From: a virus
DNA length: 64,000 nucleotides
Virus record (IMG/VR): IMGVR_UViG_3300046009_005595
Location: 1 to 64,000 of that record
Reading direction: 5' to 3' (one strand)
In this document: piece after piece, positions 1-64,000 of the stretch
Numbering within the stretch: position 1 is the stretch's first letter
How the letters are laid out: each line of letters opens with the position of its first letter
Notes under the pieces: model-generated
The model's input: the letters and a program-made list of their open reading frames with translations, nothing else
Databases searched by the model: none
Told to the model about the DNA's origin: nothing
Program-made: the position numbers and the translations under genes

Positions 1-121
1 TCCAATTAACAAGAGCATTATAAATCTCTTCTTTTGAAGCATTATTCCGACAAGCAAACTGATATTCACGTTTAGCGCGTTGCCCAGAACGACGATTACT
101 ATCTCTATTTGTGCGACTCAT
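1..121 (-). CDS. Small hypothetical protein, 3' end outside the window
   Basis: The first 40 residues are visible (start MSRTNRDSNRRSGQRAKREY). The N-terminus is strongly basic and is followed by a segment ending near NASKEEIYNALVNW, where the window stops. An AGAGG Shine-Dalgarno sequence sits about 6 bases before the ATG. It lies 11 bases downstream of the NadM/Nudix stop codon on the same strand, so it is probably co-transcribed with it. I do not recognise the family; the arginine-rich start would suit nucleic-acid binding, but that is only a guess. Confidence 0.6.
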   Translation of the reverse strand, partial: MSRTNRDSNRRSGQRAKREYQFACRNNASKEEIYNALVNW

Positions 122-132
122 ATTGTTCCTCT

Positions 133-1161
133 TTATGCTCCTACAAAATTGGAAATTATTTCGTAATGATCTTCAAAAACTTCACTAGAATCTAAACGTG
201 CAATAGGAATCCAAGAAGCCTTTTCTGCATCATCTTGACCTTTTACTTTAGGAAGTTCTCCATCAGGAAGTTGAATATAATATGCATGAGTAATAGTTCT
301 TCCTCTTGCTGATCTATTAATAGCATCAAATACTTTATTAGATTTAATACTACCTAGCAAAACTGGAATAGGAACCTTAATTCCAGTTTCTTCTTTTAAT
401 TCCCTAATAGCACAAGAAACCATACTTTTATCTTTATTTGCATCTAGAAATCCTCCAGGTAAAGCCCAAAGTCCTTTTCCTGGTTCTGATTTACGTTTAA
501 TCATAAGAACATGACCAGATTGAACTACTATTGTATCAGTTGTAACAAATACAGGAGGATAAGGTAAGCATTCATATTGTTTCTTATAAGTTTTAATAAA
601 TTCTCTTTCTTTTATGATTTGATTGTATTCCTCTTCAGTCTTGAAATGTTCTAGGAACTTAAAGATTGAACTAGGAACTACTCCTTTAATGAAATTCATA
701 TTAGCATCTTTACGGAAATAAAGATCTCTAATATCCGTAGAATGAAGGGATTCAATTAGATCAACATGAACTCGTTCCCATTGAGGAAACATACTAAGAT
801 AAAAAGTGCTTTCATCTTTATCATGACCAATAATACCAATTTTTGGATTACTTTTTGTTATATAACCATCAACAATTTGTTGAACTTTGATTGCCCAAGC
901 TTGATCATTATAAATTGAATCGGAGATATAATCAATACAAACATTTTTTCTTATATTATTTTCTGTACAAACCATATCAACCATAACAATCCTATCATGT
1001 TCAGTAAAAGGATTTTTATAAGTTCTTGGCTGAAAAGCTGATCCAACAATCAAAACTACTTTTTCAGCAATTTCAGAGGCTTTTTTAATAATTTCTAAGT
1101 GGGCATTGTGAACGGGTTGGAATCGTCCAATAAAGACGATGATATCGTATTTTTTATTCAT
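133..1161 (-). CDS. nadM: Bifunctional NMN adenylyltransferase / Nudix hydrolase
   Basis: A 342-residue two-domain enzyme of NAD metabolism. The N-terminal nucleotidyltransferase has the GRFQPVHNAH motif (H18, H21), which in this family joins NMN and ATP to give NAD. The C-terminal Nudix domain, of ADP-ribose pyrophosphatase type, has the box around residues 235-260 ending RELKEETGI. The same fusion is known in KVP40 and other T4-like phages, where it is thought to salvage NAD. I chose the ATG at 1161 because AGGAG lies 8 bases upstream; an in-frame ATG nine codons earlier has no such site. The Nudix box looks two residues longer than usual and its first Glu is replaced, so the second activity may be altered. 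A sigma70-like promoter lies upstream, beyond the pmoC terminator. Confidence 0.9.
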   Translation of the reverse strand: MNKKYDIIVFIGRFQPVHNAHLEIIKKASEIAEKVVLIVGSAFQPRTYKNPFTEHDRIVMVDMVCTENNIRKNVCIDYISDSIYNDQAWAIKVQQIVDGYITKSNPKIGIIGHDKDESTFYLSMFPQWERVHVDLIESLHSTDIRDLYFRKDANMNFIKGVVPSSIFKFLEHFKTEEEYNQIIKEREFIKTYKKQYECLPYPPVFVTTDTIVVQSGHVLMIKRKSEPGKGLWALPGGFLDANKDKSMVSCAIRELKEETGIKVPIPVLLGSIKSNKVFDAINRSARGRTITHAYYIQLPDGELPKVKGQDDAEKASWIPIARLDSSEVFEDHYEIISNFVGA

Positions 1162-1217
1162 AACATAACTCCTATGTTTTATTGACATAAGAAGGTCTAT
1201 CCTTCTTACTTGTATTT

Positions 1218-1246
1218 AGTATACATCATTTTTTACCAAAAGTAAA
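1218..1246 (-). promoter_or_regulatory. Sigma70-like promoter of the NadM/Nudix gene
   Basis: On the minus strand, TTTACT (1246-1241) and TATACT (1223-1218) are separated by 17 bases. The -10 box is one base from consensus and the -35 box matches 4 of 6. It lies about 55 bases upstream of the chosen start and just after the pmoC terminator, so nadM can be transcribed independently of pmoC. The -10 hexamer is the same as in the promoters at 7667-7672 and 13254-13259. Confidence 0.55.
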
Positions 1247-1251
1247 GCAAT

Positions 1252-1276
1252 AAAAAAGGGGACCGAAGCCCCCTTT
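1252..1276 (-). terminator. Rho-independent terminator of pmoC
   Basis: Read on the minus strand, a GGGGGC stem, a TTCG tetraloop and a GTCCCC stem are followed by a run of six T. The TTCG loop and T-run are classic for an intrinsic terminator. It begins about 20 bases after the pmoC stop codon. Confidence 0.85.
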
Positions 1277-1277
1277 C

Positions 1278-1293
1278 GTTACTTTAAAGTAAC
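1278..1293. repeat. Perfect 16-bp palindrome between pmoC stop and its terminator
   Basis: GTTACTTTAAAGTAAC is its own reverse complement. It lies three bases beyond the pmoC stop codon and just before the terminator. It could be a protein-binding site or a small 3' hairpin on the pmoC mRNA. Nothing in the sequence decides between these. Confidence 0.6.
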
Positions 1294-1296
1294 TTT

Positions 1297-2076
1297 TTAC
1301 TTAGCTACCAATCCTTTGTCTACAGACTCAACAATTTGATCTCCAATCAGACCAGCAAAAGATGAGAACACCTGTAGCAATACACCAGCAATAGCCAAAG
1401 CAAGCCAACCAAAGAACACGAACCCATAGTGCAAAGGGGCAACAAAAAGTTCCTCCATGAACCAGAAGGTATGACCCCATTCATTTAGACCTACGTTTGG
1501 TAGAATCATAAATGGACCTACAACAGTTACTAGATAAGGAAGACTTAGACCTTCAGCAAAATAAGGAAGTCTTGTCTTAGCATATAGGAATGCAGCAAAT
1601 CCAGTGATGATGTAGATTGGGTAAGTCAAGTAAAATTCAATAATATGACTTGGTGTAAAGTCAGTATCACGAACAATAGTTTGATGCCAAGTTCCGTCTT
1701 GTTCGGTGAAATAAGAGGCTCCCCAATAAATAGCATTTGCATAAGCAAATAACCAGACTAAGTGAGTCATATTACGACGAAGTTCTTCCCTTGGAGTAAT
1801 TGCAGCAAGGTTACGATCCCTTGATTTCCAAATATAACCCCAAAGAATAGAAGCCGTAGAAACTTCTAAAACAATTTCAGTATATAGGAAATTCATCCAG
1901 TAAGTTTCAAACTCTGGTGCAAATGAATCTAGTCCAGCAGACCAACCATATACACCTTCATACCAACGTACCCATATGTAAAATACAGTATAGATACCGA
2001 ATGCAAATGTCAACCAAGACTTATTGAGTAGTGGTGCATCTGCAACAATTTTAACATCTTTAGCTAAAGTAGCCAT
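1297..2076 (-). CDS. pmoC: Particulate methane monooxygenase subunit C (PmoC), phage-encoded
   Basis: A 259-residue multi-spanning membrane protein, full length for PmoC, with about six hydrophobic segments (roughly 20-36, 62-80, 104-120, 145-166, 178-196, 211-232). It is the membrane subunit that helps bind the metal centre oxidising methane to methanol. The family's metal ligands are all present with the expected spacing: D127, H131 and H144 (equivalent to the Asp/His/His site), and N198, H202 and H216 (equivalent to the Asn/His/His CuD site). Motifs RWYEGVYGWSAGLDSFAPEF, FTEQDGTWH and LPNVGLNEWGHTFWFMEEL are typical of gammaproteobacterial PmoC rather than AmoC. No pmoA or pmoB is nearby, so the product must join host subunits. 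By eye the gene is less AT-rich than its neighbours, fitting acquisition from a host. AGAGGT precedes the ATG. Function in the virus is inferred. Confidence 0.95.
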   Translation of the reverse strand: MATLAKDVKIVADAPLLNKSWLTFAFGIYTVFYIWVRWYEGVYGWSAGLDSFAPEFETYWMNFLYTEIVLEVSTASILWGYIWKSRDRNLAAITPREELRRNMTHLVWLFAYANAIYWGASYFTEQDGTWHQTIVRDTDFTPSHIIEFYLTYPIYIITGFAAFLYAKTRLPYFAEGLSLPYLVTVVGPFMILPNVGLNEWGHTFWFMEELFVAPLHYGFVFFGWLALAIAGVLLQVFSSFAGLIGDQIVESVDKGLVAK

Positions 2077-2148
2077 ATCATTACCTCTTGTGTTTTATAA
2101 ACAAAGTCCTTTTCTACGAAAGAGTCCATTCAATTCATTTCACAACTA

Positions 2149-2179
2149 TATTTATACCACAAAAAAATGTTCTTGTCAA
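2149..2179 (-). promoter_or_regulatory. Hybrid sigma70 / T4-late promoter of pmoC
   Basis: On the minus strand, TTGACA (2179-2174, perfect -35), a 17-base spacer and TATAAA (2156-2151) form a near-consensus sigma70 promoter. The same -10 region extends to TATAAATA (2156-2149), the T4 late promoter box read by gp55-type sigma. The pmoC ATG is 73 bases downstream. The overlap suggests transcription by host holoenzyme early and by the phage late machinery later. Confidence 0.75.
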
Positions 2180-2190
2180 CTATTTTTTTA

Positions 2191-2198
2191 TATAAATA
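2191..2198 (+). promoter_or_regulatory. T4-type late promoter of the capsid-targeted protein operon
   Basis: TATAAATA lies 26 bases upstream of the ATG at 2224, with no -35 box at suitable spacing. It diverges from the pmoC promoter across a gap of about 35 bases. TTGGAGATAAA supplies the ribosome binding site. It should drive the overlapping genes from 2224 to 5424. Confidence 0.75.
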
Positions 2199-2223
2199 TT
2201 AAAAAACTATTGTTGGAGATAAA

Positions 2224-2793
2224 ATGTTAACTTTTAAAGAATTTTTAGATGAAACTCAAGAACATACCAGTGCAGACACATCATTAAATCAAGTTTCTGC
2301 TGGGTTAAAATATGCAGTTTCTAAAGGATTAATCAAACCAAATAGTACAAATGTAGATCATGGTGGTGGAAGATATGATGCTGGAAAATCTCATGTAGAA
2401 AATTCAGTAGAAGGGTCTGAGCTTCATGTTCATGATCCTTTTAATAGATCAGAAGAACATAATAAAGAAGTTCATAAAAAAGCTAAAGGGAACTCTGACT
2501 ATGTTGGAATGCATAATGTATTAAATGTAATAAAAGAACCAGAACATAGAATTGAAGCTATGAAAGCTGCAAAATTTTTCATGAAACCAAAATCTGGTAT
2601 AGTACATTTTACAGTATATGAAGGAGATAAAAAAGGTAATGGAAGAATAACTAAAGCCGATAAAGGAAGAGGAAGTTCTTGGCAAGAACATAGACCAACA
2701 TCTTCTTATATTGAAGAAGTTAAAAAAGTTTTCCCTGAAGATAGTCATCATATAGAAGTTAAAGGACAAAATATTATAGTGAGACAAAAATGA
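2224..2793 (+). CDS. Capsid-targeted protein with methyltransferase-like fold
   Basis: 189 residues. Residues 1-10 (MLTFKEFLDE) match the capsid targeting sequence of T4 internal head proteins, ending in the Phe-Leu-x-Glu that resembles a gp21 prohead-protease site. The remainder looks like a class I SAM-dependent methyltransferase: a Gly-rich loop DHGGGRYD (45-52), an acidic turn DPFNR (71-75), NVLNVI (98-103, motif IV-like), then strands ending VYEGD (131-135). First gene of a late operon; its stop overlaps the next start (ATGA). Likely role: packaged in the head and injected. The methyltransferase assignment is by motif order only, and no substrate can be named. Confidence 0.65.
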   Translation: MLTFKEFLDETQEHTSADTSLNQVSAGLKYAVSKGLIKPNSTNVDHGGGRYDAGKSHVENSVEGSELHVHDPFNRSEEHNKEVHKKAKGNSDYVGMHNVLNVIKEPEHRIEAMKAAKFFMKPKSGIVHFTVYEGDKKGNGRITKADKGRGSSWQEHRPTSSYIEEVKKVFPEDSHHIEVKGQNIIVRQK

Positions 2794-3290
2794 AATCTTT
2801 TAAAGAATTTATATATGAAGAAAGAAAAATAGGTAAAGTTATTGGTGGAGAACATTATATTCATAGAGATTATGAAAATTTAATATCAGATCAAGAAGGA
2901 TTAGAAAAAGCAAAATCTAAATTAAATTCAGAACATAGAAATAGATATAATGTAGTAAAACATAATAAGAAAGAAGGAACATTTTCATTTATACATTCTC
3001 CTGATTTCGATGAATCTGATGAACCTATTTCTGGAGAGTCACATAAAGTTAAACCTGATGGATCAATAACTATAACTAAACAGAAAAAAGACCCCCAAAT
3101 TTGGCATCATAAATGGCAATGGGTTGGTGATGACTATAAAGGATTTGATGTAGAAAAATCAAAACAAAGATCTAAAGATTGGGGAAAAGTTACCGATAAA
3201 ATTAAACAAGAACGTCCAGAAGAAAAAGTTATGAATAAAATTGGAACTAAAAGTTATTGGGAAAAAAATGTTGTTCCTTATATAAAATAA
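2790..3290 (+). CDS. Capsid-targeted protein of unknown function
   Basis: 166 residues starting MKSFKEFIYEE, again a capsid targeting sequence with an Ile-x-Glu cleavage-like site at residue 10. The rest is hydrophilic and charged, with GKVIGGEHYIHRDYENLI near residues 15-32 and a Trp/Lys-rich stretch (IWHHKWQWVG) near 108. No catalytic family is recognisable. The ATGA overlap with the methyltransferase-like gene implies translational coupling and perhaps a joint function. It ends in TAATG, shared with the cupin gene. Confidence 0.6.
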   Translation: MKSFKEFIYEERKIGKVIGGEHYIHRDYENLISDQEGLEKAKSKLNSEHRNRYNVVKHNKKEGTFSFIHSPDFDESDEPISGESHKVKPDGSITITKQKKDPQIWHHKWQWVGDDYKGFDVEKSKQRSKDWGKVTDKIKQERPEEKVMNKIGTKSYWEKNVVPYIK

Positions 3291-3631
3291 TGAATAATCT
3301 TTTTAAAAAACAAAAAATAGATATAGAAAACGAAGAAAGTTTTTCTTTATTTTTATCAAAATTAAAAACAATATATCCAAATAATGATATATTTAATTCT
3401 ATTGAACCAATAACTATTAATACACATACTCATGATGATTTTGAAACTAGATTATTTTTATCTGGAGAAGCAGAATTTATTATAAATAATATAAAAATAA
3501 TATGTAATAGAGGGGATTATATTGAGATATATTCAAATACTCCTCATTCTTTTAACTATTATGGTGGGGAAGAATTAAAAGTTTTAAGATTTTTTTCAAA
3601 TAACACTCAATGGCAAGCAAATTTTAAATAA
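3290..3631 (+). CDS. Cupin protein, acireductone-dioxygenase-like
   Basis: 113 residues from the ATG in the TAATG overlap. The cupin metal-ligand set is intact: H46, H48 and E52 in THTHDDFETR, and H86 in NTPHSF, followed by LKVLRFFSNNTQW. This arrangement resembles acireductone dioxygenase of the methionine salvage pathway, but the protein is much shorter (the family is about 180 residues), so the exact reaction is uncertain. Unlike its neighbours it has no capsid targeting sequence, so it is probably not packaged. It sits inside the capsid-targeted operon. Confidence 0.6.
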   Translation: MNNLFKKQKIDIENEESFSLFLSKLKTIYPNNDIFNSIEPITINTHTHDDFETRLFLSGEAEFIINNIKIICNRGDYIEIYSNTPHSFNYYGGEELKVLRFFSNNTQWQANFK

Positions 3632-3642
3632 GAGAAAAGAAA

Positions 3643-4068
3643 ATGAAAACATTCACAAAATTTATGTCTGAGATAAAAGAACCAACAGGGGAATTAAAAA
3701 AATCTTGTTGGAAAGGATATACTGCAATAGGATTAAAAAAGAAAAACGGAAAGATGGTTCCTAATTGTGTTCCAGAAGAAGTTGATTTAGATGAAACTGC
3801 CGCATGGCAAAGAAAAGAAGGAAAAAATCCTGAAGGTGGTCTTAATAAAAAAGGTGTAGAATCTTATCGTAGAGAGAATCCAGGTTCTAACTTACAAACT
3901 GCTGTAACTACTCCTCCATCTAAATTAAAAAAAGGAAGTAAAGCAGCAAAGAGAAGATTATCATTTTGTAAAAGAATGAGGGGTATGAAGAAGAAATTAA
4001 CTTCTGCTGAAACTGCGAGAGATCCAAATTCTAGAATTAATAAATCTTTGAGAAAATGGAATTGCTGA
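3643..4068 (+). CDS. Capsid-targeted basic protein, phage-conserved family
   Basis: 141 residues starting MKTFTKFMSEIKE (capsid targeting sequence). A first motif, KSCWKGYTAIGLKKKNGKMV (residues about 20-40), is followed by a second conserved block from AAWQRKEGKNPEGGL through SFCKRMRGMKKKL to SRINKSLRKWNC at the end. I recognise this block as recurring in marine phage genomes without known function. The protein is very basic with four cysteines, fitting a DNA-associated packaged protein. It overlaps the next gene as TGATG. Confidence 0.6.
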   Translation: MKTFTKFMSEIKEPTGELKKSCWKGYTAIGLKKKNGKMVPNCVPEEVDLDETAAWQRKEGKNPEGGLNKKGVESYRRENPGSNLQTAVTTPPSKLKKGSKAAKRRLSFCKRMRGMKKKLTSAETARDPNSRINKSLRKWNC

Positions 4069-4496
4069 TGAAAACATTTAAAGAGTATATATCAGAAATT
4101 TATTGGGTAAAACCAAAACCGAACAAAGAACAAAGTGAGATTGGATTTCAAGTTGGTAGTAGTTCACATGCTCATGTAAACAAACAACTGAAACGTTTAT
4201 CTGATCCAAAAAAGTTTAAATCTTCGTTATCCAAAGCAAAAGTTATAAATTATAATCAAAACAAAATTAAAAATGTGGATAATACTGATGCTGCGGATAA
4301 AGGAGCTTTTAAACAATTGAATAAACAGAAACAAAAAAGAGTTTCAAACATATTTAAAAAATCAAGATCGGTAGAAACTCCAATTATTCTAAAGCATAGA
4401 GAAACTGGTCATGAACATTTGTTAGCTGGAAATACTAGAGCCACATATGGAATTCAAAAAAGAAAAAAAATAAAAGCATCTGTAATAGAGTATTAA
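4068..4496 (+). CDS. Capsid-targeted protein with ParB-like domain
   Basis: 142 residues, start MKTFKEYISEI (capsid targeting sequence). I chose the ATG in the TGATG overlap because it begins exactly at the targeting motif; the upstream in-frame ATG only adds four residues from the previous gene's frame. The C-terminal third, PIILKHRETGHEHLLAGNTR with the LLAGNTRATYG motif around residues 117-128, resembles the ParB/Srx nucleotide-binding loop (GxxR) of ParB-like nucleases. Lys-rich overall. Likely packaged; activity not established. Confidence 0.6.
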   Translation: MKTFKEYISEIYWVKPKPNKEQSEIGFQVGSSSHAHVNKQLKRLSDPKKFKSSLSKAKVINYNQNKIKNVDNTDAADKGAFKQLNKQKQKRVSNIFKKSRSVETPIILKHRETGHEHLLAGNTRATYGIQKRKKIKASVIEY

Positions 4497-4497
4497 A

Positions 4498-5424
4498 ATG
4501 AAATCATTTAAAGAATTTTATAAAAATAATTATTATATAATAGATGAAGAAATTCATAATGAACTTCAATCTATATTAGATGTGCCAAGTGAAAGTGAAG
4601 AAGAAAGAACTAAAAGATTAGAAAAAAATCCTTGGACTGCATCTAAATTTGATCCTGCTGTTACTAAACTAAATAATTTTACTAAAAAAGCTAGAGAATT
4701 ATTATCTAGGGGAGAAGATACTGGATTAGAAAATAGTAAACCTAAAAAAGGTTCTTCTAGAGCAGTTTTCTTCCCAAAAGATCCTAAAAATATTACTTTA
4801 GATGGAATTCCTACTAAAGCTAAAACAGTTGTAAAAATAGCATTTCCTGGTAGATTAGATAAATTCAGAAGAAATGATGAAAGATTATTAGGTGAACATC
4901 AAAACTCAACAGAGTCAGATCATGTTATATCTAACAATTTTGGTATGTTATCAGAAAATCATGATGGATCATATTCAACAAATCCAGATGGAGTATTAGC
5001 ACCTGTTTTTAACAGACATCCTGACCATCATCATTTAGAAATGGGTCATGTATCTCCAATGAAAAAATCTGATTTTCAAAAATTAACAGTATCAGAATCT
5101 CATCCAAAAGGACTTAAATTTGATGATATGTATAATGCATTAAATAAAGAACATAAAGATGCTAATGGCTTAGATGGATTTACTCCACGCTCTCATACTG
5201 ATAGTTTGCATGAAAAAACTATGCAACATCCATTCGTTAATAAAGTTGCTGATATGATGTTTACTAATGGATTTCATCCAGGAGATATTTCAATTAGAAA
5301 TATGGGAATTTGGACTCATCCACATACAGGTAAACAATATCCAGTAATGTCAGATTATGGATTTACAGATGATGTTGCCAATCATTATTGGCAAAGAAGA
5401 CAAAGAGCATCAAGAAATTATTAA
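4498..5424 (+). CDS. Capsid-targeted protein-kinase-like protein
   Basis: 308 residues. It begins MKSFKEFYKN, a divergent capsid targeting sequence whose Glu occurs later (IIDEE, 14-18). The body has kinase-like landmarks in order: a Gly/Ser turn GSSRAVFF (85-92), a strand with Lys VVKIAFPG (K113), a catalytic-loop-like HPGDISIRNMG (D263, N268) and a DFG-like SDYGF (D286). This matches the order of protein kinase or aminoglycoside phosphotransferase folds with short lobes. Last gene of the operon; a hairpin follows 6 bases after the stop. If active it would phosphorylate a host target straight after injection. Fold assignment is by motif only. Confidence 0.6.
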   Translation: MKSFKEFYKNNYYIIDEEIHNELQSILDVPSESEEERTKRLEKNPWTASKFDPAVTKLNNFTKKARELLSRGEDTGLENSKPKKGSSRAVFFPKDPKNITLDGIPTKAKTVVKIAFPGRLDKFRRNDERLLGEHQNSTESDHVISNNFGMLSENHDGSYSTNPDGVLAPVFNRHPDHHHLEMGHVSPMKKSDFQKLTVSESHPKGLKFDDMYNALNKEHKDANGLDGFTPRSHTDSLHEKTMQHPFVNKVADMMFTNGFHPGDISIRNMGIWTHPHTGKQYPVMSDYGFTDDVANHYWQRRQRASRNY

Positions 5425-5430
5425 AAATAC

Positions 5431-5460
5431 TATAAAGGGAGTGAAAAAGCTCCCTTTATA
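5431..5460. terminator. Hairpin terminator between convergent genes
   Basis: A perfect 11-bp stem (TATAAAGGGAG with CTCCCTTTATA) has an 8-base loop. The base of the stem is AT-rich and supplies A/T runs for both directions. It lies between the kinase-like gene (plus) and two small minus-strand genes, so it probably ends both transcripts. Confidence 0.75.
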
Positions 5461-5477
5461 ATATAATCTTATACTAT

Positions 5478-5627
5478 TTAAGCAACTTTTCTAGTAGATA
5501 AATCATCAAATTTTTCATAATTCTCTACGAATGATTTCTTATTTTTCTTATAAGAATCTTTTTGTGAAATTTTTACTTTTGGTTTTTTGAATTTATCAGA
5601 AGGTTCTTTACGATATGTTTTAGCCAT
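5478..5627 (-). CDS. Small basic protein, 49 aa, unknown
   Basis: Starts MAKTYRKEPSDKFKKPKVKI and ends DDLSTRKVA. It is very Lys-rich in the first 35 residues, with an acidic patch near the end. It begins 2 bases after the stop of the upstream small gene on the same strand, so the two form a unit behind one late promoter. No family recognised; small basic late proteins are often virion or DNA-associated, but that is inference. Confidence 0.6.
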   Translation of the reverse strand: MAKTYRKEPSDKFKKPKVKISQKDSYKKNKKSFVENYEKFDDLSTRKVA

Positions 5628-5629
5628 AC

Positions 5630-5788
5630 TCAGTTATCTTTATTATCAGTTTTAATTACATTAATTTTATCAAGATCTTGATTAGATCCTTGTCTTGCTG
5701 GTTTTCTATTGAAAAATTCAGCAGTTTTTTTAATTTCCTCTTCATAACGTTTTTTATCATTTTCATCAGGTATATATTCGTTAGCCAT
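5630..5788 (-). CDS. Small charged protein, 52 aa, unknown
   Basis: Starts MANEYIPDENDKKRYEEEIK and ends NVIKTDNKDN; mostly charged and probably helical. AAGGATG lies just upstream of the ATG and a TATAAATA late box lies 22 bases upstream. It is the first of two tandem small genes. No family recognised. Confidence 0.65.
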   Translation of the reverse strand: MANEYIPDENDKKRYEEEIKKTAEFFNRKPARQGSNQDLDKINVIKTDNKDN

Positions 5789-5809
5789 TTATGTCATCCT
5801 TAAAATAAT

Positions 5810-5817
5810 TATTTATA
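5810..5817 (-). promoter_or_regulatory. T4-type late promoter for two small minus-strand genes
   Basis: TATAAATA on the minus strand, 22 bases upstream of the ATG at 5788. The spacing is similar to the other late boxes in this window. Confidence 0.7.
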
Positions 5818-5874
5818 ATTTGTTTTATTTTCACCATATAAGTATCTATATATTTTATTTCAAAAGAGGTGTTT

Positions 5875-6066
5875 ATGAAAAATATTTATGAAATTGTTTT
5901 AACAAATTTCAATGAACCAAATGATGTTCAATCAAAGACTATATTTTTTGTATCTGATAATTTAAATGATATTTTATCTTATATTAGATCAAATAAAGAT
6001 TTAACTAATTTTGTTGTATCTAATATAGTTATGATTAATCAAGGATCAGAAGTAATTTATATTTAA
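5875..6066 (+). CDS. Small hypothetical protein, 63 aa
   Basis: MKNIYEIVLTNFNEPNDVQS and onward, alternating hydrophobic and polar residues like a small alpha/beta protein. The ATG at 5875 is preferred over the GTG at 5869 because AAGAGGTG lies just ahead of it. A late-box variant TATAAGTA is at 5837-5844. The 149 bases after it, up to 6216, hold no gene I can see. Confidence 0.55.
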   Translation: MKNIYEIVLTNFNEPNDVQSKTIFFVSDNLNDILSYIRSNKDLTNFVVSNIVMINQGSEVIYI

Positions 6067-6215
6067 TTATCATCCGACTACAGAGTAATAGTAACACAGG
6101 ATAGAAAAAAAGTCAAGAACTTTTTTATTAGATATAGACTTAGATTATAAGAATTATTTTAAACTTATTAAAATCTGTATAAAGATAAATACTATTATTT
6201 TATAAAGGAATTTAG

Positions 6216-7613
6216 ATGAAAATTCTAGTAATAGATTCGGAAGGATTTTGTTTGGATTTTGCATGGAGATGTAAATTAAACAAACATGATGTTAAATATC
6301 ACATAGCAATGAATCCAAAAAAAGGAATAATATCAACATATGGAGATGGTATTGTTTCTAAAGTAAATGAATATAAACCATATATGGATTGGGCTGATTT
6401 AATTGTTCTTTGTGATAATATAATTTTAATGGAAGAAATGAAGAATTATAGAAACAAAGGATATCCAATATTTGGTATTGATGATGATATTTCTAAATGT
6501 GAATTAGATAGAAATTATGGGCAAGATTTATTTAAAAAATATGGTATAGAAACTATGCCCTATGAAGGTCCATTTAATGATTATGATTCTGGAATAAACT
6601 TTGTTAAAAAGAATCTAGATAAACGTTGGGTTTCAAAACCTTGTGGAGAGGAAACAGATAAATCATTATCATATGTTTCTAAATCTGCTGAAGATATGAT
6701 ATTCATGCTACAAAAATGGAAAGAAAAAGGAAAGAAACAATCATTTATTTTACAAGAATTTAAACCTGGTATTGAAATGGCTGTTGGTGGTTTTTATGGA
6801 CCAGGAGGATTTTCTAAATACTACTTAGAGAATTTTGAATTTAAAAAATATTTAAATGGAGATTTAGGAGTAAATACAGGAGAACAAGGAACTGTAATAG
6901 GATATGTTCAAAAATCTAAACTAGCTGAAGAATTACTAACTCCTTTGATTCCTTATTTAAAATCAAAAAATTATTGTGGTTATATTGATGTTGCTTGTAT
7001 TATTGACGAAAAAACAGGAACTCCTTATCCATTAGAATTTACTTCAAGATTTGGATATCCATTATGGCAAATACAACAAGCATTACATATAGGAGATCCT
7101 GCAGAATGGATGTTAGATCTTATTAAAGGAAAGGATACTTTAAAAGTTAAGGATAATAAAGTATGTATAGGTGTTGTTCTTTCTAATGGATCTTACCCTA
7201 AAAAAGCAGATGATTATTACGAAGAACAAGATTATCCTATTAAGTTAGATAAGGTTAATATGAATGATATTCACCCTTCAGAAGTTAAGATAGGAAAGAC
7301 TTTAAAAATTTCAGATGGTAAAATAAAGGAAGTTGATGGTTGGGTTACTGCTGGAAATTATATTCTAACTGCTACTGCATGTGGAGATACTGTTTCAGAA
7401 GCTAAAGAAAAAGTTTATAAAATTTTAAAAAATATTGAAGTTGGAAATTCTCCACAATATAGAACTGATATTGGAGATAGACTTAATAAACAACTTCCAA
7501 CAATTCAAAAATTTGGATATGCTAAGATGTTTAAGTTTGATGAAAAATCTAAAGGGTCTGAGGTTGCTGAACAATACGCACAAGCTATATCTAGAAAGAT
7601 AAAATTTTATTGA
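6216..7613 (+). CDS. ATP-grasp ligase, PurD-like (phosphoribosylamine-glycine ligase family)
   Basis: 465 residues, close to PurD length (about 430). The N-terminal Rossmann-like segment MKILVIDSEGFCLDF is followed by an ATP-grasp core: a KPCGEETDKS strand (about 140-150), ILQEFKPGIEMAVGGFY (about 180-195) and CGYIDVACIID...PLEFTSRFGYP (about 255-285), where Glu and Asn/Ser positions bind Mg-ATP. The C-terminal ATACGDTVSEAKEKVYKIL matches the PurD C-terminal domain. PurD makes glycinamide ribonucleotide in purine synthesis, a sensible help for phage DNA synthesis. An AAGGA site lies 6 bases before the ATG, with a possible GATAAATA box at 6184-6191. The true substrate could differ, since phage homologues are divergent. 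Confidence 0.7.
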   Translation: MKILVIDSEGFCLDFAWRCKLNKHDVKYHIAMNPKKGIISTYGDGIVSKVNEYKPYMDWADLIVLCDNIILMEEMKNYRNKGYPIFGIDDDISKCELDRNYGQDLFKKYGIETMPYEGPFNDYDSGINFVKKNLDKRWVSKPCGEETDKSLSYVSKSAEDMIFMLQKWKEKGKKQSFILQEFKPGIEMAVGGFYGPGGFSKYYLENFEFKKYLNGDLGVNTGEQGTVIGYVQKSKLAEELLTPLIPYLKSKNYCGYIDVACIIDEKTGTPYPLEFTSRFGYPLWQIQQALHIGDPAEWMLDLIKGKDTLKVKDNKVCIGVVLSNGSYPKKADDYYEEQDYPIKLDKVNMNDIHPSEVKIGKTLKISDGKIKEVDGWVTAGNYILTATACGDTVSEAKEKVYKILKNIEVGNSPQYRTDIGDRLNKQLPTIQKFGYAKMFKFDEKSKGSEVAEQYAQAISRKIKFY

Positions 7614-7643
7614 CATTTATTTTTAAATTTTAGATTAAAAGTG

Positions 7644-7672
7644 TTGACTTGATGTAGAAAAACTCGTATACT
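7644..7672 (+). promoter_or_regulatory. Sigma70 promoter of the 7705 gene
   Basis: TTGACT (7644-7649), a 17-base spacer and TATACT (7667-7672): one mismatch in each box. Transcription would start near 7679, which rules out the upstream in-frame ATG at 7675 and supports the GTG start at 7705. Confidence 0.75.
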
Positions 7673-7704
7673 ATATGCTCTTACAATCGACAAGTGGAGT
7701 TTTT

Positions 7705-8331
7705 GTGAATATATTTTATCTTGACCACAATTATAAAGTTTGCGCTCAAATGCACAACGACAAACACTGCATCAAGATGATTCTTGAGTATTGTCAACTT
7801 TTATCTACTGCTCATCGTGTTCTTGATGGTGTTGATTCAGTAGAAAAACGTGCAGTTGCTGGATCATTTCCTGTTCGTTGGCGTAATGTAAAAAAATGGA
7901 AACTTTCTGATGATCGTGACAATATTTTATATGCAGCTACTCACATCAATCATCCTAGTGCTATTTGGTGTCGTGCTTCAAAAGCTAACTACGATTGGCT
8001 ATACTCATTGCTAGTAGAACTATGTAGTGAGTATACCTACCGTTATGGTAAAGTTCATAAGTGTGAGCAAATTGGTTTGGTTAAGAAACTGTCTGAGTAT
8101 CCAAAAAATATCAAGATAGGTCTATTCACGCAACCTACTCCAGCTATGCCTGAAGAATATGTTATCAAAAATGATTCCATAAAGTCTTATAGAAATTACT
8201 ATATAAACAGCAAACAACATATCGCACAATGGTCAGGAAAGATAAATAGTAGAGAAGTACCAAATTGGTATTCTCAAGGAATTCTGGATTTATTAACAGA
8301 ACAGGCTCAAAAATTAAATATGGGGTATTAA
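7705..8331 (+). CDS. Conserved phage protein, possibly pyrimidine-dimer-glycosylase-related
   Basis: 208 residues, GTG start with GGAG five bases upstream and a sigma70 promoter just before it. The opening MNIFYLDHNYKVCAQMHNDK followed by HCIKMILEYCQLLSTAHRVL recurs in T4-like cyanophages. The C-terminal part has PAMPEEYVIKNDSIKSYRNYY and a Trp-Tyr near the end, which has led some homologues to be linked to pyrimidine dimer DNA glycosylases. The His/Cys-rich N-terminus could bind metal. By eye this gene is less AT-rich than its neighbours. Function is not firmly known. Confidence 0.6.
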   Translation: MNIFYLDHNYKVCAQMHNDKHCIKMILEYCQLLSTAHRVLDGVDSVEKRAVAGSFPVRWRNVKKWKLSDDRDNILYAATHINHPSAIWCRASKANYDWLYSLLVELCSEYTYRYGKVHKCEQIGLVKKLSEYPKNIKIGLFTQPTPAMPEEYVIKNDSIKSYRNYYINSKQHIAQWSGKINSREVPNWYSQGILDLLTEQAQKLNMGY

Positions 8332-8574
8332 ATGCCAATTTATGATATAAAGAATAAAGACACTGGAGAAATAGAAGAAAAATTTATGACTATTTCTGAA
8401 TATGAACAATATAAAATTGATCATCCCAATGAAGAACAAGTTTTCACAACAATGAATTTTGCAGATTCTGTTTCTTTAGGAATTAAAAAACCACCAAGAG
8501 AATTTCAAGAGGGAGTTATCGAAAGAATTAAAAGAAATACCCCAGGTCATAATATTCAAAGCAGATGGGACTAA
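8332..8574 (+). CDS. Small FmdB-like phage protein, 80 aa
   Basis: MPIYDIKNKDTGEIEEKFMT resembles the N-terminus of FmdB-type putative regulators and of a small protein common in T4-like cyanophages, but the usual zinc-ribbon cysteines are missing. The middle, FADSVSLGIKKPPREFQEGV, and the end, RIKRNTPGHNIQSRW, are also typical of the phage family. It starts directly after the previous stop codon with GGGG as ribosome binding site, so it is co-transcribed. Function unknown. Confidence 0.6.
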   Translation: MPIYDIKNKDTGEIEEKFMTISEYEQYKIDHPNEEQVFTTMNFADSVSLGIKKPPREFQEGVIERIKRNTPGHNIQSRWD

Positions 8575-8623
8575 ATACAATTTTGTTATGTATATTAATG
8601 TTTTTTTGACTTCTATTAACTAC

Positions 8624-8646
8624 AAAGGGCAGATATTGCCCTTTTT
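8624..8646 (+). terminator. Rho-independent terminator after the 7705-8574 unit
   Basis: AAAGGGCA and TGCCCTTT pair across a GATAT loop and are followed by a T-run. It stands only about 9 bases before the phoH ribosome binding site. phoH must therefore depend on read-through or on a promoter I could not identify. Confidence 0.8.
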
Positions 8647-8663
8647 TCTTTTCAAGGATGTTT

Positions 8664-9446
8664 ATGTCAAAAATAAGAAAACTAAACAGCAAATTCTTAA
8701 AATCTTCAGAGATAGATAGAGAGATGGATAATGTAACTTCGATAAAAGGCAGAAAAAGAAAACCACAAAATTCTAATACAGGACAATTAGTATTAAAGGA
8801 AATTCAACCATTAACAGATAATCAAAAATTAGCTTTTGATTCATATTATTCTGGTAGAGAATTAATTCTAAGTGGATTTCCTGGAACTGGAAAAACTTTT
8901 TTAGCTATGTATCTTGCATTAAATGATTTATTCTATTCAGAAAATGATTATGAAAGAATTATTATATGTAGAAGTTTAGTTAAATCTAGGGAAATAGGAC
9001 ATTTACCTGGTTCTGTTGATGAAAAAGCTCAACCTTTTGAAGCACCTTATATTTCTATATGTAATGAATTGTTTAGTAGAGGTGATGCATATTCAATATT
9101 ATCTAAAAAGGATATAATTCAGTTTGAAAATACTTCATTTTTAAGAGGATTATCTTTTAATAATGCATTAATTATTATTGATGAAGCTCAAAATTTCAAT
9201 TTCCATGAAATTGATACTGTTTGTGGTAGAATAGGTAAAAATTGTAGAATAATTTTTTCTGGAGATATACATCAATCTGATTTAATCAATACTAGAGAAT
9301 GTAGTGGGTTTGCTAAATTTTTAAAAATCGCAAACATTATGGATAGATTTAATGTTGTAGAGTTTGAGGTAACTGATATAGTAAGAAGTCAATTTGTATA
9401 CGACTATATTGTTGCTAAACATAGAGTAGAACAAGGATATGATTAA
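8664..9446 (+). CDS. phoH: PhoH-family P-loop ATPase
   Basis: 260 residues from the ATG at 8664; AAGGA lies 5 bases upstream, which favours it over the ATG at 8658. Walker A GFPGTGKT is at about residues 72-79 and Walker B IIIDEAQN at about 169-176, with a later GDIHQSD sensor-like motif. This is the PhoH/RNA-helicase-like ATPase core, widespread in marine and T4-like phages as an auxiliary gene of uncertain role (phosphate stress or RNA metabolism). The N-terminal 45 residues are basic. It overlaps the phosphoesterase gene by 8 bases. Confidence 0.88.
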   Translation: MSKIRKLNSKFLKSSEIDREMDNVTSIKGRKRKPQNSNTGQLVLKEIQPLTDNQKLAFDSYYSGRELILSGFPGTGKTFLAMYLALNDLFYSENDYERIIICRSLVKSREIGHLPGSVDEKAQPFEAPYISICNELFSRGDAYSILSKKDIIQFENTSFLRGLSFNNALIIIDEAQNFNFHEIDTVCGRIGKNCRIIFSGDIHQSDLINTRECSGFAKFLKIANIMDRFNVVEFEVTDIVRSQFVYDYIVAKHRVEQGYD

Positions 9447-10236
9447 TAAAAGAAAATATAGAAGTATTTTCATTTCAGACATTCATCTTGGAACTAGAGA
9501 TTGCAAAGCAGAATTGCTTTGCAATTTCTTAAAATATAATTCAGCTAATACAATATATCTTATTGGAGATATTATTGATGGTTGGAAAATGCAACAAAAT
9601 AAATGGAAATGGAAAAAATCTCATACAAATGTAATTCGTCAAATTTTGAATCATTCAAAAAAAGGTTCAAAAATAGTGTATATTACAGGGAATCATGACG
9701 AGTTTTTGAGACCTTTATTAATATATGATTTTTCTTTAGGTAAAATAGAAATAGTTAATAGAATTGATCATATAGGAGTTAATGGTAAAAGATATTTAGT
9801 AATACACGGAGATTTATTTGATGGTATTTCTAAATTAGCACCTTGGTTAGGATTTTTAGGAGATAAATCATATGATTTATTATTATATCTAAATTCTAAA
9901 TATAATTGGTTCAGACATAAATTTGGATTTGGATATTGGTCATTTAGTAAATATCTAAAACATAAAGTTAAAGGTGCTGTTGATTTTATTTTTGACTATG
10001 AAAAAAATTTAGTTGACTATTGCAGAAGAAAATTCTATGATGGTGTTATCTGTGGACATATTCACCATGCAGAGATAAAAGAAATCGAAGGCATAGTCTA
10101 TATGAATGATGGAGATTGGGTAGAAAGTTGTACCGCATTAGTTGAACATTTTGATGGTACTTTTGAAATAGTAAATTGGAACGAAATTAAAGAAACTAAA
10201 GAGGATAGATGTGAAGAAAATATTGATAATAACTGA
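9439..10236 (+). CDS. Calcineurin-like metallophosphoesterase, LpxH-like
   Basis: 265 residues with the full metallophosphoesterase motif series: SDIHLG near 12-17, GDIIDGW, GNHDEF, and GHIHH toward the end, the metal-binding Asp/His/Asn set. The fill-in sequence (KWKWKKSHTNVIRQIL, VIHGDLFD, YDLLLYLNSKYNW) resembles UDP-2,3-diacylglucosamine diphosphatase (LpxH) relatives of lipid A or glycolipid pathways. It overlaps the following GT4 glycosyltransferase by 26 bases, a gene pairing also seen in bacterial genomes. The pair could remodel the host envelope during infection. The exact substrate is unknown. Confidence 0.8.
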   Translation: MINKRKYRSIFISDIHLGTRDCKAELLCNFLKYNSANTIYLIGDIIDGWKMQQNKWKWKKSHTNVIRQILNHSKKGSKIVYITGNHDEFLRPLLIYDFSLGKIEIVNRIDHIGVNGKRYLVIHGDLFDGISKLAPWLGFLGDKSYDLLLYLNSKYNWFRHKFGFGYWSFSKYLKHKVKGAVDFIFDYEKNLVDYCRRKFYDGVICGHIHHAEIKEIEGIVYMNDGDWVESCTALVEHFDGTFEIVNWNEIKETKEDRCEENIDNN

Positions 10237-11218
10237 CACAACCCTTAAACAAACTAATGGTGTTGTTAGAACTCTAAACAAAACAATGGAAATTCTTTCT
10301 GAAAAAAATGAAATCTCTTTCATCAATCCAGAAAGATTTAAAACTATTTCTCTACCATTCTATAAAGAAATTGACATTTCATTGAATATATGGAAAATTG
10401 GTAAAATGATTGAGGATATTAGTCCTGATTTTATTCATATTGCTACAGAAGGTCCAGTTGGATTAGCAGGAAAGTTATATTGTGATAGGAAAACCTATAA
10501 TTATACAACATCTTATCATTCTATGTTTCCTGAGTTTATTAAAAACATTTTTGGGATTTCTGAAAATTTAACATATCCATATTTCAAATGGTTCCATTCA
10601 AAGTCTAAAAATATATTAGTTCCTACTAATATAGTAAAAAATCTATTAATATCTAAAGGATTTGACAATCTTGTTGTTTGGAAAAGAGGAGTCGATAGAA
10701 AAGTATTTAATTCTTCTCATAGGAATAGGCCATTTGATTCACATTTAAAATTTATTTTATGTGTTAGTAGAGTTTCTAAGGAAAAAGGTTTAGATGATTT
10801 TTGTAATATTCCTGTACCAGATGGGTATTTAAAAGTTTTAGTTGGTGATGGTCCTTATTTAAAAGAACTTATGACTAAGTATCATAGCGAAGTATCATTT
10901 GTTGGAAAATTAACAGGAAAGAATCTTTCCACCATCTATGCTAATGCAGATGTTTTCGTTTTTCCTTCTAAAAATGATACCTTCGGGTTAACACAATTAG
11001 AAGCAATTGCTTCAGGTACTCCTGTATTAGCATATAGAGGTACTGTTTCTGATGAGATAATTAGAGAAGGTAGAAGTGGATTTCTAGTAGAAGAATTCGG
11101 AGTTGGTGAATTAGATGCTTGTTTAACATTATCCAGAAAATATGTAGAGGATGAGTCTTATAATTGGACTTGGAAAAAGTGTACTGCAATTTTTTACGAA
11201 AGTTTAGTTGAAAAATAA
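10211..11218 (+). CDS. GT4-family glycosyltransferase
   Basis: 335 residues; GTG start with GAGG 6 bases upstream, inside the end of the phosphoesterase gene. The N-terminal domain opens KKILIITDTTLKQTNGVVRT as in GT4 mannosyl/glucosyl transferases that act on lipids. The C-terminal donor-binding domain has CVSRVSKEKGLDDF, LVGDGPYLKEL, FPSKNDTFGLTQLEAIASGT (the E-x7-E region) and PVLAYRGTVSDEII. A GT-B fold using a nucleotide sugar is likely; the acceptor is probably lipid or glycan rather than phage DNA, because T4 DNA glucosyltransferases look different. Translationally coupled to the LpxH-like gene. Confidence 0.82.
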   Translation: MKKILIITDTTLKQTNGVVRTLNKTMEILSEKNEISFINPERFKTISLPFYKEIDISLNIWKIGKMIEDISPDFIHIATEGPVGLAGKLYCDRKTYNYTTSYHSMFPEFIKNIFGISENLTYPYFKWFHSKSKNILVPTNIVKNLLISKGFDNLVVWKRGVDRKVFNSSHRNRPFDSHLKFILCVSRVSKEKGLDDFCNIPVPDGYLKVLVGDGPYLKELMTKYHSEVSFVGKLTGKNLSTIYANADVFVFPSKNDTFGLTQLEAIASGTPVLAYRGTVSDEIIREGRSGFLVEEFGVGELDACLTLSRKYVEDESYNWTWKKCTAIFYESLVEK

Positions 11219-11221
11219 ATT

Positions 11222-11881
11222 ATGTTTTTATATTGCCCTCCAAAAGAAATATATGATTTAAAAACTGAAATCATTAATAATAAACGTCATTACGTTACTC
11301 CTAATGGAAAGTATGCGTCAATAACCACAATATTAGGATCTTTTAATAAACAAAGGCTTTTTGATTGGAGAAAAAAAGTTGGGGAGGAAGAAGCTACTAG
11401 AATTTCCACTAGAGCTTCTTCTAGAGGAACCAAAACACATTCTTTATGTGAACAATATTTGAATAATAAAGCTATTGATTATTCTGATTTTGCTAATACA
11501 ATAGCATTAGATTGTTTTATTTCAATTAAACCATTTTTAGATAATATTAATAATATACATTATTTAGAATGTGCTTTATATTCTGATAGGTTAAAAGTTG
11601 CTGGAAGATGTGATGCTATTGCTGAATATGATGGAGTATTATCAATAATAGACTATAAAACATCAACTAGATTAAAGACTGAAGAAGATATACAAGATTA
11701 TTTTCTACAAGCAACATTTTATGCTATGGCTTATTATGAATTAACTGGGATAAAAATAAATCAAATAATTATAATAATAGCTGTTGAAGATGATAACCCT
11801 CAAATTTTTATAAAAGATATAAATAGTTATATTAAAATTTTAATAGGTAAAGTTAAATGTTATCATTCAAGAAATTCATAA
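11222..11881 (+). CDS. PD-(D/E)XK exonuclease (RecB/Cas4/MGME1-like)
   Basis: 219 residues. TPNGKYASITTILG near the N-terminus, a helix RASSRGTKTHSLCEQYL containing the conserved His, then GRCDAIAEYDG (about 129-139) and IIDYKTS (about 142-148), which are the D and D-x-K strands of the nuclease, and QATFYAMAYYELTG (motif QxxxY). This is the RecB-like exonuclease family found in many T4-like cyanophages, presumably for host DNA degradation or recombination. A late promoter and the next gene start lie within its 3' end. Confidence 0.82.
   Translation: MFLYCPPKEIYDLKTEIINNKRHYVTPNGKYASITTILGSFNKQRLFDWRKKVGEEEATRISTRASSRGTKTHSLCEQYLNNKAIDYSDFANTIALDCFISIKPFLDNINNIHYLECALYSDRLKVAGRCDAIAEYDGVLSIIDYKTSTRLKTEEDIQDYFLQATFYAMAYYELTGIKINQIIIIIAVEDDNPQIFIKDINSYIKILIGKVKCYHSRNS
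11818..11825 (+). promoter_or_regulatory. T4-type late promoter inside the exonuclease gene
   Basis: TATAAATA lies 32 bases upstream of the ATG at 11857, within the last codons of the exonuclease gene. It lets the second group of capsid-targeted proteins be made late, independently of the early/middle genes upstream. Confidence 0.65.
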
Positions 11882-12507
11882 AAGAATCAATTGTTCATCC
11901 TAAATTAGGAGAACATGGAGAATCTGTTTATATTGAAAATCCATCAAATCCATCTCCAATAGAACATTGGCATGATTCAACCAAACACGCAACAGTAGTT
12001 CCAAAAGGAGAACTCCCACAAGAATTAAATGGAGTTAAATTTGAATCTTGGAAAAATTCTCCAAAAAATAAAGAAGAATGGAATTCTGTCGAAGGACAAG
12101 GTGATTTTGAAGAACCTCCTTTAATTAATACAAATAATAAAAGAATTGCAACTGGAGCAATAATACATGAAAAAGATGGTAGAGTGTGGACATTATCCCC
12201 AACAAATGGATTTGGTGGATATGATACAACTATTGGACCTAAAGGTAAATTAGATTCAGGGTTGAATCATAGAGCAAATGCTATAAAAGAAGCACACGAG
12301 GAAACAGGTCTAAAAATAGAATTATTAGGACATGCATATGATTCTAATAGATCTACTAGTTTGACTAGGTATTATCATGCTAAAAGAGTAGGAGGAACCC
12401 CATCAGAAATGGGATGGGAATCTCAGGCAGTTCATTTAGTTCCAAAAGAAAAATTAAAAGATCATTTAAACTCACCACTAGATAAAGAGATAGTAGAAAA
12501 ACTATGA
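11857..12507 (+). CDS. Capsid-targeted Nudix hydrolase
   Basis: 216 residues. N-terminus MLSFKKFIKES is a capsid targeting sequence with the Ile-x-Glu site. The Nudix domain occupies about residues 95-210; the box runs from G130 through KEAHEETGL (144-152), but the first conserved Glu is Leu136 (G-x5-L instead of G-x5-E), while the core E-x-x-E-E metal ligands remain. An active pyrophosphohydrolase is therefore likely. Packaged Nudix enzymes could decap RNA or clear nucleotide alarmones at injection, which is inference. It starts inside the exonuclease gene with its own late promoter and overlaps the next gene (ATGA). Confidence 0.75.
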   Translation: MLSFKKFIKESIVHPKLGEHGESVYIENPSNPSPIEHWHDSTKHATVVPKGELPQELNGVKFESWKNSPKNKEEWNSVEGQGDFEEPPLINTNNKRIATGAIIHEKDGRVWTLSPTNGFGGYDTTIGPKGKLDSGLNHRANAIKEAHEETGLKIELLGHAYDSNRSTSLTRYYHAKRVGGTPSEMGWESQAVHLVPKEKLKDHLNSPLDKEIVEKL

Positions 12508-13241
12508 AAACATTCAAAGAATTTATATCAGAAGAATTTATAAAGACATCTGGAGCATTAGGTTCAAATCCAGGAGGGATATATCAACATAATGAAACAG
12601 GTAAAAAACATTATATTAAATTTCCAGAACATTCAGATCAAGCAAAATCAGAAGTTTTATCTGGAAAACTTCAGGATTTGATGGGTATTAAAACATTAAA
12701 TCCAGAAATAGCTAATATAGAAGGAAAAGAAGGTGTTTCCACTAAATGGAAAGAAGGATTGACTCCAATAAAATTAAATGATGTTAAAGATATGACTCCA
12801 GATCAACATCATACTATAGGGAAGATATTTGCACATTCAGTTTTAACAAAAAATTGGGATGGTGTTGGAACAGGTCTTGATTATGGTCAAGGTAATATAT
12901 CATCGGATAGAAAAGGAGTTCTTCATGGAATAGATCCTGGTGGTTCTTTCGAGTTTAGAGCAAGAGGTGGACATAAACCTTACACTTCTGATATATCAGA
13001 GATCAGATCTTTACGAGATCCTAATGTTAATCATGAATCTGCTCATGTATTTAATACTGCGTTTTCGATGACTCCAGAAGCTTTGCATCACGGAATAGAA
13101 GCTGTACGAAATATTGATCAAGGAAAAGTTTATGATGCTTTTAAAAATTCTGGACTTCATAATTGGGAAGATCTACACAGAACTTTTCATGAGAGAAGAA
13201 ATAATTTCCTAGATCATTTCCAATCAACAGTTGACAAATAG
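12504..13241 (+). CDS. Capsid-targeted HipA/PI-kinase-like protein
   Basis: 245 residues, start MKTFKEFISEEF (capsid targeting sequence with Ile-Ser-Glu). Kinase-like landmarks follow in order: GSNPGGIYQ loop (20-28), strand YIKFP with K39, helix Glu E50, NWDGVG (D119), GQGNIS (N131) and GIDPGGSF (D144). The N-W-D...N...I-D-P-G order resembles HipA and phosphatidylinositol-kinase-like folds (catalytic Asp, Asn, metal Asp). It is coupled to the capsid-targeted Nudix gene by an ATGA overlap, so both would be delivered together. Kinase activity is unproven; it could be a pseudo-kinase or another ATP-binding effector. Confidence 0.65.
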   Translation: MKTFKEFISEEFIKTSGALGSNPGGIYQHNETGKKHYIKFPEHSDQAKSEVLSGKLQDLMGIKTLNPEIANIEGKEGVSTKWKEGLTPIKLNDVKDMTPDQHHTIGKIFAHSVLTKNWDGVGTGLDYGQGNISSDRKGVLHGIDPGGSFEFRARGGHKPYTSDISEIRSLRDPNVNHESAHVFNTAFSMTPEALHHGIEAVRNIDQGKVYDAFKNSGLHNWEDLHRTFHERRNNFLDHFQSTVDK

Positions 13242-13259
13242 ATCATAGGTTGATATACT
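13231..13259 (+). promoter_or_regulatory. Consensus sigma70 promoter
   Basis: TTGACA (13231-13236, perfect), a 17-base spacer and TATACT (13254-13259, one mismatch). It overlaps the last codons of the kinase-like gene and lies 24 bases upstream of the ATG at 13284. The strongest-looking host-type promoter in the window along with that of pmoC. Confidence 0.85.
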
Positions 13260-13283
13260 GTATTTTTGTTATGGAGAATGTGT

Positions 13284-13586
13284 ATGTGGTTAGTTTTGAA
13301 TAAAGGATTTCTTTCTATTGTTAACAAGGAAGGAAGTTATGTGGTTAGATCTAGAGTCAAAGAACATTTGTCTTTTTATTTTCCAAATTTTGAAATTGAA
13401 GAAGGAGGTGGAACAGACTATCAATATAGAATCAGATTGACGAAGAGTCAGTTGGATAATTTTTTTAGTCTTCTGCCTAATGAAATAGTATATTCTAATT
13501 TTAAAGATTCTATTGAAGATAATGCAATCCATAATTTTGCTAGTCGAATATGGACTTTAGGGTGGCAATTATTTTCGTATAAATAA
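13284..13586 (+). CDS. Hypothetical protein, 100 aa, early-expressed
   Basis: MWLVLNKGFLSIVNKEGSYV and onward. The ATG at 13284 is chosen because GGAG lies 7 bases upstream and a sigma70 promoter starts transcription near 13266; the in-frame TTG at 13266 has neither. The protein looks like a small alpha/beta domain (VRSRVKEHLSFYFPNFEIEE, YRIRLTKSQLDNFFSLLP). No family recognised. The strong host-type promoter suggests a role early in infection. Confidence 0.65.
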   Translation: MWLVLNKGFLSIVNKEGSYVVRSRVKEHLSFYFPNFEIEEGGGTDYQYRIRLTKSQLDNFFSLLPNEIVYSNFKDSIEDNAIHNFASRIWTLGWQLFSYK

Positions 13587-13590
13587 TATA

Positions 13591-13611
13591 TTGCCCCAAA
13601 AAATGGGGCAA
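13591..13611. terminator. GC-rich hairpin after the 13284 gene
   Basis: TTGCCCC pairs with GGGGCAA across a 7-base A-rich loop, just after the stop codon. There is no T-run after it, so it may act as an imperfect terminator or an mRNA-stabilising 3' hairpin. Confidence 0.5.
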
Positions 13612-13660
13612 TAACAAGATAACTTTAAAAGTAAAGTAATCTTAAATCATCAAATAGAAA

Positions 13661-13681
13661 ATTGAATTATTGTAATTCAAT
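13661..13681. repeat. Inverted repeat upstream of the RlpA-like gene
   Basis: ATTGAATTA and TAATTCAAT form perfect 9-base arms around a 3-base centre, 22 bases before the ATG at 13703. It could be an operator or an mRNA hairpin near the ribosome binding site TAGGAG. I see no promoter box in phase with it. Confidence 0.45.
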
Positions 13682-13702
13682 CGTTATAGGAGAAAAAAGA
13701 AG

Positions 13703-14050
13703 ATGAAATTATTCATTTTATGCTTGACTCTTTTTATGTCAAGTGTCACAATGTCGAAAGAGGTTGTACATCAAGTCGGAATAGCTAGTTGGTATGGATA
13801 TGGACTTAACGGAAGAAAAACTGCTTCTGGTGAAAGATTTAATACTAATTCATATACAGCAGCACACAAAAACTTGAAATTCGGAACTTCTGTTAGAGTG
13901 ACTAATCTAGTAAATAAAAGATCTATAATAGTAACAATTAATGATAGAGGACCATTTATCAGAGGTCGAGTGATTGATTTGTCTAAAGCAGCAGCTAATG
14001 CCGTTGGTATTAGAGGAACAGGAAAAGTTTCTTTAACTATTTTAAAATGA
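13703..14050 (+). CDS. rlpA: Exported RlpA-like double-psi beta-barrel protein
   Basis: 115 residues: a signal peptide (MKLFILCLTLFMSSVTMS) and then an almost bare RlpA barrel, VGIASWYGYGLNGRKTASGE to VIDLSKAAANAVGI. The lytic transglycosylase residues of RlpA are present (H55 in TAAHKNL and D81 in NDRGPF). Cellular RlpA is a lipoprotein with a SPOR domain; here there is no lipobox Cys and no SPOR domain, so a soluble periplasmic enzyme is expected. It could be a Sec-exported cell-wall enzyme for lysis or for remodelling septal peptidoglycan. Ribosome binding site AGGAG. The ancestry is probably host RlpA. Confidence 0.85.
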   Translation: MKLFILCLTLFMSSVTMSKEVVHQVGIASWYGYGLNGRKTASGERFNTNSYTAAHKNLKFGTSVRVTNLVNKRSIIVTINDRGPFIRGRVIDLSKAAANAVGIRGTGKVSLTILK

Positions 14051-14086
14051 GAGTTAAATAAACTATTTAAATTAGAGGTAATATTA

Positions 14087-14311
14087 ATGAAAGTGTCTTT
14101 GTCTGACATGGAAAAGTTTTCTGATAGGATAAATAAGATAGTTCAAGATGATAAGCTAGAATATATAGATGCTATAGTTCATTTTTGTGAAGAATCAGGA
14201 ATTGAAGTTGAAATTGCTGCTAAACTTATTACTCCAGCAATAAGACAAAAAATTGAATTTGAAGCTATGCAAAATAGATTAATTCAAAAATACCCAGTCC
14301 TTCCAATATAA
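14087..14311 (+). CDS. 33: Late transcription coactivator gp33-like
   Basis: 74 residues. The IVQDDKLEYIDAIVHFCEES...AAKLITPAIRQKIEFEA pattern matches the short gp33 proteins of T4-like cyanophages, which bridge the gp55 late sigma and the sliding clamp for late transcription. It is shorter than T4 gp33 (112). The position immediately before gp59 and gp32 is the T4 order 33-59-32 and supports the call. AGAGGTAAT lies upstream; it ends TAATG, shared with gp59. The many TATAAATA boxes in this window need such a factor. Confidence 0.7.
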   Translation: MKVSLSDMEKFSDRINKIVQDDKLEYIDAIVHFCEESGIEVEIAAKLITPAIRQKIEFEAMQNRLIQKYPVLPI

Positions 14312-14889
14312 TGAATGTTAATGAATCATATAGATTTTATAGTGCTATAAAAGTTCATTTTAATTGTGAAAAATATGATTTTTTCCAAAGAAATGGTAGT
14401 ATTTACAGACCTAAAGTATTGTCTAAAACACAATTCAATCATTTTGAAAAACTAGGAAAAAAATATGATTCTGAATTAATTGATTTTTATGTATCTAATT
14501 TTTTAGAAAATCCAAAAATTAGCATTTATCAATTAATTAATAAAGAAGCAGAAGATGTTTTTATAGAATGGAAAAAACGTAATCAAGCTTTTACGTTTAG
14601 ATTCAAGGAAGATCTTGTTAATTTAATTGATAATTATACCTTTGAAGATATTTTCAAAGGAGATTATCCAAAGTTATTGACAAAGACATTGCAATATGAG
14701 ATAATGTTTGAGTCATTTGTAGTCTTAAATCATCATTTAAGACTTTCTAATAATTGGGATAGTAAGTTTAAAGATAATTTGATATGGAAACCTATATCAT
14801 TTAAATCTAAAAAATATTATCCTTTTATTAGATATGATAAATCCAAGATAAAGGAAATCTTGGTTAATTGTTTAAGGATGAATACTTAA
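14311..14889 (+). CDS. 59: Replicative helicase loader gp59-like
   Basis: 192 residues (T4 gp59: 217). The opening MNVNESYRFYSAIKVHFNCE is typical of gp59, as are the FYVSNFLENPKISIYQL region and the C-terminal FESFVVLNHHLRLSNNWD. gp59 loads the gp41 helicase onto gp32-coated single-stranded DNA. It lies directly between gp33-like and gp32 genes, as in T4. The start is the ATG in the TAATG overlap. Confidence 0.82.
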   Translation: MNVNESYRFYSAIKVHFNCEKYDFFQRNGSIYRPKVLSKTQFNHFEKLGKKYDSELIDFYVSNFLENPKISIYQLINKEAEDVFIEWKKRNQAFTFRFKEDLVNLIDNYTFEDIFKGDYPKLLTKTLQYEIMFESFVVLNHHLRLSNNWDSKFKDNLIWKPISFKSKKYYPFIRYDKSKIKEILVNCLRMNT

Positions 14890-14952
14890 AAATTTATATT
14901 ATGTAATTTAGTGGACTAGTTGTTAACACATTGTATACACGAGGAAATATAT

Positions 14953-15882
14953 ATGTCATCATTTTTAAATTTGAAAAGAAATTCCAGTAATAATTATGAT
15001 AATCTAACTAAAGCTGTTGAGTCGATGAATTCATCTACAACATATGGTTCTGAAGATAAAGATAAAAATTATTGGAAATGCGAGCTTGATAAGGCTGGTA
15101 ATGGATATGCTATTATTAGATTCCTTCCAATAAGCCCACAGGATTCGGATGAGAATGGAAATTCTAAGACACCAGGAGGTGCTCCTTTCGTTAAATATTA
15201 CGATCATGGATTCCAAGGACCAGGTGGTTGGTATATTGAAAACTCTCTTACTAGTATAGGACAAGCTGATCCTCTTTCAGAATATAATTCTCATTTATGG
15301 AGAACTGGACTTGAATCTGATAAAGAACAAGCAAGGAAGCAGAAGAGAAGATTACATTTTGTAGCAAATGTATATATTATAAAGGATTCTAAAAATCCAG
15401 AAAATGAAGGTAAAGTTAAACTTTTCAAGTTTGGTAAAAAGATCTTTGATAAAATTATCGGATCTATGCAACCACAGTTTGAAGATGAAACTAAGATTGA
15501 TCCATTTAACCTTTGGGAAGAAGGAGCCAACTTTAAACTAAAGATTAGAAAGATAGATAATTATCAGAATTATGATCTTTCAGAATTTGAATCACCAAGC
15601 CCTTTGTTTGAAGATGATAGTAAACTTGAAGCAATCTGGAAATCACAACATTCTCTTTTAGAAGTTATAGATCCAAAGAATTTTAAATCTTATGATGAAC
15701 TAAAGAAAAGATTGGATCGTGTTCTTCGTAATAGTTCAGTTGGATATAAACCAACAACTGTAGAGCAATTGCGTTCTGAATCAAAACCAGTTAAACCTAC
15801 TTTGTCTGAGGTTGAATCATCTTTTGTAGATGAAGAAGATGATGATCTGAATTACTTTAGAAATCTTATTGAAGAAGATTAA
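14953..15882 (+). CDS. 32: Single-stranded DNA-binding protein gp32
   Basis: 309 residues (T4: 301). The OB-fold core is clear: GYAIIRFLP, FVKYYDHGFQGPGGWYIEN, NEGKVKLFKFGKKIFDKI and EGANFKLKIRKIDNYQNYD. The N-terminal basic patch (LKRNSS) should give cooperativity, and the C-terminus is acidic (FVDEEDDDLNYF, IEED) for partner proteins. The T4 zinc-finger segment after YIEN is replaced by a sequence without Cys, as in cyanophage gp32. I chose the ATG at 14953 behind GAGGAAATAT; the upstream in-frame start adds a non-conserved leader. A strong terminator follows. Confidence 0.93.
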   Translation: MSSFLNLKRNSSNNYDNLTKAVESMNSSTTYGSEDKDKNYWKCELDKAGNGYAIIRFLPISPQDSDENGNSKTPGGAPFVKYYDHGFQGPGGWYIENSLTSIGQADPLSEYNSHLWRTGLESDKEQARKQKRRLHFVANVYIIKDSKNPENEGKVKLFKFGKKIFDKIIGSMQPQFEDETKIDPFNLWEEGANFKLKIRKIDNYQNYDLSEFESPSPLFEDDSKLEAIWKSQHSLLEVIDPKNFKSYDELKKRLDRVLRNSSVGYKPTTVEQLRSESKPVKPTLSEVESSFVDEEDDDLNYFRNLIEED

Positions 15883-15890
15883 AAACTATA

Positions 15891-15915
15891 AAGGGGGCAT
15901 TAGCCCCCTTTTTTT
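15891..15915. terminator. Strong bidirectional terminator after gp32
   Basis: AAGGGGGC and GCCCCCTT pair around an ATTA loop and are followed by a T-run on the plus strand and an A-rich stretch that serves as a T-run on the minus strand. It separates gp32 from the convergent 896-residue gene. Confidence 0.88.
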
Positions 15916-18604
15916 ATACTATTCTTACAATTCCATATTGAGCTTTTTGGAATACACTTTCTTCATTTCTTACTCCAATATTAATACCCATAGCAGTAGA
16001 ACTTGATCCTGCTCTTCTATCACCATTTTTGGAAGATCCACCTCCACCAGAAGAAGATAATATAGGTGCAGAAGAACCTCCAGAATTTCCACCACCTCCA
16101 CCAGAAGATATTGGTGTTACAGAAGATCCACCATTAAATGTAGTTACTCCTAATTCACCTAAATTACTTGTATTTTGTGCTTGTAATGATGGTAATCTTT
16201 CTCCTGATTTCATTCCTTGTAAATTTGCTATGTCTTTAACATTTGAAACTACATCTAATAATGAACTTGATTTACCAATAGAAGAAATGTCAAAATTTCC
16301 TCCTATATTTCCAGTTGAAAAATCTCCTACTTTTGACGATGGATTTCCTTTAATGCTACCATCAGAGGTAGTGCTAATATTTCCTTCTACATTAGTATTT
16401 TTATTATCTGAAGGTTCTTCAAAAAGTCCACCAAATAATCCGCCTAAAGTCTTAGATATAGTTGGAATCATACTTCCAACTTTACCTACAGTTTGTAATA
16501 TTCCACCTAACTGACCAGAAGAATTTCTACCTCTAGAATTTCCACCAAATAATCCGCCTAAAGACCTAGCTATACCTGGAATCATACTTCCAACTTTACC
16601 TACAGTTTCTAATCCACCAGAAGAATTTCCACCAAACATAGAACTAATACTATCTGTTATATTAGATAATGGATTTTTTGTTATTAATTCTGGTTGCATT
16701 GGAGTAACACCAAACATAGAACTAATACTATCTTTCATAGTAGAAGCAGATTTATCTGCTTCTGTTTTTTTAGATTGTATTGCACCTATATCACTTGCTA
16801 TATTTTCAAGTAGACCTATCGTATTATCAAAATTAGAGGAAGATTCTGCTTGTGTAGTAGAATCTTTTGTTTCTGATACTGGAGTTATAGAGTCTCTATA
16901 TATTTCTTTATTTGTAGTAGGTTCTTTTATAAGTTTTTCTGAGGTTTCTTCTTGCTCTTCCTCTTCTTCTATATCTTCAGGCATTATTTTTTTAGAAGAT
17001 GTTATCATCATTTTTTGATCTTCTTTAGGAAGTTTTGATTCTTTATAAGGAACAACAATACCTGTTCCTAATTCTGTTCCTCCTGATTTAACAGGAACAG
17101 CACCTTCAGTTTTATTAGATTCTTTATAAGGAACAACAATACCTGTTCCTAATTCTGTTCCTCCTGATTTAACAGGAACAGCACCTTCAATTTTATTAGA
17201 TTCTTCCTTTTGGTTTTCTGCTAATTCTATTTTTTTCTGATCTTCTCTATGTTCTTTAGAATATCTAATGGCTTCCTTTATTGCAGAATCTGAAGTTCCT
17301 GTTGATTGTCCATATGCTGAACGTCCAGTAGTTGGATCAGCTATAGATGCCCATTCTTTAGACAAATTCTTTTGAAATTGTTCTTCACTTATTTTTCCTT
17401 CTCTATATTTCTTATATCCTCTACCTTCTAAAAGACTTCTACCTATCTTATCTTGTAGTTCAGGAGTGAAAATATCCTCATCAGAAAATCCTAATAATTT
17501 TTGTTGTGCTGATAATGTTCCTTGTACTACTTGATATTTCCCAACTGCTCCTGTTCCAAGCTTTGTTCCTGGTACTTTTCCACTAGTTGCTGCAATTTGT
17601 TTTTTCTGGAATTCTTTTACTTCTCCAACAGTCATTTGACTTAAAGGCTTATCAGGTTTTACATATTTACCAAATCCATAAGGCACATCATATCCAGATT
17701 CAAATCCAGCTTTTCTAGCTTTAGCATCATCTGTTCCTTCCCCTTTGGTAATTCTACTTAACAGAGTTTTTGTACCTTCATCAACAGAAGTTTGTATTTC
17801 AGTAGTATCTTTTCCTAAATCATCCCATCTTCTGATTGTTCCAGAACCAGATTTACCCATTTCTCCTACTTGTTTTCCTGATCTTTTATTACCTTCAGAA
17901 TCGACAGCATATTGTCCTGTATCTTTAAGACTTGGTGCACTTTCAACATCAAAAGCTTTTTTTAATCCAACTCCAACAGCACCAATACCTAATAAAATAG
18001 GACCAAGTTCAACTAAAGCTCCTGATAATAGAGGAATAAATTTCATTATATTTGAAATTATCTTTACTAAAGATGGTATAAATTTAGTTAGGATATTTTT
18101 AAAGGAACCAAAAACCTCAATAATATCTTTTGCTGAATCTTTAATTCCTTTAAATGGATTTTTTAGAAAATCATCCAAATTATCTATTGATTTTCCTGAT
18201 TCTTTTGAAGTATCATAATCGAATTCATAATCTTTTATTTTAGATGCGGTTTCAGATTTCTCTCTTTCATCTTTTATTTGATCATATCTTATTTTATTTG
18301 AAAGGAGTTTATATATTGCTTGTAATATATCAGATTGTGAATCATTTGCTCCAAGATTTGGAGTTGCTATTTTTGGAAGAGTATATCTTTGAGATACTTT
18401 TTCAGCAGTATTAGATTTAGATTTATCTTTTTTTGAAGATACCTCTGAAGATTCTACTTCAGAGGTTTTATCTTCGTTAATAGTCTTAAATTTATCTTTT
18501 ATATCTTTTCCAAAATCAGATAAAAAAGAGTTTAGATTTTTTATATTTGGTGATGAACTGATGTCTTTTATTACACTACCTAATTTGCTAATTTCATCTG
18601 CCAT
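15914..18604 (-). CDS. Tape-measure-like virion protein with lysozyme-like domain
   Basis: 896 residues. An N-terminal charged, Ser-rich region is followed by a hydrophobic segment around 170-215 (LVKIISNIMKFIPLLSGALV and on), then a lysozyme/transglycosylase-like domain about 283-445 with a candidate catalytic Glu in TKGEGTD and GTGAVGKYQVVQGT, then a 27-residue tandem repeat and Gly/Ser-rich segments with repeated LGGLFGG. It lies directly behind gp26 and its frameshift extension, the position of a tape measure gene behind its chaperones. It may thus be the tape measure (T4 gp29, 590 residues) or a hub protein that digests peptidoglycan during injection. Two bases separate it from the frameshift ORF. 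Confidence 0.65.
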   Translation of the reverse strand: MADEISKLGSVIKDISSSPNIKNLNSFLSDFGKDIKDKFKTINEDKTSEVESSEVSSKKDKSKSNTAEKVSQRYTLPKIATPNLGANDSQSDILQAIYKLLSNKIRYDQIKDEREKSETASKIKDYEFDYDTSKESGKSIDNLDDFLKNPFKGIKDSAKDIIEVFGSFKNILTKFIPSLVKIISNIMKFIPLLSGALVELGPILLGIGAVGVGLKKAFDVESAPSLKDTGQYAVDSEGNKRSGKQVGEMGKSGSGTIRRWDDLGKDTTEIQTSVDEGTKTLLSRITKGEGTDDAKARKAGFESGYDVPYGFGKYVKPDKPLSQMTVGEVKEFQKKQIAATSGKVPGTKLGTGAVGKYQVVQGTLSAQQKLLGFSDEDIFTPELQDKIGRSLLEGRGYKKYREGKISEEQFQKNLSKEWASIADPTTGRSAYGQSTGTSDSAIKEAIRYSKEHREDQKKIELAENQKEESNKIEGAVPVKSGGTELGTGIVVPYKESNKTEGAVPVKSGGTELGTGIVVPYKESKLPKEDQKMMITSSKKIMPEDIEEEEEQEETSEKLIKEPTTNKEIYRDSITPVSETKDSTTQAESSSNFDNTIGLLENIASDIGAIQSKKTEADKSASTMKDSISSMFGVTPMQPELITKNPLSNITDSISSMFGGNSSGGLETVGKVGSMIPGIARSLGGLFGGNSRGRNSSGQLGGILQTVGKVGSMIPTISKTLGGLFGGLFEEPSDNKNTNVEGNISTTSDGSIKGNPSSKVGDFSTGNIGGNFDISSIGKSSSLLDVVSNVKDIANLQGMKSGERLPSLQAQNTSNLGELGVTTFNGGSSVTPISSGGGGGNSGGSSAPILSSSGGGGSSKNGDRRAGSSSTAMGINIGVRNEESVFQKAQYGIVRIV
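17041..17202 (-). repeat. 81-bp tandem direct repeat, two copies
   Basis: Two nearly identical 81-bp units (17041-17121 and 17122-17202) encode 27-residue repeats containing EGAVPVKSGGTELGTGIVVP in the lysozyme-domain protein. Near identity at the DNA level indicates a recent duplication. Confidence 0.85.
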
Positions 18605-18606
18605 TT

Positions 18607-18810
18607 TTAAAACCTATTTTTATTTCTATTTTGTAATTCTCTTATTCTTTCGTTCTCTTCTTGAATATATGATTCAAGTTGAGATATATAAATTTGTCTT
18701 TCCCACGGAAGCATCTCTTCTAATTCACTCAGACTATACTTGTGGTGTTGCATTAATATAAAGTTAACTACATAGTAGTTTTTCAAATCTTCATGATGTA
18801 AAGTTATCCT
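18607..18810 (-). CDS. Frameshift extension ORF of gp26 (chaperone T-like)
   Basis: An open frame of 67 codons with no good start codon at its beginning; it opens in the -1 frame exactly at the slippery site at the end of gp26. It encodes RITLHHEDLKNYYVVNFILM, then QHHKYSLSELEEMLPWERQI and a charged helix. The first in-frame ATG (18753) would give 48 residues but has no ribosome binding site and would cut off the NYYVVNFIL part. Made as a fusion, the product is 240 residues of gp26 plus these 67. This mirrors the lambda G-GT arrangement, in which the frameshift domain recruits the tail tube protein and the tape measure gene follows. Stop codon 18609-18607, two bases before the 896-residue gene. 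Confidence 0.7.
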   Translation of the reverse strand, partial: RITLHHEDLKNYYVVNFILMQHHKYSLSELEEMLPWERQIYISQLESYIQEENERIRELQNRNKNRF

Positions 18811-19529
18811 AAAAAATTTTCAAGACCCTCAATTTTTATTTTATGTTCAAATCCACATTTATTACAAGTAGTTTCTATATTCTTTTGTAATTTTGGAAGA
18901 GTATCGAAAAAGTTTTTGATTTTATTAAATTGATCAATATTTAAACTTTCTAAAAATTCAGTAAGCTCTTCTTTAGAAGAATCTTTAGCATTGTAAATAT
19001 TATCGTTTTCGTAAATATGTTCAATACAATTTACAATTAAATCAAAAGCTAATTCAGCATCGTTATTGATTTTTGAAATAGAATTAATTAAATTATATGT
19101 AGGGAATTTCATTTTAATTCCTACAGAATCAGTTAATTCAATATCATTTTTTATATCAGTATCATTTATGTTTATATCTAATAAATCAATATTAACATCT
19201 AATAAATTCCCACAAATATTATCATCTGGATCTATAGAATTTTGACATCTGTATTTTAAAGATACAATTTCTCCTACAGATCTAGCACGAAGATTTATGA
19301 AAAAATATTCAATATCTACAATAGGAAGCTTGTCGATATTAATTTCACTTAAACAACAATTTTTTAATATTTCTTTTATATTGTCGGCAGTAAATGCTGA
19401 ATCTTCAGCAGATACTGCCATTAACAATATTTTTTGTTCTTTAACTAAGAATGGTCTAAATTTTACATTCTTTTTAGTTAAAGGTAATTTCAAGTCATAT
19501 GTTGGAACACTAATTTTTGGTAAACTCAT
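18804..19529 (-). CDS. 26: Baseplate hub assembly protein gp26-like
   Basis: 241 residues (T4 gp26: 208). The start, MSLPKISVPTYDLKLPLTKK with FRPFLVKEQKILLMAVSAED, is the signature of the T4 gp26 baseplate protein family. Typical later segments are LRARSVGEIVSLKYRC and a C-terminal CNKCGFEHKIKIEGL. Cys pairs (C95, C105; CNKC) could bind metal. gp26 acts in hub assembly and is now regarded as chaperone-like. Its last codons are AAT TTT TTA GGA TAA, a canonical -1 slippery sequence just before the stop, with an SD-like GAGGG upstream. Confidence 0.85.
   Translation of the reverse strand: MSLPKISVPTYDLKLPLTKKNVKFRPFLVKEQKILLMAVSAEDSAFTADNIKEILKNCCLSEINIDKLPIVDIEYFFINLRARSVGEIVSLKYRCQNSIDPDDNICGNLLDVNIDLLDININDTDIKNDIELTDSVGIKMKFPTYNLINSISKINNDAELAFDLIVNCIEHIYENDNIYNAKDSSKEELTEFLESLNIDQFNKIKNFFDTLPKLQKNIETTCNKCGFEHKIKIEGLENFLG
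18810..18830 (-). promoter_or_regulatory. Putative programmed -1 frameshift site in gp26
   Basis: Read on the minus strand in the gp26 frame, A AAT TTT TTA holds two overlapping slippery heptamers (A AAT TTT, 18819-18813; T TTT TTA, 18816-18810). The second is the heptamer used by HIV-1 gag-pol. An SD-like GAGGG (18830-18826) lies about nine bases upstream, as in the dnaX stimulator. A 6-bp hairpin (AACTAC/GTAGTT) is about 29 bases downstream, rather far. The stop TAA follows one codon after the heptamer. Confidence 0.72.
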
Positions 19530-19566
19530 AATAATAATCCTAAATTAAATATATGTATCTATAATA

Positions 19567-20952
19567 TTATCTTTTACCAAATAACGAAGCAAGTAAAGCT
19601 GCTACGTCAATTGGTGGTGGTAATTGAATAGTTGGCGTAGTTGGTTTAGTTGTTACCCCAGTATTAACATTATAAAAAGTTTGATTTATATTATTTGTTA
19701 CTGTAGAAGTTGTATTAATATTAGTAACATTAGTAACATTGGTAATATTAGTAATATTTGTTGTTGTTGTATTATTATTAATTACAGTATTAGGAATAAC
19801 AGGAGTAATAACAGGTGGTGCTACATATGTATCAGCCTTATTTTGTTCAGCTACTAATTTTATCTTAGAATCATTTAATAATTTAGTAGTATCCTTTATT
19901 CTTGTTTCAAGAGCATTAATAGCTTTATCATTTGCAACTATAATATTTTTATAAGGTTGTAGTGCTGTTACTAAAGGACTTTGAACTACACCTGTATTTT
20001 TAAAATAATAAGCATTTTTATCTATACTTGGTAATTTAGCATAAATGCTTGATGTAGTAGTTCCAAAACTAATATAAGTTTCTTTATTATCATAAGGCAT
20101 GGCGTTGAAGAAAGTATTTCTAGTATCTCTTAGAGGAATATTAAAACTACTAGTAGGTACTTTTGCATTCCACCAATAATAAGTTCCTGCTCCTCTGTTT
20201 TCTGATGCATCTGCAGTACCAGTATATCCAATATCTCCTGCAGTAACTCTATAAGTACAACTTTGAGTGTAAGTTGGATTAGGTGATCTTCTTGCCACAA
20301 AACCAAGAGTTTGACCAGAAGCAAAAAATACATTCACGCCACAGAAAGCGCTTTTTTGAGGTAACATTAATTGAATTCTTACATAATTTTTAGTTTTTCT
20401 ATTAAATAAAAGAACTTTTCCTGTTGGTTTTGAATTACGATCTATATCATAATCATGTTCCATGCTTATAACAACATCAGATAAATTCCATTGAATATCA
20501 ATAGTTTGATTTCTATACCATTCACCAGAAACAAGAGTTTTTGCTGGATGATATGTGTAAGAAGGATTTATCCAATTATTTATTTTATAGATAGGACGAC
20601 CAATTCTTGATACATCACTAGTGCCAACATAATAGGAGAAATTAACATCTGCTCCAGCAGGAATGTAGAATCTTGTAGAATTGTCAGTAGGAGGACTAAC
20701 TAAATGTGTTAGAAAACCAACATCTGCTGTGTATGAAGTAACACCTGTCCAAGTTGAAACTGTTTTGGTGTTTCCAGTGCTCTTTGTTATTCTATCAATA
20801 ATTGCTTGTTGTGCTACTGTATTAGCTTTATAAGTTTTTTGATTATCTTGAAATCCTTTAATCTGAGTTTGATAAGTTGTAATAAGTCCTTTAAGTCTAT
20901 CAATTTCGTATTGTATTTCTGCTAGTGTAGGTGGATTGTATGCTGCTGCCAT
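19567..20952 (-). CDS. Virion structural protein, unknown
   Basis: 461 residues. The N-terminal coiled coil (LAEIQYEIDRLKGLITTYQT and on) is followed by a central beta-rich domain (about 65-320) with many aromatic residues, a second short coiled coil (about 340-375), and a Thr/Asn-rich C-terminal region with repeated TNITN/TNVTN (about 395-420) and a Pro-rich end (PTIQLPPPIDVAALLASLFG). Architecture and position between the gp26 and tail-tube-type genes suggest a tail or baseplate decoration protein. I do not recognise a named family. Confidence 0.6.
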   Translation of the reverse strand: MAAAYNPPTLAEIQYEIDRLKGLITTYQTQIKGFQDNQKTYKANTVAQQAIIDRITKSTGNTKTVSTWTGVTSYTADVGFLTHLVSPPTDNSTRFYIPAGADVNFSYYVGTSDVSRIGRPIYKINNWINPSYTYHPAKTLVSGEWYRNQTIDIQWNLSDVVISMEHDYDIDRNSKPTGKVLLFNRKTKNYVRIQLMLPQKSAFCGVNVFFASGQTLGFVARRSPNPTYTQSCTYRVTAGDIGYTGTADASENRGAGTYYWWNAKVPTSSFNIPLRDTRNTFFNAMPYDNKETYISFGTTTSSIYAKLPSIDKNAYYFKNTGVVQSPLVTALQPYKNIIVANDKAINALETRIKDTTKLLNDSKIKLVAEQNKADTYVAPPVITPVIPNTVINNNTTTTNITNITNVTNVTNINTTSTVTNNINQTFYNVNTGVTTKPTTPTIQLPPPIDVAALLASLFGKR

Positions 20953-21046
20953 TTTATGTTTCCTATATGTTATTTTGTTAAAAAAATATAATGATATAGC
21001 TATTTATTAAAATTAAAAGCTATATTAAATTTAAATCCTCTTATTG

Positions 21047-21637
21047 TCATTTTGAATTTAATTTAGTTTTATCTGTTTCTCCATATGTATATCTATAAGC
21101 AAAAGTAACCATAAGTTTACTATAATCATTAGTTTGCGCCCAATTTAGAGGAATTGCATGACAATCAACAGGAAAAGCATCTACTAAAACTGCTCTATAT
21201 ACAATATGTCCAGTAAGATCATATTGATTTATGAAAACATCAACAACGTAATTTGTTTTATAAGAAAAATCAAACTTTACAATATTTGCATTAGGAGGAG
21301 TCTCAGAATAAGATGGTTTTGAATATGATATAACATCCATCCAATCATCAAAATATACTTTCTCGTCCATTGATCCAGAACAAATAAAAGTCAAAGCACA
21401 TTTATTATACGCATTTTGTATAGGGTATTGTTCTATTGGTCCATATGTCTTTTGATCAACAAGAGAAAAAGTTCTTCCTGGAAGTTCCGCACTTTCACAT
21501 CTGAGTGAAATTATTCTTTCGACATCATCATTTTTACCAACAGTCTTAGGCTTAATGATATCCACGGAAAAATCACAAGGTCTAGATAATTCGCTACTAA
21601 AACTTGATATGAATTGTGTAATAGTTCCTGATGACAT
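21047..21637 (-). CDS. gp19/gp54-family tail tube or tube-initiator protein
   Basis: 196 residues. Central LRCESAELPGRTFSLVDQKT, then PIQNAYNKCALTFICSG and VYFDDWMDVI, and the C-terminal SKLMVTFAYRYTYGETD are the conserved features of T4 gp19-fold proteins (tube gp19, initiators gp48 and gp54). Because gp48 is next to it and no other gp54 candidate is present, this may be the gp54 baseplate-tube junction protein; it is shorter than T4 gp54 (320) and longer than gp19 (163). gp3 tail terminator is a weaker alternative based on position next to gp2. A late promoter lies 28 bases upstream. Confidence 0.65.
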   Translation of the reverse strand: MSSGTITQFISSFSSELSRPCDFSVDIIKPKTVGKNDDVERIISLRCESAELPGRTFSLVDQKTYGPIEQYPIQNAYNKCALTFICSGSMDEKVYFDDWMDVISYSKPSYSETPPNANIVKFDFSYKTNYVVDVFINQYDLTGHIVYRAVLVDAFPVDCHAIPLNWAQTNDYSKLMVTFAYRYTYGETDKTKLNSK

Positions 21638-21664
21638 ATTTTTAAAAAGTTGTTTATTTATATA

Positions 21665-21672
21665 TATTTATA
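21665..21672 (-). promoter_or_regulatory. T4-type late promoter for the tail-tube-family gene
   Basis: TATAAATA on the minus strand, 28 bases before the ATG at 21637, in the short gap after gp2. Confidence 0.7.
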
Positions 21673-21675
21673 ATT

Positions 21676-22515
21676 TTATTTACTTCTATTAGAAGATTTT
21701 TTATTAGGTTTTTTATTAATTTCAGATAAAGAGTTTTTCCAAACATTTTCTTTAGTTTCATTTTGGAAATTTTCATAAGGTAGATGTATAGCATACATCC
21801 ATTCGTGAGGTTGTACTTGCAACACTCTACTTTGTAAGTTTTTAATTATATATAATTTAATACATGGTTTATATGCTGATAAATTAACATTTCCTTTTAA
21901 TGTTTTTTGGTATGTTGTTAGTAATCTTCTTATTTCTTTATCTTTATTAAGTTTAGATCCAGCCATACTTAATTGTGCTAAAAACATAGCTCTTTGTTCA
22001 ATTGGAAGATAATGAAGATTTAGTCCAAGAAAATGAGTTTTTGCTAATCCTCCTTGTGGAGGTTCTAATAATATTATCAATGGAAATTTATCCCAATATG
22101 GAAGTTCTTTTTTATACTTGGCATCATAAGCAAAGAAATACATTCCACCTTCCATAAAAGTTTCTGATCTTTTTTGTGCAGTTGTTGTTCCTGGAATTCC
22201 ACTAGCTCCAGCTTTTAATCCTTTTATTTTTAAAACTAACCAAGATATTGCTTCTTTTTCTAATAGCTTTCTTTCTGATGGAGAAGCTTTTTTAAGTCTA
22301 CTTTGTATCGTAGGTGCTTCTTTACTTTTAAAAAATTGCTTATTGAGAATAATTTGTAAGTCTTTTGGGGCAACCTTTGTAGGTAATCCATTTTTAGACA
22401 TTAACTGCCATCCAATATTCTCATCTATAGCTTTTGGATTATACATATATACTTTACCGTTATATACGGTAGTATACCATTTACTATAATCTTGAGATGA
22501 ATTAATTTCTACCAT
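21676..22515 (-). CDS. 2: DNA end protector gp2-like
   Basis: 279 residues (T4 gp2: 274). The central LPYWDKFPLIILLEPPQGGL and FLGLNLHYLPIEQRAMFLAQ segments are typical of T4-like gp2, which caps the packaged DNA end and protects it from RecBCD at injection. The C-terminal tail is Lys/Ser-rich. It overlaps gp4 by one base (TAATG) on the same strand, and gp2 next to gp4 is the T4 arrangement. Length and neighbourhood carry much of the assignment. Confidence 0.72.
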   Translation of the reverse strand: MVEINSSQDYSKWYTTVYNGKVYMYNPKAIDENIGWQLMSKNGLPTKVAPKDLQIILNKQFFKSKEAPTIQSRLKKASPSERKLLEKEAISWLVLKIKGLKAGASGIPGTTTAQKRSETFMEGGMYFFAYDAKYKKELPYWDKFPLIILLEPPQGGLAKTHFLGLNLHYLPIEQRAMFLAQLSMAGSKLNKDKEIRRLLTTYQKTLKGNVNLSAYKPCIKLYIIKNLQSRVLQVQPHEWMYAIHLPYENFQNETKENVWKNSLSEINKKPNKKSSNRSK

Positions 22516-22973
22516 TATTTTTTACCAAATATTTCTTTTTCTGTTAGTATTTTGAATTCCCAACCTCTATCCCTACAATATTTTTCAGCAGCTTGCCATT
22601 TAGAGGAATTTATTCCCCAAGTGCATACTTCATTTATATACGTTTTATTAAGATTTTTCTTGAGTTTTGGAGGTTTTGTTTGAGCCTCTGGTTTAATTTC
22701 TATTAAATAAGTTTTCACAACATTTTCACTTATTTTTATTTTCGCATAAATATCAACAAAATATCTGTGATATTTACTATCAACTGGTGATAAATAGTAT
22801 ATGAAGAGTTCTTCTGAATGCCATTCTAACACATTAGGGTTAGTATCCATCCAAGAAAACACTTTGGTTTCCCAAGAAGATCTAGATATTATTTTATAAG
22901 GATCTCCTTTATATTTATTTTTATTTTTTGGATACCAAGGTTTAGGTTCAGGATATCTTCTATTTTTTATCAT
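22515..22973 (-). CDS. 4: Head completion protein gp4
   Basis: 152 residues (T4: 150). RYPEPKPWYPKNKNKYKGD, then ISRSSWETKVFSWMDTNP, LEWHSEELFIYYLSPVD and YRYFVDIYAKI ... IEIKPEAQTKPP are hallmarks of gp4. The Glu, Asp and E-x-K arrangement resembles a PD-(D/E)XK nuclease fold, known for this family. gp4 completes the DNA-filled head before tail attachment. It starts only 20 bases from the divergent gp48 gene, with no clear ribosome binding site. Confidence 0.88.
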   Translation of the reverse strand: MIKNRRYPEPKPWYPKNKNKYKGDPYKIISRSSWETKVFSWMDTNPNVLEWHSEELFIYYLSPVDSKYHRYFVDIYAKIKISENVVKTYLIEIKPEAQTKPPKLKKNLNKTYINEVCTWGINSSKWQAAEKYCRDRGWEFKILTEKEIFGKK

Positions 22974-22993
22974 AAATTTAAATTAAAAAAACT

Positions 22994-24106
22994 ATGCCAT
23001 TATACACAGGAAAAAACCCCTTAGATAGATTACAGGGAGGAACAGGGTTAGATACTAAAAATTATAATTTTAGTTATCTTACTTATCCTTTAGAGTTTGA
23101 TGATAAATTATCTTTTGGACATTATATGAATTTTTATATAAATGTTCAAAGCTTTTCTGATTATTTATCATCCGATTCAGGCAGATATAATACAAATCCA
23201 ACTTATAAAGATAATTTTGGAGACAATTCAACTGCTGTTGCTGGTGGTGGAGAAAAACCTGAATGGAATAAAGTATTCTATCCTGCTTTTGGATCAAAGT
23301 TTGCAGATCCATATAATTTAAAACCTGGTCCAACTTTAGGAGGAATTCCATCAGAACCAGGTGGACAAGGTATTATTAGTGATTTTCTTGGATCTTTATT
23401 TGGAGGAAGTCCTAGTAAGGCTTCTCAAGCTGTATTTCAAACAAGAATATCTCAAGCAATATCTTTATATATTCCAGATTCCATGAGTTTTACAACTTCA
23501 TACGATTGGCAGGATGCCAGTTTAACAGAAATGGGTGGAAAATATCTTAAAGGTGGTCAAGATATTGGTGGTGTATTAAGCGCAGTTCTTGATAAAGTTA
23601 GAGATAATGGATCAGAAGCAGCAAAAACAATAGGACAAGCAGCCTCGGATATATTATTAAATCCTACAGGAGGTAATACTTTCGGAGATGCTGTTATTGG
23701 AATGGCTGGAATGGCAGTAAATCCTCAGATATTTGTTCTATTCAGAGGTATTGATTTAAGAAGATTTCAATTCGATTTTATATTTACTCCTAAAAGTCCT
23801 CAAGAAGCAAAAAATGTTAGGAATATAATAAAAGCTTTTAGGTTTCATGCTGCTCCAGAAATAAGATCAGATTTTTCTAGATATTATGTTGCTCCTTCTA
23901 CTTTTAATATAGAATTCATGTATAAGGATAAAATCAATCAAAATATTTTCCAAATGACCACTTGTGTTCTTAATAGACTTTCTGTGGATTATGCTCCTTA
24001 TGGATGGGCTACATTTAATGATGGTATGCCTGTTCAAACAATATTATCAATGTCCTTCCAAGAAACTGAAATTATTACTAAATCTAAAGTTAATGAAGGT
24101 TATTAA
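22994..24106 (+). CDS. 48: Baseplate-tail tube cap protein gp48
   Basis: 370 residues (T4: 364). The N-terminus, MPLYTGKNPLDRLQGGTGLD, is followed by a linker of low complexity and a gp19-like C-terminal domain (FQFDFIFTPKSPQEAKNVRN, FSRYYVAPSTFNIEFMYKD, NRLSVDYAPYGWATFNDGMP). gp48 sits on the hub and starts tube polymerisation with gp54. First gene of the plus-strand baseplate run. The leader is AT-rich with no visible Shine-Dalgarno. Confidence 0.85.
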   Translation: MPLYTGKNPLDRLQGGTGLDTKNYNFSYLTYPLEFDDKLSFGHYMNFYINVQSFSDYLSSDSGRYNTNPTYKDNFGDNSTAVAGGGEKPEWNKVFYPAFGSKFADPYNLKPGPTLGGIPSEPGGQGIISDFLGSLFGGSPSKASQAVFQTRISQAISLYIPDSMSFTTSYDWQDASLTEMGGKYLKGGQDIGGVLSAVLDKVRDNGSEAAKTIGQAASDILLNPTGGNTFGDAVIGMAGMAVNPQIFVLFRGIDLRRFQFDFIFTPKSPQEAKNVRNIIKAFRFHAAPEIRSDFSRYYVAPSTFNIEFMYKDKINQNIFQMTTCVLNRLSVDYAPYGWATFNDGMPVQTILSMSFQETEIITKSKVNEGY

Positions 24107-24141
24107 AATGAAATCATATTTAAAATTTATAGGATAAATTA

Positions 24142-25035
24142 ATGCCATTATATTTTTCTAAATTACCAAAAACTTTTTACAATAATGTTTTATTAACAGA
24201 TATTGTAACTAGAGTAGCTATGATTGAGGAATACTTAAATAATATGGATTTATATTATGAATATCTCGTACAAGATGGAGATACTCCAGAAATAATAGCA
24301 GAAAAATATTATGGAGTATCAGAATATCATTGGATTATAATGATGACAAATAACATATTTAATGCTACTTTTGATTTTCCTATGGGATATGAAACTTTTA
24401 ATAATTATATTGAAGACAAATATAAAGATTTAGGAAAAGAAAGTCCAAAAAGTTTAAGAATATTGGATGCTGGTAGTAATTATACTAATGGAACTTATGA
24501 AGGTATTCCTTTAGTTATTACAAATCCAAATGAATTAACAAAATTAGGAACTGACCTTTCTGCAAAAATAATAATTTCTAGTAATAGAGTAACTTCAATT
24601 AGTGTTTATAATGGTGATGGTTACGATGCAAATACTAGATTAACTGTAGATTCTTCTCAATTATCAACAACAGGTAATGTTTGTAGTTTTTCTATTAATT
24701 CATTTATGAATGGATATGAATATTCAAAATTACATACAGACCCATTATTAGGATATAATAATTCAATAATAGCTTATGATCCAATATCCCTTCAGAAAAT
24801 ATCTGAAGAAACTTATACTGTTGGTAAAGAATCATATCTATTATTAGCTCCAACTTCAAAAATAATAAATTTTCCAGATGGTTCTTCTATTGGATATAAC
24901 TCAAATAAATATATTAAATCTATATATGATATTGAACTTGATAAGAATGAGGAAAAACGATTAATAAAAATATTGAAAGAGGAATATGTACATTATGTTG
25001 TTAAACAATTTAATACTATTATGGGATCGTTATGA
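24142..25035 (+). CDS. 53: Baseplate wedge protein gp53
   Basis: 297 residues (T4: 196). The N-terminal half has the LysM-like wedge signature: YFSKLPKTFYNNVLLTDIVT, then YEYLVQDGDTPEIIAEKYYG and WIIMMTNNIFNATFDFPMGY. It is extended by about 100 residues containing a beta-rich insertion (GSNYTNGTYEGIPLVI and on). gp53 links wedges into the baseplate. The stop overlaps the next start (ATGA). Confidence 0.87.
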   Translation: MPLYFSKLPKTFYNNVLLTDIVTRVAMIEEYLNNMDLYYEYLVQDGDTPEIIAEKYYGVSEYHWIIMMTNNIFNATFDFPMGYETFNNYIEDKYKDLGKESPKSLRILDAGSNYTNGTYEGIPLVITNPNELTKLGTDLSAKIIISSNRVTSISVYNGDGYDANTRLTVDSSQLSTTGNVCSFSINSFMNGYEYSKLHTDPLLGYNNSIIAYDPISLQKISEETYTVGKESYLLLAPTSKIINFPDGSSIGYNSNKYIKSIYDIELDKNEEKRLIKILKEEYVHYVVKQFNTIMGSL

Positions 25036-26465
25036 GTGATTTTAATCCTCAAAATTTTAGTATAGAAAAATTAAATTTAGTTACTTCTTCTGGAGCTAAT
25101 ATAGATATAAGATCTATGGTAGTTGAATTTAACTATTTTGAAGATATATTTGGCAATAGCACTTCTGGTAGTGTTATTTTGAGTAATTCTTTGAATTTAG
25201 ATGTTAATTATACTTGGAATGGTAGTGAATATTTAATATTATCTTTAAGTAAAGGAGAATATAATATATTTAGTACGGAACATTTGAATAAAATATTTAG
25301 AATATATAATATGGATGGTAAGAGATTAACAAAAGATACTAATGAAAATTTAATATTAAATTTTTGTAGTGAAGAGTTTTTAATATCTCAACAATATAAA
25401 ATCAATAAATCTTATAAAAATATGAAGATTGTTGATATGGTAAAAGATATTGCTTTTAATTATTTAAAAATACCAAAAAAAGAATTTACTAATTCAAATG
25501 CTTTTGATACTAGAGGTACATATGACATAGTTATACCTAATTTAATGCCTTTAGAGGCTATTAATTGGTTATGTACTTTCGCAATTTCATCAGATCCAAA
25601 AATAATAGGATCTACTTTTCTATTCTTTCAAGATAGATTTGGATGGAATTTTAAACCATTGTTAGCTATATATGGAGATTATGAAGTATATAATAAGAGA
25701 GGAAAAATATATAATACCTATTGGTATGGTACAAAAAACGATGGAAGCCAAACTGGAGATACTGTAGATTTTAAATCAATAATTTCATATCAAGTTTTAA
25801 ATTCTTATGATAGTTGTGATTATGTTACTGATGGAACTTTTGCTAATAAAGCAATAACTGTTAATTATATAACAAGAAAGCATGGAGTAGCAACATTTGA
25901 ATATGATTCATATTTTAATAAACTAAAACAATTAAGTTTATATAAACAACAGCCCTATGGACTAACCAATGGATTTACGAATAGATTTAATCACAAATAT
26001 AGCGATACTGTTGATAGTTTTGTAAAATGTATTTACTCGACTACAGACTTAGAGAAAAATGCATATATTAAGAAAAATACTCCAGCTATTAAGAATAATT
26101 ATTTAGAACAGTGTGTTCAATATAGATTTGCTCAAATGAAATTAATATCTTCTATTAGGGTTAAGATAGCTATTCCTGGAGATCCTTATATTACTGTTGG
26201 GGATGTTATTTATTTGTATCTGAAAGCTCCAGGACCAGAATCCATTGGATCTGATTTAAAGAAAAAAGAAGATAAAATATATTCTGGAATATATCTAGTA
26301 ACCGCAATAAGACATAGATTTAATCAAGATAATGATTTTGATACTACAATAGAACTATGTAAAGATAGTTTTATATCATCTGTTGAGGGATATAACACTT
26401 CAGGATTAGATACAGCTACTAATAATTCTTACATGAATACAGTTAAAACTTCTGGAGTTTTTTAA
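25032..26465 (+). CDS. 27: Baseplate hub protein, gp27-like
   Basis: 477 residues (T4 gp27: 391). The opening VTSSGANIDIRSMVVEFNYF and EDIFGNSTSGSVILSNSLNL is typical of the hub protein of T4-like cyanophages, with the torus-type fold that holds gp5. Later MPLEAINWLCTFAISSDPK and VTAIRHRFNQDNDFDTTIEL fit a gp27/VgrG-like barrel, as expected from its place immediately before gp5. Assignment rests on pattern and synteny. Confidence 0.75.
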   Translation: MSDFNPQNFSIEKLNLVTSSGANIDIRSMVVEFNYFEDIFGNSTSGSVILSNSLNLDVNYTWNGSEYLILSLSKGEYNIFSTEHLNKIFRIYNMDGKRLTKDTNENLILNFCSEEFLISQQYKINKSYKNMKIVDMVKDIAFNYLKIPKKEFTNSNAFDTRGTYDIVIPNLMPLEAINWLCTFAISSDPKIIGSTFLFFQDRFGWNFKPLLAIYGDYEVYNKRGKIYNTYWYGTKNDGSQTGDTVDFKSIISYQVLNSYDSCDYVTDGTFANKAITVNYITRKHGVATFEYDSYFNKLKQLSLYKQQPYGLTNGFTNRFNHKYSDTVDSFVKCIYSTTDLEKNAYIKKNTPAIKNNYLEQCVQYRFAQMKLISSIRVKIAIPGDPYITVGDVIYLYLKAPGPESIGSDLKKKEDKIYSGIYLVTAIRHRFNQDNDFDTTIELCKDSFISSVEGYNTSGLDTATNNSYMNTVKTSGVF

Positions 26466-26467
26466 TA

Positions 26468-27397
26468 ATGTTAAATAAAAAGAATGTACCTGGATTAGAT
26501 GGTTTTGTTTGGTGGACAGGTATTGTAGAAAATAGAAAAGATCCTTTAAAATTAGGAAGACTTCAAATTAGAACATTTTTATGGAACAATGATAATAAAG
26601 AAATGGTTCCAACTGAAAATTTATTATGGGCGCATCCTATATTTGCAACTAATGCAGCAAATGATACATGTACATTACGAGAAGGAGATGCTGTTTTTGG
26701 TTTTTATTTAGATGGAGATTCAGCACAAGCACCATTCTTCTTTGGAAGATTTCCTGACATTCCTGAAGTTTTATATCCAGAAAATAAAGGATTTTCAGAT
26801 CCTGGTTTAAATTTAAACGAAAGACCAGTAGAAATTAATAAATGGACAATGACTTCTACTGGTGTTAGATATGAAAACAGAAGTCCTGAAAGATATCCAG
26901 CAAAGCATAAATTAAATCAGCCAACTACAAGTAGATTAGCAAGAAATGAGGATATTACTAGAACTGCTGTAACCTTTGTTAATGATAATATGACAAAAGG
27001 AAGTACTGTTTTTGGAACAGAACCCCAATTAGCTTTTAATCCAGTATATCCATATAATAATTCAAAAGAATCAGAATCAGGACATTATTTTGATATAGAT
27101 GATACTAAAGATAATGAAAGAATTTTCTTAATGCATAGAACTGGAACTTTTGATGAAGTTGGGCCTGATGGAACAAGACATCAAAAAAATTGTAAAGATT
27201 ATTGGCATGTTGTTCACGGAACAAGAAATGAATATGCAAAAAATAATTATAATTTAGAAGTTGGTGGTAATTATAATATGAATGCTAATAAAGATATTAA
27301 TATATCTTCAGCATCAAATATAATTATAACTTCTTCAACAAGTGTAACTGTAGTATCTCCTTTGATAACACTGATTGGTAATGTTGTAATGAATTAA
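26468..27397 (+). CDS. 5: Central spike protein gp5, without lysozyme domain
   Basis: 309 residues versus 575 in T4. The N-terminal OB domain (WWTGIVENRKDPLKLGRLQI, then PTENLLWAHPIF and GDAVFGFYLDGDSAQAPFF) and the C-terminal beta-helix region (YNLEVGGNYNMNANKDINIS and on, ending in valine-rich strands) are present. The lysozyme domain between them is absent. Peptidoglycan cleavage is probably supplied by the lysozyme-like domain of the 896-residue protein. The short spike apex ends VVMN; no PAAR-like tip is seen here. Confidence 0.85.
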   Translation: MLNKKNVPGLDGFVWWTGIVENRKDPLKLGRLQIRTFLWNNDNKEMVPTENLLWAHPIFATNAANDTCTLREGDAVFGFYLDGDSAQAPFFFGRFPDIPEVLYPENKGFSDPGLNLNERPVEINKWTMTSTGVRYENRSPERYPAKHKLNQPTTSRLARNEDITRTAVTFVNDNMTKGSTVFGTEPQLAFNPVYPYNNSKESESGHYFDIDDTKDNERIFLMHRTGTFDEVGPDGTRHQKNCKDYWHVVHGTRNEYAKNNYNLEVGGNYNMNANKDINISSASNIIITSSTSVTVVSPLITLIGNVVMN

Positions 27398-27427
27398 TAG
27401 GCATTAATAAAAACCATAAATAGTAAC

Positions 27428-27838
27428 ATGAAAACAGTATATACACAACAACAAAATAGAATAGCTTTTTCGGATTTGGATCTTAATTTTAATATCCTTA
27501 AATCTAGTAAAAATTTAGATATAAACTATAATGATGATGCTATAAAACAATCAGTAAAAAATCTTATATTAACCAGACATTATGAAAAACCTTTTCATTC
27601 TAATATAGGATCTAGTATATATTCTTTATTATTTGAACAAATGACAGTAGCTACCGCTAGTATTATTGAAGCGGAAATTAATAGCGTATTAACTAAATAT
27701 GAACCAAGAATAACTTTATCTGGAATAATAGTTAAACCTGATTATGATAACCATATATATGACATACAAATAGAGTATTATATAGTTGGTCAAACTACTC
27801 CTGTATCAATAACAGTATTTTTAGAAAAATTAAGATAA
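27428..27838 (+). CDS. 25: Baseplate wedge protein gp25
   Basis: 136 residues (T4: 132), GPW/gp25 family. AFSDLDLNFNILKSSKNLDI, then ILTRHYEKPFHSNIGSSIYS and EAEINSVLTKYEPRI contain the conserved E-K-P-F/R-x-x-G signature. gp25 starts sheath polymerisation and joins gp6 and gp53 in the wedge core. No clear Shine-Dalgarno; a late-box-like CATAAATA (27415-27422) ends only 5 bases before the ATG. Confidence 0.9.
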   Translation: MKTVYTQQQNRIAFSDLDLNFNILKSSKNLDINYNDDAIKQSVKNLILTRHYEKPFHSNIGSSIYSLLFEQMTVATASIIEAEINSVLTKYEPRITLSGIIVKPDYDNHIYDIQIEYYIVGQTTPVSITVFLEKLR

Positions 27839-27881
27839 TAGACATGCATATACTAAACCAAAGGTATAAAGAGGAAACCCT

Positions 27882-29942
27882 ATGAGTGGAGCAAACTCAA
27901 ACATTCAATTGACAGGATTAGATTTTGATGATATTAAAAATAATTTAAAACTTTTTTTAAAAAGTCAAGATGTATTAAAAGATGCTAATTACGAAGGAAG
28001 TGTTTTATCTACTTTGTTAGATATTTTAGCATATAACACTCATTATCAAGCATATTATTTAAATATGATGGCTAATGAAATGTTTTTGGATACTTCAACT
28101 AAAAGAACTTCAGTAATATCACATGCTAAGTTATTAGGATATACTCCACAATCTTATATACCATCTTCAGCTAAAATTAATTTAGTATTTAATAATGTTA
28201 AAACAGATTTTATAACTATTCCAAAATATACTAAGTTTATGAGTAGTGTTGTTAATGGACAAACTTATAACTTTATAACAAATGAAGAAATAACTGTAAA
28301 ATCAAATAATTCAACAAAGTCTGCTACTGCTAATGATGTTATTATCATTCAAGGTGTTCCTATAGCACATCAATTTTTATATAGTAGCACTAATAATCCA
28401 AAATCTATATTTAAAATTCCAGATCCTACAGTAGATACTAGCACTATAAAAGTATTAGTGCAAAATTCCACAACAGATGTTAGGTTGGAGGTATACTCTC
28501 CACCAAAAGATTTATTAGCTTTAGATAGCAATTCATTGGTGTATTTTATTCAAGAATCTTTGGATGGATATTATGAAATTTATTTTGGAGATGGCTATTT
28601 AGGAAAGAAGTTAAATGATGGAAATATAGTTTATATAACATACATATCATCTTCAGAAAATATATCTGTTGATATATCTTCCTTTGCTTTAGTTGATGAT
28701 CTAGGAGACTATAGTTCATATAATATTGATATTGTAGAATCTTCAAGATCTGGTTCTGTTAAACAGTCTATTGATTCTATTAAATGGCTTGCTCCTAAAG
28801 TATATTCAGCACAAGAAAGAGCTGTTACTTTAAATGATTATATAGCACTAATAACAAAAAACTCACAACAATTTCCTATAGATTCTGTTAATGTTTGGTC
28901 TGGAGAATCTAATGTTCCTCCTATATATGGAAAGATATTCATATCACTAAAACCAAAAGGTGGATATTCATTAACAATATCTCAAAAAAATTATATAAAA
29001 GAAAATATAATAAAACCAATTAGTGTTGTTACTATAGAACCAATAATAGTAGATCCTGAATATACTTACGTTAGATTAGACATTAGTGCTATATATAATA
29101 AAAATAAAACATTAACTAGTTTAAATCAATTACAAGATTTTATTAAGTCAACAGTAAGTGATTTTTCTTCTAACACATTAAATACTTTTTATTCAACATT
29201 AGCTATTTCTGAATTATCTGAAAGGATTAATAATATTGATGATTCTATAATTGCAAATGAAATTGATGTTGTTTTAGAAAAAAGAATTATACCAGCATTA
29301 GGAACATCAAATAAATATACTATAGATTTTGGAGTTGCTATTAAGAGAGATGTTTTAAGAAAATCAGTATCTGTTAGTCCAACATTTAAAGTTATTGATA
29401 ATTTCAATTCAGTTTTAAGAAATGAAGTTTTTGTTGAAGAAACACCATCATCAGGATCTTCTATAATTAGCATTCAGGTAATGTCTCAAGGATTTAACTA
29501 TACTTCAGTTCCTACTGTTACTATAGTTGGAGATGGTAGTGGAGCAACCGCAGTAGCTGAAATATTAAATGGACAGATATCAAAAATAAATGTAACAAAT
29601 AAAGGATCAGGATATACTCAAGCAGCAGTTCAAATATCTGGAGGTGGTGGGCTTAATGCATACGCTCTTCCTACTATAGATTCTCAAATTGGATTGTTAA
29701 GAAGTTTTTATTATTTAGATGGAAATAAAATAATTTTAGATTCTAACTTTGGTGTTGTTGATTATTTAAATGGCATAATAACATTAAATTCATTTAATCC
29801 AGAAGAAATTAATAATTCATTATCAATATTAAGTATAAATGTTGTTCCTGATACTACACTAATAAAATCTATTAATAATAGAATTATTACAATAGATCCA
29901 TACGATTATACAGCAGTAAAAGTTACATTATCACAACAATGA
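27882..29942 (+). CDS. 6: Baseplate wedge protein gp6
   Basis: 686 residues (T4: 660), baseplate J family. The N-terminal segment FDDIKNNLKLFLKSQDVLKD then LLDILAYNTHYQAYYLNMMA with NEMFLDTSTKRTSVISHAKL is highly typical. About residues 536-600 hold a beta module (TVPTVTIVGDGSGATAVAE-like, GSGYTQAAVQISGGGG) that also occurs in gp7, gp8 and the 2195-residue protein. GAGG precedes the ATG; the stop overlaps gp7 (ATGA). Confidence 0.92.
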   Translation: MSGANSNIQLTGLDFDDIKNNLKLFLKSQDVLKDANYEGSVLSTLLDILAYNTHYQAYYLNMMANEMFLDTSTKRTSVISHAKLLGYTPQSYIPSSAKINLVFNNVKTDFITIPKYTKFMSSVVNGQTYNFITNEEITVKSNNSTKSATANDVIIIQGVPIAHQFLYSSTNNPKSIFKIPDPTVDTSTIKVLVQNSTTDVRLEVYSPPKDLLALDSNSLVYFIQESLDGYYEIYFGDGYLGKKLNDGNIVYITYISSSENISVDISSFALVDDLGDYSSYNIDIVESSRSGSVKQSIDSIKWLAPKVYSAQERAVTLNDYIALITKNSQQFPIDSVNVWSGESNVPPIYGKIFISLKPKGGYSLTISQKNYIKENIIKPISVVTIEPIIVDPEYTYVRLDISAIYNKNKTLTSLNQLQDFIKSTVSDFSSNTLNTFYSTLAISELSERINNIDDSIIANEIDVVLEKRIIPALGTSNKYTIDFGVAIKRDVLRKSVSVSPTFKVIDNFNSVLRNEVFVEETPSSGSSIISIQVMSQGFNYTSVPTVTIVGDGSGATAVAEILNGQISKINVTNKGSGYTQAAVQISGGGGLNAYALPTIDSQIGLLRSFYYLDGNKIILDSNFGVVDYLNGIITLNSFNPEEINNSLSILSINVVPDTTLIKSINNRIITIDPYDYTAVKVTLSQQ

Positions 29943-32900
29943 TACCAAATAATCACAAAACCTATTTAAATATTTTAAATAATATACCTCAGTATATTAA
30001 AGATGAAGACTCGTATGTAAATTTTATAAATTTCCTACAAGCATATTACGAATGGTTATCTGAAAAAGATAATGTTGAAGATAAAATAAACAATCTTCAA
30101 TATTATATGGATATTGATGAAACTATAGAAGAATTTGAAAAATATTTCTTTAATCAATTCCTTCAATATTTTCCTGAAGAAACTTTAGTAGATAAAAGAA
30201 AACTTGTAAAATTCTCAAAAGAGTTATATCAAAGAAAATCTACTCCAGCCTCTTTTAAATTTTTATTTAGGGCTTTATATAATTCAGACTGTGAAGTTTT
30301 TGAAGCTAAAGATTATATATTAAAAGCCTCTGATGGTAAATGGGCTACAAGTAAAACAGTACAGATAAAAACTATTGATAGTAGGTTTTTAAAAGTAAGA
30401 AATTATTTAATAATAGGTGAAATTTCTAAAGCTGTAGGTAGAATAGAAAAATCTAAAATAACTGGAACAAAAATAGAAATATTTTTAAGTGATATAAACA
30501 GAGATTTTACCTCTGGAGAATTCATAAGAATAGTTGATTCTAATTTTCAAGATGTTATAATCGATGGTAGTAATTTAAGAGCTAAAATTTCTGGTTCAGT
30601 TAAAACAATTTTAGTAAACCCAAATTTCACAGGATTGAATTATTTACCTGGTGATCCTGTTATTATTCATAATGGACTAAATCCAGATGTAGAAAATCCT
30701 ATTGGAGCTTTAGCTGAAGTTGAATCTGTTGCTGAAGGTGGACTTGGTAATATATTAGTATTAGATGGATCACAAGGATTTAGATTACATCCATATAGTG
30801 ATGTTGAAATTACTGGAGGTGGTGGTGGATTTGGAGCATCTGCTCAAGTTATCGGTGTTGATTATACTGATCCTTTCTTGACAACAGGCGTTTCTATGGA
30901 CACCGTATATAAGTACAGAAATATTCATTTGAATGATTCTGCTTATGGATTTTCTAATAATATGGTTGCTAATGCAAATACCAGATTAATAAATGCATTA
31001 ACAACCCCAACATTTACCACATACCCATTAAAAGCAATATCAGTTGTTAATAAAGGTAGTAGATATGTTAGAATACCTGATATTAATGTAGTTTCTAACT
31101 ATGCAACTGATATTCAAACTAAAGCAAATTTAGCAGCATTAAAAATATTAGGACCAATATCTGTTGTATCAAACGGAAGTAACTATTCGGTAAATGATAC
31201 TATAATCTTTTCTGGAGGAACAGGAGCAGGAGCATTTGCTAATGTAACTTCTGTAGATGGATCTGGTGGTATAGTATCTGTAGATTATGTTTCTAATTAT
31301 ACTAATAATGGACAAATTTATCCTATAGGTGGATTAGGTTATAATGTTCTTCCAACATTATCAGTAAAATCTTTAACCGGAAGTGATGCTGAATTAAGAG
31401 TTAATCATGTTCTCGGTGATGGTGAAATAGCAACAGCAGCAACAGATTCTATAGGTCAAGTAAAATCAATAAAAATTATTGAACCTGGTGAAGATTATAT
31501 AACAACCCCAGCAGTATCTTTAAGAATAATGGATATTGCAGTTGCTAACGTTTCATTATTAGAAATACCATCACAAGGATCAAAAATATATCAGGGAACT
31601 GCAAATTCATCAACATATAAAGCAATTTTATATTCCGTAAATCCTATATCAGCACCAGAAAATAAATTTGTTTTAAGAGTATATGATTATTCTGGAGTTA
31701 TAAAAAATGAACCTTTATATATTGATAAAGATACTATTAATGATCAATACTTTTCATATACAATATTAACTGATTATATATTTGGTAGATATAATAATGG
31801 TATTATTTATTATGGAAATGGTTCTGCTAGAGCTAATGCAAAATTATTAACAGGAACAACTGCATATGATGGAAAATATTTAAATGCTGATGGACATTTA
31901 AGTGCATATTGCAAATTAGAAAGTGAAGTATATAATAATTTTACATACTTTTTAGATGTTAACATTGAATTCAACAAATATAAAGAAATTTTATATAATG
32001 TTTTAAATCCTGCTGGGGTTAAGGTAATTGGAAAAAATATTATTTTAAATAATGATAAATTTAATAATGAATACAATCCTTTTGTATATACAAAAAAACA
32101 AAATATAAAAACTTTATTTGGATCAAATGCAAATGGTGTGATGGTTCTTTCTGATAGTATAGGAAGTAATATCATTCAATTGTATGGAGTGTCTGCAAAC
32201 ACATTAGCTTCATATATTGATCCTGATGTTGATGAAGTTAAATTAACTATTATTAATAATTCTCAGAGTGTTTCTCAGATGAACATTTTAGTTAATAGTA
32301 TGTTAATTCCAGAATTCCCACCAATAGGTAATACAATATATCAAGGAAGTTCTACATCACCAACATTCTATGGAAGTTTGTATGATTATGGTTTAGTATC
32401 TGAAAATTTATATGAGATTGTGTTAAAAGATTATCATGGAACTATAGATACTTCCAAAGGTGCTCAAATATATTGTGATAAATCTACAAATAATGATAAA
32501 TATTATACATTCCCTATTTATCTGGATAGTTATTATCCATATATGAAAGGTATTACTTCATATAACAATAGAGAAATTTTCTATTCAACAATAACTAAAG
32601 TGGTAAATACCAGCATAGAGTTAGAATCTTATAATATTATTAAATTTGATGGAGTTGCTAATGGATATTCATATAACGATAGCATTATTCTAACAGACAT
32701 AAACAATAAATTTAATTTGATAAATAATGGAAAATATAGTTCTTCAGAAAAACTAAGAGACATGGTTTTTGTTGGAGATCTAATTAATACTTCAAACAAT
32801 ACAGATTTAGTTGTTACTGAAGTAGATTATTCAAACAACGTTATATATTTTGCTTCAGGAACTGTTAATTCTGATGGTGATGAGACTAGTCCAGTTGAAA

Positions 32901-32950
32901 TAAATATTACAAGAAACTTTAATTCAGACGAAATTTACATAGAGTTTTAA
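29939..32950 (+). CDS. 7: Baseplate wedge protein gp7
   Basis: 1003 residues (T4: 1032). The N-terminus, NIPQYIKDEDSYVNFINFLQ then AYYEWLSEKDNVEDKI, and the block RKSTPASFKFLFRALYNSDC is the conserved cyanophage-type gp7 start. The large middle contains repeated beta modules with Gly-rich turns (ITGGGGGFGASAQV, FSGGTGAGAFANVTSVDG). gp7 is the wedge scaffold that contacts gp10. Called by sequence pattern, size and position between gp6 and gp8. Confidence 0.85.
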   Translation: MIPNNHKTYLNILNNIPQYIKDEDSYVNFINFLQAYYEWLSEKDNVEDKINNLQYYMDIDETIEEFEKYFFNQFLQYFPEETLVDKRKLVKFSKELYQRKSTPASFKFLFRALYNSDCEVFEAKDYILKASDGKWATSKTVQIKTIDSRFLKVRNYLIIGEISKAVGRIEKSKITGTKIEIFLSDINRDFTSGEFIRIVDSNFQDVIIDGSNLRAKISGSVKTILVNPNFTGLNYLPGDPVIIHNGLNPDVENPIGALAEVESVAEGGLGNILVLDGSQGFRLHPYSDVEITGGGGGFGASAQVIGVDYTDPFLTTGVSMDTVYKYRNIHLNDSAYGFSNNMVANANTRLINALTTPTFTTYPLKAISVVNKGSRYVRIPDINVVSNYATDIQTKANLAALKILGPISVVSNGSNYSVNDTIIFSGGTGAGAFANVTSVDGSGGIVSVDYVSNYTNNGQIYPIGGLGYNVLPTLSVKSLTGSDAELRVNHVLGDGEIATAATDSIGQVKSIKIIEPGEDYITTPAVSLRIMDIAVANVSLLEIPSQGSKIYQGTANSSTYKAILYSVNPISAPENKFVLRVYDYSGVIKNEPLYIDKDTINDQYFSYTILTDYIFGRYNNGIIYYGNGSARANAKLLTGTTAYDGKYLNADGHLSAYCKLESEVYNNFTYFLDVNIEFNKYKEILYNVLNPAGVKVIGKNIILNNDKFNNEYNPFVYTKKQNIKTLFGSNANGVMVLSDSIGSNIIQLYGVSANTLASYIDPDVDEVKLTIINNSQSVSQMNILVNSMLIPEFPPIGNTIYQGSSTSPTFYGSLYDYGLVSENLYEIVLKDYHGTIDTSKGAQIYCDKSTNNDKYYTFPIYLDSYYPYMKGITSYNNREIFYSTITKVVNTSIELESYNIIKFDGVANGYSYNDSIILTDINNKFNLINNGKYSSSEKLRDMVFVGDLINTSNNTDLVVTEVDYSNNVIYFASGTVNSDGDETSPVEINITRNFNSDEIYIEF

Positions 32951-32958
32951 ATAAAATT

Positions 32959-34611
32959 ATGACACAAACATCCAATAACATAGGAATTTTAACATCTAGT
33001 TCTTCTGTACATGAAATAGAAAAATTTTACTATGCTCCTATATCTTATTATGCAGATACAAGAAATATAATATCTAATTTATATTGTTTCTTATCATATG
33101 ATAGTTCTATAGCAGAATTTGATATATCAGGAAACACAACAACAACTCCTGTTGAAACTGCAAAATCAATAAAAGAATATCATAAAAATATATTTGCAGT
33201 TAAAAGAATATTAGATAGTGATATTTCTCCAGTAATTCAAAGAATAAATTGGAAAACAGATACTTATTATGATATCTATAAAGATAATGAGTTTATGTTT
33301 CATAGAGACTCTGATGGAAAATTAATAAAAAATTTCTATATTATTAATAAATACGATCAAGTGTTTAAATGTTTATGGAATGCTAAAAATTCAGATGAAC
33401 ATTATGATGTAAGTTCAATTTCAAAATCAAATAATGTAGTTTCTATATATCACTCTGGACCTGATGTATTTCAAATTGGAGATTATATAACTTTAGATAA
33501 TGTTAATCCTTCTGAATACAATGGAACTTATGTTGTAGTTGATGGTAGTTATGGTATTGCAAATGTATCGTATGCGTTAAATACTTCATATTCAGTTTCT
33601 GCAAATTCAAATTATACTTCAAACGGAATTATATATTATGCTTCATTATCTACTGAAGAACCTCAATTAGATGTTGGTACTTTTGATAATTCTGTTACTC
33701 TTTATACAGCAGATGGTTATAAATGGAAATATATCTATACTGTGGATAAAGGACAAAAAGAAAGATTTTATACTAAGGATTATATTCCTGTTCCTATATC
33801 AGTAGACACACCTCCAAATTCATATATAACAGAATCAGGGGCTGGTTCTTTAGATATAATAGGAGTTTCTTATGGAGGAAATGCATATTCTGATGGAACA
33901 ACTACAACTACAGTTAATATAACAGGCGATGGTCAAGGAGCTAATGCTGTTGCTTATGTTGTTGGTGGTTCAGTATATGATGTTATTATAACAAATGCAG
34001 GATCTAATTACACTACAGCAAATGCTGTTATAGTACCAAGTTTTGGTCAAGGTGGATCTGGAGCTATTTTAGAACTTTATCCTTCTCCAATAGGAGGTCA
34101 TGGGTTCGATCCTATAGCAGAATTTGGATGTAATTCTATAATGGTATCTGCTCAATTCTTTGGAAGTGAGGGTGGTACAATTCCAACTGATGTTTATTAT
34201 AATCAAATAGGATTGTTAATTAATCCTTATGCTAAAAAAGATCCAGATAATCATGCTAATTCTACTATATTCTTAACTTCTACTATATTATCAGTATCAG
34301 CTACTATCTCACCATTTACTCAAGGAGAAATATTGATACAAGGAGAAAGTATAAATAATTATATATTTAAAGCTGAGTGTTTATCATATGATGCTATTAA
34401 TAATGTATTATATGTTGTTAATACTCAAGGAACTGCAACTCCTAATTATGCTGTTCGTGGTTTGAGTTCAGGAGGATATTCTATTGTGTCTGGTTTTACT
34501 AGTCCAACTATTTCTCCATATACTGGGTATATAACTTATATAGAAAATATCCCAACAGCAATAAGAAATCCATCAGATACAGAACAATTCAATTTGATAA
34601 TAAAATATTAA
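32959..34611 (+). CDS. 8: Baseplate wedge protein gp8
   Basis: 550 residues (T4: 334). The N-terminal EIEKFYYAPISYYADTRNII and later INWKTDTYYDIYKDNEFMFH with FYIINKYDQVFKCLWN and YKWKYIYTVDKGQKERFYT match gp8 of T4-like cyanophages. It is enlarged by Gly-rich beta modules around 303-370 (VNITGDGQGANAVAYVVGG and on). gp8 forms a dimer in the wedge and binds gp10. Confidence 0.87.
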   Translation: MTQTSNNIGILTSSSSVHEIEKFYYAPISYYADTRNIISNLYCFLSYDSSIAEFDISGNTTTTPVETAKSIKEYHKNIFAVKRILDSDISPVIQRINWKTDTYYDIYKDNEFMFHRDSDGKLIKNFYIINKYDQVFKCLWNAKNSDEHYDVSSISKSNNVVSIYHSGPDVFQIGDYITLDNVNPSEYNGTYVVVDGSYGIANVSYALNTSYSVSANSNYTSNGIIYYASLSTEEPQLDVGTFDNSVTLYTADGYKWKYIYTVDKGQKERFYTKDYIPVPISVDTPPNSYITESGAGSLDIIGVSYGGNAYSDGTTTTTVNITGDGQGANAVAYVVGGSVYDVIITNAGSNYTTANAVIVPSFGQGGSGAILELYPSPIGGHGFDPIAEFGCNSIMVSAQFFGSEGGTIPTDVYYNQIGLLINPYAKKDPDNHANSTIFLTSTILSVSATISPFTQGEILIQGESINNYIFKAECLSYDAINNVLYVVNTQGTATPNYAVRGLSSGGYSIVSGFTSPTISPYTGYITYIENIPTAIRNPSDTEQFNLIIKY

Positions 34612-34621
34612 GGTAAAAAAT

Positions 34622-37600
34622 ATGTCGCTAAATTTTTCAAATTCTCCTTATTGGGATGATTTCAATACCAACAAAAATTTCTATAGAGTTTTGTTTAAGC
34701 CAGGATATGCTGTCCAAGCTAGAGAATTGACTCAACTACAAACTATAGCACAAAGTCAAGTCACAAAATTAGGTGATCATATTTTTAAAAACCATTCTGT
34801 GGTTTCTGGCGCAAAATGCACAGTTAATATAAATGTTAATTATATTAAATTGAACGATTTAGATCCTAATGGATTTGAAATAATAGCAAAAGATTTTTTA
34901 AATGCTATCATTAATAGTTCAGATGGTTCTGTTGTAGCAAAAGTATTAAATACTTCAGAAAAACAAATAGATAATTTAGGAAATCTATTAGAGCCACCGA
35001 CATTAATAGTGTCATATATGTCTGGAGATAATTTTACTAGTGGAAGTTCTATTGTTGTATCAGGATCAGAGTTAACAGCAACAGTAATTTCTGAAGGTTC
35101 TATATATCAACCAGCAGTTGGACCATCTTCTATTGCATCTATAACTGATGGTGTTTTCTATATTAATGGAATTTTTGCATCAATACAACAACAAACAGTA
35201 AATATAAATGAATATTCAAACACACCTTCAGCAAGAATAGGTATATCTATAGTTGAAAGTATTGTAAATTCATCAGATGATCCTACATTACTAGATCCTG
35301 CTCTTGGTTCATCAAATTTCCAAGCTCCTGGTGCTGATAGATATGCTATTAATTTAGTACTAACAACAAAACCTTTAACATTAGATCAAGATTCTAATTT
35401 CATAGAACTAATTAGAATTGAAAATGGAGTTCTTGCTAAAAATGTTGTAGATACTCAATATTCAGTTATTGATGATTACTTTGCTAAAAGATCTTTTGAT
35501 ACTAATGGTGATTATGTATCTAATAAATTTAAATTAACTCCTAAAGCAAATCCAGATACAGCAAATGCAGACAGTACATTTATTGTTACTGTAGGGAAAG
35601 GTAAAGCTTATATTAGAGGATATTCTGTTGAAAACACTGGAGATTATAATTTAGTAGTTAACAGAGCTAGAGATACTGCTTCTGTAGCAAATAAATCTAT
35701 CTATTTAAATTATGGAAATCATGTATATTGTAATAATGTAACAGGATTTTTTGATTTTAAATCTTATACTTCTGTAGATATTCATTGCACTCCAGTTGCT
35801 AATACCAATAACACAACATCCCAAACATATTCTTCTACTATTGCAGCGACAGCTAAAGTTAGAGGAATGCAATTTGTATTTGCTGAAAATTACAACAAAG
35901 CAAATACATTTGTGTATGAAATGTTCCTTACAGAAATACAAAATAATGTATTAAGTGATTCTGCTGCCAATACTTCAGCAAATACTATAACTTTCCCTAG
36001 TTATTTTTCAGATGTAAATAATGCATATGTTGGAACTTATGTAAAAATAATATCTGGTGAAAATAATGGAGATATAGCTCAAATAGTATCATATGATGGA
36101 TCTAGTAGAAAAGCTTATTTACTTGGATCAACAAACGGAAACTTTAAATATCTTCCAGAAACAAATTGTCAATTTTCAATTTTATTTGGAACAAAAGATT
36201 TTGAATCATTATATAATGTTGATGATGTTAGTAAAAATATAAAAGCTCAAATCTATCCAACAAGTAAAGTTGATGGATTACCATCAGGTGATACTATATT
36301 AAGAAACGCAGGAAATCAAGAACTAATCTATAGATTAGAAAATAATTATATTGTTCCTGATTCTATAACAGGAACATCTTATTATTCATGGATTAGATAT
36401 ACTAACCAACCTATCAATGTAACTTTATCAGTTTCAGGTTCAGGAGTTATGGAATTCCAAGGAGGAAGCGATGGAGTTGAGCTTAGTGTAGATAAAATTA
36501 ATGAAAACTTTATATGTGTGGTTCGTAATCCTGGAACAGGACATGGGTTAAAAGTCGGAGATATATTCGTATTTCAAGGAATATCATCTAATGGTATTAA
36601 ATTAGCTGCTTCTGGTGGTTATAGTGGTGCTCTAGCAACAATAACAGTAACTGGATATTCTGATGTTTATGTTGATATATTTGCTAAAGTTTATATTAAT
36701 AATGCTGACAATACTGCTTATATCAGAAAAAGTAAAGTATTAAATTCAGCAAATTTAACATCTGTTGCTATTAGTGGTACTCAAGTTGTACCAGGAGAAG
36801 TATTTGTAGATACTGTAAATTCACAAGTTTATATTGCAAATAATTCATTTAACACAGCATCTCAATCTTTATATATTTCAGATGTAACCAAAATATTAAA
36901 AATAATTGATACTGGGGTCGATGAATTTGGTGATCCTAGAACTGCAACTTCTGATATGATTCCTGATCCTACATATGATGTAACAAGATATTATACATTT
37001 AGTAATGGTCAAGGAGATAATTTCTATGATCATGCTTCAATTAAATTAATTCCAGGATCTCCTCCTCCAGTTGGAAATATCTTAGTATTATTATCATATT
37101 ATGATCATACTGGTGGTGATGGATTCTTTACCGCAGGATCATATACTGATGTTAGATATGAAGATCTTCCATCATATGTTGGAAAAAGCAGCGGAACTTT
37201 ATATAATTTAAGAGATTGTATTGATTTTAGATCTAGAAGAAAAAATGCTAATTCTGAATTTATAATAGATTCTAACATATCTAATCCTATAGGAATTCCT
37301 ATTGATGAAACAAAATTCACTCTACAATCTTCATATTTCTTAGGAAGAAAAGATGTTATTGTTATCAGTAAAGATAAAAATATATCTTTAATTCAAGGTA
37401 TTTCTGATTTAAACCCAAAAGAACCTAATGTTCCTGAAGGAGCTATGTTACTTGGTAAATTAACATTGGAACCTTATACTGCATATCTACCTTCAGATAA
37501 TCTATTTGGAGGAGCTTCTAGTGTTTCTCTAGAATATGTTAATCATAAAAGATGGAGAATGGAAGATATAACAACTCTAGAAGATAGAATCAACAGACTA

Positions 37601-40600
37601 GAATATTATGCATCTCTAAATTTATTAGAGCAAAGTGCTACTAATATTCAAATCAGTGATGAATTTGGAAATAACAGATTCAAAAATGGTATTATGACAG
37701 ATGATTTTAGTAGTTATAATATAGCTGATACTACTAATTCAGATTTAGCATGTTCTATCTCACAGGTTAAAAAGAGACTTTTTGCTAGAACTAATGTTCA
37801 GAATTTCCCATTATTTGTTAAGGACTCTCTACTAAGTTTCAGTAGATTGGATGCAACAACATTATCTGGAAAACAATACGCATTACACAATAACAATAAC
37901 ACAACTTATGTTAGTTTACCTTATACAAAAGTTAGTGTTGCTAGACAACCATATGCAACTTCTACTGTAAATATAAATCCATTTATGTTTATTACTAAAG
38001 AAGGTGTTTGTGAACTAAGTCCTCATATGGACAATTGGATTAGTACAACAAAATTACCTGATTTGTTAATTGTAAATCCTAATACCACATTATATTTACA
38101 ATCTAATACTGTTAACTATCTTGCAGATTATCAAACAATATCATCATCTCAAGCTGAAAGTAAAACTTTAGATAAATCTGTATATGCTGTTCCTAGTACT
38201 GCTAGTACTGGGGTTGTTCCAGCAAATATGACTGAGCAACAGATAATTGATTTCATGAATGTTTATGGTGGAGAAAAATATTATACAGTAAATGGGAAGG
38301 ATGTTGAATTATCAGTTGCAAAAACTGCTCCATTAAATTCTCCTTTATCTGCTGCGTATCTATCAACTTTAAGATCTGCTATAAATGTGTTTATTTATAG
38401 AAAATATGCAGTGACTGGGCAATGGTCAGGTATTGGTATTAATGATTTAACAAAAGTAACTACAACCACAACATCAACAACATCAAAAACAGATGTTTGG
38501 GGTATGTGGGAAAGTTTAGGTAATAGTTACCAAACTACAAATGGATACATAACAGATGTATCTATGAATCCTTATATCAGAGCACAACAAATTGAAATAT
38601 CTACTTCTGGTTTATTAGTAAATACTCCTGTTAGTGCGTTTTTTGATAATACTGATGTTACTACTAGATTTAAGCAATCTAATGTTCTTAGAGTTTGGTC
38701 AAATCCAGTAACAGCAAGAGGATTTAAAGTTGGAGATATTATAGCATATTATAATAGTGCTACTACAAGTTTTGTTCCTTTTGCTAAAGTATTAAATCTT
38801 AGTACTAAAACTTCAGTTTCTAATTCTAGTATAATTACAGGTACTAGATTATATCAACAAAATTTAGATTTAGTTTGGGATATAGATGCAACAGTTTATG
38901 TTAAAGATAAATTATTAAATTATGATATCTTTGCTATTTCTTTTAATACATCTGGAGCAGTTACTGGATTGTCAGCAACAGGTGTTTTCATCTCAATAGA
39001 TAAAAAATCTGGAAAATTCTTAGGACAAACAAGTAATACTATTATTATTCCTAATGTTGGAGCAAATACTAGTAATATTATTGGAAAAATATTATATCAA
39101 ATAACAGATAGTTATGAAATTAAATTCCCAATAGTTAATGCGTATGAATCTGGTAACACCATTATCATTACCACAAATGTTAATTTAATGGCTAATACGT
39201 TACAGAATACTGTTTATGATATTAAATCTAATAATTTATCAGGAATGTTGAAAACTGATGAATATGGAAAATTAAGTGGAGTTTTCTATCTACCAGCAGA
39301 TCAATTCCATACAGGAGAAAAATTATTTAGAATTGATAATAGAATTGCAAAGAATATTGGCACAGAAACAACTTTTGCTCAAGGAACATTTTTTGCCACA
39401 AGTTTAAGTACTAAATCTCAGAATTTAGATTTTGCTCCTGATATAAGTTCAGCTAGGAATACTTTAACTAGAACTGAAATTGCTACTAAACAAGTAATAA
39501 CTCAAACTGTTTCTGGTACTGTAACAACAGTAAACTATCATGATCCATTATGTCAAAGTTTCATTTTATATTCTGATGTTACTCCAAATGGAGTATTTGT
39601 AAAATCTTTAAGATTCTTCTTTAAAACAGTACCACAATATGATACTAGCCCTGTTACAGTTTCAATATTAGGCACTACTAATGGATATCCTAATGGAGAT
39701 ACTTTACCATATGCTATTAAAACTTTATCAGTAGATGAAATTAAATATACAGATGCTCCTAATATTGATGATGCATTATCATATACTGAATTTGAATTTG
39801 ATGTTCCTGTTTATATAAAGCCAGATACTATGTATGCTGTTATGGTTAAATCTAATTCTAACGAATATACATTATGGAAAGCTGTATTAGGAGAAACTGC
39901 AATTAGTAGCACAACTCCAGGATTACAAAATATTAGAATTTCATCATCTCCTTATATTGGAAGTTTGTATGAATCTCAAAATGCTATAACATGGACCGCA
40001 AATCAAAATGAAGATTTAATGTTTGATATGATTGGATGTCAATTTGATATAACTAAAAATCCTACTATAGATTTTATAGTACCTGCTGGATTGCCAAAAA
40101 GAAAATTAGTTGATAATTCTTTGGTATATTCTTCAAATTTAACATCTGCTATTGATTCTTCATATTCTGGAATGACTGCAGAAAATGTTTTAGTTAGTTC
40201 ATTCAATGTAACAACAACTGATTTAAGTTTTGATGTAGCTCCTATTTCATATACATATAAAGCAACAAAAGAGTCTACTGGAGCATTGGATTCAGTTCCA
40301 ACTTTAATAACACCAGGAAGATTCGGAACAGCAACACTGAATGATGTTGATTTAGGAGATGGGAATGGTAATAGAATATTATTATCAAGTGCTGCCAATT
40401 CATTTATATTATCGGCTTCTATATCTTCTAGTGATAAATATTTAAGTCCAATTATATCTGAAGCAGGAACTTCACTATATGCTACTCAATATATAATTAA
40501 TAATTTAGAATTTACAAGTTCTAATATTACTATTGCAAATAGTGGAATTGGATATTCTAATAGTTCTATTATATCTGTTAGAAGAACTTCTAACACATCA

Positions 40601-41209
40601 GGAAGTGATACACTTTTAAGTTTAGAAGCAGATGCTAATGGAAAGATTTATAAAATAAATACAATCTTTGTTGGAACTGGATATGCATCTACTCCTGAAA
40701 TTGTTATTACTGATGCTAATAGAGGTGGTAATGCAAATGCAGTATTAACTGTTACCGGAGAAACCTCTTCTATTGGTGGTAATGCAGCTTTAAGATATAT
40801 ATCAAAACCAGTAACTCTACATCCTGGATTTGATGCTGGAGATTTAAGAATATATTTTACTGCATATAGACCAATCAACACAGATGTTTTCATATACTAT
40901 AAAATATTAAATAGAAATGACACACAATTGCTTGTTGATAGTGATTGGCAGTTAATGACATTAATTTCAGGAAGAACTACATATTCTTCTTCTAAAAATG
41001 AATTGATTGAGTATATAGCTGCTCCTGGTATTGATGGTATTCCTAATAACACGGTAACATATACTAGCAAAGCAACTAATAATAGTTATATTTATTTTTA
41101 TCAATTTGCAATTAAGGTAGTTTTAGTATCTAATGATAGTACTATAATTCCTTTCTTAACTGATATTAGAACTATAGCTCTTCCTCCAATGATTCCAACA
41201 GCAGTATAA
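34622..41209 (+). CDS. Giant baseplate/peripheral structural protein, DUF4815-like N-terminus
   Basis: 2195 residues, the largest gene here. The N-terminus, FSNSPYWDDFNTNKNFYRVL followed by FKPGYAVQARELTQLQTIAQ, is the DUF4815-type start of the large structural protein that follows gp8 in T4-like cyanophages. The rest is beta-rich and Ser/Thr/Asn-rich, with EYVNHKRWRMEDITTLEDRI (a coiled segment near 980), and near the end a Gly-rich module (GTGYASTPEIVITDANRGGN, about 2020-2045) shared with the wedge proteins. It probably replaces gp9/gp10/gp11 functions in attaching fibres to the baseplate rim. AAGG precedes the ATG. Confidence 0.75.
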   Translation: MSLNFSNSPYWDDFNTNKNFYRVLFKPGYAVQARELTQLQTIAQSQVTKLGDHIFKNHSVVSGAKCTVNINVNYIKLNDLDPNGFEIIAKDFLNAIINSSDGSVVAKVLNTSEKQIDNLGNLLEPPTLIVSYMSGDNFTSGSSIVVSGSELTATVISEGSIYQPAVGPSSIASITDGVFYINGIFASIQQQTVNINEYSNTPSARIGISIVESIVNSSDDPTLLDPALGSSNFQAPGADRYAINLVLTTKPLTLDQDSNFIELIRIENGVLAKNVVDTQYSVIDDYFAKRSFDTNGDYVSNKFKLTPKANPDTANADSTFIVTVGKGKAYIRGYSVENTGDYNLVVNRARDTASVANKSIYLNYGNHVYCNNVTGFFDFKSYTSVDIHCTPVANTNNTTSQTYSSTIAATAKVRGMQFVFAENYNKANTFVYEMFLTEIQNNVLSDSAANTSANTITFPSYFSDVNNAYVGTYVKIISGENNGDIAQIVSYDGSSRKAYLLGSTNGNFKYLPETNCQFSILFGTKDFESLYNVDDVSKNIKAQIYPTSKVDGLPSGDTILRNAGNQELIYRLENNYIVPDSITGTSYYSWIRYTNQPINVTLSVSGSGVMEFQGGSDGVELSVDKINENFICVVRNPGTGHGLKVGDIFVFQGISSNGIKLAASGGYSGALATITVTGYSDVYVDIFAKVYINNADNTAYIRKSKVLNSANLTSVAISGTQVVPGEVFVDTVNSQVYIANNSFNTASQSLYISDVTKILKIIDTGVDEFGDPRTATSDMIPDPTYDVTRYYTFSNGQGDNFYDHASIKLIPGSPPPVGNILVLLSYYDHTGGDGFFTAGSYTDVRYEDLPSYVGKSSGTLYNLRDCIDFRSRRKNANSEFIIDSNISNPIGIPIDETKFTLQSSYFLGRKDVIVISKDKNISLIQGISDLNPKEPNVPEGAMLLGKLTLEPYTAYLPSDNLFGGASSVSLEYVNHKRWRMEDITTLEDRINRLEYYASLNLLEQSATNIQISDEFGNNRFKNGIMTDDFSSYNIADTTNSDLACSISQVKKRLFARTNVQNFPLFVKDSLLSFSRLDATTLSGKQYALHNNNNTTYVSLPYTKVSVARQPYATSTVNINPFMFITKEGVCELSPHMDNWISTTKLPDLLIVNPNTTLYLQSNTVNYLADYQTISSSQAESKTLDKSVYAVPSTASTGVVPANMTEQQIIDFMNVYGGEKYYTVNGKDVELSVAKTAPLNSPLSAAYLSTLRSAINVFIYRKYAVTGQWSGIGINDLTKVTTTTTSTTSKTDVWGMWESLGNSYQTTNGYITDVSMNPYIRAQQIEISTSGLLVNTPVSAFFDNTDVTTRFKQSNVLRVWSNPVTARGFKVGDIIAYYNSATTSFVPFAKVLNLSTKTSVSNSSIITGTRLYQQNLDLVWDIDATVYVKDKLLNYDIFAISFNTSGAVTGLSATGVFISIDKKSGKFLGQTSNTIIIPNVGANTSNIIGKILYQITDSYEIKFPIVNAYESGNTIIITTNVNLMANTLQNTVYDIKSNNLSGMLKTDEYGKLSGVFYLPADQFHTGEKLFRIDNRIAKNIGTETTFAQGTFFATSLSTKSQNLDFAPDISSARNTLTRTEIATKQVITQTVSGTVTTVNYHDPLCQSFILYSDVTPNGVFVKSLRFFFKTVPQYDTSPVTVSILGTTNGYPNGDTLPYAIKTLSVDEIKYTDAPNIDDALSYTEFEFDVPVYIKPDTMYAVMVKSNSNEYTLWKAVLGETAISSTTPGLQNIRISSSPYIGSLYESQNAITWTANQNEDLMFDMIGCQFDITKNPTIDFIVPAGLPKRKLVDNSLVYSSNLTSAIDSSYSGMTAENVLVSSFNVTTTDLSFDVAPISYTYKATKESTGALDSVPTLITPGRFGTATLNDVDLGDGNGNRILLSSAANSFILSASISSSDKYLSPIISEAGTSLYATQYIINNLEFTSSNITIANSGIGYSNSSIISVRRTSNTSGSDTLLSLEADANGKIYKINTIFVGTGYASTPEIVITDANRGGNANAVLTVTGETSSIGGNAALRYISKPVTLHPGFDAGDLRIYFTAYRPINTDVFIYYKILNRNDTQLLVDSDWQLMTLISGRTTYSSSKNELIEYIAAPGIDGIPNNTVTYTSKATNNSYIYFYQFAIKVVLVSNDSTIIPFLTDIRTIALPPMIPTAV

Positions 41210-41212
41210 GTT

Positions 41213-41437
41213 ATGACAAAAGTAAAAGTTGAAGGTACTTGTTTTGTAAGAGACATTGAAAATATGTCTCTTATAAATAATAACAAAGGTGAATTAGAAC
41301 AATATAATTTAAAAAGAAATATTCACCTAAAACAAAGTCAAGAAATAAAAGATATAAAAAGTGAGGTATCTTCTATGAAAGAAGATATCTCTCAAATAAA
41401 AGAATTATTAATAAAAATGTTAGACAATAAAGGGTAA
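41213..41437 (+). CDS. Small coiled-coil protein, 74 aa
   Basis: KVEGTCFVRDIENMSLINNN is followed by a long charged helix with heptads (IKDIKSEVSSMKEDISQIKE). It sits between the giant peripheral protein and the first long fibre with gaps of only 3-4 bases, the position of small conserved coiled-coil proteins in cyanophage tail regions. It may be a linker or assembly factor for the fibre; function unproven. Confidence 0.65.
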   Translation: MTKVKVEGTCFVRDIENMSLINNNKGELEQYNLKRNIHLKQSQEIKDIKSEVSSMKEDISQIKELLIKMLDNKG

Positions 41438-41441
41438 ATAA

Positions 41442-44400
41442 ATGCCAATCGCACAAATATCTTTAGCCAATACTTTCTCAGAATTTCTTGGAGCTACAGT
41501 AAGTTTAATTACTCAGTCTAATGTTTTAGAAACAGGAGACTATCATAAAACTTCTAATACATTATACTTAGATTCATCTGGTACTGCTCTTTCAGTAGCA
41601 AATAATGCTGCATTCAATGGACAAGTAAATTTCAATGCCTTGGGAACGTCGATAATAATAAATAACGACGCTTTTATTGGAGGAAATATAAATGTATCCA
41701 AACAACTAATCTCTACTATTCCTTATGGAACAGCACCATTTGAAATAACTTCAAATACATTAGTTTATAATTTAAATACTCAATTTTTAAATGGAATTGA
41801 TAGTAATTATTATTTAGAATATACTGCATTTTCGTTTAGGCAAGCTAATGTTGCGTATAATATGACTAACAATGCCTTTATACAGGCTAATGTTGCATAT
41901 AATATGACTAACAATGCCTTTATACAGGCTAATGTTGCATACAATATGTCTAATAGTGCATTTAGACAAGCTAATGTTGCATATAATATGACTAACAATG
42001 CCTTTATACAGGCTAATGTTGCATACAATATGTCTAATAGTGCATTTAGACAAGCTAATGTTGCATATAATATGTCTAATAATGCATTCATGAAAGCTAA
42101 CTCTGCTGGAAACGATGCAGTAAATGCATTCATTCAAGCTAATGTTGCATACAATATGTCTAATAGTGCATTTAGACAAGCTAATGTTGCATACAACATG
42201 TCTAATAATGCATTTATGAAAGCTAACTCTGCTGGAAACGATGCAGTTAACGCATTCATTCAGGCTAATGTTTCATATAATATGTCTAATAGTGCATTTA
42301 GACAAGCTAATGTTGCATACAATATGTCTAATAGCGCATTCGTTCAAGCTAATGTTGCATATAATATGACTAACAATGCATTCATTCAAGCTAATGTTGC
42401 ATATAATATGTCTAATAATGCATTTATGAAAGCTAACTCTGCTGGTAATGATGCAGTTAATGCATTCATTCAAGCTAATGTTGCATATAATATGACTAAC
42501 AATGCATTCATTCAAGCTAATGTTGCATATAATATGTCTAATAATGCATTTATGAAAGCTAACTCTGCTGGAAACGATGCTGTCAATGCATTCATTCAAG
42601 CTAATGTTGCATATAATATGTCTAATAGTGCATTTATTCAAGCTAATGTTGCATATAATATGTCTAATAATGCATTTATGAAAGCTAACTCTGCTGGAAA
42701 CGATGCTGTCAATGCATTTAGACAGGCTAATATTGCTTATAATATGACCAATAATGCATTTGTTCAAGCTAATGTTGCATATTTAAAAGCTAACTCTGCT
42801 GGAAACGATGCTATCAATGCATTTGTTCAAGCTAATGTTGCTTATAATATGACCAATAATGCCTTTATACAGGCTAATGTTGCATACAACATGTCTAATA
42901 GTGCATTTTTACAGGCTAATGTTGCATATAATATGACTAACAATGCATTTATACAGGCTAATGTTGCATACAACATGTCTAATAATGCATTTATGAAAGC
43001 TAACTCTGCTGGAAATGATGCTGTTAACGCATTCAGACAGGCTAATGTTGCGTATAACATGTCTAATAGTGCATTTATGAAAGCTAACTCTGCTGGAAAT
43101 GATGCAGTTAATGCTTTCATTCAAGCTAATGTTGCATATAACATGTCTAATAGTGCATTTATACAGGCTAATGTTGCATATAATATGTCTAATAGTGCAT
43201 TTATTCAAGCTAATGTTGCATACAATATGTCTAATAGTGCATTTATGAAAGCAAATTCTGCTGGGAACGATGCTGTAAATGCGTTCATTCAAGCTAATAC
43301 TGCATATTTAAAAGCTAATTCTGCTGGGAACGATGCTGTTAATGCATTTGTTCAAGCTAATGTTGCATACAATATGTCTAATAGTGCATTTATGAAAGCT
43401 AACTCTGCTGGAAATGATTCTGTTAATGTCTTTATACAGGCTAATGTTGCATACAACATGTCTAATAGTGCATTTTTACAGGCTAATGTTGCATATAATA
43501 TGTCTAATAATGCATTTTTACAGGCTAATGTTGCATATAATATGTCTAATAATGCATTTATGAAAGCTAACTCTGCTGGAAACGATGCTGTTAACGCATT
43601 CATTAGAGCTAATACTGCATACAGTACAGCTAACATTGGTGTTAATAATTCACTATCAGCATTTATACAAGCTAACACTGCGTATAATACAGCTAACATT
43701 GGTGTTAATAATTCACTATCAGCATTTATACAAGCTAATACAGCTTATACTACAGCTAATACTGGAATATTATATTCTCAAGCTGCATTTTTCCAAGCAA
43801 ATAATGTTTCATCTGCTTGGGATGTTGCTAATGCTGCATTCATAGCAGCAAATTCGAATTCAGCTTTTATATATGCCGTAGCTACATTTAACAAAGCTAA
43901 CTCTGCTGGAAATGATGCAGTTAATGCATTTAACAAAGCTAACTCTGCTGGAAATGATGCAGTTAATGCATTTAACAAAGCTAACTCTGCTGGAAATGAT
44001 GCTGTCAATGCATTCATAAAAGCTAATACATCTTATAATACAGCTAACGTTGGTGTTAATAACTCATTATCAGCATTTATACAATCTAATACATCTTATA
44101 ATACAGCTAACGTTGGTGTTAATAACTCATTATCAGCATTTAACAAAGCTAACTCTGCTGGAAATGATGCTGTCAATGCATTCATAAAAGCTAACACTGC
44201 ATACAGTACAGCTAACATTGGTGTTAATAACTCATTATCAGCATTTAACAAAGCTAACTCTGCTGGAAATGATGCAGTTAATGCATTTAACAAAGCTAAC
44301 TCTGCTGGAAATGATGCAGTTAATGCATTTAACAAAGCTAACTCTGCTGGAAATGATGCTGTCAATGCATTCATAAAAGCTAACACTGCATACAGTACAG

Positions 44401-46481
44401 CTAACATTGGTGTTAATAATTCACTATCAGCATTTATACAAGCTAATACATCTTATAATACAGCTAACATTGGTGTTAATAATTCACTATCAGCATTTAT
44501 ACAAGCTAATACATCTTATAATACAGCTAACATTGGTGTTAATAACTCATTATCAGCATTTAACAAAGCTAACTCTGCTGGAAATGATGCTGTCAATGCA
44601 TTTAACAAAGCTAACTCTGCTGGAAATGATGCTGTCAATGCATTCATAAAAGCTAACACTGCATACAGTACAGCTAACATTGGTGTTAATAATTCACTAT
44701 CAGCATTTATACAAGCTAATACTGCATTAAATAATGCATTAGGTGCATTTACACAAGCTAATACCGCATTAAATAATGCATTAGGTGCATTTAATAAAGC
44801 AAACTCTGCTGGTAATGATGCAGTAAATGCCTTTATAAAAGCTAATACAGTAACTAACTATTTACCTCTTTCTGGAGGAAATCTTTCTGGTCAATTAGGT
44901 TCTACAGTAGCTACTGGAACTGCTCCATTCTCAATAGCTTCTACGACATTAGTTACAAACCTTAATGCAGATTTACTTGATGGTATTAGTAGTGGTAGTT
45001 TCTTAAGAAGTGATGCAACTACAACATATAGTGGTGGGATATTAAAAATAAACACACCAGCAGGATTTTCTGGGAACAATATAGGAGAGGTTAATACGCT
45101 TCAATGTTATCAAGCAACTATAGGCACAGATGCTTTCATGACATTCCATATTGCAGGAGATTATGCAGCCCACTTTGGATTAGATGGAATTACTAATGAT
45201 TTGTTTTTCGGTGGTTGGACTGCTGGAGCAAATAAATATAAAATTTGGCATTCGGGAAATGATGGTGTTGGATCAGGATTAGATGCTGATTTACTTGATG
45301 GACAAAGTGGTGCTTATTACACTTCATTAACTGATTCAGCATTTAACAAAGCTAATTCTGCTGGTAATGATGCTATTAATGCATTTAGTAGAGCTAATAC
45401 CTCATTAAATAATGTGTTAGGTGCATTCACTCAAGCTAATACCTCATTAAATAATGTGTTAGGTGCATTCACTCAAGCTAATACTGCATATAATACAGCT
45501 AATACTGGTGTTAATAATTCTTTATCTGGATTTATACAAGCTAATACCTCATTAAATAATGCGTTAGGAGCATTTAACAAAGCAAACTCTGCTGGTAATG
45601 ATGCTGTCAATGCATTTAGTAGAGCTAATACCTCATTAAATAATGCGTTAGGAGCATTTAATCAGGCTAATACCTCATTAAATAATGTGTTAGGTGCATT
45701 CACTCAAGCTAATACTGCATATAATACAGCTAATACTGGTGTTAATAATTCTTTATCTGGATTTATACAAGCTAATACAGCATTAAATAATGCATTAGGT
45801 GCGTTTAACAAAGCAAACTCTGCTGGTAATGATGCTGTCAATGCATTTAGTAGAGCTAATACAGCATATAATACAGCTAATACTGGTGTTAATAATTCTT
45901 TATCTGGATTTATACAAGCTAATACAGCATTAAATAATGCATTAGGGGCATTTAATAAAGCAAACTCTTCTGGTAATGATGCTGTCAATGCATTTAGTAG
46001 AGCTAATACAGCATTAAATAATGCATTAGGGGCATTTAATAAAGCTAATACTGGAGGAGCTATTTTAATAGATGATGCTTCTACAAATAACAACAGACCT
46101 TTAGTTTTCACTAGTAATACAGATGGACAAGTATTTAATTCTGTTTTTATAAACTCAACAGAACTATATACAAATCCTAGTACAGGAACTTTGTATGCTA
46201 CTATATTTTCTTCTCTATCAGATGAATCTCAAAAAGATAATATAACCAAAATAGCTAACTCAACAATTTTGATAAATAGTATTAATCCTGTTTCATTTAA
46301 TTGGAAAAAGACAGGAAAAAAATCATATGGTGTTATTGCTCAAGAGATTGAAAAAATACTACCTGATATAGTTCATGAAAACGATGGTATAAAATCTGTA
46401 GAGTATGATTCTTTGATAGCGTTCTTAATTGGAGCAGTAAAAGAAATGTCTGATAGATTGGACAAATTGGAGAACAAATAA
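41442..46481 (+). CDS. Long tail fibre A: heptad repeats plus S74 chaperone
   Basis: 1679 residues. An N-terminal globular part (1-125) ends with APFEITSNTLVYNLNTQFLN. Residues about 127-1135 and 1300-1540 are tandem units of 14 residues (FIQANVAYNMSNSA, FMKANSAGNDAVNA) and 21 residues (with YNTANIGVNNSLSA), all multiples of seven, as expected of a long alpha-helical coiled coil. A globular insert (about 1140-1295) carries two N/D-ADLLDG fibre motifs. The C-terminus from about 1590 (SDESQKDNI, NWKKTGKKSYGVIAQEIEKI, EYDSLIAFLIGAVKEM) is a peptidase-S74 intramolecular chaperone that trimerises and then cuts itself off. Receptor-facing fibre is the likely role. Confidence 0.88.
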   Translation: MPIAQISLANTFSEFLGATVSLITQSNVLETGDYHKTSNTLYLDSSGTALSVANNAAFNGQVNFNALGTSIIINNDAFIGGNINVSKQLISTIPYGTAPFEITSNTLVYNLNTQFLNGIDSNYYLEYTAFSFRQANVAYNMTNNAFIQANVAYNMTNNAFIQANVAYNMSNSAFRQANVAYNMTNNAFIQANVAYNMSNSAFRQANVAYNMSNNAFMKANSAGNDAVNAFIQANVAYNMSNSAFRQANVAYNMSNNAFMKANSAGNDAVNAFIQANVSYNMSNSAFRQANVAYNMSNSAFVQANVAYNMTNNAFIQANVAYNMSNNAFMKANSAGNDAVNAFIQANVAYNMTNNAFIQANVAYNMSNNAFMKANSAGNDAVNAFIQANVAYNMSNSAFIQANVAYNMSNNAFMKANSAGNDAVNAFRQANIAYNMTNNAFVQANVAYLKANSAGNDAINAFVQANVAYNMTNNAFIQANVAYNMSNSAFLQANVAYNMTNNAFIQANVAYNMSNNAFMKANSAGNDAVNAFRQANVAYNMSNSAFMKANSAGNDAVNAFIQANVAYNMSNSAFIQANVAYNMSNSAFIQANVAYNMSNSAFMKANSAGNDAVNAFIQANTAYLKANSAGNDAVNAFVQANVAYNMSNSAFMKANSAGNDSVNVFIQANVAYNMSNSAFLQANVAYNMSNNAFLQANVAYNMSNNAFMKANSAGNDAVNAFIRANTAYSTANIGVNNSLSAFIQANTAYNTANIGVNNSLSAFIQANTAYTTANTGILYSQAAFFQANNVSSAWDVANAAFIAANSNSAFIYAVATFNKANSAGNDAVNAFNKANSAGNDAVNAFNKANSAGNDAVNAFIKANTSYNTANVGVNNSLSAFIQSNTSYNTANVGVNNSLSAFNKANSAGNDAVNAFIKANTAYSTANIGVNNSLSAFNKANSAGNDAVNAFNKANSAGNDAVNAFNKANSAGNDAVNAFIKANTAYSTANIGVNNSLSAFIQANTSYNTANIGVNNSLSAFIQANTSYNTANIGVNNSLSAFNKANSAGNDAVNAFNKANSAGNDAVNAFIKANTAYSTANIGVNNSLSAFIQANTALNNALGAFTQANTALNNALGAFNKANSAGNDAVNAFIKANTVTNYLPLSGGNLSGQLGSTVATGTAPFSIASTTLVTNLNADLLDGISSGSFLRSDATTTYSGGILKINTPAGFSGNNIGEVNTLQCYQATIGTDAFMTFHIAGDYAAHFGLDGITNDLFFGGWTAGANKYKIWHSGNDGVGSGLDADLLDGQSGAYYTSLTDSAFNKANSAGNDAINAFSRANTSLNNVLGAFTQANTSLNNVLGAFTQANTAYNTANTGVNNSLSGFIQANTSLNNALGAFNKANSAGNDAVNAFSRANTSLNNALGAFNQANTSLNNVLGAFTQANTAYNTANTGVNNSLSGFIQANTALNNALGAFNKANSAGNDAVNAFSRANTAYNTANTGVNNSLSGFIQANTALNNALGAFNKANSSGNDAVNAFSRANTALNNALGAFNKANTGGAILIDDASTNNNRPLVFTSNTDGQVFNSVFINSTELYTNPSTGTLYATIFSSLSDESQKDNITKIANSTILINSINPVSFNWKKTGKKSYGVIAQEIEKILPDIVHENDGIKSVEYDSLIAFLIGAVKEMSDRLDKLENK
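41823..44850 (+). repeat. 42/63-bp tandem repeat array in fibre A
   Basis: Dozens of near-identical in-frame units, 42 bp (two heptads) or 63 bp (three heptads). The core segments AAAGCTAACTCTGCTGGAAA and CAAGCTAATGTTGCATATAA recur throughout, often differing only by synonymous changes. A second block lies at 45340-46050. The same units occur in the fibre genes at 57738 and 63129, so recombination between the genes is easy. Confidence 0.92.
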
Positions 46482-47656
46482 TGTCTGGTTTTAATTCTTC
46501 CATGACTGGAGATTTTGACAAATATTTTATGACAACAACAGATCTTATTGATAGATATGCTATTGGAGGTCTATGGACTTGGGGATCTAATAATAATGGT
46601 CAATTAGGAGATAATTCAACATCTCGTAAAAGTTCTCCAGTCCAAACCGTATCAGCAGGAACTAATTGGAAACAAGTTTCTGCTGGTTTGGAGCATACTG
46701 TTTCTATAAAGACAGATGGTACTTTATGGACTTTTGGATATAATTTTGTTGGTCAATTAGGAGATAACACATCAACAAAGAGAAGTTCTCCAGTCCAAAC
46801 CGTATCAGCAGGAACTAATTGGAAACAAGTATCTGCTCGTTTGTATCAAACAGCATCCATAAAGACTGATGGGACTTTATGGCTTTGGGGAAGTAATTTT
46901 CATGGTGGATTAGGAGATAATACAAGAACTGATAGACTTTCTCCAGTTCAAACTATATCATTTGGAACTAATTGGAAACAAGTTTCTGCTGGAGTATATT
47001 ATACAGCAGCAATAAAAACTGATGGGACTTTATGGCTTTGGGGATTGAATGATAATGGTCAATTAGGAGATAATTCAGTATCAAATAAAAGTTCTCCAGT
47101 TCAAACTATATCATTTGGAACTAATTGGAAACAAGTAGTTTGCGGATCGAGTCATACAGCAGCAATAAAAACTGATGGGACTTTATGGCTTTGGGGAGAT
47201 AATTTATACGGTCAATTAGGAGATAACTCAATATCAGATAAAAGTTCTCCAGTTCAAACTATATCTTTTGGAACTAATTGGAAACAAGTAGTTTGTGGAT
47301 CTACATACACAGCAGCAATAAAGACTGATGGGACTTTATGGCTTTGGGGTAGAGATAATTATGGTCAATTAGGTGATAATTCAGTATCAAATAAAAGTTC
47401 TCCAGTACAAACTATATCAGCTGGAACTAATTGGAAACAAGTATCTTCTGGAGCAGGACATACAGCAGCAATAAAAACAGATGGAACTTTATGGTTGTGG
47501 GGGCTTAATGGATTTGGTCAATTAGGAGATAATTCAATATCAAATAAAAGTTCTCCAGTCCAAACTGTATCAGCAGGAAGTAATTGGAAACAAGTATATT
47601 GTGGGGATAATCACACTACAGCAGTTCAATATTCAGACATAGGACAGGTATTATAA
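46481..47656 (+). CDS. RCC1-type seven-bladed propeller protein A
   Basis: 391 residues: a leader of about 30 residues, then seven RCC1 repeats of about 51 residues, each of pattern L-W-x-W-G-x-N-x-x-G-Q-L-G-D-N ... S-S-P-V-Q-T ... N-W-K-Q-V ... H-T-A-A-I-K-T-D-G-T. Seven blades make a closed beta-propeller. The framework is almost invariant, while short loops (after WG, after GDN, and before the HTAAIK strand) vary. Directly coupled to fibre A by TAATG. Given the neighbourhood, a fibre-tip adhesin or tail-attached receptor-binding protein is likely; no enzymatic motif is seen. Confidence 0.85.
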   Translation: MSGFNSSMTGDFDKYFMTTTDLIDRYAIGGLWTWGSNNNGQLGDNSTSRKSSPVQTVSAGTNWKQVSAGLEHTVSIKTDGTLWTFGYNFVGQLGDNTSTKRSSPVQTVSAGTNWKQVSARLYQTASIKTDGTLWLWGSNFHGGLGDNTRTDRLSPVQTISFGTNWKQVSAGVYYTAAIKTDGTLWLWGLNDNGQLGDNSVSNKSSPVQTISFGTNWKQVVCGSSHTAAIKTDGTLWLWGDNLYGQLGDNSISDKSSPVQTISFGTNWKQVVCGSTYTAAIKTDGTLWLWGRDNYGQLGDNSVSNKSSPVQTISAGTNWKQVSSGAGHTAAIKTDGTLWLWGLNGFGQLGDNSISNKSSPVQTVSAGSNWKQVYCGDNHTTAVQYSDIGQVL

Positions 47657-47658
47657 AA

Positions 47659-48342
47659 ATGGCATATTTAATAGTAGAAAAATTAGAAGATGGTACAAAT
47701 TTAGTTCATCTTGGTCCTATGAATTGGAGACCAACATTCTTTCAAAGTTGTTTAAGAGATGATCTAGAAATAAATTTCAATGTTCCTCTTTCAAACGATT
47801 CTGGGGAAGTTGTTATAGTTTCTGATACAGTTAAAATTATTCCAGTAAGAGATATAGGACTAACTTCAGAATGTAATCAAAAAATTCAAAATATTGTTGG
47901 TCCTTATTATAACTTCTTTGATACATACGCTGAAATGTATCATAATGTACAAAATAAATCTGTAGAAGTAGTTAAATCGGAACTAAAACCTATAATAGCA
48001 GCTAATCGTTACAAATACGAAGTTATGGGTGTTTCTGCTACAATCCAAAATAAAGAAGTTAATCTATTAACAAACAGAGAAGATAGAGCTTTATATTTAC
48101 AGGCATATCAATTAGGAAAAGATAATATAAATTGGAAATTTGGATCTGAATTCTTATCTTTATCTAATTCAGATTTAGGCTTAATTGTTCAGGCCGTAAC
48201 TACTCACATACAATCAGCATTTGATTGGGAAGCTAGTAAATATCAAGAAATTGAGTCAAAACAAACTTTAGAAGAATTAGACTCTGTTAAATTAATATCT
48301 GATAATCCTATATGGGAACCACCAACTCCAGAAATAATTTAA
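47659..48342 (+). CDS. Tail fibre assembly-type protein, DUF4376-like
   Basis: 227 residues. The C-terminal half, KYEVMGVSATIQNKEVNLLT then NWKFGSEFLSLSNSDLGLIV and VTTHIQSAFDWEASKYQEIE, follows the DUF4376 pattern found in tail fibre assembly proteins (a small beta part followed by residue-counting helices). The N-terminal half is a beta-rich segment with VKIIPVRDIGLTSECN. Its place between two RCC1 genes suggests a dedicated chaperone or connector for them. Confidence 0.6.
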   Translation: MAYLIVEKLEDGTNLVHLGPMNWRPTFFQSCLRDDLEINFNVPLSNDSGEVVIVSDTVKIIPVRDIGLTSECNQKIQNIVGPYYNFFDTYAEMYHNVQNKSVEVVKSELKPIIAANRYKYEVMGVSATIQNKEVNLLTNREDRALYLQAYQLGKDNINWKFGSEFLSLSNSDLGLIVQAVTTHIQSAFDWEASKYQEIESKQTLEELDSVKLISDNPIWEPPTPEII

Positions 48343-48354
48343 TTGAGATAAAAA

Positions 48355-49572
48355 ATGTCAGATAGCAATCAACTTATCAGCAACTTTAGAGAAAGTTCTG
48401 CGGAAAATAACGTAGACCTTGGAGTTAAATTTGTTACTAAAGAATATTTAATTGATGTTTATCCTTATTTAAGTGGGTTAGGTAATATACAATTTGCTGG
48501 ATTATGGAATTGGGGTATGAATAATTATGGTCAATTAGGAGATAACACAAGAACAAATAAAAGTTATCCAGTACAAACAATTGCTTGGGGATCTAACTGG
48601 AAACAAGTTTCTTCTTCTAGTCATACAGCAGCAATAAAGACTGATGGCACTCTATGGACTTGGGGTGATAATTTTTATGGTGGATTAGGAGATAATTCAG
48701 TATCAAATAAAAGTTCTCCAGTTCAAACAGTAGCATTTGGTACTAACTGGAAACAAGTTTCTGCTGGTATTCTTCATACAGCAGCAATAAAGACTGATGG
48801 TACTCTATGGACTTGGGGATATAATAATAATGGTCAATTAGGAGATAATTCAGTATCAAATAAAAGTTCTCCAGTTCAAACTATATCTTTTGGTAATAAT
48901 TGGAAACAAGTCGCTTGTGGATATCACACAGCAGCAATAAAGACTGATGGGACTTTATGGCTTTGGGGAGTTAACATATACGGACAATTAGGAGATAACA
49001 CAAGAACAAGTAAAAGTTCTCCAGTACAAACTATATCAGCTGGAACTAATTGGAAACAAGTTACTGTTGGAAGTAACTACACAGCAGCAATAAAGACTGA
49101 TGGGACTTTATGGCTTTGGGGTAGAGATAATTATGGTCAATTAGGTGATAATTCAGTAGCAGATAAAAGTTCTCCAGTACAAACTGTATCAGCTGGAACT
49201 AATTGGAAACAAGTTTCCGCAGGTAAATTTCATACAGCATCTATTAAAACAGATGGGACTTTATGGCTTTGGGGTAGAGATAATTATGGTCAATTAGGTG
49301 ATAATTCAGTATCAAATAAAAGTTCTCCAGTACAAACTGTATCAGCTGGAACTAATTGGAAACAAGTAGCTTGCGGATATCAAACAGCAGCTATTAAAAC
49401 AGATGGAACTTTATGGCTTTGGGGCGATAATACATATGGACAATTAGGAGATAATTCAATAACAAAGAGAAGTTCTCCAGTACAAACAATTGCATTTGGA
49501 ACCAATTGGAAACAAGTATCTTGCGGATCTATAACTACTACATCAGTCCAAGAAATGGGAGATGATTTTTGA
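48355..49572 (+). CDS. RCC1-type seven-bladed propeller protein B
   Basis: 405 residues: about 55 leader residues (with FVTKEYLIDVYPYLSGLG, unlike leader A), then seven RCC1 blades with the same framework as protein A. Blades 5 and 6 both carry WLWGRDNYGQLGDN and are nearly identical in DNA, pointing to recent duplication or gene conversion. The stop overlaps the next gene's TTG start. Probable adhesin, as for protein A. Confidence 0.85.
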   Translation: MSDSNQLISNFRESSAENNVDLGVKFVTKEYLIDVYPYLSGLGNIQFAGLWNWGMNNYGQLGDNTRTNKSYPVQTIAWGSNWKQVSSSSHTAAIKTDGTLWTWGDNFYGGLGDNSVSNKSSPVQTVAFGTNWKQVSAGILHTAAIKTDGTLWTWGYNNNGQLGDNSVSNKSSPVQTISFGNNWKQVACGYHTAAIKTDGTLWLWGVNIYGQLGDNTRTSKSSPVQTISAGTNWKQVTVGSNYTAAIKTDGTLWLWGRDNYGQLGDNSVADKSSPVQTVSAGTNWKQVSAGKFHTASIKTDGTLWLWGRDNYGQLGDNSVSNKSSPVQTVSAGTNWKQVACGYQTAAIKTDGTLWLWGDNTYGQLGDNSITKRSSPVQTIAFGTNWKQVSCGSITTTSVQEMGDDF

Positions 49573-50066
49573 TAAAACTTCTCCAAGCAGATAATTTCTA
49601 CAATCAAACTGATGTAGATCATATATTTAATTGTACAAATAATTTACAATATATAGAAAAAGAACACGGGTTTGAAATAGATCAATTCAATCTAGTAATA
49701 CCAGGATTAGATTCTGTATTTTCTAAATTCGTTGGGGAAGAAGTATATGTTGATGAAGAAAATTCAGGAATATTTAGAAAACCAAATTTAAGAATACATT
49801 TCGAAGGATTTGATTCTATGCAAGAATGGATTTTTATATTAGCATTAGAACCTACAACTTTTAATTTATATCATCATTTAAGTGGAGCAAAAAACGCATT
49901 AGATGAATATAGATTTGATTATAATAATTTATTTGATTGGGATATTCATACTAATATATTATTAGAACCAAATCAAGGAATAATTTTCAGACCTTGGCTA
50001 TTTCATAGTTTAACACATCAACGTTTAGTACAATTATACAGATTAAAAGGAAAAGATAATGGCTAA
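49569..50066 (+). CDS. Putative double-stranded beta-helix protein between RCC1 genes
   Basis: 165 residues with a TTG start overlapping the upstream TGA; GGGAG lies 7 bases before it, which supports the start. MIKLLQADNFYNQTDVDHIF and the C-terminal GIIFRPWLFHSLTHQRLVQL with YRLKG resemble the end of 2-oxoglutarate/Fe(II) oxygenases (second His, then Arg), and small oxygenases of this kind are common near phage tail fibres. A clear H-x-D is not visible, so it may be a non-catalytic relative. If active it might hydroxylate the neighbouring propeller proteins. Confidence 0.45.
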   Translation: MIKLLQADNFYNQTDVDHIFNCTNNLQYIEKEHGFEIDQFNLVIPGLDSVFSKFVGEEVYVDEENSGIFRKPNLRIHFEGFDSMQEWIFILALEPTTFNLYHHLSGAKNALDEYRFDYNNLFDWDIHTNILLEPNQGIIFRPWLFHSLTHQRLVQLYRLKGKDNG

Positions 50067-51213
50067 GATAGGATTTACAATTTCAGATGGCTCTGATCTT
50101 GGGGATTTATTAGTACCAAGAGATATTTTCTCAGAAGGTGGATTGTGGCTTTGTGGTTATAATATTAACGGTCAATTAGGAGATAATACAACAACTAACA
50201 GAAGTTCTCCAGTTCAAACAATTGCTTGGGGAACTAATTGGAAACAAGCTTCTTCTGGAGCAAGCCATACAGCAGCTATTAAGACTGATGGAACTCTATG
50301 GAATTGGGGAGTTAATTTTGGTAATTTAGGAGATAATACAATAACCAGCAGAAGTTCTCCAGTTCAAACAATTACATTCGGAACTAATTGGAAACAAGTT
50401 GATGCTGGAAGTAACTACACAGCAGCAATAAAGACAGATGGAACATTATGGACTTGGGGGGATAATACATACGGACAATTAGGTGATAATTCAACATCTC
50501 GTAAAAGTTCTCCAGTTCAAACAGTAGCATTTGGTAATAATTGGAAACAAGTAGCTTGCGGATATCACACAGCAGCTATTAAAACTGATGGAACCTTATG
50601 GACTTGGGGGTATAATAATAATGGTCAATTAGGTGATAATACAATAACTAATAAAAGTTCTCCAGTTCAAACAGTAGCATTTGGTACTAACTGGAAACAA
50701 GTTTCTGCTGGCAGATATCATACAGCAGCTATTAAAACTGATGGAACCTTATGGACTTGGGGAGATAATATCAGGGGACAATTAGGTGATAATACAACAA
50801 CAGATAAAAGTTCCCCTGTTCAAACTGTAGCATTTGGTACTAACTGGAAACAGGTATCTTGTGGGTATCATACAGCAGCCATTAAAACTAATGGAACCTT
50901 ATGGACTTGGGGAGATAATGGTAACGGTCAATTAGGTGATAATACAAGAACAATAAAAAGTTCCCCTGTTCAAACTATAACATTTGGAACTAACTGGAAA
51001 CAAGTTTCTGCCGGTTATGTGAATACAGCAGCCATTAAAACTGATGGAACATTATGGACTTGGGGAAATAATAGTAGAGGACAATTAGGAGATAATACGG
51101 TAGACTCTAAAAGTTCTCCTGTCCAAACTATAGCTTTTGGGACCAATTGGAAACAAGTCTCAACCTCAGCTATGGCTGGATATAATACTGTAATAGTAAA
51201 AGATGACATGTAA
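50059..51213 (+). CDS. RCC1-type seven-bladed propeller protein C
   Basis: 384 residues: a leader of about 33 residues (TISDGSDLGDLLVPRDIFSE), then seven RCC1 blades. Here most blades use WTWG where A mostly uses WLWG; the second blade lacks two residues (WNWGVNFGNLGD). It overlaps the beta-helix gene by 8 bases. The loops differ from those of A and B, consistent with binding a different surface ligand. Confidence 0.85.
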   Translation: MAKIGFTISDGSDLGDLLVPRDIFSEGGLWLCGYNINGQLGDNTTTNRSSPVQTIAWGTNWKQASSGASHTAAIKTDGTLWNWGVNFGNLGDNTITSRSSPVQTITFGTNWKQVDAGSNYTAAIKTDGTLWTWGDNTYGQLGDNSTSRKSSPVQTVAFGNNWKQVACGYHTAAIKTDGTLWTWGYNNNGQLGDNTITNKSSPVQTVAFGTNWKQVSAGRYHTAAIKTDGTLWTWGDNIRGQLGDNTTTDKSSPVQTVAFGTNWKQVSCGYHTAAIKTNGTLWTWGDNGNGQLGDNTRTIKSSPVQTITFGTNWKQVSAGYVNTAAIKTDGTLWTWGNNSRGQLGDNTVDSKSSPVQTIAFGTNWKQVSTSAMAGYNTVIVKDDM

Positions 51214-51218
51214 ATCAA

Positions 51219-51226
51219 TATAAATA
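51219..51226 (+). promoter_or_regulatory. T4-type late promoter of the modification cassette
   Basis: TATAAATA 31 bases upstream of the sulfotransferase ATG at 51257, directly after the RCC1-C stop codon. It would drive the genes from 51257 to 54364. Confidence 0.72.
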
Positions 51227-51256
51227 CTTTTGTGAATTTTATCATGGGAATTTTAT

Positions 51257-52036
51257 ATGAACAAAAAATACTATTTTATTTCAGGGTTGCCTCGTTCAGG
51301 AACAACCCTTCTTTCTGCAATCCTTAATCAAAACCCTAAATTTCAAGCATCTATTTCTGGTCCTTTAGCTAGATTTACTAGAGCTATAATAGAACAATCT
51401 TCAGCTATGTCTGGTTATAGGCATCAATGTCCTCCAGACAAACGCAAAAAAATTATTGAAGGTATATTTGATAATTATTATGATACTCCAAATAAAAAAG
51501 TCTTTTTCGATACTAATAGAGGATGGGGATTACTAACTCCATTTTTAAAAGACATTTATCCTTATACAAAAATTATCATGTGTGTAAGAGATTTAAATTG
51601 GGTTCTTGATTCTTTTGAAACTTTATACAGAAAAAATCCATATGATAAATCTCTTATGATTCCTGATGAATTTGCATCTACGGTTTACTCTAGATGTGAT
51701 TATCTAATGAGAGAAGATTCTACAGTAGGGTTCGCTTATCTATCTCTAAAACAAGCTATAACTTCAGAAGAAAAAAATATGATTATGTTAGTTGAATATG
51801 AACAGCTTTGTAAAAATCCAGAAGGTATGATGAAAGCAATATATAATTTCATAAATCAACCGTATTATCAACATGATTTTAATAATGTAGAATCATCTCA
51901 TGATGAATTTGATGCAGATGTTAATATAAAAGGTTTACATACAACCAGAAAAGAAGTTAAATGGATAGAACGTCAAATGATATTACCTCCAGACATTCAA
52001 CATAAATTTAAAGACCTAGAAGTTTGGCGATATTAA
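51257..52036 (+). CDS. Sulfotransferase (PAPS-dependent family)
   Basis: 259 residues. The 5'-phosphosulfate-binding loop GLPRSGTTLLSAIL is at about 9-22, and the 3'-phosphate-binding strand IIMCVRDLNWVLDSFETLY is near 112-130 (the R-D...S pattern). These are the defining motifs of P-loop sulfotransferases. It would move sulfate from PAPS to a hydroxyl group of a glycan, lipid or protein. First gene of a late cassette; the next ATG follows its stop directly. Acceptor unknown. Confidence 0.85.
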   Translation: MNKKYYFISGLPRSGTTLLSAILNQNPKFQASISGPLARFTRAIIEQSSAMSGYRHQCPPDKRKKIIEGIFDNYYDTPNKKVFFDTNRGWGLLTPFLKDIYPYTKIIMCVRDLNWVLDSFETLYRKNPYDKSLMIPDEFASTVYSRCDYLMREDSTVGFAYLSLKQAITSEEKNMIMLVEYEQLCKNPEGMMKAIYNFINQPYYQHDFNNVESSHDEFDADVNIKGLHTTRKEVKWIERQMILPPDIQHKFKDLEVWRY

Positions 52037-52399
52037 ATGAAAGAATGTGGGGAATGTACAGCTTGTTGTGACGGCTGGTTAATTTCAAATTCATATGGGA
52101 ATAAGTTTGGTAATGGAATACCTTGCTTATTTTTATGCAATAAAAAATGTTCCATATATACTACAAGACCTGAAACTTGTTCAAAATATCAATGTGCATG
52201 GAGTCAAGGATTATTTCCAGATTGGATGAAACCAACTGAAAGTAAGGTTCTTATATCAGTTGAAATTGATTTAAATAAAAAACAATTTCTAAAAGTTATA
52301 CAGATGGAAAATCATATAGAACAAGCTATTATAGATTTTATTGAAAATTGGGTTAAAGAAAATAATACATATTATATAATACAAGGTGATACAAAATGA
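52037..52399 (+). CDS. YkgJ-type cysteine-cluster protein
   Basis: 120 residues. The N-terminal MKECGECTACCDGW (C-x2-C-x2-CC), then IPCLFLCNKKCSIYTTRP and TCSKYQCAW, give ten cysteines in the YkgJ pattern, a zinc- or iron-sulfur-binding domain whose members often stand beside modification enzymes. It starts right after the sulfotransferase stop and overlaps the methyltransferase gene (ATGA), so it probably works with them. Confidence 0.78.
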   Translation: MKECGECTACCDGWLISNSYGNKFGNGIPCLFLCNKKCSIYTTRPETCSKYQCAWSQGLFPDWMKPTESKVLISVEIDLNKKQFLKVIQMENHIEQAIIDFIENWVKENNTYYIIQGDTK

Positions 52400-52947
52400 A
52401 AATTAATATTGGTGGTGGTTTAAAAAGATTTGATGGATTTTTAAATGTAGATTCTGATGAATTAACCAATCCAGACTTTTTGGTAAACTTAAATAAAGAT
52501 AAATTACCATTCGAAGATAATTCAGTAGAAGAAATTAAAGCTCATCATATTCTAGAGCACATTGGAGATGGATTTTTATCTCTTATGCAAGAAATTTATA
52601 GAGTATGTAAAGATGGGGCTATTATTGATATTGAAGTCCCTCATCATAGACACGAAAACTATTTTGGAGATCCTACTCACGTTAGACCAATAACAGTTGA
52701 AATGTTTAAGAAATTCAGTAAGAAATATAACCGTTGGCATATTGACACATATGGTTCAGCTTCTGGGTTCGGGCTTACTTTAAATGTTGATTTTGAAGTA
52801 TTAGAATTTGATTATATTATAGAAAATAGATATCTTCCTCTAGTAGAACAAGGAAGGTTTGAAGAAATTCAAGAAATTTCAGAAAGATTTAATAATGTTT
52901 ATAGTGATACTAAAATCAAATTAGTTGTGGTGAAAGATGACAACTAA
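52396..52947 (+). CDS. SAM-dependent methyltransferase (class I)
   Basis: 183 residues. MKINIGGGLKRFDGFLNVDS gives the Gly-rich motif I and acidic end of strand 2; LPFEDNSVEEIKAHHILEHI is the motif resembling methyltransf_11-type enzymes; EIYRVCKDGAIIDIEVPHH is the following strand. Such enzymes in glycan clusters methylate sugars or act on lipids. It overlaps the YkgJ-type and the TPR-glycosyltransferase genes, so the three are translationally coupled. Confidence 0.82.
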   Translation: MKINIGGGLKRFDGFLNVDSDELTNPDFLVNLNKDKLPFEDNSVEEIKAHHILEHIGDGFLSLMQEIYRVCKDGAIIDIEVPHHRHENYFGDPTHVRPITVEMFKKFSKKYNRWHIDTYGSASGFGLTLNVDFEVLEFDYIIENRYLPLVEQGRFEEIQEISERFNNVYSDTKIKLVVVKDDN

Positions 52948-54364
52948 AATGGGAATTTCTGATTTAGAACCAATAATTTTAACATTAGAAAGATTAAAGA
53001 AAAAAGAATTAGCTGTTGAAATTTTGGAAACATTTTCTAAAGTTTCTAGATCATATGATGAATATGATAATATTGCTAAATGTTTCTTTAGATTAAAAGA
53101 TTATAATTCTTCTATAGAATATGGTTTGAAAGCTTTAGTATTAGCTCCAGATAGTCAGCGTTTATATTTTGCTAGGGAAAATTTAATTAATGTATACCAA
53201 CATGCAAATTATCCAGAAATAGCTTTAAAATATATTGAACAAAACGAACATGTCATTCCAAATAATGTAGACAATTTATTAGCTAAAGCATATTCATTTT
53301 ATCTATTAACTAGAAGAGATGAAGCAGAAGAAATTTTACAAAATTTATTATCAAATTTTGAATTATCTGAAGAAATAGAAACTAAAGTTAAATTTAATCT
53401 AGGTACTTATTATCTATATAGAGATGAATTTCAAAAAGGATTAAGATTATTCTTAGAACAAGGGGCTAAGATGAAGGTTTGGAATACTGAATCTATTTTT
53501 GCTAGAAATAATAATTTAAATCTAGAAACATTTAATAATAAAATAAAAGCTCAGTCTTTTAAAAAGTGGGATGGAATTATAAGACCTGGTAAATCTATTA
53601 TAGTTCATGCTGAAGCTGGGATAGGCGATGAAATAATTAATTTTAGATTTATGAAAACTCTTACTGATTTAGGAATGATTCCTTATTGGTATAATTCCTA
53701 TCCAGAAAGATCTGATATATTAAAAGTTTTTGAACGACAAGGATTTAATGTAATAAGAAAATTATCTGAAGTTTCAGATTCTGATGTATATTATACTCAA
53801 TCTATGCATTTACCAATAGATCTAAATTTAGAATATAAAGATTTATGGTATGGACCTTATATTAAAGCAGATGAATCATATATAGAAAAATGGAGTTATA
53901 TAAAAACTAGCGAAAAATTAAAGATTGGAATTAGATGGCAAGGAAATCCTTTCTATGATAATGATTTACATAGATCAGTTGATTTAAAGGGAATTTATGA
54001 ATCTTTAAAACATATAGACGCAGATTTTTATTCATTACAAAAGGATAATGGTTTAGAAGAATTATCAGATTTCCATGGACTTATTGATCTTGGGGATAAA
54101 TTAAATTCATGGGAAGATACACTAGCTGTAATAGAAAATTTAGATCTTGTAATAACAAGCTGCACTTCAGTAGCTCATGCTTCTGCTGCTATGGGTAAAA
54201 GGACTTGCATTTTTGTACCTATTTCTGCTTATTATGTTTGGTCTCATTCTATGGAAAAATCTCCTTGGTATGGTGATAATGTATTTTTATTCAGACAAGA
54301 ATCTCCTAGAACTTGGAAAGAACCATTAGAAAAATTAAAGAAATCTTTATTTAATATAATCTAA
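52937..54364 (+). CDS. TPR-glycosyltransferase, heptosyltransferase-like GT-B
   Basis: 475 residues. The first about 200 residues are TPR-like helical repeats (ALVLAPDSQRLYFARENLIN, AKAYSFYLLTRRDEAEEILQ). From about 210, a GT-B domain: SIIVHAEAGIGDEIINFRFM, KLKIGIRWQGNPFYDNDLHR, LDLVITSCTSVAHASAAMGK and SPWYGDNVFLFRQ with a Trp near the end, the pattern of GT9 heptosyltransferase-like and bacterial TPR-GT proteins. TPR-linked transferases usually modify proteins, so the fibre proteins around it are plausible acceptors. It converges with the HldD-like gene with an 18-base overlap at the 3' ends. Confidence 0.78.
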   Translation: MTTKMGISDLEPIILTLERLKKKELAVEILETFSKVSRSYDEYDNIAKCFFRLKDYNSSIEYGLKALVLAPDSQRLYFARENLINVYQHANYPEIALKYIEQNEHVIPNNVDNLLAKAYSFYLLTRRDEAEEILQNLLSNFELSEEIETKVKFNLGTYYLYRDEFQKGLRLFLEQGAKMKVWNTESIFARNNNLNLETFNNKIKAQSFKKWDGIIRPGKSIIVHAEAGIGDEIINFRFMKTLTDLGMIPYWYNSYPERSDILKVFERQGFNVIRKLSEVSDSDVYYTQSMHLPIDLNLEYKDLWYGPYIKADESYIEKWSYIKTSEKLKIGIRWQGNPFYDNDLHRSVDLKGIYESLKHIDADFYSLQKDNGLEELSDFHGLIDLGDKLNSWEDTLAVIENLDLVITSCTSVAHASAAMGKRTCIFVPISAYYVWSHSMEKSPWYGDNVFLFRQESPRTWKEPLEKLKKSLFNII

Positions 54365-55204
54365 AATAGCACAAGAATATTTCTGATAATGTTCTTTTAA
54401 ATTTTCTGGCATAGGAATCCATTCAATATATTGTTCTGAATTTTCTATGCCATTTTTTATACAAACTTCTTTTGCTACATCATAAAAAGATTTGGTAGTT
54501 CCAGTACCAACATCATATATGCCAGAATTATGTTCTTTTATTAATTTCAATTTCGTATTAATAACATCTTCTACAGATATAAAATCTCTATAATATTCTT
54601 TAGAACCTTCAAATAATTTTATTTTTCCATATTCATTTAATTGATTTGTAAATTTATGATATGGACTAGATTGATTTCCTTTATGATTTTCATTTGGACC
54701 ATATACATTGAAATATCTTAATCCTTGTAAAAGTTTAGGAGGTTTTCTGGATTTAATGACTAAATCTGCAACATAATCTACTTGTTGTTTTGATTTTGCA
54801 TATAAATTTAACGGATTAGTTTCTTTATTTGGATTATTCCATTCTTCTTTTGAAGGGTTTCCATACACAGAAGCTGAAGATGCATATTGCAATGGTATAT
54901 TATTATTTCTGCAATAATATATTAAATCCCATGAACAATTTACGTTTTTATGAAATAAAGATTTCCAATCAGTTTCTGTTGTTGATGATATTGCCCCTTC
55001 GTGAAATATTATTTGAGTTTCCTTACAATATCTATCTATATCATTATAAAAAACATCTGCTGGTGTAAATAAAATATTATGTTTAATAATATAATCTCTT
55101 TGTTGATAATCCACAGCTAATATATCAGTTTCTCCTGATTCTATCAAACTTTTTATTAAATTTGATCCGATAAAACCACAAGCTCCAGTAACAATTATTT
55201 TCAT
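54347..55204 (-). CDS. hldD: ADP-heptose 6-epimerase-like NAD(P) epimerase
   Basis: 285 residues from the ATG at 55204 (GAGG nearby); the upstream in-frame start is rejected because conserved sequence begins at MKIIVTGACGFIGSN. Features of HldD/RfaD: FHEGAISSTTETDWK, ASSASVYG, YAKSKQQVD (Y-x3-K), LRYFNVYGPNENHKGNQSS, LFEGSKEYYRDFISVEDVIN, GIYDVGTGTTKSF and IEWIPMPENLKEHYQKYS. HldD makes ADP-L-glycero-D-manno-heptose for LPS core or protein heptosylation. It ends about 25 residues before the usual C-terminus of HldD (310 in E. coli), and its 3' end overlaps the TPR-glycosyltransferase. Confidence 0.85.
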   Translation of the reverse strand: MKIIVTGACGFIGSNLIKSLIESGETDILAVDYQQRDYIIKHNILFTPADVFYNDIDRYCKETQIIFHEGAISSTTETDWKSLFHKNVNCSWDLIYYCRNNNIPLQYASSASVYGNPSKEEWNNPNKETNPLNLYAKSKQQVDYVADLVIKSRKPPKLLQGLRYFNVYGPNENHKGNQSSPYHKFTNQLNEYGKIKLFEGSKEYYRDFISVEDVINTKLKLIKEHNSGIYDVGTGTTKSFYDVAKEVCIKNGIENSEQYIEWIPMPENLKEHYQKYSCAILDYIK

Positions 55205-55221
55205 ATTAACCTCAATATTTT

Positions 55222-55229
55222 TATAAATA
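55222..55229 (+). promoter_or_regulatory. T4-type late promoter before the 55265 gene
   Basis: TATAAATA 36 bases upstream of the ATG at 55265, in the divergent gap with the hldD-like gene. ACAGGGTT near the ATG may serve as ribosome binding site. Confidence 0.68.
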
Positions 55230-55264
55230 TAGTATATAAATTTATTTATCACACAGGGTTACTC

Positions 55265-55600
55265 ATGGCAATTGTAAAAAATCTAACAGTAGACAGATAT
55301 TCTACATATGAAAGAATGTTTAGTTTTCTAGATAAAAATAAGAATCCTTTTGATCTTACTGGATATACAGCAAAAGCACAAATAAAGAAATATAGTAATG
55401 AAAGTTTAATTGCTGAGTTTGATTGTTCTGTTGTTCAGCCACCTACATTAGGAAGAATAATAGTAACATTAGATTATGGAATCACAGCAAATACAGATCC
55501 TGGTAAATATTCATATGATGTTTTATTATATTCAAATGAAGATACCGTTAGAGCAGTAGAAGGAACTATAGATATAACTCCTAATATAACTGAATTATAA
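55265..55600 (+). CDS. Small beta-sandwich tail protein, 111 aa
   Basis: MAIVKNLTVDRYSTYERMFS is followed by LTGYTAKAQIKKYSNESLIA and IIVTLDYGITANTDPGKYSY with VEGTIDITPNITEL. Alternating strands in the style of N-terminal domains of BppU or tail-associated Ig-like proteins (Gly-Tyr-x-Ala-Arg/Lys, then Pro-Gly-x-Tyr-x-Tyr-Asp-Val). Such small proteins often attach decoration to fibres. Function unproven. Confidence 0.65.
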   Translation: MAIVKNLTVDRYSTYERMFSFLDKNKNPFDLTGYTAKAQIKKYSNESLIAEFDCSVVQPPTLGRIIVTLDYGITANTDPGKYSYDVLLYSNEDTVRAVEGTIDITPNITEL

Positions 55601-55617
55601 TCTAAGAGGATTTTAAA

Positions 55618-57243
55618 ATTTCTAAAAGACAAATAATATTTGGAAAATCTTCTAATACTCCAAATAAAAAATCTATAGAATTTGCTGATGTATTAAATTC
55701 CTCAAATACAAGTAATGTTAATATTGTATTTGGGGAATCATCTAATACGCCAACTAAAAAAACTATAGGATTTGCTGATGTATTAAATTCTCCAAATACA
55801 AGTCAAGTTAAACTTGCAACTGGAAAATCTTCTAATACCCCAACTAAAAAAAATATACAATTTGTTGATGTATTGAATTCTCCAAATACAAGTTATGTTG
55901 AACTTGTAAATCTATATAATATTCCTAATAAATCATATATAGAATTTGTTGATTTACTAAATTCTCCAGATATAAATTATGTTGAAGTTGTAAACGTATA
56001 TAATATTCCAAATAAAGCATATATAGAATATGCAGAAGTACAATATTCTGCAACTGGTAAATATATTGATTATGCTGAATTGGAAAGATCTCCTTTTGCA
56101 AAATATATTGCATTTGTAGATGTAATTGCAGATATGAATTCATATGATTTATTGAAATTTGAAAATGTTATTATATTAGATATTCAAACTTTTACATTAT
56201 CAAAAACTTTTTATGAAAGTTTTAAAACTTCAGATACTACAAAATTAAATCCTAATAAAATAAGAAAAGAAACTATAGTATTCTCAGACACACTTTCCCT
56301 ATTAGCTATATTCAATAGAAATCCTAAAGATACTTCATTAATTGATGATATTGTATATTTAAAATATAATAAACCATTTATAGATAATTTTAATATAGAT
56401 GATATATCTTTTTTAAATCCTAATAAGATAAAGTATGATACTATTATTACAGATGATAGTAAAATATTAGATGCTTCTAAAATAAAATATGATACCAGTA
56501 TTATAAATGATAGCAAAATATTTGATGCTTCTAAGATAAAGTATGATAATACTGAAATTTTAGATGTCTCTACATTTAATCAATTTAAGACAAAATATGA
56601 TACTAGCATTATAAATGATATATCTTTTTTAAATCCTAATAAAATAAAGTATGATGGTAGTGTTATAGATGATAGAAAAACATTTGATTCTTTTAAGATA
56701 AAATATGATATTAGTTCTATATCAGATACATCTTTTTTAAATCCTAATAAGATAAAATATGATATTAGTTCTATATCAGATACATCTTTTTTAAATCCTA
56801 ATAAAATAAAGTATGATATTAGTATTATAAATGATATTAAATCATTTGATGCTTCTAAGATAAAATATGATACTATCATTATAAATGATATCAAAACATT
56901 TGATGCTTTTAAGATAAAATATGATACTAGTTCTATAACAGATATATCTAAAATAGACACTAATAAATTCATATATGATACAATAATAACAACAGATGTT
57001 GCTGTATTAAATCAGTTAAAAATACTTTATGATACTAGTTCTATAATTGATAATAAGACTATAAATCAATCTAAAATAAAATATGATAATATTAATATAT
57101 TTGAAAGTATTTCATTAAATCCAGAAAAGTCTGAATTTGATGCATTTTCTTTTCAAGAATATGGTGAGATGTTTCATTATACATATACATTCAATAATAC
57201 CTATTTTGCCGAACGCTATGTTGGCGTAATTTCAACTTTTTAA
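55618..57243 (+). CDS. Repeat-rich tail protein with apparent AUU start
   Basis: 541 residues if started at ATT 55618. AAGAGG lies 8 bases upstream and a stop codon in the same frame lies just before (55603-55605). The next conventional start in frame is a TTG at 55873, inside a repeat and without a ribosome binding site. The protein starts SKRQIIFGKSSNTPNKKSIE. It has three 30-residue repeats (KSSNTPxKKxIxFADVLNS), then NIPNK...YIE repeats to about residue 165, and later 18-residue repeats (KIKYDTSIINDSKIFDAS type, about 265-490). The end FAERYVGVISTF is aromatic. Probable fibre or whisker-type protein. Confidence 0.6.
   Translation: MSKRQIIFGKSSNTPNKKSIEFADVLNSSNTSNVNIVFGESSNTPTKKTIGFADVLNSPNTSQVKLATGKSSNTPTKKNIQFVDVLNSPNTSYVELVNLYNIPNKSYIEFVDLLNSPDINYVEVVNVYNIPNKAYIEYAEVQYSATGKYIDYAELERSPFAKYIAFVDVIADMNSYDLLKFENVIILDIQTFTLSKTFYESFKTSDTTKLNPNKIRKETIVFSDTLSLLAIFNRNPKDTSLIDDIVYLKYNKPFIDNFNIDDISFLNPNKIKYDTIITDDSKILDASKIKYDTSIINDSKIFDASKIKYDNTEILDVSTFNQFKTKYDTSIINDISFLNPNKIKYDGSVIDDRKTFDSFKIKYDISSISDTSFLNPNKIKYDISSISDTSFLNPNKIKYDISIINDIKSFDASKIKYDTIIINDIKTFDAFKIKYDTSSITDISKIDTNKFIYDTIITTDVAVLNQLKILYDTSSIIDNKTINQSKIKYDNINIFESISLNPEKSEFDAFSFQEYGEMFHYTYTFNNTYFAERYVGVISTF
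56707..56814 (+). repeat. 54-bp tandem repeat, two near-identical copies within a longer array
   Basis: Units at 56707-56760 and 56761-56814 encode DISSISDTSFLNPNKIKY twice. More diverged 54-bp units surround them from about 56410 to 57090. Confidence 0.85.
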
Positions 57244-57246
57244 TTA

Positions 57247-57254
57247 TATAAATA
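57247..57254 (+). promoter_or_regulatory. T4-type late promoter of the fibre B operon
   Basis: TATAAATA 33 bases upstream of the ATG at 57287, immediately after the preceding stop codon. AGAGG serves as ribosome binding site. Confidence 0.7.
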
Positions 57255-57286
57255 ATATAAAATATATTATTTTAGAGGAAACTTAA

Positions 57287-57733
57287 ATGTTCAAAGAATC
57301 AATAAAAATGTCAGGAAATATTAATCTTCATCTTACAGATGAAGATGGAAATCTTAAAGTAAATGGAACATATCCTAATCTTGTAGTATTTTCAGGAAAA
57401 TCTTATATTGCTAATAGAATGACTTCAAATTCTTCTGCTATAATGTCTCATCTTGCTGTTGGAACAAATACAGTGGCAGCAGCAAATACTGATATTATTT
57501 TAAATGCAGAAATTTCTAGGGTTGCATTAACTTCTACTACAGTATCATCTAATACTATAACTTATGTTACTATATTTAATCCTGGTAGTGGAACTGGAGC
57601 TATAACAGAAGCTGGAATATTCAATTCAGCAACAGCAAATGGTGGAACAATGCTTTGTAGAACAGTATTTCCTGTAGTTAACAAAGAAAGTGGAGATACA
57701 TTGACAATTACTTGGAATGTAACAGCAAGTTAA
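57287..57733 (+). CDS. Conserved tail-fibre-associated protein, 148 aa
   Basis: GNYPNLVV-type start (NGTYPNLVVFSGKSYIANRM), a central SHLAVGTNTVAAANTDIILN and the end GAITEAGIFNSATANGGTML then FPVVNKESGDTLTITWNVTA. This recurring phage family (M-x-H-L-A-V-G-T, I-T-E-A-G-I-F) is found beside tail fibre genes of many phages and is probably a small beta-structured fibre or collar component. It ends 4 bases before fibre B. Confidence 0.7.
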   Translation: MFKESIKMSGNINLHLTDEDGNLKVNGTYPNLVVFSGKSYIANRMTSNSSAIMSHLAVGTNTVAAANTDIILNAEISRVALTSTTVSSNTITYVTIFNPGSGTGAITEAGIFNSATANGGTMLCRTVFPVVNKESGDTLTITWNVTAS

Positions 57734-57737
57734 TAAA

Positions 57738-60700
57738 ATGGCTAATATTACTCTTAGAAGGAGTTCAGGTAATACTGAACCTAGATCTGCAAATGTTTTT
57801 GTAAAAAATTATCCACTACTAGATACTGAAGTTGATAATAATTTTAACAATCTTAACAATTCTGTAGAGTATAATTCTGGGATAGTAATATTATCATACG
57901 ATAAAGCTAATATTTCGTATTATCAAGCTGATAGTGCATTTAATCAAGCTAATATAGCTATTTCATATGCACAATCAGCATTTAACACTGCTAATAATTC
58001 TGGGATAGGGGTATCAGCATATAATCAAGCTAATGTTGCATATAATACTGCAAACCTAGCTATTTTATACGCACAATCAGCATTTAATACTACAAATACA
58101 AATTTAATAATAACAGAGTCTGCATTTAAAACAGCAAACATATCATTAAATAACACATCAAGTGCCTTTAACAAAGCAAACTCTGTTGGTAATGATTCTG
58201 TTAATGCATTTAATAAAGCTAACTCTGCTGGTAATGATGCACTCAATGCTTATAATCAAGCTAATACTGGAACATTATATACTCAAGCAGCATTTAATAA
58301 AGCTAACTCTTCTGGTAATGATGCAGTCAATGCTTATAATCAAGCTAATACTGGAACATTATATGCTCAAGCAGCATTTAATGCTGCTAATAATTCTGCA
58401 ACTTCAGGACCAGCATTTATCCAAGCTAATATAGCATATAATCAAGCTAATACTGCTGTATTATATGCTCAAGCAGCATTTAATAAAGCTAACTCTGTTG
58501 GTAATGATGCTGTTAATGCTTATATTCAAGCTAATGTTGGAATTCTTTATTCATCATCAGCATTTAATAAAGCTAATTCTGCTGGTAATGATGCTGTTAA
58601 TGCTTACACACAAGCTAATACTGGAATACAATATTCTCAAGCAGCATTTAATAAAGCTAACTCTGCTGGTAATGATGCTGTTAATGCTTACATACAAGCT
58701 AATACTGGGATTCTTTATTCATCATCAGCATTTAATAAAGCTAATTCTGTTGGTAATGATGCTGTTAATGCATATAATACTGCAAATATAGCTATTGTAT
58801 ACACACAATCAGCATTTGCTGCTGCTAATAATGAACCAATAGCCAAGTCTGCTTTTAATCAAGCAAATTTAGCATTTACTCAAGCTAATATAGCATATAA
58901 TACAGCTAATACTGGAATTCTTTATTCATCATCAGCATTTACTCAAGCTAATATAGTATATAATACAGCTAATACTGGAATTCTTTATTCATCATCAGCA
59001 TTTACTCAAGCTAATATAGCAATAAATTTTGCACAATCAGCATTTGCTGCTGCTAATAATGAACCAATAGCCAAGTCTGCTTTTAATCAAGCTAATACAG
59101 CATTAAATAATTCTTTAGGTGCTTTAATTATAGCTAATACTGCATATAATACAGCTAATATTGGTGTTAATAATTCTTTATCAGCATTTAATAAAGCTAA
59201 TTCTTCTAGTAACGATTCTGTTAATGCATTTAATAAAGCTAATTCTGCTGGTAATGATTCAGTCAATGCTTATATTCAAGCTAATATAGCATATAATACA
59301 GCTAATACAGCAATTAATAATACATTAGGTGCATTTAACAAAGCTAACTCTGCTGGTAATGATGCTGTAAATGCTTATAATCAAGCTAATATAGCAATAG
59401 ATTTTGCACAATCAGCTTTCAAATCTTCTAATGTAAATTTAATAAACACACAATCTGCTTTTAATCAAGCTAATGTAGCAATAGATTTTGCACAATCAGC
59501 TTTTAATACTGCCAATAATGAAATAATAGCTAAATCTGCTTTTAATCAAGCTAATTTAGCATTTAATGCTACCAACAATGCATACACACAAGCTAATACT
59601 GCAATTAATAATGCACTAGGAGCATTTAACAAAGCAAATTCTGCTGGTATTGACGCTGTAAATGCTTATATTCAAGCTAATACAGCAATTTTATATTCAT
59701 CATCAGCATTTAGTCAATCTAATACTGCAATTAATAATGCATTAGGGGCATTCAATGCTGCTAATAATGAACCAATAGCTAAGTCTGCATTTGCTCAAGC
59801 TAATACAGCATTAAATAATGCATTAGATGCTTTTAATAAAGCTAACTCTGCTGGTAATGATGCAGTTAACTCATATAATAAAGCTAACTCTGCTGGTAAT
59901 GATGCCGTTAACTCATATAATAAAGCTAATTCTGCTGGTAATGATGCAGTCAATGCATTTATTAGAGCTAATACAGCATTAAATAATGCGTTAGGGGCAT
60001 TCAATGCTGCTAATAATGAACCAATAGCTAAGTCTGCATTTGCTCAAGCTAATACAGCATTAAATAATGCGTTAGGGGCATTCAATGCTGCTAATAATGA
60101 ACCAATAGCTAAGTCTGCATTTGCTCAAGCTAATACAGCAATTAATAATACATTAGGTGCATTTAACAAAGCTAACTCTGCTGGTAATGATGCAGTCAAT
60201 GCATTCATTAGAGCTAATACAGCATTAAATAATGCGTTAGGGGCATTCAATGCTGCAAATAATGAACCAATAGCTAAGTCTGCATTTACTCAAGCTAACA
60301 CTGCATTAAATAATGCATTAGGAGCATTTAACAAAGCTAACTCTGTTGGTAATGATGCAGTTAATGCATTCATTCAAGCAAATACAACATTAAATAATGC
60401 ATTAGGAGCATTCAACAAAGCAAACTCTTCTGGAAATGATGCAGTTAACGCATTCATTCAAGCTAATACTGCATTAAATAATGCGTTAGGTGCATTTAAT
60501 AATTCTAACACTAAATTTAATTCTTCTGGTGGTAATATAACCGGACCAGTAACTATATCTTCTTCTTTAATAGTAACTGGAAATGTAACATTTACTGGTA
60601 ACGTCACATCAGTTAGTGCTAATAATTTAGCTGTTCAAGATAATATGATTTATCTTAATAGTGGATCTAACGTTGCTAACCCTGATTTAGGATTTGCAGG

Positions 60701-63092
60701 GAATTATAATGATGGGATATATAGACACACAGGATTCTTTAGAGATTCTTCTGACGGTATTTGGAAAGTATTTGATCAATATGTACCAGAACCAGATGCA
60801 TCTCCTTATATTGATACTAGCAATAATACATTTAGAATAGCAGATTTTCAAGCTAATACTGTATATTTTGGAAGAATATATACAACCTCAAATACTTTAA
60901 TAGCTAATTTAAATTCGGAATTACTTGGAGGATTTGATAGTAATTATTATATTACATTAAATTCTTCTGTTTATAATCAAACCAATACTGCATTAAATAA
61001 TGCATTAGGTGCATTTAACAAAGCTAACTCTGCTGGCAATGATTCTGTCAATTCTTATATTAGAGCCAATACAGCAATTAACAATGCATTAGGTGCATTT
61101 AACAAAGCAAACTCTGCTGGTAATGATTCTGTTAATGCATTTAATAAAGCTAACTCTGCTGGTAACGATGCAGTTAATGCTTATATTCAAGCTAATACTG
61201 CATTAAATAATGCATTAAGTTCATTCATTCAAGCAAATACAGCATTAAATAATTCATTAAGTGCGTTTATTGCTGCTAATAATGAACCAATAGCTAAGTC
61301 AGCATTTAATAAAGCTAACTCTGCTGGTAACGATGCAGTCAATGCTTATATACAAGCTAATACTGCATTAAATAATGCATTAAGTTCATTCATTCAAGCT
61401 AATACAGCTTATACCACAGCTAACATTGGTGTTAATAATTCACTATCAGCATTTAATAAAGCTAACTCTGCTGGTAATGATTCTGTTAATGCCTACATAC
61501 AAGCTAATTCAGCATTAAATAATTCATTATCAGCATTTATACAAGCTAATACTGTATATAATACAGCTAATATTGGTGTTAATAATTCACTATCAGCATT
61601 TAATAAAGCTAACTCTGCTGGTAACGATGCAGTCAATGCATTTAACAAAGCTAATTCTGCTGGTAATGATTCAGTCAATGCTTACATACAAGCTAATACA
61701 GCATTAAATAATTCATTAAGTGCATTTATTGCTGCTAATAATGAACCAATAGCTAAGTCAGCGTTTAACAAAGCTAATTCTGCTGGTAACGATGCAGTCA
61801 ATGCGTATATACAAGCTAATACTGGAACATTATATTCTCAATCAGCATTTAATCAAGCTAATATTGTATTATCAATAGCACAATCATCTTTTGCTGCTGC
61901 TAATAATGAACCAATAGCTAAGTCTGCATTTAGTAAAGCTAACTCTGCTGGTAACGATGCAGTAAATGCATTTAATAAAGCAAACTCTGCTGGTAATGAT
62001 GCAGTTAATTCATTCACTAGAGCTAATACAGCATTAAATAATGCATTAGGAGCATTCAATGCTGCTAATAATGAACCAATAGCTAAGTCAGCATTTTCTT
62101 CTGCTAATACAGCATTAAATAATGCATTAGGATCATTCAATGCTGCTAATAATGAACCAATAGCTAAGTCTGCATTTGCTCAAGCTAATATTGCATATGG
62201 ACAAGCTAATACAAAAGTATATGCTTTTTATCAAAACACAGCACCATCATCTTCTAATTCTCATGATATTTGGATACACAATGATACTGGTGTTGTTTAT
62301 GAAAATTTTGGAAATACTACTTATCCAGTTTGGGCTGAATTTGGTCCAACAGGAGTCACATCTACTGGTGGAATCACTACATTAAATAATCAATTATATA
62401 TAAATTACACTCCACAAACAACAGTAAATGCTGCAATACACATTACTGCAGCTAATACGCTAGGTGGTGCTGGATATGCAGACGTACTAAAATTTACAAA
62501 TATTTCTGGTGGTGCAACTAATCCAAATAAATTTATTCGTGTAAATATTACAGGTGGTCTTGAAATAATCGATTCAACTTACCTTAATAATATTTTTACT
62601 ATTAGTAATGCTGGTAATATATCTTCTAAAGGAACAATAACTCCAGGAGCATATTCACCAGGTCAAGTTATAAAAGATACTATGTTATCGAATAGTGAGG
62701 TTACTGTTGTTTCTACTACAATTGCACCATCAGGTTCAAATGTAAACTTTATCACATACAACTACACTCCAGTTAGTTCATCAAGTTATTTGGTTGTTCA
62801 TGTTCACATATCAAGATACGAACCGCAAGGCACTACCGATGATAGTTGGTTCTCAATATTATTAGTAGATGGAGCCGAAATTTCATATAATTGGCAAATG
62901 GTGAATGATAATGGTACTGGAACAAGTGGTCGTTCTGGTGTATTATTCCCAATAACAGGAAGATATACAAACTCAAGTACCTCAACTAAACAGATTCAAG
63001 TAGCTGCTCGTAGAGATACTGCTGATGATAGCATTATTATTACTAATTCAGCATCAGGAATTTGGTTACGCATTACAGAAATAGCAAGATGA
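57738..63092 (+). CDS. Long tail fibre B with heptad repeats
   Basis: 1784 residues. The N-terminus (MANITLRRSSGNTEPRSANV ... YPLLDTEVDNNFNNLN) is the baseplate-attachment type seen in cyanophage fibres. Residues about 55-925 and 1075-1490 are the same 14/21-residue heptad units as in fibre A, with an additional type FAAANNEPIAKSAF. A globular insert (about 928-1070) carries GNVTFTGNVTSVSANNLAVQ and GIYRHTGFFRDSSDGIW. The C-terminal part (about 1490-1784) has a PSSSNSHDIWIHNDTGVVYE segment and a jelly-roll-like end (SYLVVHVHISRYEPQGTTDD ... GIWLRITEIAR). No S74 chaperone is present, unlike fibre A. Confidence 0.87.
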   Translation: MANITLRRSSGNTEPRSANVFVKNYPLLDTEVDNNFNNLNNSVEYNSGIVILSYDKANISYYQADSAFNQANIAISYAQSAFNTANNSGIGVSAYNQANVAYNTANLAILYAQSAFNTTNTNLIITESAFKTANISLNNTSSAFNKANSVGNDSVNAFNKANSAGNDALNAYNQANTGTLYTQAAFNKANSSGNDAVNAYNQANTGTLYAQAAFNAANNSATSGPAFIQANIAYNQANTAVLYAQAAFNKANSVGNDAVNAYIQANVGILYSSSAFNKANSAGNDAVNAYTQANTGIQYSQAAFNKANSAGNDAVNAYIQANTGILYSSSAFNKANSVGNDAVNAYNTANIAIVYTQSAFAAANNEPIAKSAFNQANLAFTQANIAYNTANTGILYSSSAFTQANIVYNTANTGILYSSSAFTQANIAINFAQSAFAAANNEPIAKSAFNQANTALNNSLGALIIANTAYNTANIGVNNSLSAFNKANSSSNDSVNAFNKANSAGNDSVNAYIQANIAYNTANTAINNTLGAFNKANSAGNDAVNAYNQANIAIDFAQSAFKSSNVNLINTQSAFNQANVAIDFAQSAFNTANNEIIAKSAFNQANLAFNATNNAYTQANTAINNALGAFNKANSAGIDAVNAYIQANTAILYSSSAFSQSNTAINNALGAFNAANNEPIAKSAFAQANTALNNALDAFNKANSAGNDAVNSYNKANSAGNDAVNSYNKANSAGNDAVNAFIRANTALNNALGAFNAANNEPIAKSAFAQANTALNNALGAFNAANNEPIAKSAFAQANTAINNTLGAFNKANSAGNDAVNAFIRANTALNNALGAFNAANNEPIAKSAFTQANTALNNALGAFNKANSVGNDAVNAFIQANTTLNNALGAFNKANSSGNDAVNAFIQANTALNNALGAFNNSNTKFNSSGGNITGPVTISSSLIVTGNVTFTGNVTSVSANNLAVQDNMIYLNSGSNVANPDLGFAGNYNDGIYRHTGFFRDSSDGIWKVFDQYVPEPDASPYIDTSNNTFRIADFQANTVYFGRIYTTSNTLIANLNSELLGGFDSNYYITLNSSVYNQTNTALNNALGAFNKANSAGNDSVNSYIRANTAINNALGAFNKANSAGNDSVNAFNKANSAGNDAVNAYIQANTALNNALSSFIQANTALNNSLSAFIAANNEPIAKSAFNKANSAGNDAVNAYIQANTALNNALSSFIQANTAYTTANIGVNNSLSAFNKANSAGNDSVNAYIQANSALNNSLSAFIQANTVYNTANIGVNNSLSAFNKANSAGNDAVNAFNKANSAGNDSVNAYIQANTALNNSLSAFIAANNEPIAKSAFNKANSAGNDAVNAYIQANTGTLYSQSAFNQANIVLSIAQSSFAAANNEPIAKSAFSKANSAGNDAVNAFNKANSAGNDAVNSFTRANTALNNALGAFNAANNEPIAKSAFSSANTALNNALGSFNAANNEPIAKSAFAQANIAYGQANTKVYAFYQNTAPSSSNSHDIWIHNDTGVVYENFGNTTYPVWAEFGPTGVTSTGGITTLNNQLYINYTPQTTVNAAIHITAANTLGGAGYADVLKFTNISGGATNPNKFIRVNITGGLEIIDSTYLNNIFTISNAGNISSKGTITPGAYSPGQVIKDTMLSNSEVTVVSTTIAPSGSNVNFITYNYTPVSSSSYLVVHVHISRYEPQGTTDDSWFSILLVDGAEISYNWQMVNDNGTGTSGRSGVLFPITGRYTNSSTSTKQIQVAARRDTADDSIIITNSASGIWLRITEIAR
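57900..62215 (+). repeat. 42/63-bp tandem repeat array in fibre B
   Basis: Two long blocks (about 57900-60510 and 60970-62215) of in-frame 42- and 63-bp units. The motif AATAAAGCTAACTCTGCTGG recurs many times and is shared with fibres A and C at DNA level. Units containing GCTGCTAATAATGAACCAAT are specific to B and C. Confidence 0.9.
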
Positions 63093-63128
63093 ACTTAATT
63101 TATATAAAATAATAAAGAGTAATTAGAT

Positions 63129-64000
63129 ATGGCAATAAATTTTCCAATAAATCCACAAATAAATGACGTATTTATAGTAGGCTCCAAATCTTGGAGTTGG
63201 AATGGATATGCTTGGGATTTAGTAGTAGCTAATACTTCAACATTAACATTAAATATTCAGTCTGCATTTGAAGCAGCTAATAATGCAAATATGGATGCAG
63301 ATTCTGCATTCTTTGTTGCTAATAATGCACCTAAAGCATGGAATAGTGCAAACAATGCATACACAAATGCTAATACTGGTATATTATATGCACAATCAGC
63401 ATTTAATAAAGCTAATTCTGCTGGTAATGATGCTGTTAATTCTTATACACAAGCTAACACTGCACTAAACAACGCATTAGGTGCGTTCACTGCTGCAAAT
63501 AATGAACCAATAGCTAAGTCTGCATTTGCTCAAGCTAACACTGCACTAAACAACGCATTAGGATCATTTAATAAAGCTAACTCTGCTGGTAATGATGCTG
63601 TTAATGCTTACATACAAGCTAATACTGCATTAAATAATGCATTAAGTGCATTCAATTCTGCTAATAATGCTAATCTGGATGCAGACTCAGCATTTAATAA
63701 AGCTAATTCTGCTGGTAATGATGCTGTAAACTCATTTATTAGAGCTAATACTGGCGTTAACAATTCATTATCAGCATTTATACAAGCTAATACTGCATAT
63801 AATACAGCTAATATTGGGGTTAATAATTCATTATCAGCATTTATACAAGCTAATACTGCATTAAATAATGCATTAGGATCATTCAATAAAGCTAATTCTG
63901 CTGGTAACGATGCTGTTAATGCATTTATTAGAGCTAATACCGCAATCAATAACGCATTAGGTGCATTTAATCTAGCTAATAATGCTAATCTGGATGCAGA
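63129..64000 (+). CDS. Long tail fibre C with heptad repeats, 3' end outside the window
   Basis: At least 290 residues. ATG at 63129, preceded by a weak AGAGTAA. The N-terminus, MAINFPINPQINDVFIVGSK followed by SWSWNGYAWDLVV, is the small N-terminal motif found on many phage fibres and structural proteins. From about residue 45 the same heptad units as in fibres A and B follow (QANTALNNALGAF, NKANSAGNDAVNA), plus a FNSANNANLDADSA unit. The reading frame is open to the end of the window, so the C-terminal receptor-binding part cannot be seen. Confidence 0.85.
   Translation, partial: MAINFPINPQINDVFIVGSKSWSWNGYAWDLVVANTSTLTLNIQSAFEAANNANMDADSAFFVANNAPKAWNSANNAYTNANTGILYAQSAFNKANSAGNDAVNSYTQANTALNNALGAFTAANNEPIAKSAFAQANTALNNALGSFNKANSAGNDAVNAYIQANTALNNALSAFNSANNANLDADSAFNKANSAGNDAVNSFIRANTGVNNSLSAFIQANTAYNTANIGVNNSLSAFIQANTALNNALGSFNKANSAGNDAVNAFIRANTAINNALGAFNLANNANLDA

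Follow-up and report, generated by a model that had tools for sequence, protein, structure and literature searches.

The window analysed here, a stretch of viral DNA of 64,000 nucleotides, comprises bases 1–64000 of a 135,688-bp IMG/VR record (IMGVR_UViG_3300046009_005595). Close to its left end lies a complete, stand-alone pmoC, the gene for subunit C of the particulate methane monooxygenase. The features of the locus are the following:

133..1188, minus strand: NMN-adenylyltransferase-like/Nudix fusion, the neighbour downstream of pmoC, with a possible role in NAD metabolism
1252..1277, minus strand: intrinsic-terminator-like hairpin GGGGGC-UUCG-GUCCCC with a U run, after the pmoC stop codon
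1297..2076, minus strand: pmoC, 259 amino acids, one uninterrupted open reading frame from ATG to TAA
2083..2089, minus strand: ribosome-binding-site-like AAGAGGT, read from the sequence
2149–2156, minus strand: T4-type late promoter TATAAATA, 80 nt upstream of the pmoC start codon
2191..2198, plus strand: divergent TATAAATA, upstream of the open reading frame at 2224

The product matches the Pfam AmoC family (PF04896) with 406 bits against a cut-off of 26.7 (E 5.5e-122), covering positions 10–243 of the 245 in the profile, and aligns nearly end to end with the PmoC chains of the solved structures 7ev9 and 1yew (phmmer, E about 1e-147, about 491 bits). Among PDB chains, those of PmoC score up to 491 bits against the window protein and those of AmoC at most 248. 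The alignment with 1yew carries an offset of +29 and pairs D127, H131 and H144 with D156, H160 and H173, the ligands of the CuC site, and N198, H202 and H216 with N227, H231 and H245, those of the CuD site. All six are unchanged in 94 of 94 viral PmoC sequences. The preliminary description had called the gene full length and had named both ligand sets, and it was right on each count. The window protein shares its family and all six metal ligands with the bacterial PmoC of 7ev9 and 1yew, but it is encoded by a phage, in a record without pmoA or pmoB and behind a phage late promoter. PmoC is not known to act as an enzyme by itself. Neither the window record nor any of 13 related phage records gave a match to the PmoA or PmoB families; the same PmoA search recovers the host copies, which served as a positive control.

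PHROG matches in the record include terminase, portal, sheath, major capsid protein, DNA polymerase, clamp, clamp loader and the late sigma factor gp55, confirming the T4-type core proposed earlier. These core genes, the large terminase among them, sit outside the window, and the record, which has no end repeats, may be incomplete. It also contains a gene for HSP20. About 11 otherwise unlike open reading frames begin with an N-terminal MKTFKEFIxE-like motif (at 2224, 2790, 3643, 4056, 4498, 11857 and 12504 in the window, and at 84385, 126591, 127419 and 127686 of the record, outside it), several of them just past the pmoC promoter. The motif resembles the T4 capsid-targeting sequence of internal head proteins. 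Three clustered RCC1-like repeat proteins (GLWTWGxNxxGQLGDN repeats) occupy 46481–51213 of the window, flanked by giant repeat open reading frames at 41442–46481 and 57738–63092. Outside the window, the record (G000) has a free-standing GIY-YIG-looking open reading frame immediately after the major capsid gene (83462–84304) and a UvsX/RecA-like gene (103941–106127; L083/L084) split by an apparent intein (end VVTHN-T) that encloses a NUMOD3/HNH-like open reading frame.

Probable late expression and proposed role of the phage PmoC

The gp55 protein of T4 recognises late promoters of the type found upstream of pmoC, and the window phage encodes a gp55. The motif TATAAATA is common to about 60% of viral pmoC genes, being present within 250 nt upstream in 63 of 95, while about one third have no exact copy; among host pmoC genes the same interval holds it in 1 of 76. 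Its position is narrowly defined: 21 of 38 viral cluster representatives have it at −125 to −55, whereas dinucleotide shuffles give a mean of 0.3 (maximum 3) and the opposite strand gives 1. Many other copies in the record stand 25–60 nt before an open reading frame. There is no genome-wide enrichment (31 copies in the record versus 47 in shuffles), and the signal is one of position, not of abundance. A scan for sigma-70 promoters did no better than shuffles. The gene had been said to possess its own promoter and terminator, and both were found; with the divergent TATAAATA in addition, pmoC looks like its own transcription unit. In three active lake phages pmoC is transcribed with the structural genes, which was read as late expression (PMC7674155), and the late promoter and terminator-like hairpin of the window agree with this.

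We propose that a T4-type phage of a Methylococcaceae-like methanotroph would express pmoC late, from a gp55-type promoter, and that the phage PmoC most likely assembles in the membrane with the PmoA and PmoB of the host. The particulate methane monooxygenase, and hence the supply of energy and carbon, could in this way be kept working during virion production. The phage protein might instead not be a functional subunit of the enzyme, acting for example as a decoy that inhibits or remodels the host enzyme, or as a membrane-altering protein. Such a role would fit the carriage of pmoC alone, with pmoA and pmoB not found in the phage records searched; the question of why only pmoC is carried is discussed in PMC7674155, where the N and C termini are also reported to be more divergent than the core. 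The invariant metal ligands and the constraint along the whole chain are nevertheless what is expected of an active subunit, and we consider a non-subunit role improbable.

Group I introns in related pmoC genes

We surveyed 98 other viral pmoC contigs, locating interruptions by tblastn. In all of them pmoC is open over its full length unless the contig end cuts it, either directly or after removal of introns. Interrupted genes occur in ten contigs (L015, L016, L018, L030, L031, L034, L041, L050, L052 and L079), which together carry 14 introns, 11 of them distinct, at seven insertion sites. All 11 distinct introns exceed the gathering score of 50 bits of the Rfam group I intron model RF00028, with a range of 63.9–104.7 (L015, 93.9; L016, 90.6 and 86.6; L018, 104.7, 97.9, 96.3 and 93.9; L030, 87.8; L034, 82.9; L041, 63.9; L050, 69.2). 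At 249–258 nt they are too short to hold an endonuclease gene. The 5′ exon ends in U at every intron, with a P1-like pairing of 4–5 bp, U having been required when the sites were chosen, and 13 of the 14 introns end in the terminal G (omega-G). The exception, intron 1 of L018, ends in A and its 3′ site is therefore uncertain; the junctions of the multi-intron genes of L016 and L018 were placed by hand. RNAalifold predicts 60 pairs for the 11 distinct introns, 46 of them with compensatory changes.

A model built from the 11 distinct introns (R1) recovers the 14 pmoC introns in 1.2 Mb of viral loci together with one further intron in L018. It finds none in 80 host loci, and in 251 genomes it gives four hits (36–69 bits) at places that do not coincide with the pmoC matches listed there. 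Double hits in the MAGs L093–L097 and L089 were considered as introns and rejected, being tandem pmoC copies. The 135.7-kb window record has no match to RF00028 or R1, and no open reading frame like the six distinct endonucleases described below was found within 2.5 kb of its pmoC. The intron finding thus concerns the relatives; the window allele has neither intron nor adjacent endonuclease.

In the codon numbering of the window gene the introns are inserted at 44/45, 201/202, within 204, within 206, at 213/214, within 219 and at 223/224. Six of the seven sites fall within 24 codons that hold H202 and H216, which random placement achieves about 2 times in 10,000. Homing endonucleases prefer conserved sequence, and clustering in the conserved CuD-ligand stretch is what such a preference would lead one to expect. 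The most heavily interrupted gene is that of L018, in which four introns separate exons of 603, 13, 23, 30 and 111 nt. The 5′ 1.5 kb of this contig looks bacterial and may reflect an assembly chimera; the intron array, at 1540–2612, belongs to the phage part, and its exons, being shorter than the usual assembly k-mers, make it unlikely that different alleles were wrongly joined there. The further intron lies at L018:8677–8929; the first exon before it seems to be just 6 nt long (ATGGGT), and the intron is immediately preceded by a sub-threshold match to the freshwater-2 RNA (8592–8676). In exon 1 of both L016 and L018, GC3 is high in mid-gene (0.66–0.82) and the ends are AT-richer; the exon could be a recombination mosaic with a host-like core and phage-like ends or, in L018, an assembly chimera. 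The phage record L034 has a tmRNA match at 3833–4204 (permuted and alpha models) and a ClpX-like gene with an apparent intein at 6408–8735.

A free-standing homing-endonuclease-like open reading frame lies within about 140 nt of pmoC in 9 of the 10 intron contigs, almost always downstream and on the opposite strand, and in 5 of the 88 intron-less ones. The association gives a Fisher P of 1e-8 over contigs that are not independent; among representatives of clusters at 95.5% identity an endonuclease is present in 5 of 6 with introns versus 3 of 33 without (P 5e-4). Five of the six distinct endonuclease frames (L041, L050, L030, L016 and L018) have PHROG homing-endonuclease matches, the sixth (L015) resembles the L016 frame, and one reaches the Pfam GIY-YIG cut-off. 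A natural pair of near-identical phages, one with an occupied and one with an empty site, is provided by L041 and L019. They are 99.2% identical over 9.8 kb up to the exon–intron boundary, beyond which L041 contains the intron, a 3′ exon that shares only 88% identity with that of L019, and the endonuclease frame, before identity returns to 98.9%. This is the pattern predicted by homing with co-conversion of the downstream exon. About 1.1 kb past the intact gene of L016, beyond the endonuclease frame, lies a decayed second pmoC 3′ end (12398–12514), possibly the displaced original exon.

The endonucleases beside pmoC probably cut intron-less alleles in the conserved CuD-ligand stretch; repair of the break would then copy intron, 3′ exon and endonuclease together, and splicing would leave PmoC intact. 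Alternatively, the introns could be competent to splice and yet immobile, with the neighbouring endonucleases unrelated to them. Cleavage is a prediction, L034 has an intron and no adjacent endonuclease, and three intron-less pmoC genes (L033:1317–2114, L200:3783–4583 and L203:592–1392) stand beside an endonuclease akin to the L018 one (E about 1e-84); these three are possible intermediates that have the endonuclease without the intron. Immobility does not readily account for the association of endonucleases with introns in contigs and cluster representatives alike, for a single tract of intron, 3′ exon and endonuclease as the difference between L041 and L019, or for the presence of introns in two distant PmoC clades of the tree described below, and we regard it as unlikely.

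The interrupted genes might also be decaying pseudogenes. Four phages have been listed with a "fragmented" pmoC, without explanation (PMC7674155), and the unspliced frames in our contigs do end after 48–221 codons. In LR_6 the pmoC fragments are separated by a non-coding region with little transcription, and the C-terminal fragment is less transcribed than the N-terminal one (PMC7674155). Against decay, the inserts score as group I introns, their predicted excision gives a complete PmoC in ten of ten contigs with a terminal G in all but one intron, and the exons downstream of introns have a dN/dS of 0.02–0.07 versus intron-less relatives, like the upstream exons and with high synonymous divergence (L016 and L018 were too saturated against intron-less copies and were left out). 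Such values are not expected of untranslated 3′ exons. The non-coding, weakly transcribed region of LR_6 is likewise as expected of an excised intron, and a group I intron would explain the gap as that paper describes it. Taken together, decay is very unlikely, and equating our contigs with the published description suggests introns, and not breakage, as the cause in at least some of the viral pmoC genes called "fragmented". A tblastn search of PmoC against the phage GenBank collection gave no match. The preliminary description had named inactivating changes in related phages as evidence that would count against an intact gene; the literature's fragmented genes seemed to supply them, but in the interrupted genes of our contigs the frame is restored once the group I introns that split them are removed, and so they leave the reading of an intact gene standing.

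Descent and residence of the phage gene

A tree was built from 39 viral and 50 bacterial sequences, all of them PmoC. The window PmoC falls in a set with a support of 95 that consists of seven phage rows and one Methylococcus sp. MAG (L086), and is nested within the Methylococcaceae; this place in the tree and the PDB scores given above mark the gene as a methanotroph pmoC and not an amoC. The alpha-type phage PmoC form a separate clade. Identity to the L086 protein is 93% over 232 columns. The L086 contig is bacterial, since its pmoC runs on into pmoA and pmoB as a pmoCAB operon. The likeness to gammaproteobacterial methanotroph PmoC noted earlier is therefore upheld by phylogeny. This placement supports a Methylococcaceae-like methanotroph as the source from which the gene was transferred, and suggests a host of the same kind for the phage. 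The CRISPR check proposed earlier did not add to this, as a search with window positions 2200–22000 in 251 genomes of the host order gave no convincing spacer; its matches were either diverged homologous sequence or short hits close to chance level (E about 1e-3 to 1e-2).

Purifying selection, which had been thought likely, is borne out by a dN/dS (Nei–Gojobori) of 0.04–0.10 between the window gene and other phage copies, with 0.03–0.13 for other viral pairs. The nearest host gene, that of L086, shares 79% nucleotide identity with the window gene, and over most of its length the latter has a phage-like GC3 of about 0.2, so that pmoC has probably been carried by phages for some time. A very unlikely reading is that host DNA was misjoined to the phage contig by assembly or is transient passenger DNA: viral and host pmoC are alike and assemblies break there (PMC7674155), the window gene is 1.3 kb from the contig end and L018 may be a chimera, its 5′ part being host-like (high GC3, an upstream cytochrome-c-like open reading frame), but a second IMG/VR contig matches window 1–12076, pmoC and 12 kb of flanking phage sequence included, at 100% identity, and a third does so at about 99% with a few gaps, so that the gene is no one-off product of assembly, and the divergence from the nearest host gene, the phage-like GC3, the phage late promoter and terminator, and the many synonymous but few non-synonymous changes relative to other phage copies all speak against it.

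Known systems and wider meaning

That phages carry pmoC is already known from the pmoC-phages of freshwater lakes (Chen et al. 2020, PMC7674155), and the earlier remark that the idea is not new was correct. Like them, the window record has a stand-alone pmoC without pmoA or pmoB on a large T4-related myovirus genome, a methanotroph-derived PmoC and HSP20, which occurs in most published pmoC-phages (PMC7674155). Introns and promoters, in contrast, are absent from the main text of that paper, and the literature searched contained no account of pmoC introns. The new part is the predicted group I introns in the viral relatives, while the window pmoC itself is of an already known type.

Several group I introns in a single phage gene, as in the pmoC relatives, are also seen in Staphylococcus phage Twort, which has three introns in one gene. 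Two introns in the ribonucleotide reductase gene of this phage are cited in PMC3984707. The gene of L018 differs in being a metabolic gene with four introns and intervening exons of only 13, 23 and 30 nt. The closest parallel in mechanism is psbA of cyanophage S-PM2, where a group I intron and the free-standing endonuclease F-CphI take part in "collaborative homing" (PMC6083498). In both cases a group I intron sits in an auxiliary metabolic gene carried by a T4-type phage, with a free-standing homing endonuclease beside it; the gene and host are different here (pmoC, methanotrophs), the pmoC-linked endonucleases look GIY-YIG/SegE-type and that of psbA is Endo VII-type, and the pmoC relatives have several sites and up to four introns per gene.

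We conclude, with a probability of about 0.75, that pmoC is a host-derived auxiliary gene expressed late, whose product would serve the host enzyme, and that in relatives it is a target of group I intron homing. For this reading the sequences provide an intact and selected gene, its methanotroph origin, a late promoter, intron structures with restored frames, an endonuclease association and a pair of phages with occupied and empty site; that PmoC assembles into the host enzyme and is of benefit during infection, that the introns splice and that the endonucleases cut is inferred. It is very likely that self-splicing group I introns, spread by free-standing endonucleases beside the gene, target viral pmoC repeatedly, and that at least some "fragmented" copies are functional, intron-split genes.

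Gene callers will truncate or discard auxiliary genes split by small introns, and counts of intact viral pmoC are therefore probably too low. The late promoter puts pmoC in the virion-production phase of infection. The preservation of broken-looking copies through introns, together with strong selection, supports the idea that these phages keep a working methane-oxidation subunit.

Follow-up and report, generated by a model that had tools for sequence, protein, structure and literature searches.

In the T4-like phage behind IMG/VR record IMGVR_UViG_3300046009_005595, the gp26 gene has a run of six T residues near its end and is overlapped by an open −1 frame that offers no good start codon of its own. 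The locus raises the question of how this frame is read and what its product would do. A preliminary description of the window (positions 1 to 64,000 of the record, 64,000 nucleotides in all) had proposed that a programmed −1 frameshift joins the frame to gp26, giving a pair of proteins like gpG and gpGT of phage lambda. Below, the short and long forms of such a tail assembly chaperone (TAC) are called TAC-N and TAC-NC, and the part added by the −1 frame TAC-C.

The gp26 gene, its 3′ end, and its neighbors

The window belongs to a 135,688-base viral record with a cyanophage-type gene order. One strand carries the tail tube cap and gp53-like wedge genes; the opposite strand carries the genes for head closure (gp4), the end protector (gp2), and the tail tube, followed by one without a match, by gp26, and by a long gene. 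The features of the locus are collected in Table 1. Within the record, which is perhaps incomplete, gp26 is the single match to PF12322, and a search with that profile found no separate full-length TAC-NC gene.

Table 1. Features of the gp26-gp51 locus, in window coordinates
Feature	Position	Strand	Basis
Downstream gene, 896 aa, probable tail tape measure (presumed chaperone client)	15914..18604	(-)	Position, size; weak virion-structural-family matches
−1 frame, gp51-like domain (TAC-C), 67 codons plus TAA	18607..18810	(-)	phrog_634 6e-23; conservation; third-codon-position bias
gp26 0-frame stop TAA, one codon past the slip heptamer	18804..18806	(-)	Sequence
gp26 homologue, 241 aa, read as TAC-N (short, lambda gpG-like)	18804..19529	(-)	PF12322 2e-60; phrog_150 5e-67
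Slippery heptamer T TTT TTA, in the gp26 frame	18810..18816	(-)	Sequence; T TTT TTN in 133/133 distinct loci
SD-like GAGGG, probable stimulator, 9-nt spacer 5′ of the slip heptamer	18826..18830	(-)	Sequence; SD-like motif 8-11 nt 5′ in most relatives; synonymous-site selection

The 3′ end of gp26 reads ATT GAG GGT CTT GAA AAT TTT TTA GGA TAA. The slippery T TTT TTA and the Shine-Dalgarno (SD)-like GAGGG some nine bases 5′ of it, both claimed in the preliminary description, are present, and their coordinates are exact. The open 67-codon frame described there is likewise confirmed: its codons run from 18810 to 18610, encode the peptide RITLHHEDLKNYY...KNRF, and are closed by a TAA (18609-18607); two bases separate this stop from the start codon of the 896-aa gene, an ATG at 18604. 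Beyond the slip, no start-like codon occurs in this frame until a TTG at codon 9, followed by an ATG at codon 20; neither has a Shine-Dalgarno sequence at normal spacing in the window, in keeping with the claim that the frame lacks a usable start. Joined to the first 240 codons of gp26, the frame would give a predicted TAC-NC of 307 aa.

The peptide had been called protein-like, and it is: 64 aa from −1 codon 4 onward match phrog_634, "baseplate hub assembly catalyst" (gp51), and the frame is kept in relatives. We note one correction to the preliminary description, in that the −1 domain is gp51 and already bears the name hub assembly catalyst. The frame also matches the C-terminal end of the gp26 family profile phrog_150 (9e-5), so some members of that family already have the tail in one chain. 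An AlphaFold model of gp26 (pLDDT 88) had no significant Foldseek match among solved structures. The highest-probability PDB matches shown were two known TACs, HK97 gp13 (2ob9_B, 0.30) and YqbN (3klu, 0.28), with E above 1, which is suggestive of fold homology between the modeled gp26 and lambda-type TACs, short of significance.

The 896-aa protein matched structural-protein families and no tape measure family; its position and size make it a probable tape measure. Its residues ∼303-442 match the virion structural families phrog_6126 and phrog_30077, and may form a domain of lysozyme or transglycosylase type. On the other side of gp26, before the tail tube gene, lies a 461-aa gene (19567-20952, minus strand) for which PHROG gave no match at E 0.001. 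Toward its end it has an Asn/Thr-rich repeat (NITNITNVTNVTNINTTSTVTNNINQTF), and its product is possibly a fibre-like or decoration protein.

Conservation of the slip site and of the −1 frame

Two viral-contig scans yielded 158 loci, which after removal of duplicates left 133 distinct loci with readable sequence, comprising relatives of the window and two cyanophages. Every one of the 133 (IMG/VR and cyanophage) has an in-frame T TTT TTN at the end of gp26, the last base being C in 113, T in 16, and A in 4. A homologous −1 domain of 53-80 aa follows in all 126 loci whose −1 frame is complete. From the encoded residues and codon use, the chance of finding NNT TTT is ∼0.44 per locus, and it was seen in all 133; the product over 88 divergent representatives, ∼1e-33, is too strong a figure since the sequences are related, and the direction of the excess is not in doubt despite this kinship. 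The alignment of relatives, named beforehand as the check on the proposal, returned a conserved heptamer and −1 frame; the small frame has no start codon common to the relatives, and the locus sits immediately 5′ of a tape-measure-like gene.

The slip site and frame also occur in Kyanoviridae, in phages of Synechococcus and Prochlorococcus, in Methylophilales phage Melnitz-2, Sinorhizobium phiM19, Stenotrophomonas YB07, Delftia PhiW-14, and Vibrio VS1/K575, and, as T TTT TTG, in Rhizobium AF3. A viral-contig scan with the Vibrio K575 gp26 as query gave no matches. Some phages have the conserved −1 frame but lack a canonical T TTT TTN (loci L166, L168, L170, L173, and L175, from Ackermannviridae and Vibrio phages), and gp26 there ends in GAG ATT TTC ATT TAA, CAC GTT TTT CGC TAA, AAC CTT TTT CAA TAA, or TCA CTT TTC AAG TAA; in Ackermannviridae and Vibrio phage D493 the frame is retained and the T runs are shorter. 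In one further locus (L063) the 0-frame passes the heptamer by several codons, GAT TTT TTC GAA TCA GCC TCG CCC ACA ACA GCC TAG, which indicates that the position of the slip site does not depend on that of the stop codon.

Where conservation of the −1 domain begins bears directly on how it is translated. Similarity among relatives extends back to the codon that directly follows the slip, and the commonest first ATG stands at codons 19-20. Between the two, in −1 codons 4-18, third positions of the −1 codons account for 55% of the substitutions, the pattern expected of translated sequence. An independent gp51, made from the TTG at codon 9 or the ATG at codon 20 through re-initiation or coupling once ribosomes have reached the gp26 stop, is what GenBank annotations imply (P-SSM4 gp51, for example, is 61 aa and begins six bases after gp26, and Vibrio K575, S-CAM7, and S-H9-2 are annotated likewise), and the window does contain both codons. 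However, the conserved protein sequence begins ahead of both, the position of the first start in the frame differs among relatives, and an invariant slip heptamer would be left without a reason. We therefore rejected a gene with its own start, which we regard as very improbable.

T4 itself provides both a control and a further argument against a separate small gene. Its gp26 (208 aa) and gp51 (249 aa) are encoded by separate, divergently transcribed genes. PF12322 matches residues 1-201 of T4 gp51 (4e-52) and phrog_634 its C-terminus, and so the domain found in the window's −1 frame is in T4 covalently joined to a gp26-like domain. In gp26 of the T4 clade the corresponding residues are encoded as, e.g., TTC TTT, the slip heptamer is missing, and the −1 frame is mostly closed. 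That T4 has a short and a long product as two genes supports reading gp26 as gpG-like and gp26-gp51 as gpGT-like. Work by Vladimirov, Gautam, and Davidson in 2022 reportedly found frameshifting to be conserved in several T4-like groups, with T4 using separate genes 26 and 51; the latter is consistent with the T4 gene and domain findings here.

An upstream SD-like element

An SD-like motif lies 7-11 nt 5′ of the slip site in 82 of the 88 representatives, compared with ∼10% of control positions in the same phase. Its codons are biased. The Glu codon of the element is GAG in 42/69 cases vs 19% elsewhere in gp26; where it is GAG, the preceding Leu codon ends in G (20/24 vs 28%), and where it is GAA, the Gly codon is GGA (19/27 vs 31%). 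The element is therefore selected at the nucleotide (synonymous) level, beyond conservation of Glu-Gly in the protein, by statistics that ignore relatedness. Downstream of the slip, relatives gave no consistent strong signal for an RNA hairpin; the mean z was −0.64 vs −0.32 in control stretches, and a stimulatory hairpin was dropped as part of the signal.

The arrangement recalls dnaX, where a slippery heptamer has an SD-like element upstream. We think it reasonably likely that the frameshift cassette of T4-like phages other than T4 is a two-part, dnaX-like signal, an internal SD, selected at synonymous sites, at a fixed distance (8-11 nt) from T TTT TTN with no conserved hairpin, and that rRNA-mRNA pairing is the main determinant of the chaperone ratio. 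If so, T4, with its separate genes 26 and 51, swapped a slip-based ratio for two expression levels. The selected stimulator may be less known than the frameshift itself.

The same element speaks to whether ribosome or polymerase slips. A six-T run is present in every locus, and runs of this kind can make RNA polymerase slip, which would also produce a longer protein. Nevertheless, the heptamer keeps one phase relative to the reading frame of gp26, its form in most loci, T TTT TTC, is that of tandem tRNA slippage, and an SD-like element selected at synonymous sites serves ribosomes and not polymerase; transcriptional slippage strikes us as very improbable, much like the separate gene. A chance slip-like sequence in a degenerate or mis-sequenced gp26-gp51 fusion gene, conceivable given that homopolymer runs are error-prone in sequencing, is already refuted: 133 distinct loci show the same frame change, as do finished genomes of phage isolates, and we give this reading almost no weight.

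A probable tail assembly chaperone pair and its known counterparts

Taken together, the gp26-gp51 locus is very probably a TAC gene with a programmed −1 ribosomal frameshift. This is supported by the conserved site and frame, by coding constraint that sets in upstream of the first possible start, and by the two-gene counterpart in T4; the lambda-like pair put forward in the preliminary description gains support from that counterpart and from an alignment of relatives that came out as predicted. In the mechanism that we propose, the majority of ribosomes would terminate at the gp26 TAA and release TAC-N (241 aa). A minority, paused by the GAGGG, would slip back one base on T TTT TTA, with the P-site and A-site tRNAs re-pairing with TTT TTT, and add 67 codons to give TAC-NC (about 307 aa). 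Many copies of TAC-N and a few of TAC-NC would then coat the product of the next gene, the probable tape measure protein, to which the gp51 part would bring tube subunits, as with gpG/gpGT. We infer slippage, its efficiency, and the product ratio from sequence, and the chaperone action of the gp26 products by analogy with lambda.

On this reading, the short and long tail assembly chaperones are most likely what has long been catalogued as gp26 ("baseplate hub subunit") and gp51 ("hub assembly catalyst"), and most sampled T4-like lineages outside that of T4 most likely make both from one gene by frameshifting. T4 gp51 is needed for assembly and absent from the particle. Among the deposited records compared, including T4, P-SSM4, Vibrio K575, S-CAM7, and S-H9-2, none carries a joined gp26-gp51 annotation, so that for many phages the databases list the gene in two pieces and under a function name that is doubtful. 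These loci also form a natural set for studying the effect of an internal Shine-Dalgarno sequence on frameshift ratios.

The preliminary description did not know of a frameshift in T4-type gp26 as an established feature. Frameshifting in T4-like groups, together with the identification of these chaperone genes, was published in 2022 (Vladimirov et al.): passages of PMC12846349 credit that work with poly-T −1 frameshift signals in the TAC-N genes of T4-like phages, and the article on T4-like tail assembly chaperones (Vladimirov, Gautam & Davidson, Virology 2022;566:9-15) is also referenced in a passage of PMC10885494. Our finding is a correct independent rediscovery in a further uncultivated phage and is not new in kind.

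As far as those passages describe them, the published T4-like TAC-N/TAC-NC pairs share with the window the same genes 26 and 51 and the same poly-T −1 frameshift, with the T4 group using another mechanism; the window phage differs in having T TTT TTA where T TTT TTC is common. The TAC genes of Vandenendeviridae and Andersonviridae (Pseudomonas phage Adele), again as presented in passages of PMC12846349, have a conserved −1 frame and a poly-T slip before the tape measure gene, although they belong to other phage families and use a shorter GTTTTT motif. T4 resembles the window phage in that gp26 and gp51 both contain PF12322 and gp51 adds the C-terminal domain that the window has in its −1 frame, whereas it uses two divergent genes without a slip heptamer and the window phage has one gene. 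With lambda gpG/gpGT the locus shares a short protein with a rare (here predicted) −1 extension directly before a gene that in the window is a probable tape measure; unlike lambda, its slip site is poly-T, its gp26 is larger and has paired cysteines, and an SD-like stimulator lies upstream.

Follow-up and report, generated by a model that had tools for sequence, protein, structure and literature searches.

The analysis of a 64,000-nucleotide stretch of viral DNA (hereafter the window; positions 1 to 64,000 of the IMG/VR record IMGVR_UViG_3300046009_005595, which spans 135,688 bases) revealed three paralogous genes for seven-bladed RCC1 propellers, whose products probably serve side by side as three receptor-binding (adhesin) heads of the tail fibre or baseplate, diversified by recombination between blades and by selection on their loops. 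We draw this reading from the conserved three-slot order of the genes beside an S74 tail fibre, their slot-specific leaders, the fast change of their loops, the variable columns that coincide with an interface face of UVR8, and the fusion of propellers into a fibre in one relative. It is also drawn from published mass spectrometry, in which three RCC1 proteins were detected in virions of coliphage W70 (PMC11370258) and one in virions of coliphage GAP32 (PMC5259590). For the window phage itself, the presence of the proteins in the virion, the docking of the leaders, the binding of a receptor and the nature of that receptor are what we infer from these data. The function of phage RCC1 proteins in prokaryotes has been described as unknown (PMC7247149). 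Such proteins are widespread in phages, often present in several copies and labelled 'DNA condensation', the usual name of similar phage genes; those of the window are most likely host-binding tail heads rather than DNA-condensing proteins. Fixed slot leaders, homogenised blades, a single hypervariable face and fusion to a fibre together point to a specific and testable role as host-recognition heads, which would represent a clear natural case of a receptor-binding scaffold diversified by repeat recombination and not by a retroelement.

With regard to gene layout, the three ORFs are intact and lie in the same orientation on the plus strand: RCC_A (46481..47656, 391 aa), RCC_B (48355..49572, 405 aa) and RCC_C (50059..51213, 384 aa), each coding for a leader (about 30, 49 and 28 residues, respectively) followed by the propeller. 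The immediate upstream neighbour of RCC_A, on the same strand, is a long tail fibre gene (41442..46481) whose product matches tail fibre PHROGs and carries a C-terminal Peptidase_S74 chaperone (PF13884, E 1e-11). Further upstream are a very large protein (34622-41209), matching PHROG families of unknown function, and, before it, T4-type baseplate wedge genes. RCC_A and RCC_B are separated by the plus-strand gene of a 227-aa DUF4376 protein (47659..48342), a predicted tail-fibre-type helper assigned through PF14301 (E 5e-7), the tail fiber family phrog_10508 (E 5e-13) and synteny, while a plus-strand gene for a 165-aa helper (49569..50066) stands between RCC_B and RCC_C. The last gene of the conserved block codes, again on the plus strand, for a sulfotransferase (51257..52036; PF13469, E 4e-17, and synteny), possibly part of a glycan-modification cluster.

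Pfam RCC1 matched seven stretches in each of the three proteins (E 4e-77, 3e-74 and 3e-73), so that every polypeptide alone carries the seven repeats above the curated cut-off that mark an RCC1-repeat propeller (PF00415 / RLD fold). In a search of the whole 135.7-kb record, 21 blades exceeded this cut-off, seven per gene, all of them inside 46565-51168 and none elsewhere. The blades measure 50 to 51 residues and share a near-constant framework. An earlier note on this DNA, made from its letters, had described three propellers of exactly seven blades with a constant framework, variable loops, different leaders and a DUF4376-like gene among them, a description borne out here by Pfam, by the cutting of the sequences into blades and by column-wise change in relatives; we can add that each leader is conserved per slot across phages. 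That note had also pointed to near-identical blades 5 and 6 in RCC_B as a sign of gene conversion. These two blades share 91% DNA identity and the closest pair of all is A6/B6, with 93%, which argues for blade exchange between genes as well; gene conversion is further well supported by relatives, through the similarity of blades within a genome and the exchange of blades. The best PDB matches of the phage propellers are UVR8 structures (profile E 2e-90), and the aligned region covers almost the entire sequence; AlphaFold gave a poor model of RCC_B (pLDDT 47). Among 148 complete ORFs occupying these slots in relatives, 135 hold a multiple of seven blades (7 in 127, 14 in three, 21 in three, 28 in one and 42 in one), and seven blades are therefore the unit kept across relatives, as closed propellers would predict.

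The same module recurs in related phages, of which 55 distinct loci were compared, mostly from metagenome viral contigs and including a few near-duplicates. The order S74 fibre, RCC_A, DUF4376 protein, RCC_B, helper(s), RCC_C and sulfotransferase recurs in some 50 related contigs as well as in the isolate S-SRM01, with single genes inserted or moved in some lineages; the DUF4376 protein always lies between slots A and B. Each slot has its own leader consensus, of the type GDxxxxFxTxxxLIDxY in slot A, DLGxxxVTKeYLIDVYP in slot B and DDlFVprdxFxxGG in slot C. Among other phage isolates, leader B was found in S-SRM01 only. No slot leader was detected on a non-RCC1 protein in the compared loci, a weak test since five residues of the blades form part of the leader profile. 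One relative, L045, has at the position of the fibre an ORF for 2445 residues comprising four seven-blade propellers, collagen-like stretches between them and a C-terminal S74 domain. Through synteny and this fusion, the propellers show the location in a tail-fibre module, or the joining to fibre parts in relatives, by which a tail adhesin can be recognised.

Leaders and propellers follow different rules of descent. When different phages are compared, leaders share 41.8% identity within a slot versus 28.9% across slots, and this slot effect of 12.9 identity points was reached in none of 1000 label shuffles; a phage effect on leaders was not significant (reached in 111 of 1000 shuffles). Propellers of different phages are 57.7% identical within a slot and 57.4% between slots, a slot effect that exists but is tiny (0.28 points), and propellers of different slots in the same phage reach 66.8%, giving a phage effect of 9.4 points (0 of 1000 shuffles). 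In 45 of 46 phages, blade column 25 is nearly invariant, with one residue in 90% or more of the blades (Q in 24 phages, T in 20 and R in one). In the isolate S-SRM01, the B and C propellers are 73% alike, compared with a mean of 61% with their orthologs. This within-phage homogeneity, the shuffle tests and the uniformity of column 25 establish concerted evolution among the three propeller genes within each phage.

Comparison of close relatives shows how quickly the propellers change. The phage of contig L107 and that of the window share 96-99% amino acid identity in most neighbouring genes (90% in a small 120-aa gene) and nearly unchanged leaders, whereas propeller proteins B and C are only 74% and 84% identical. 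Over nine sister pairs, three of which come from one trio, amino acid identity is 95% in flanking genes, 93% in leaders and 72% in propellers, and 4-fold sites differ at 17%, 20% and 37%, respectively. In these pairs, 210 of 266 blades resemble, at the DNA level, another blade of the same genome more closely than their positional ortholog. The pair L015 and L069, with 1% of 4-fold sites differing in the flanks, retains leaders and C-terminal ends that are near-identical codon by codon, with much of the middle replaced. The new 21-mers in six sister comparisons are mostly found nowhere in the sample, and exchange with unsampled phages must therefore add to exchange within the genome. Such fast and localised variation between close relatives is a further mark of a tail adhesin.

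This variation is concentrated in the loops and not uniform, the outcome set beforehand as the test of the earlier proposal of receptor-binding propellers, which the comparison of related sequences supports well. In close pairs, the non-synonymous fraction amounts to 0.61-0.80 at columns 3, 6, 8, 9, 17-19 and 40-42 and is near zero at core framework columns, whereas differences at 4-fold sites, at 36%, run the length of the blade. Among 115 blade pairs that are recently related and come from 34 phages, 60% of loop codons carry a non-synonymous and 2.7% a synonymous difference (808 versus 36 changes), a ratio that is not a formal dN/dS since the pairs were picked for low 4-fold divergence, which lowers synonymous counts. 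Two- or three-base replacements make up 63% of these loop changes, and segmental exchange combined with selection for difference would fit better than stepwise drift. The residues of the UVR8 dimer (E43, D44, D96, D107, R146, E182, R234, R286, R338, W233, W285 and W337; PMC5091643) map to blade columns 6, 8, 9, 19, 40 and 41. This set is identical to that of the six columns with the highest variability in the phage blades, and its mean variability was reached by none of 200,000 random column sets. Owing to this coincidence, seen in the alignment to UVR8, the variable positions should cluster on a single protein-binding face. The partner to which this variation responds could also be something other than a host receptor.

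We can propose that each protein would be docked by its short slot-specific N-terminal leader, after which the seven-bladed RCC1 propeller, closed by its own last strands, would present one face as the binding surface, made of seven repeats of the hypervariable columns 6, 8, 9, 19, 40 and 41. Blades would undergo homologous recombination both inside each gene and across the three genes of a phage, which would homogenise the framework, with other phages as a second source of blades and with the conserved leader and C-terminal ends as the bounds of exchange; selection for change in the loops would then act on the products. A broader proposition, which we hold only tentatively and would rather doubt in its full extent, is that the 21 interchangeable blades form one recombining pool which, free of reverse transcriptase, re-assorts, in three heads at once, a binding face of 42 positions (6 columns x 7 blades) while the docking leaders stay fixed, and that the RCC1 'DNA condensation' genes across phages mostly code for such heads. 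Of the two options once envisaged for the three propellers, a switchable or a combined set, the combined one is favoured by the three-slot order and the slot-specific leaders. Switching finds no footing in the intact, co-oriented ORFs: inversion was rejected, the only inverted repeat being a weak 18-nt pair at 89%, and so was diversification by a diversity-generating retroelement (DGR), as no RVT_1 match to a reverse transcriptase was obtained in the record, which may be incomplete.

The papers on phAPEC6 (PMC7247149) and W70 (PMC11370258) propose a role of RCC1 proteins in DNA order or packing, and the detection of such proteins in coliphage virions would also agree with virion-internal DNA-condensing or inner-body proteins. 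For the genes considered here we nevertheless judge this very unlikely, in view of their conserved position beside the tail fibre, the fusion of propellers into a collagen-like/S74 fibre, the coincidence of the variable columns with a protein-binding face, and a pace of sister-to-sister change unexpected for a DNA-packing protein. Furthermore, the leader MLPFxRMxxYGN of coliphage 121Q is common to its RCC1 array and to the product of gene 243, which is rich in glycine and has no RCC1 repeats; a docking tag for interchangeable heads would be expected to show this distribution. This evidence speaks against the DNA-condensation label for the window lineage. Fibre fusion and gene context would be explained equally well by an exposed position in the virion without any say in the choice of host, the propellers being decorations or fibre-joint parts (whiskers, environmental glycan binding, fibre-fibre contacts) that vary through co-evolution with fibre parts. 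We consider this unlikely, as one face is diversified in three proteins at once while neighbours and leaders stay fixed, a pattern that host recognition fits better.

Some propellers of the RCC1 type are soluble and inhibit other proteins, and diversified loops would also be useful in an arms race against host proteins that vary, so that BLIP-II-like inhibitors or counter-defence proteins, acting in or around the infected cell and merely encoded beside tail genes, have to be weighed too. The tail-fibre fusion in L045, the coliphage relatives detected in virions, the late tail-operon position and the slot-specific leaders render this highly improbable. The idea that the mosaic is an assembly artefact of repeats from mixed strains, or neutral repeat turnover, draws on the proneness of repeats to unequal exchange and chimeric assembly and on the predominance of metagenome contigs in the comparisons. 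It appears exceedingly improbable when set against open frames with blade numbers that are multiples of seven, the excess of non-synonymous loop changes, flanks and leaders that are unscrambled in the same contigs, and an isolate, S-SRM01, with the same architecture and mutually similar B and C propellers.

The receptor-binding heads that we propose can be compared with several known systems. In the Synechococcus phage S-SRM01 (NC_070963), whose laboratory host is Synechococcus KCZYC6, gp335, gp337 and gp344, not discussed in its genome paper, fill the three slots with leaders of matching type, a DUF4376-like gene between the first two and a sulfotransferase after the third; it differs from the window in an RCC_B protein of about 56% identity and in other genes inserted in its tail module. 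The coliphages 121Q, PBECO4 and phAPEC6 (Asteriusvirus) and W70 (Vequintavirinae) likewise harbour several RCC1-like proteins of seven-blade size. However, their repeats are degenerate and annotated as DNA condensation, and a short leader (MLPFxRMxxYGN or MLEMxNL, according to the phage group) is common to all members, whereas leaders are slot-specific in the window. In W70, the RCC1 genes lie away from the tail-fibre genes, and no hypervariation was seen between W70 and A5-4, whose RCC1 genes are 96-100% identical; both observations weigh against the adhesin reading. The gp38 adhesin of T-even phages (S16, PP01), with a constant scaffold and hypervariable loops at the tip of the tail fibre and exchangeable between phages (PMC12892980), is a functional analogue in its fixed scaffold and hypervariable loops, but is not a propeller, having a polyglycine sandwich fold, and occurs once per fibre instead of as three genes evolving in concert. 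Eukaryotic RCC1-like propellers such as UVR8 share the seven-bladed fold; UVR8 uses its interface face for homodimers and light sensing, whereas the corresponding columns of the phage vary and the conserved GWRHT motif is absent from them. Phage receptor-binding proteins diversified by DGRs are described as having a constant scaffold and a targeted variable surface (PMC10743442), like the window propellers, in which, however, the variable codons do not follow a single template type and new sequence comes from other blades and from other phages.

The 165-aa helper between RCC_B and RCC_C had initially been taken for a beta-helix, a view that its confident AlphaFold model (pLDDT 91.6) overturned. 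Its best PDB matches in Foldseek are 2OG-Fe(II) oxygenases (probability 1.00, TM about 0.5), and the motif HxE...H (H77-x-E79 and H146) is conserved in most of 11 aligned relatives. From the model, these matches and the conserved residues, the helper is a jelly roll with the double-stranded beta-helix and HxD/E...H ligands of the 2OG-Fe(II) oxygenase fold, and this predicted 2OG-type protein may perhaps modify the fibre or a glycan. With regard to the host, no psbA was found in the record, and a single pointer, the isolate S-SRM01, suggests that the window phage infects cyanobacteria.

The propeller genes and the glycan block that follows them are bracketed by two very long fibre proteins, of 1679 residues (41442-46481) and 1784 residues (57738-63092), both composed of repeats of one and the same NAFxQANxAYN type. 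The block itself (51257-55252), conserved and placed 3' of the propeller genes, codes for a sulfotransferase, a cysteine-rich 120-residue protein, a methyltransferase-like protein and a TPR protein, and includes a nucleotide-sugar epimerase-like gene on the minus strand. Its gene content resembles that of a cluster for modifying surface glycans, here lying within a tail module. With regard to the 456-residue protein (55873-57243), composed of short repeats of the KIKYDTSIINDSK type, a search for a family match returned no convincing one.

The gene of a 165-residue protein (49569-50066) is flanked by two propeller genes in many relatives. The protein has a conserved HxE...H motif and is predicted to fold like a 2OG-Fe(II) oxygenase; it may represent a candidate hydroxylase, with the fibre, the propeller or the glycan as possible substrate.

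In coliphage 121Q, gene 243 (4426-5163 of locus L117) codes for a glycine-rich protein devoid of RCC1 repeats. A MLPFGRMVKYGN leader is common to this protein and the adjoining RCC1 array, which suggests that different heads use one shared dock in jumbo coliphages.

The propellers themselves vary among relatives. In locus L069, a near-twin of L015, RCC_B (L069 2890-4374) carries an insertion of about 85 residues within one blade loop; the loops therefore tolerate whole inserted domains. In locus L089 (1009-13855), single ORFs contain 28 blades in slot A and 42 in slot B, that is, four and six tandem propellers, respectively.
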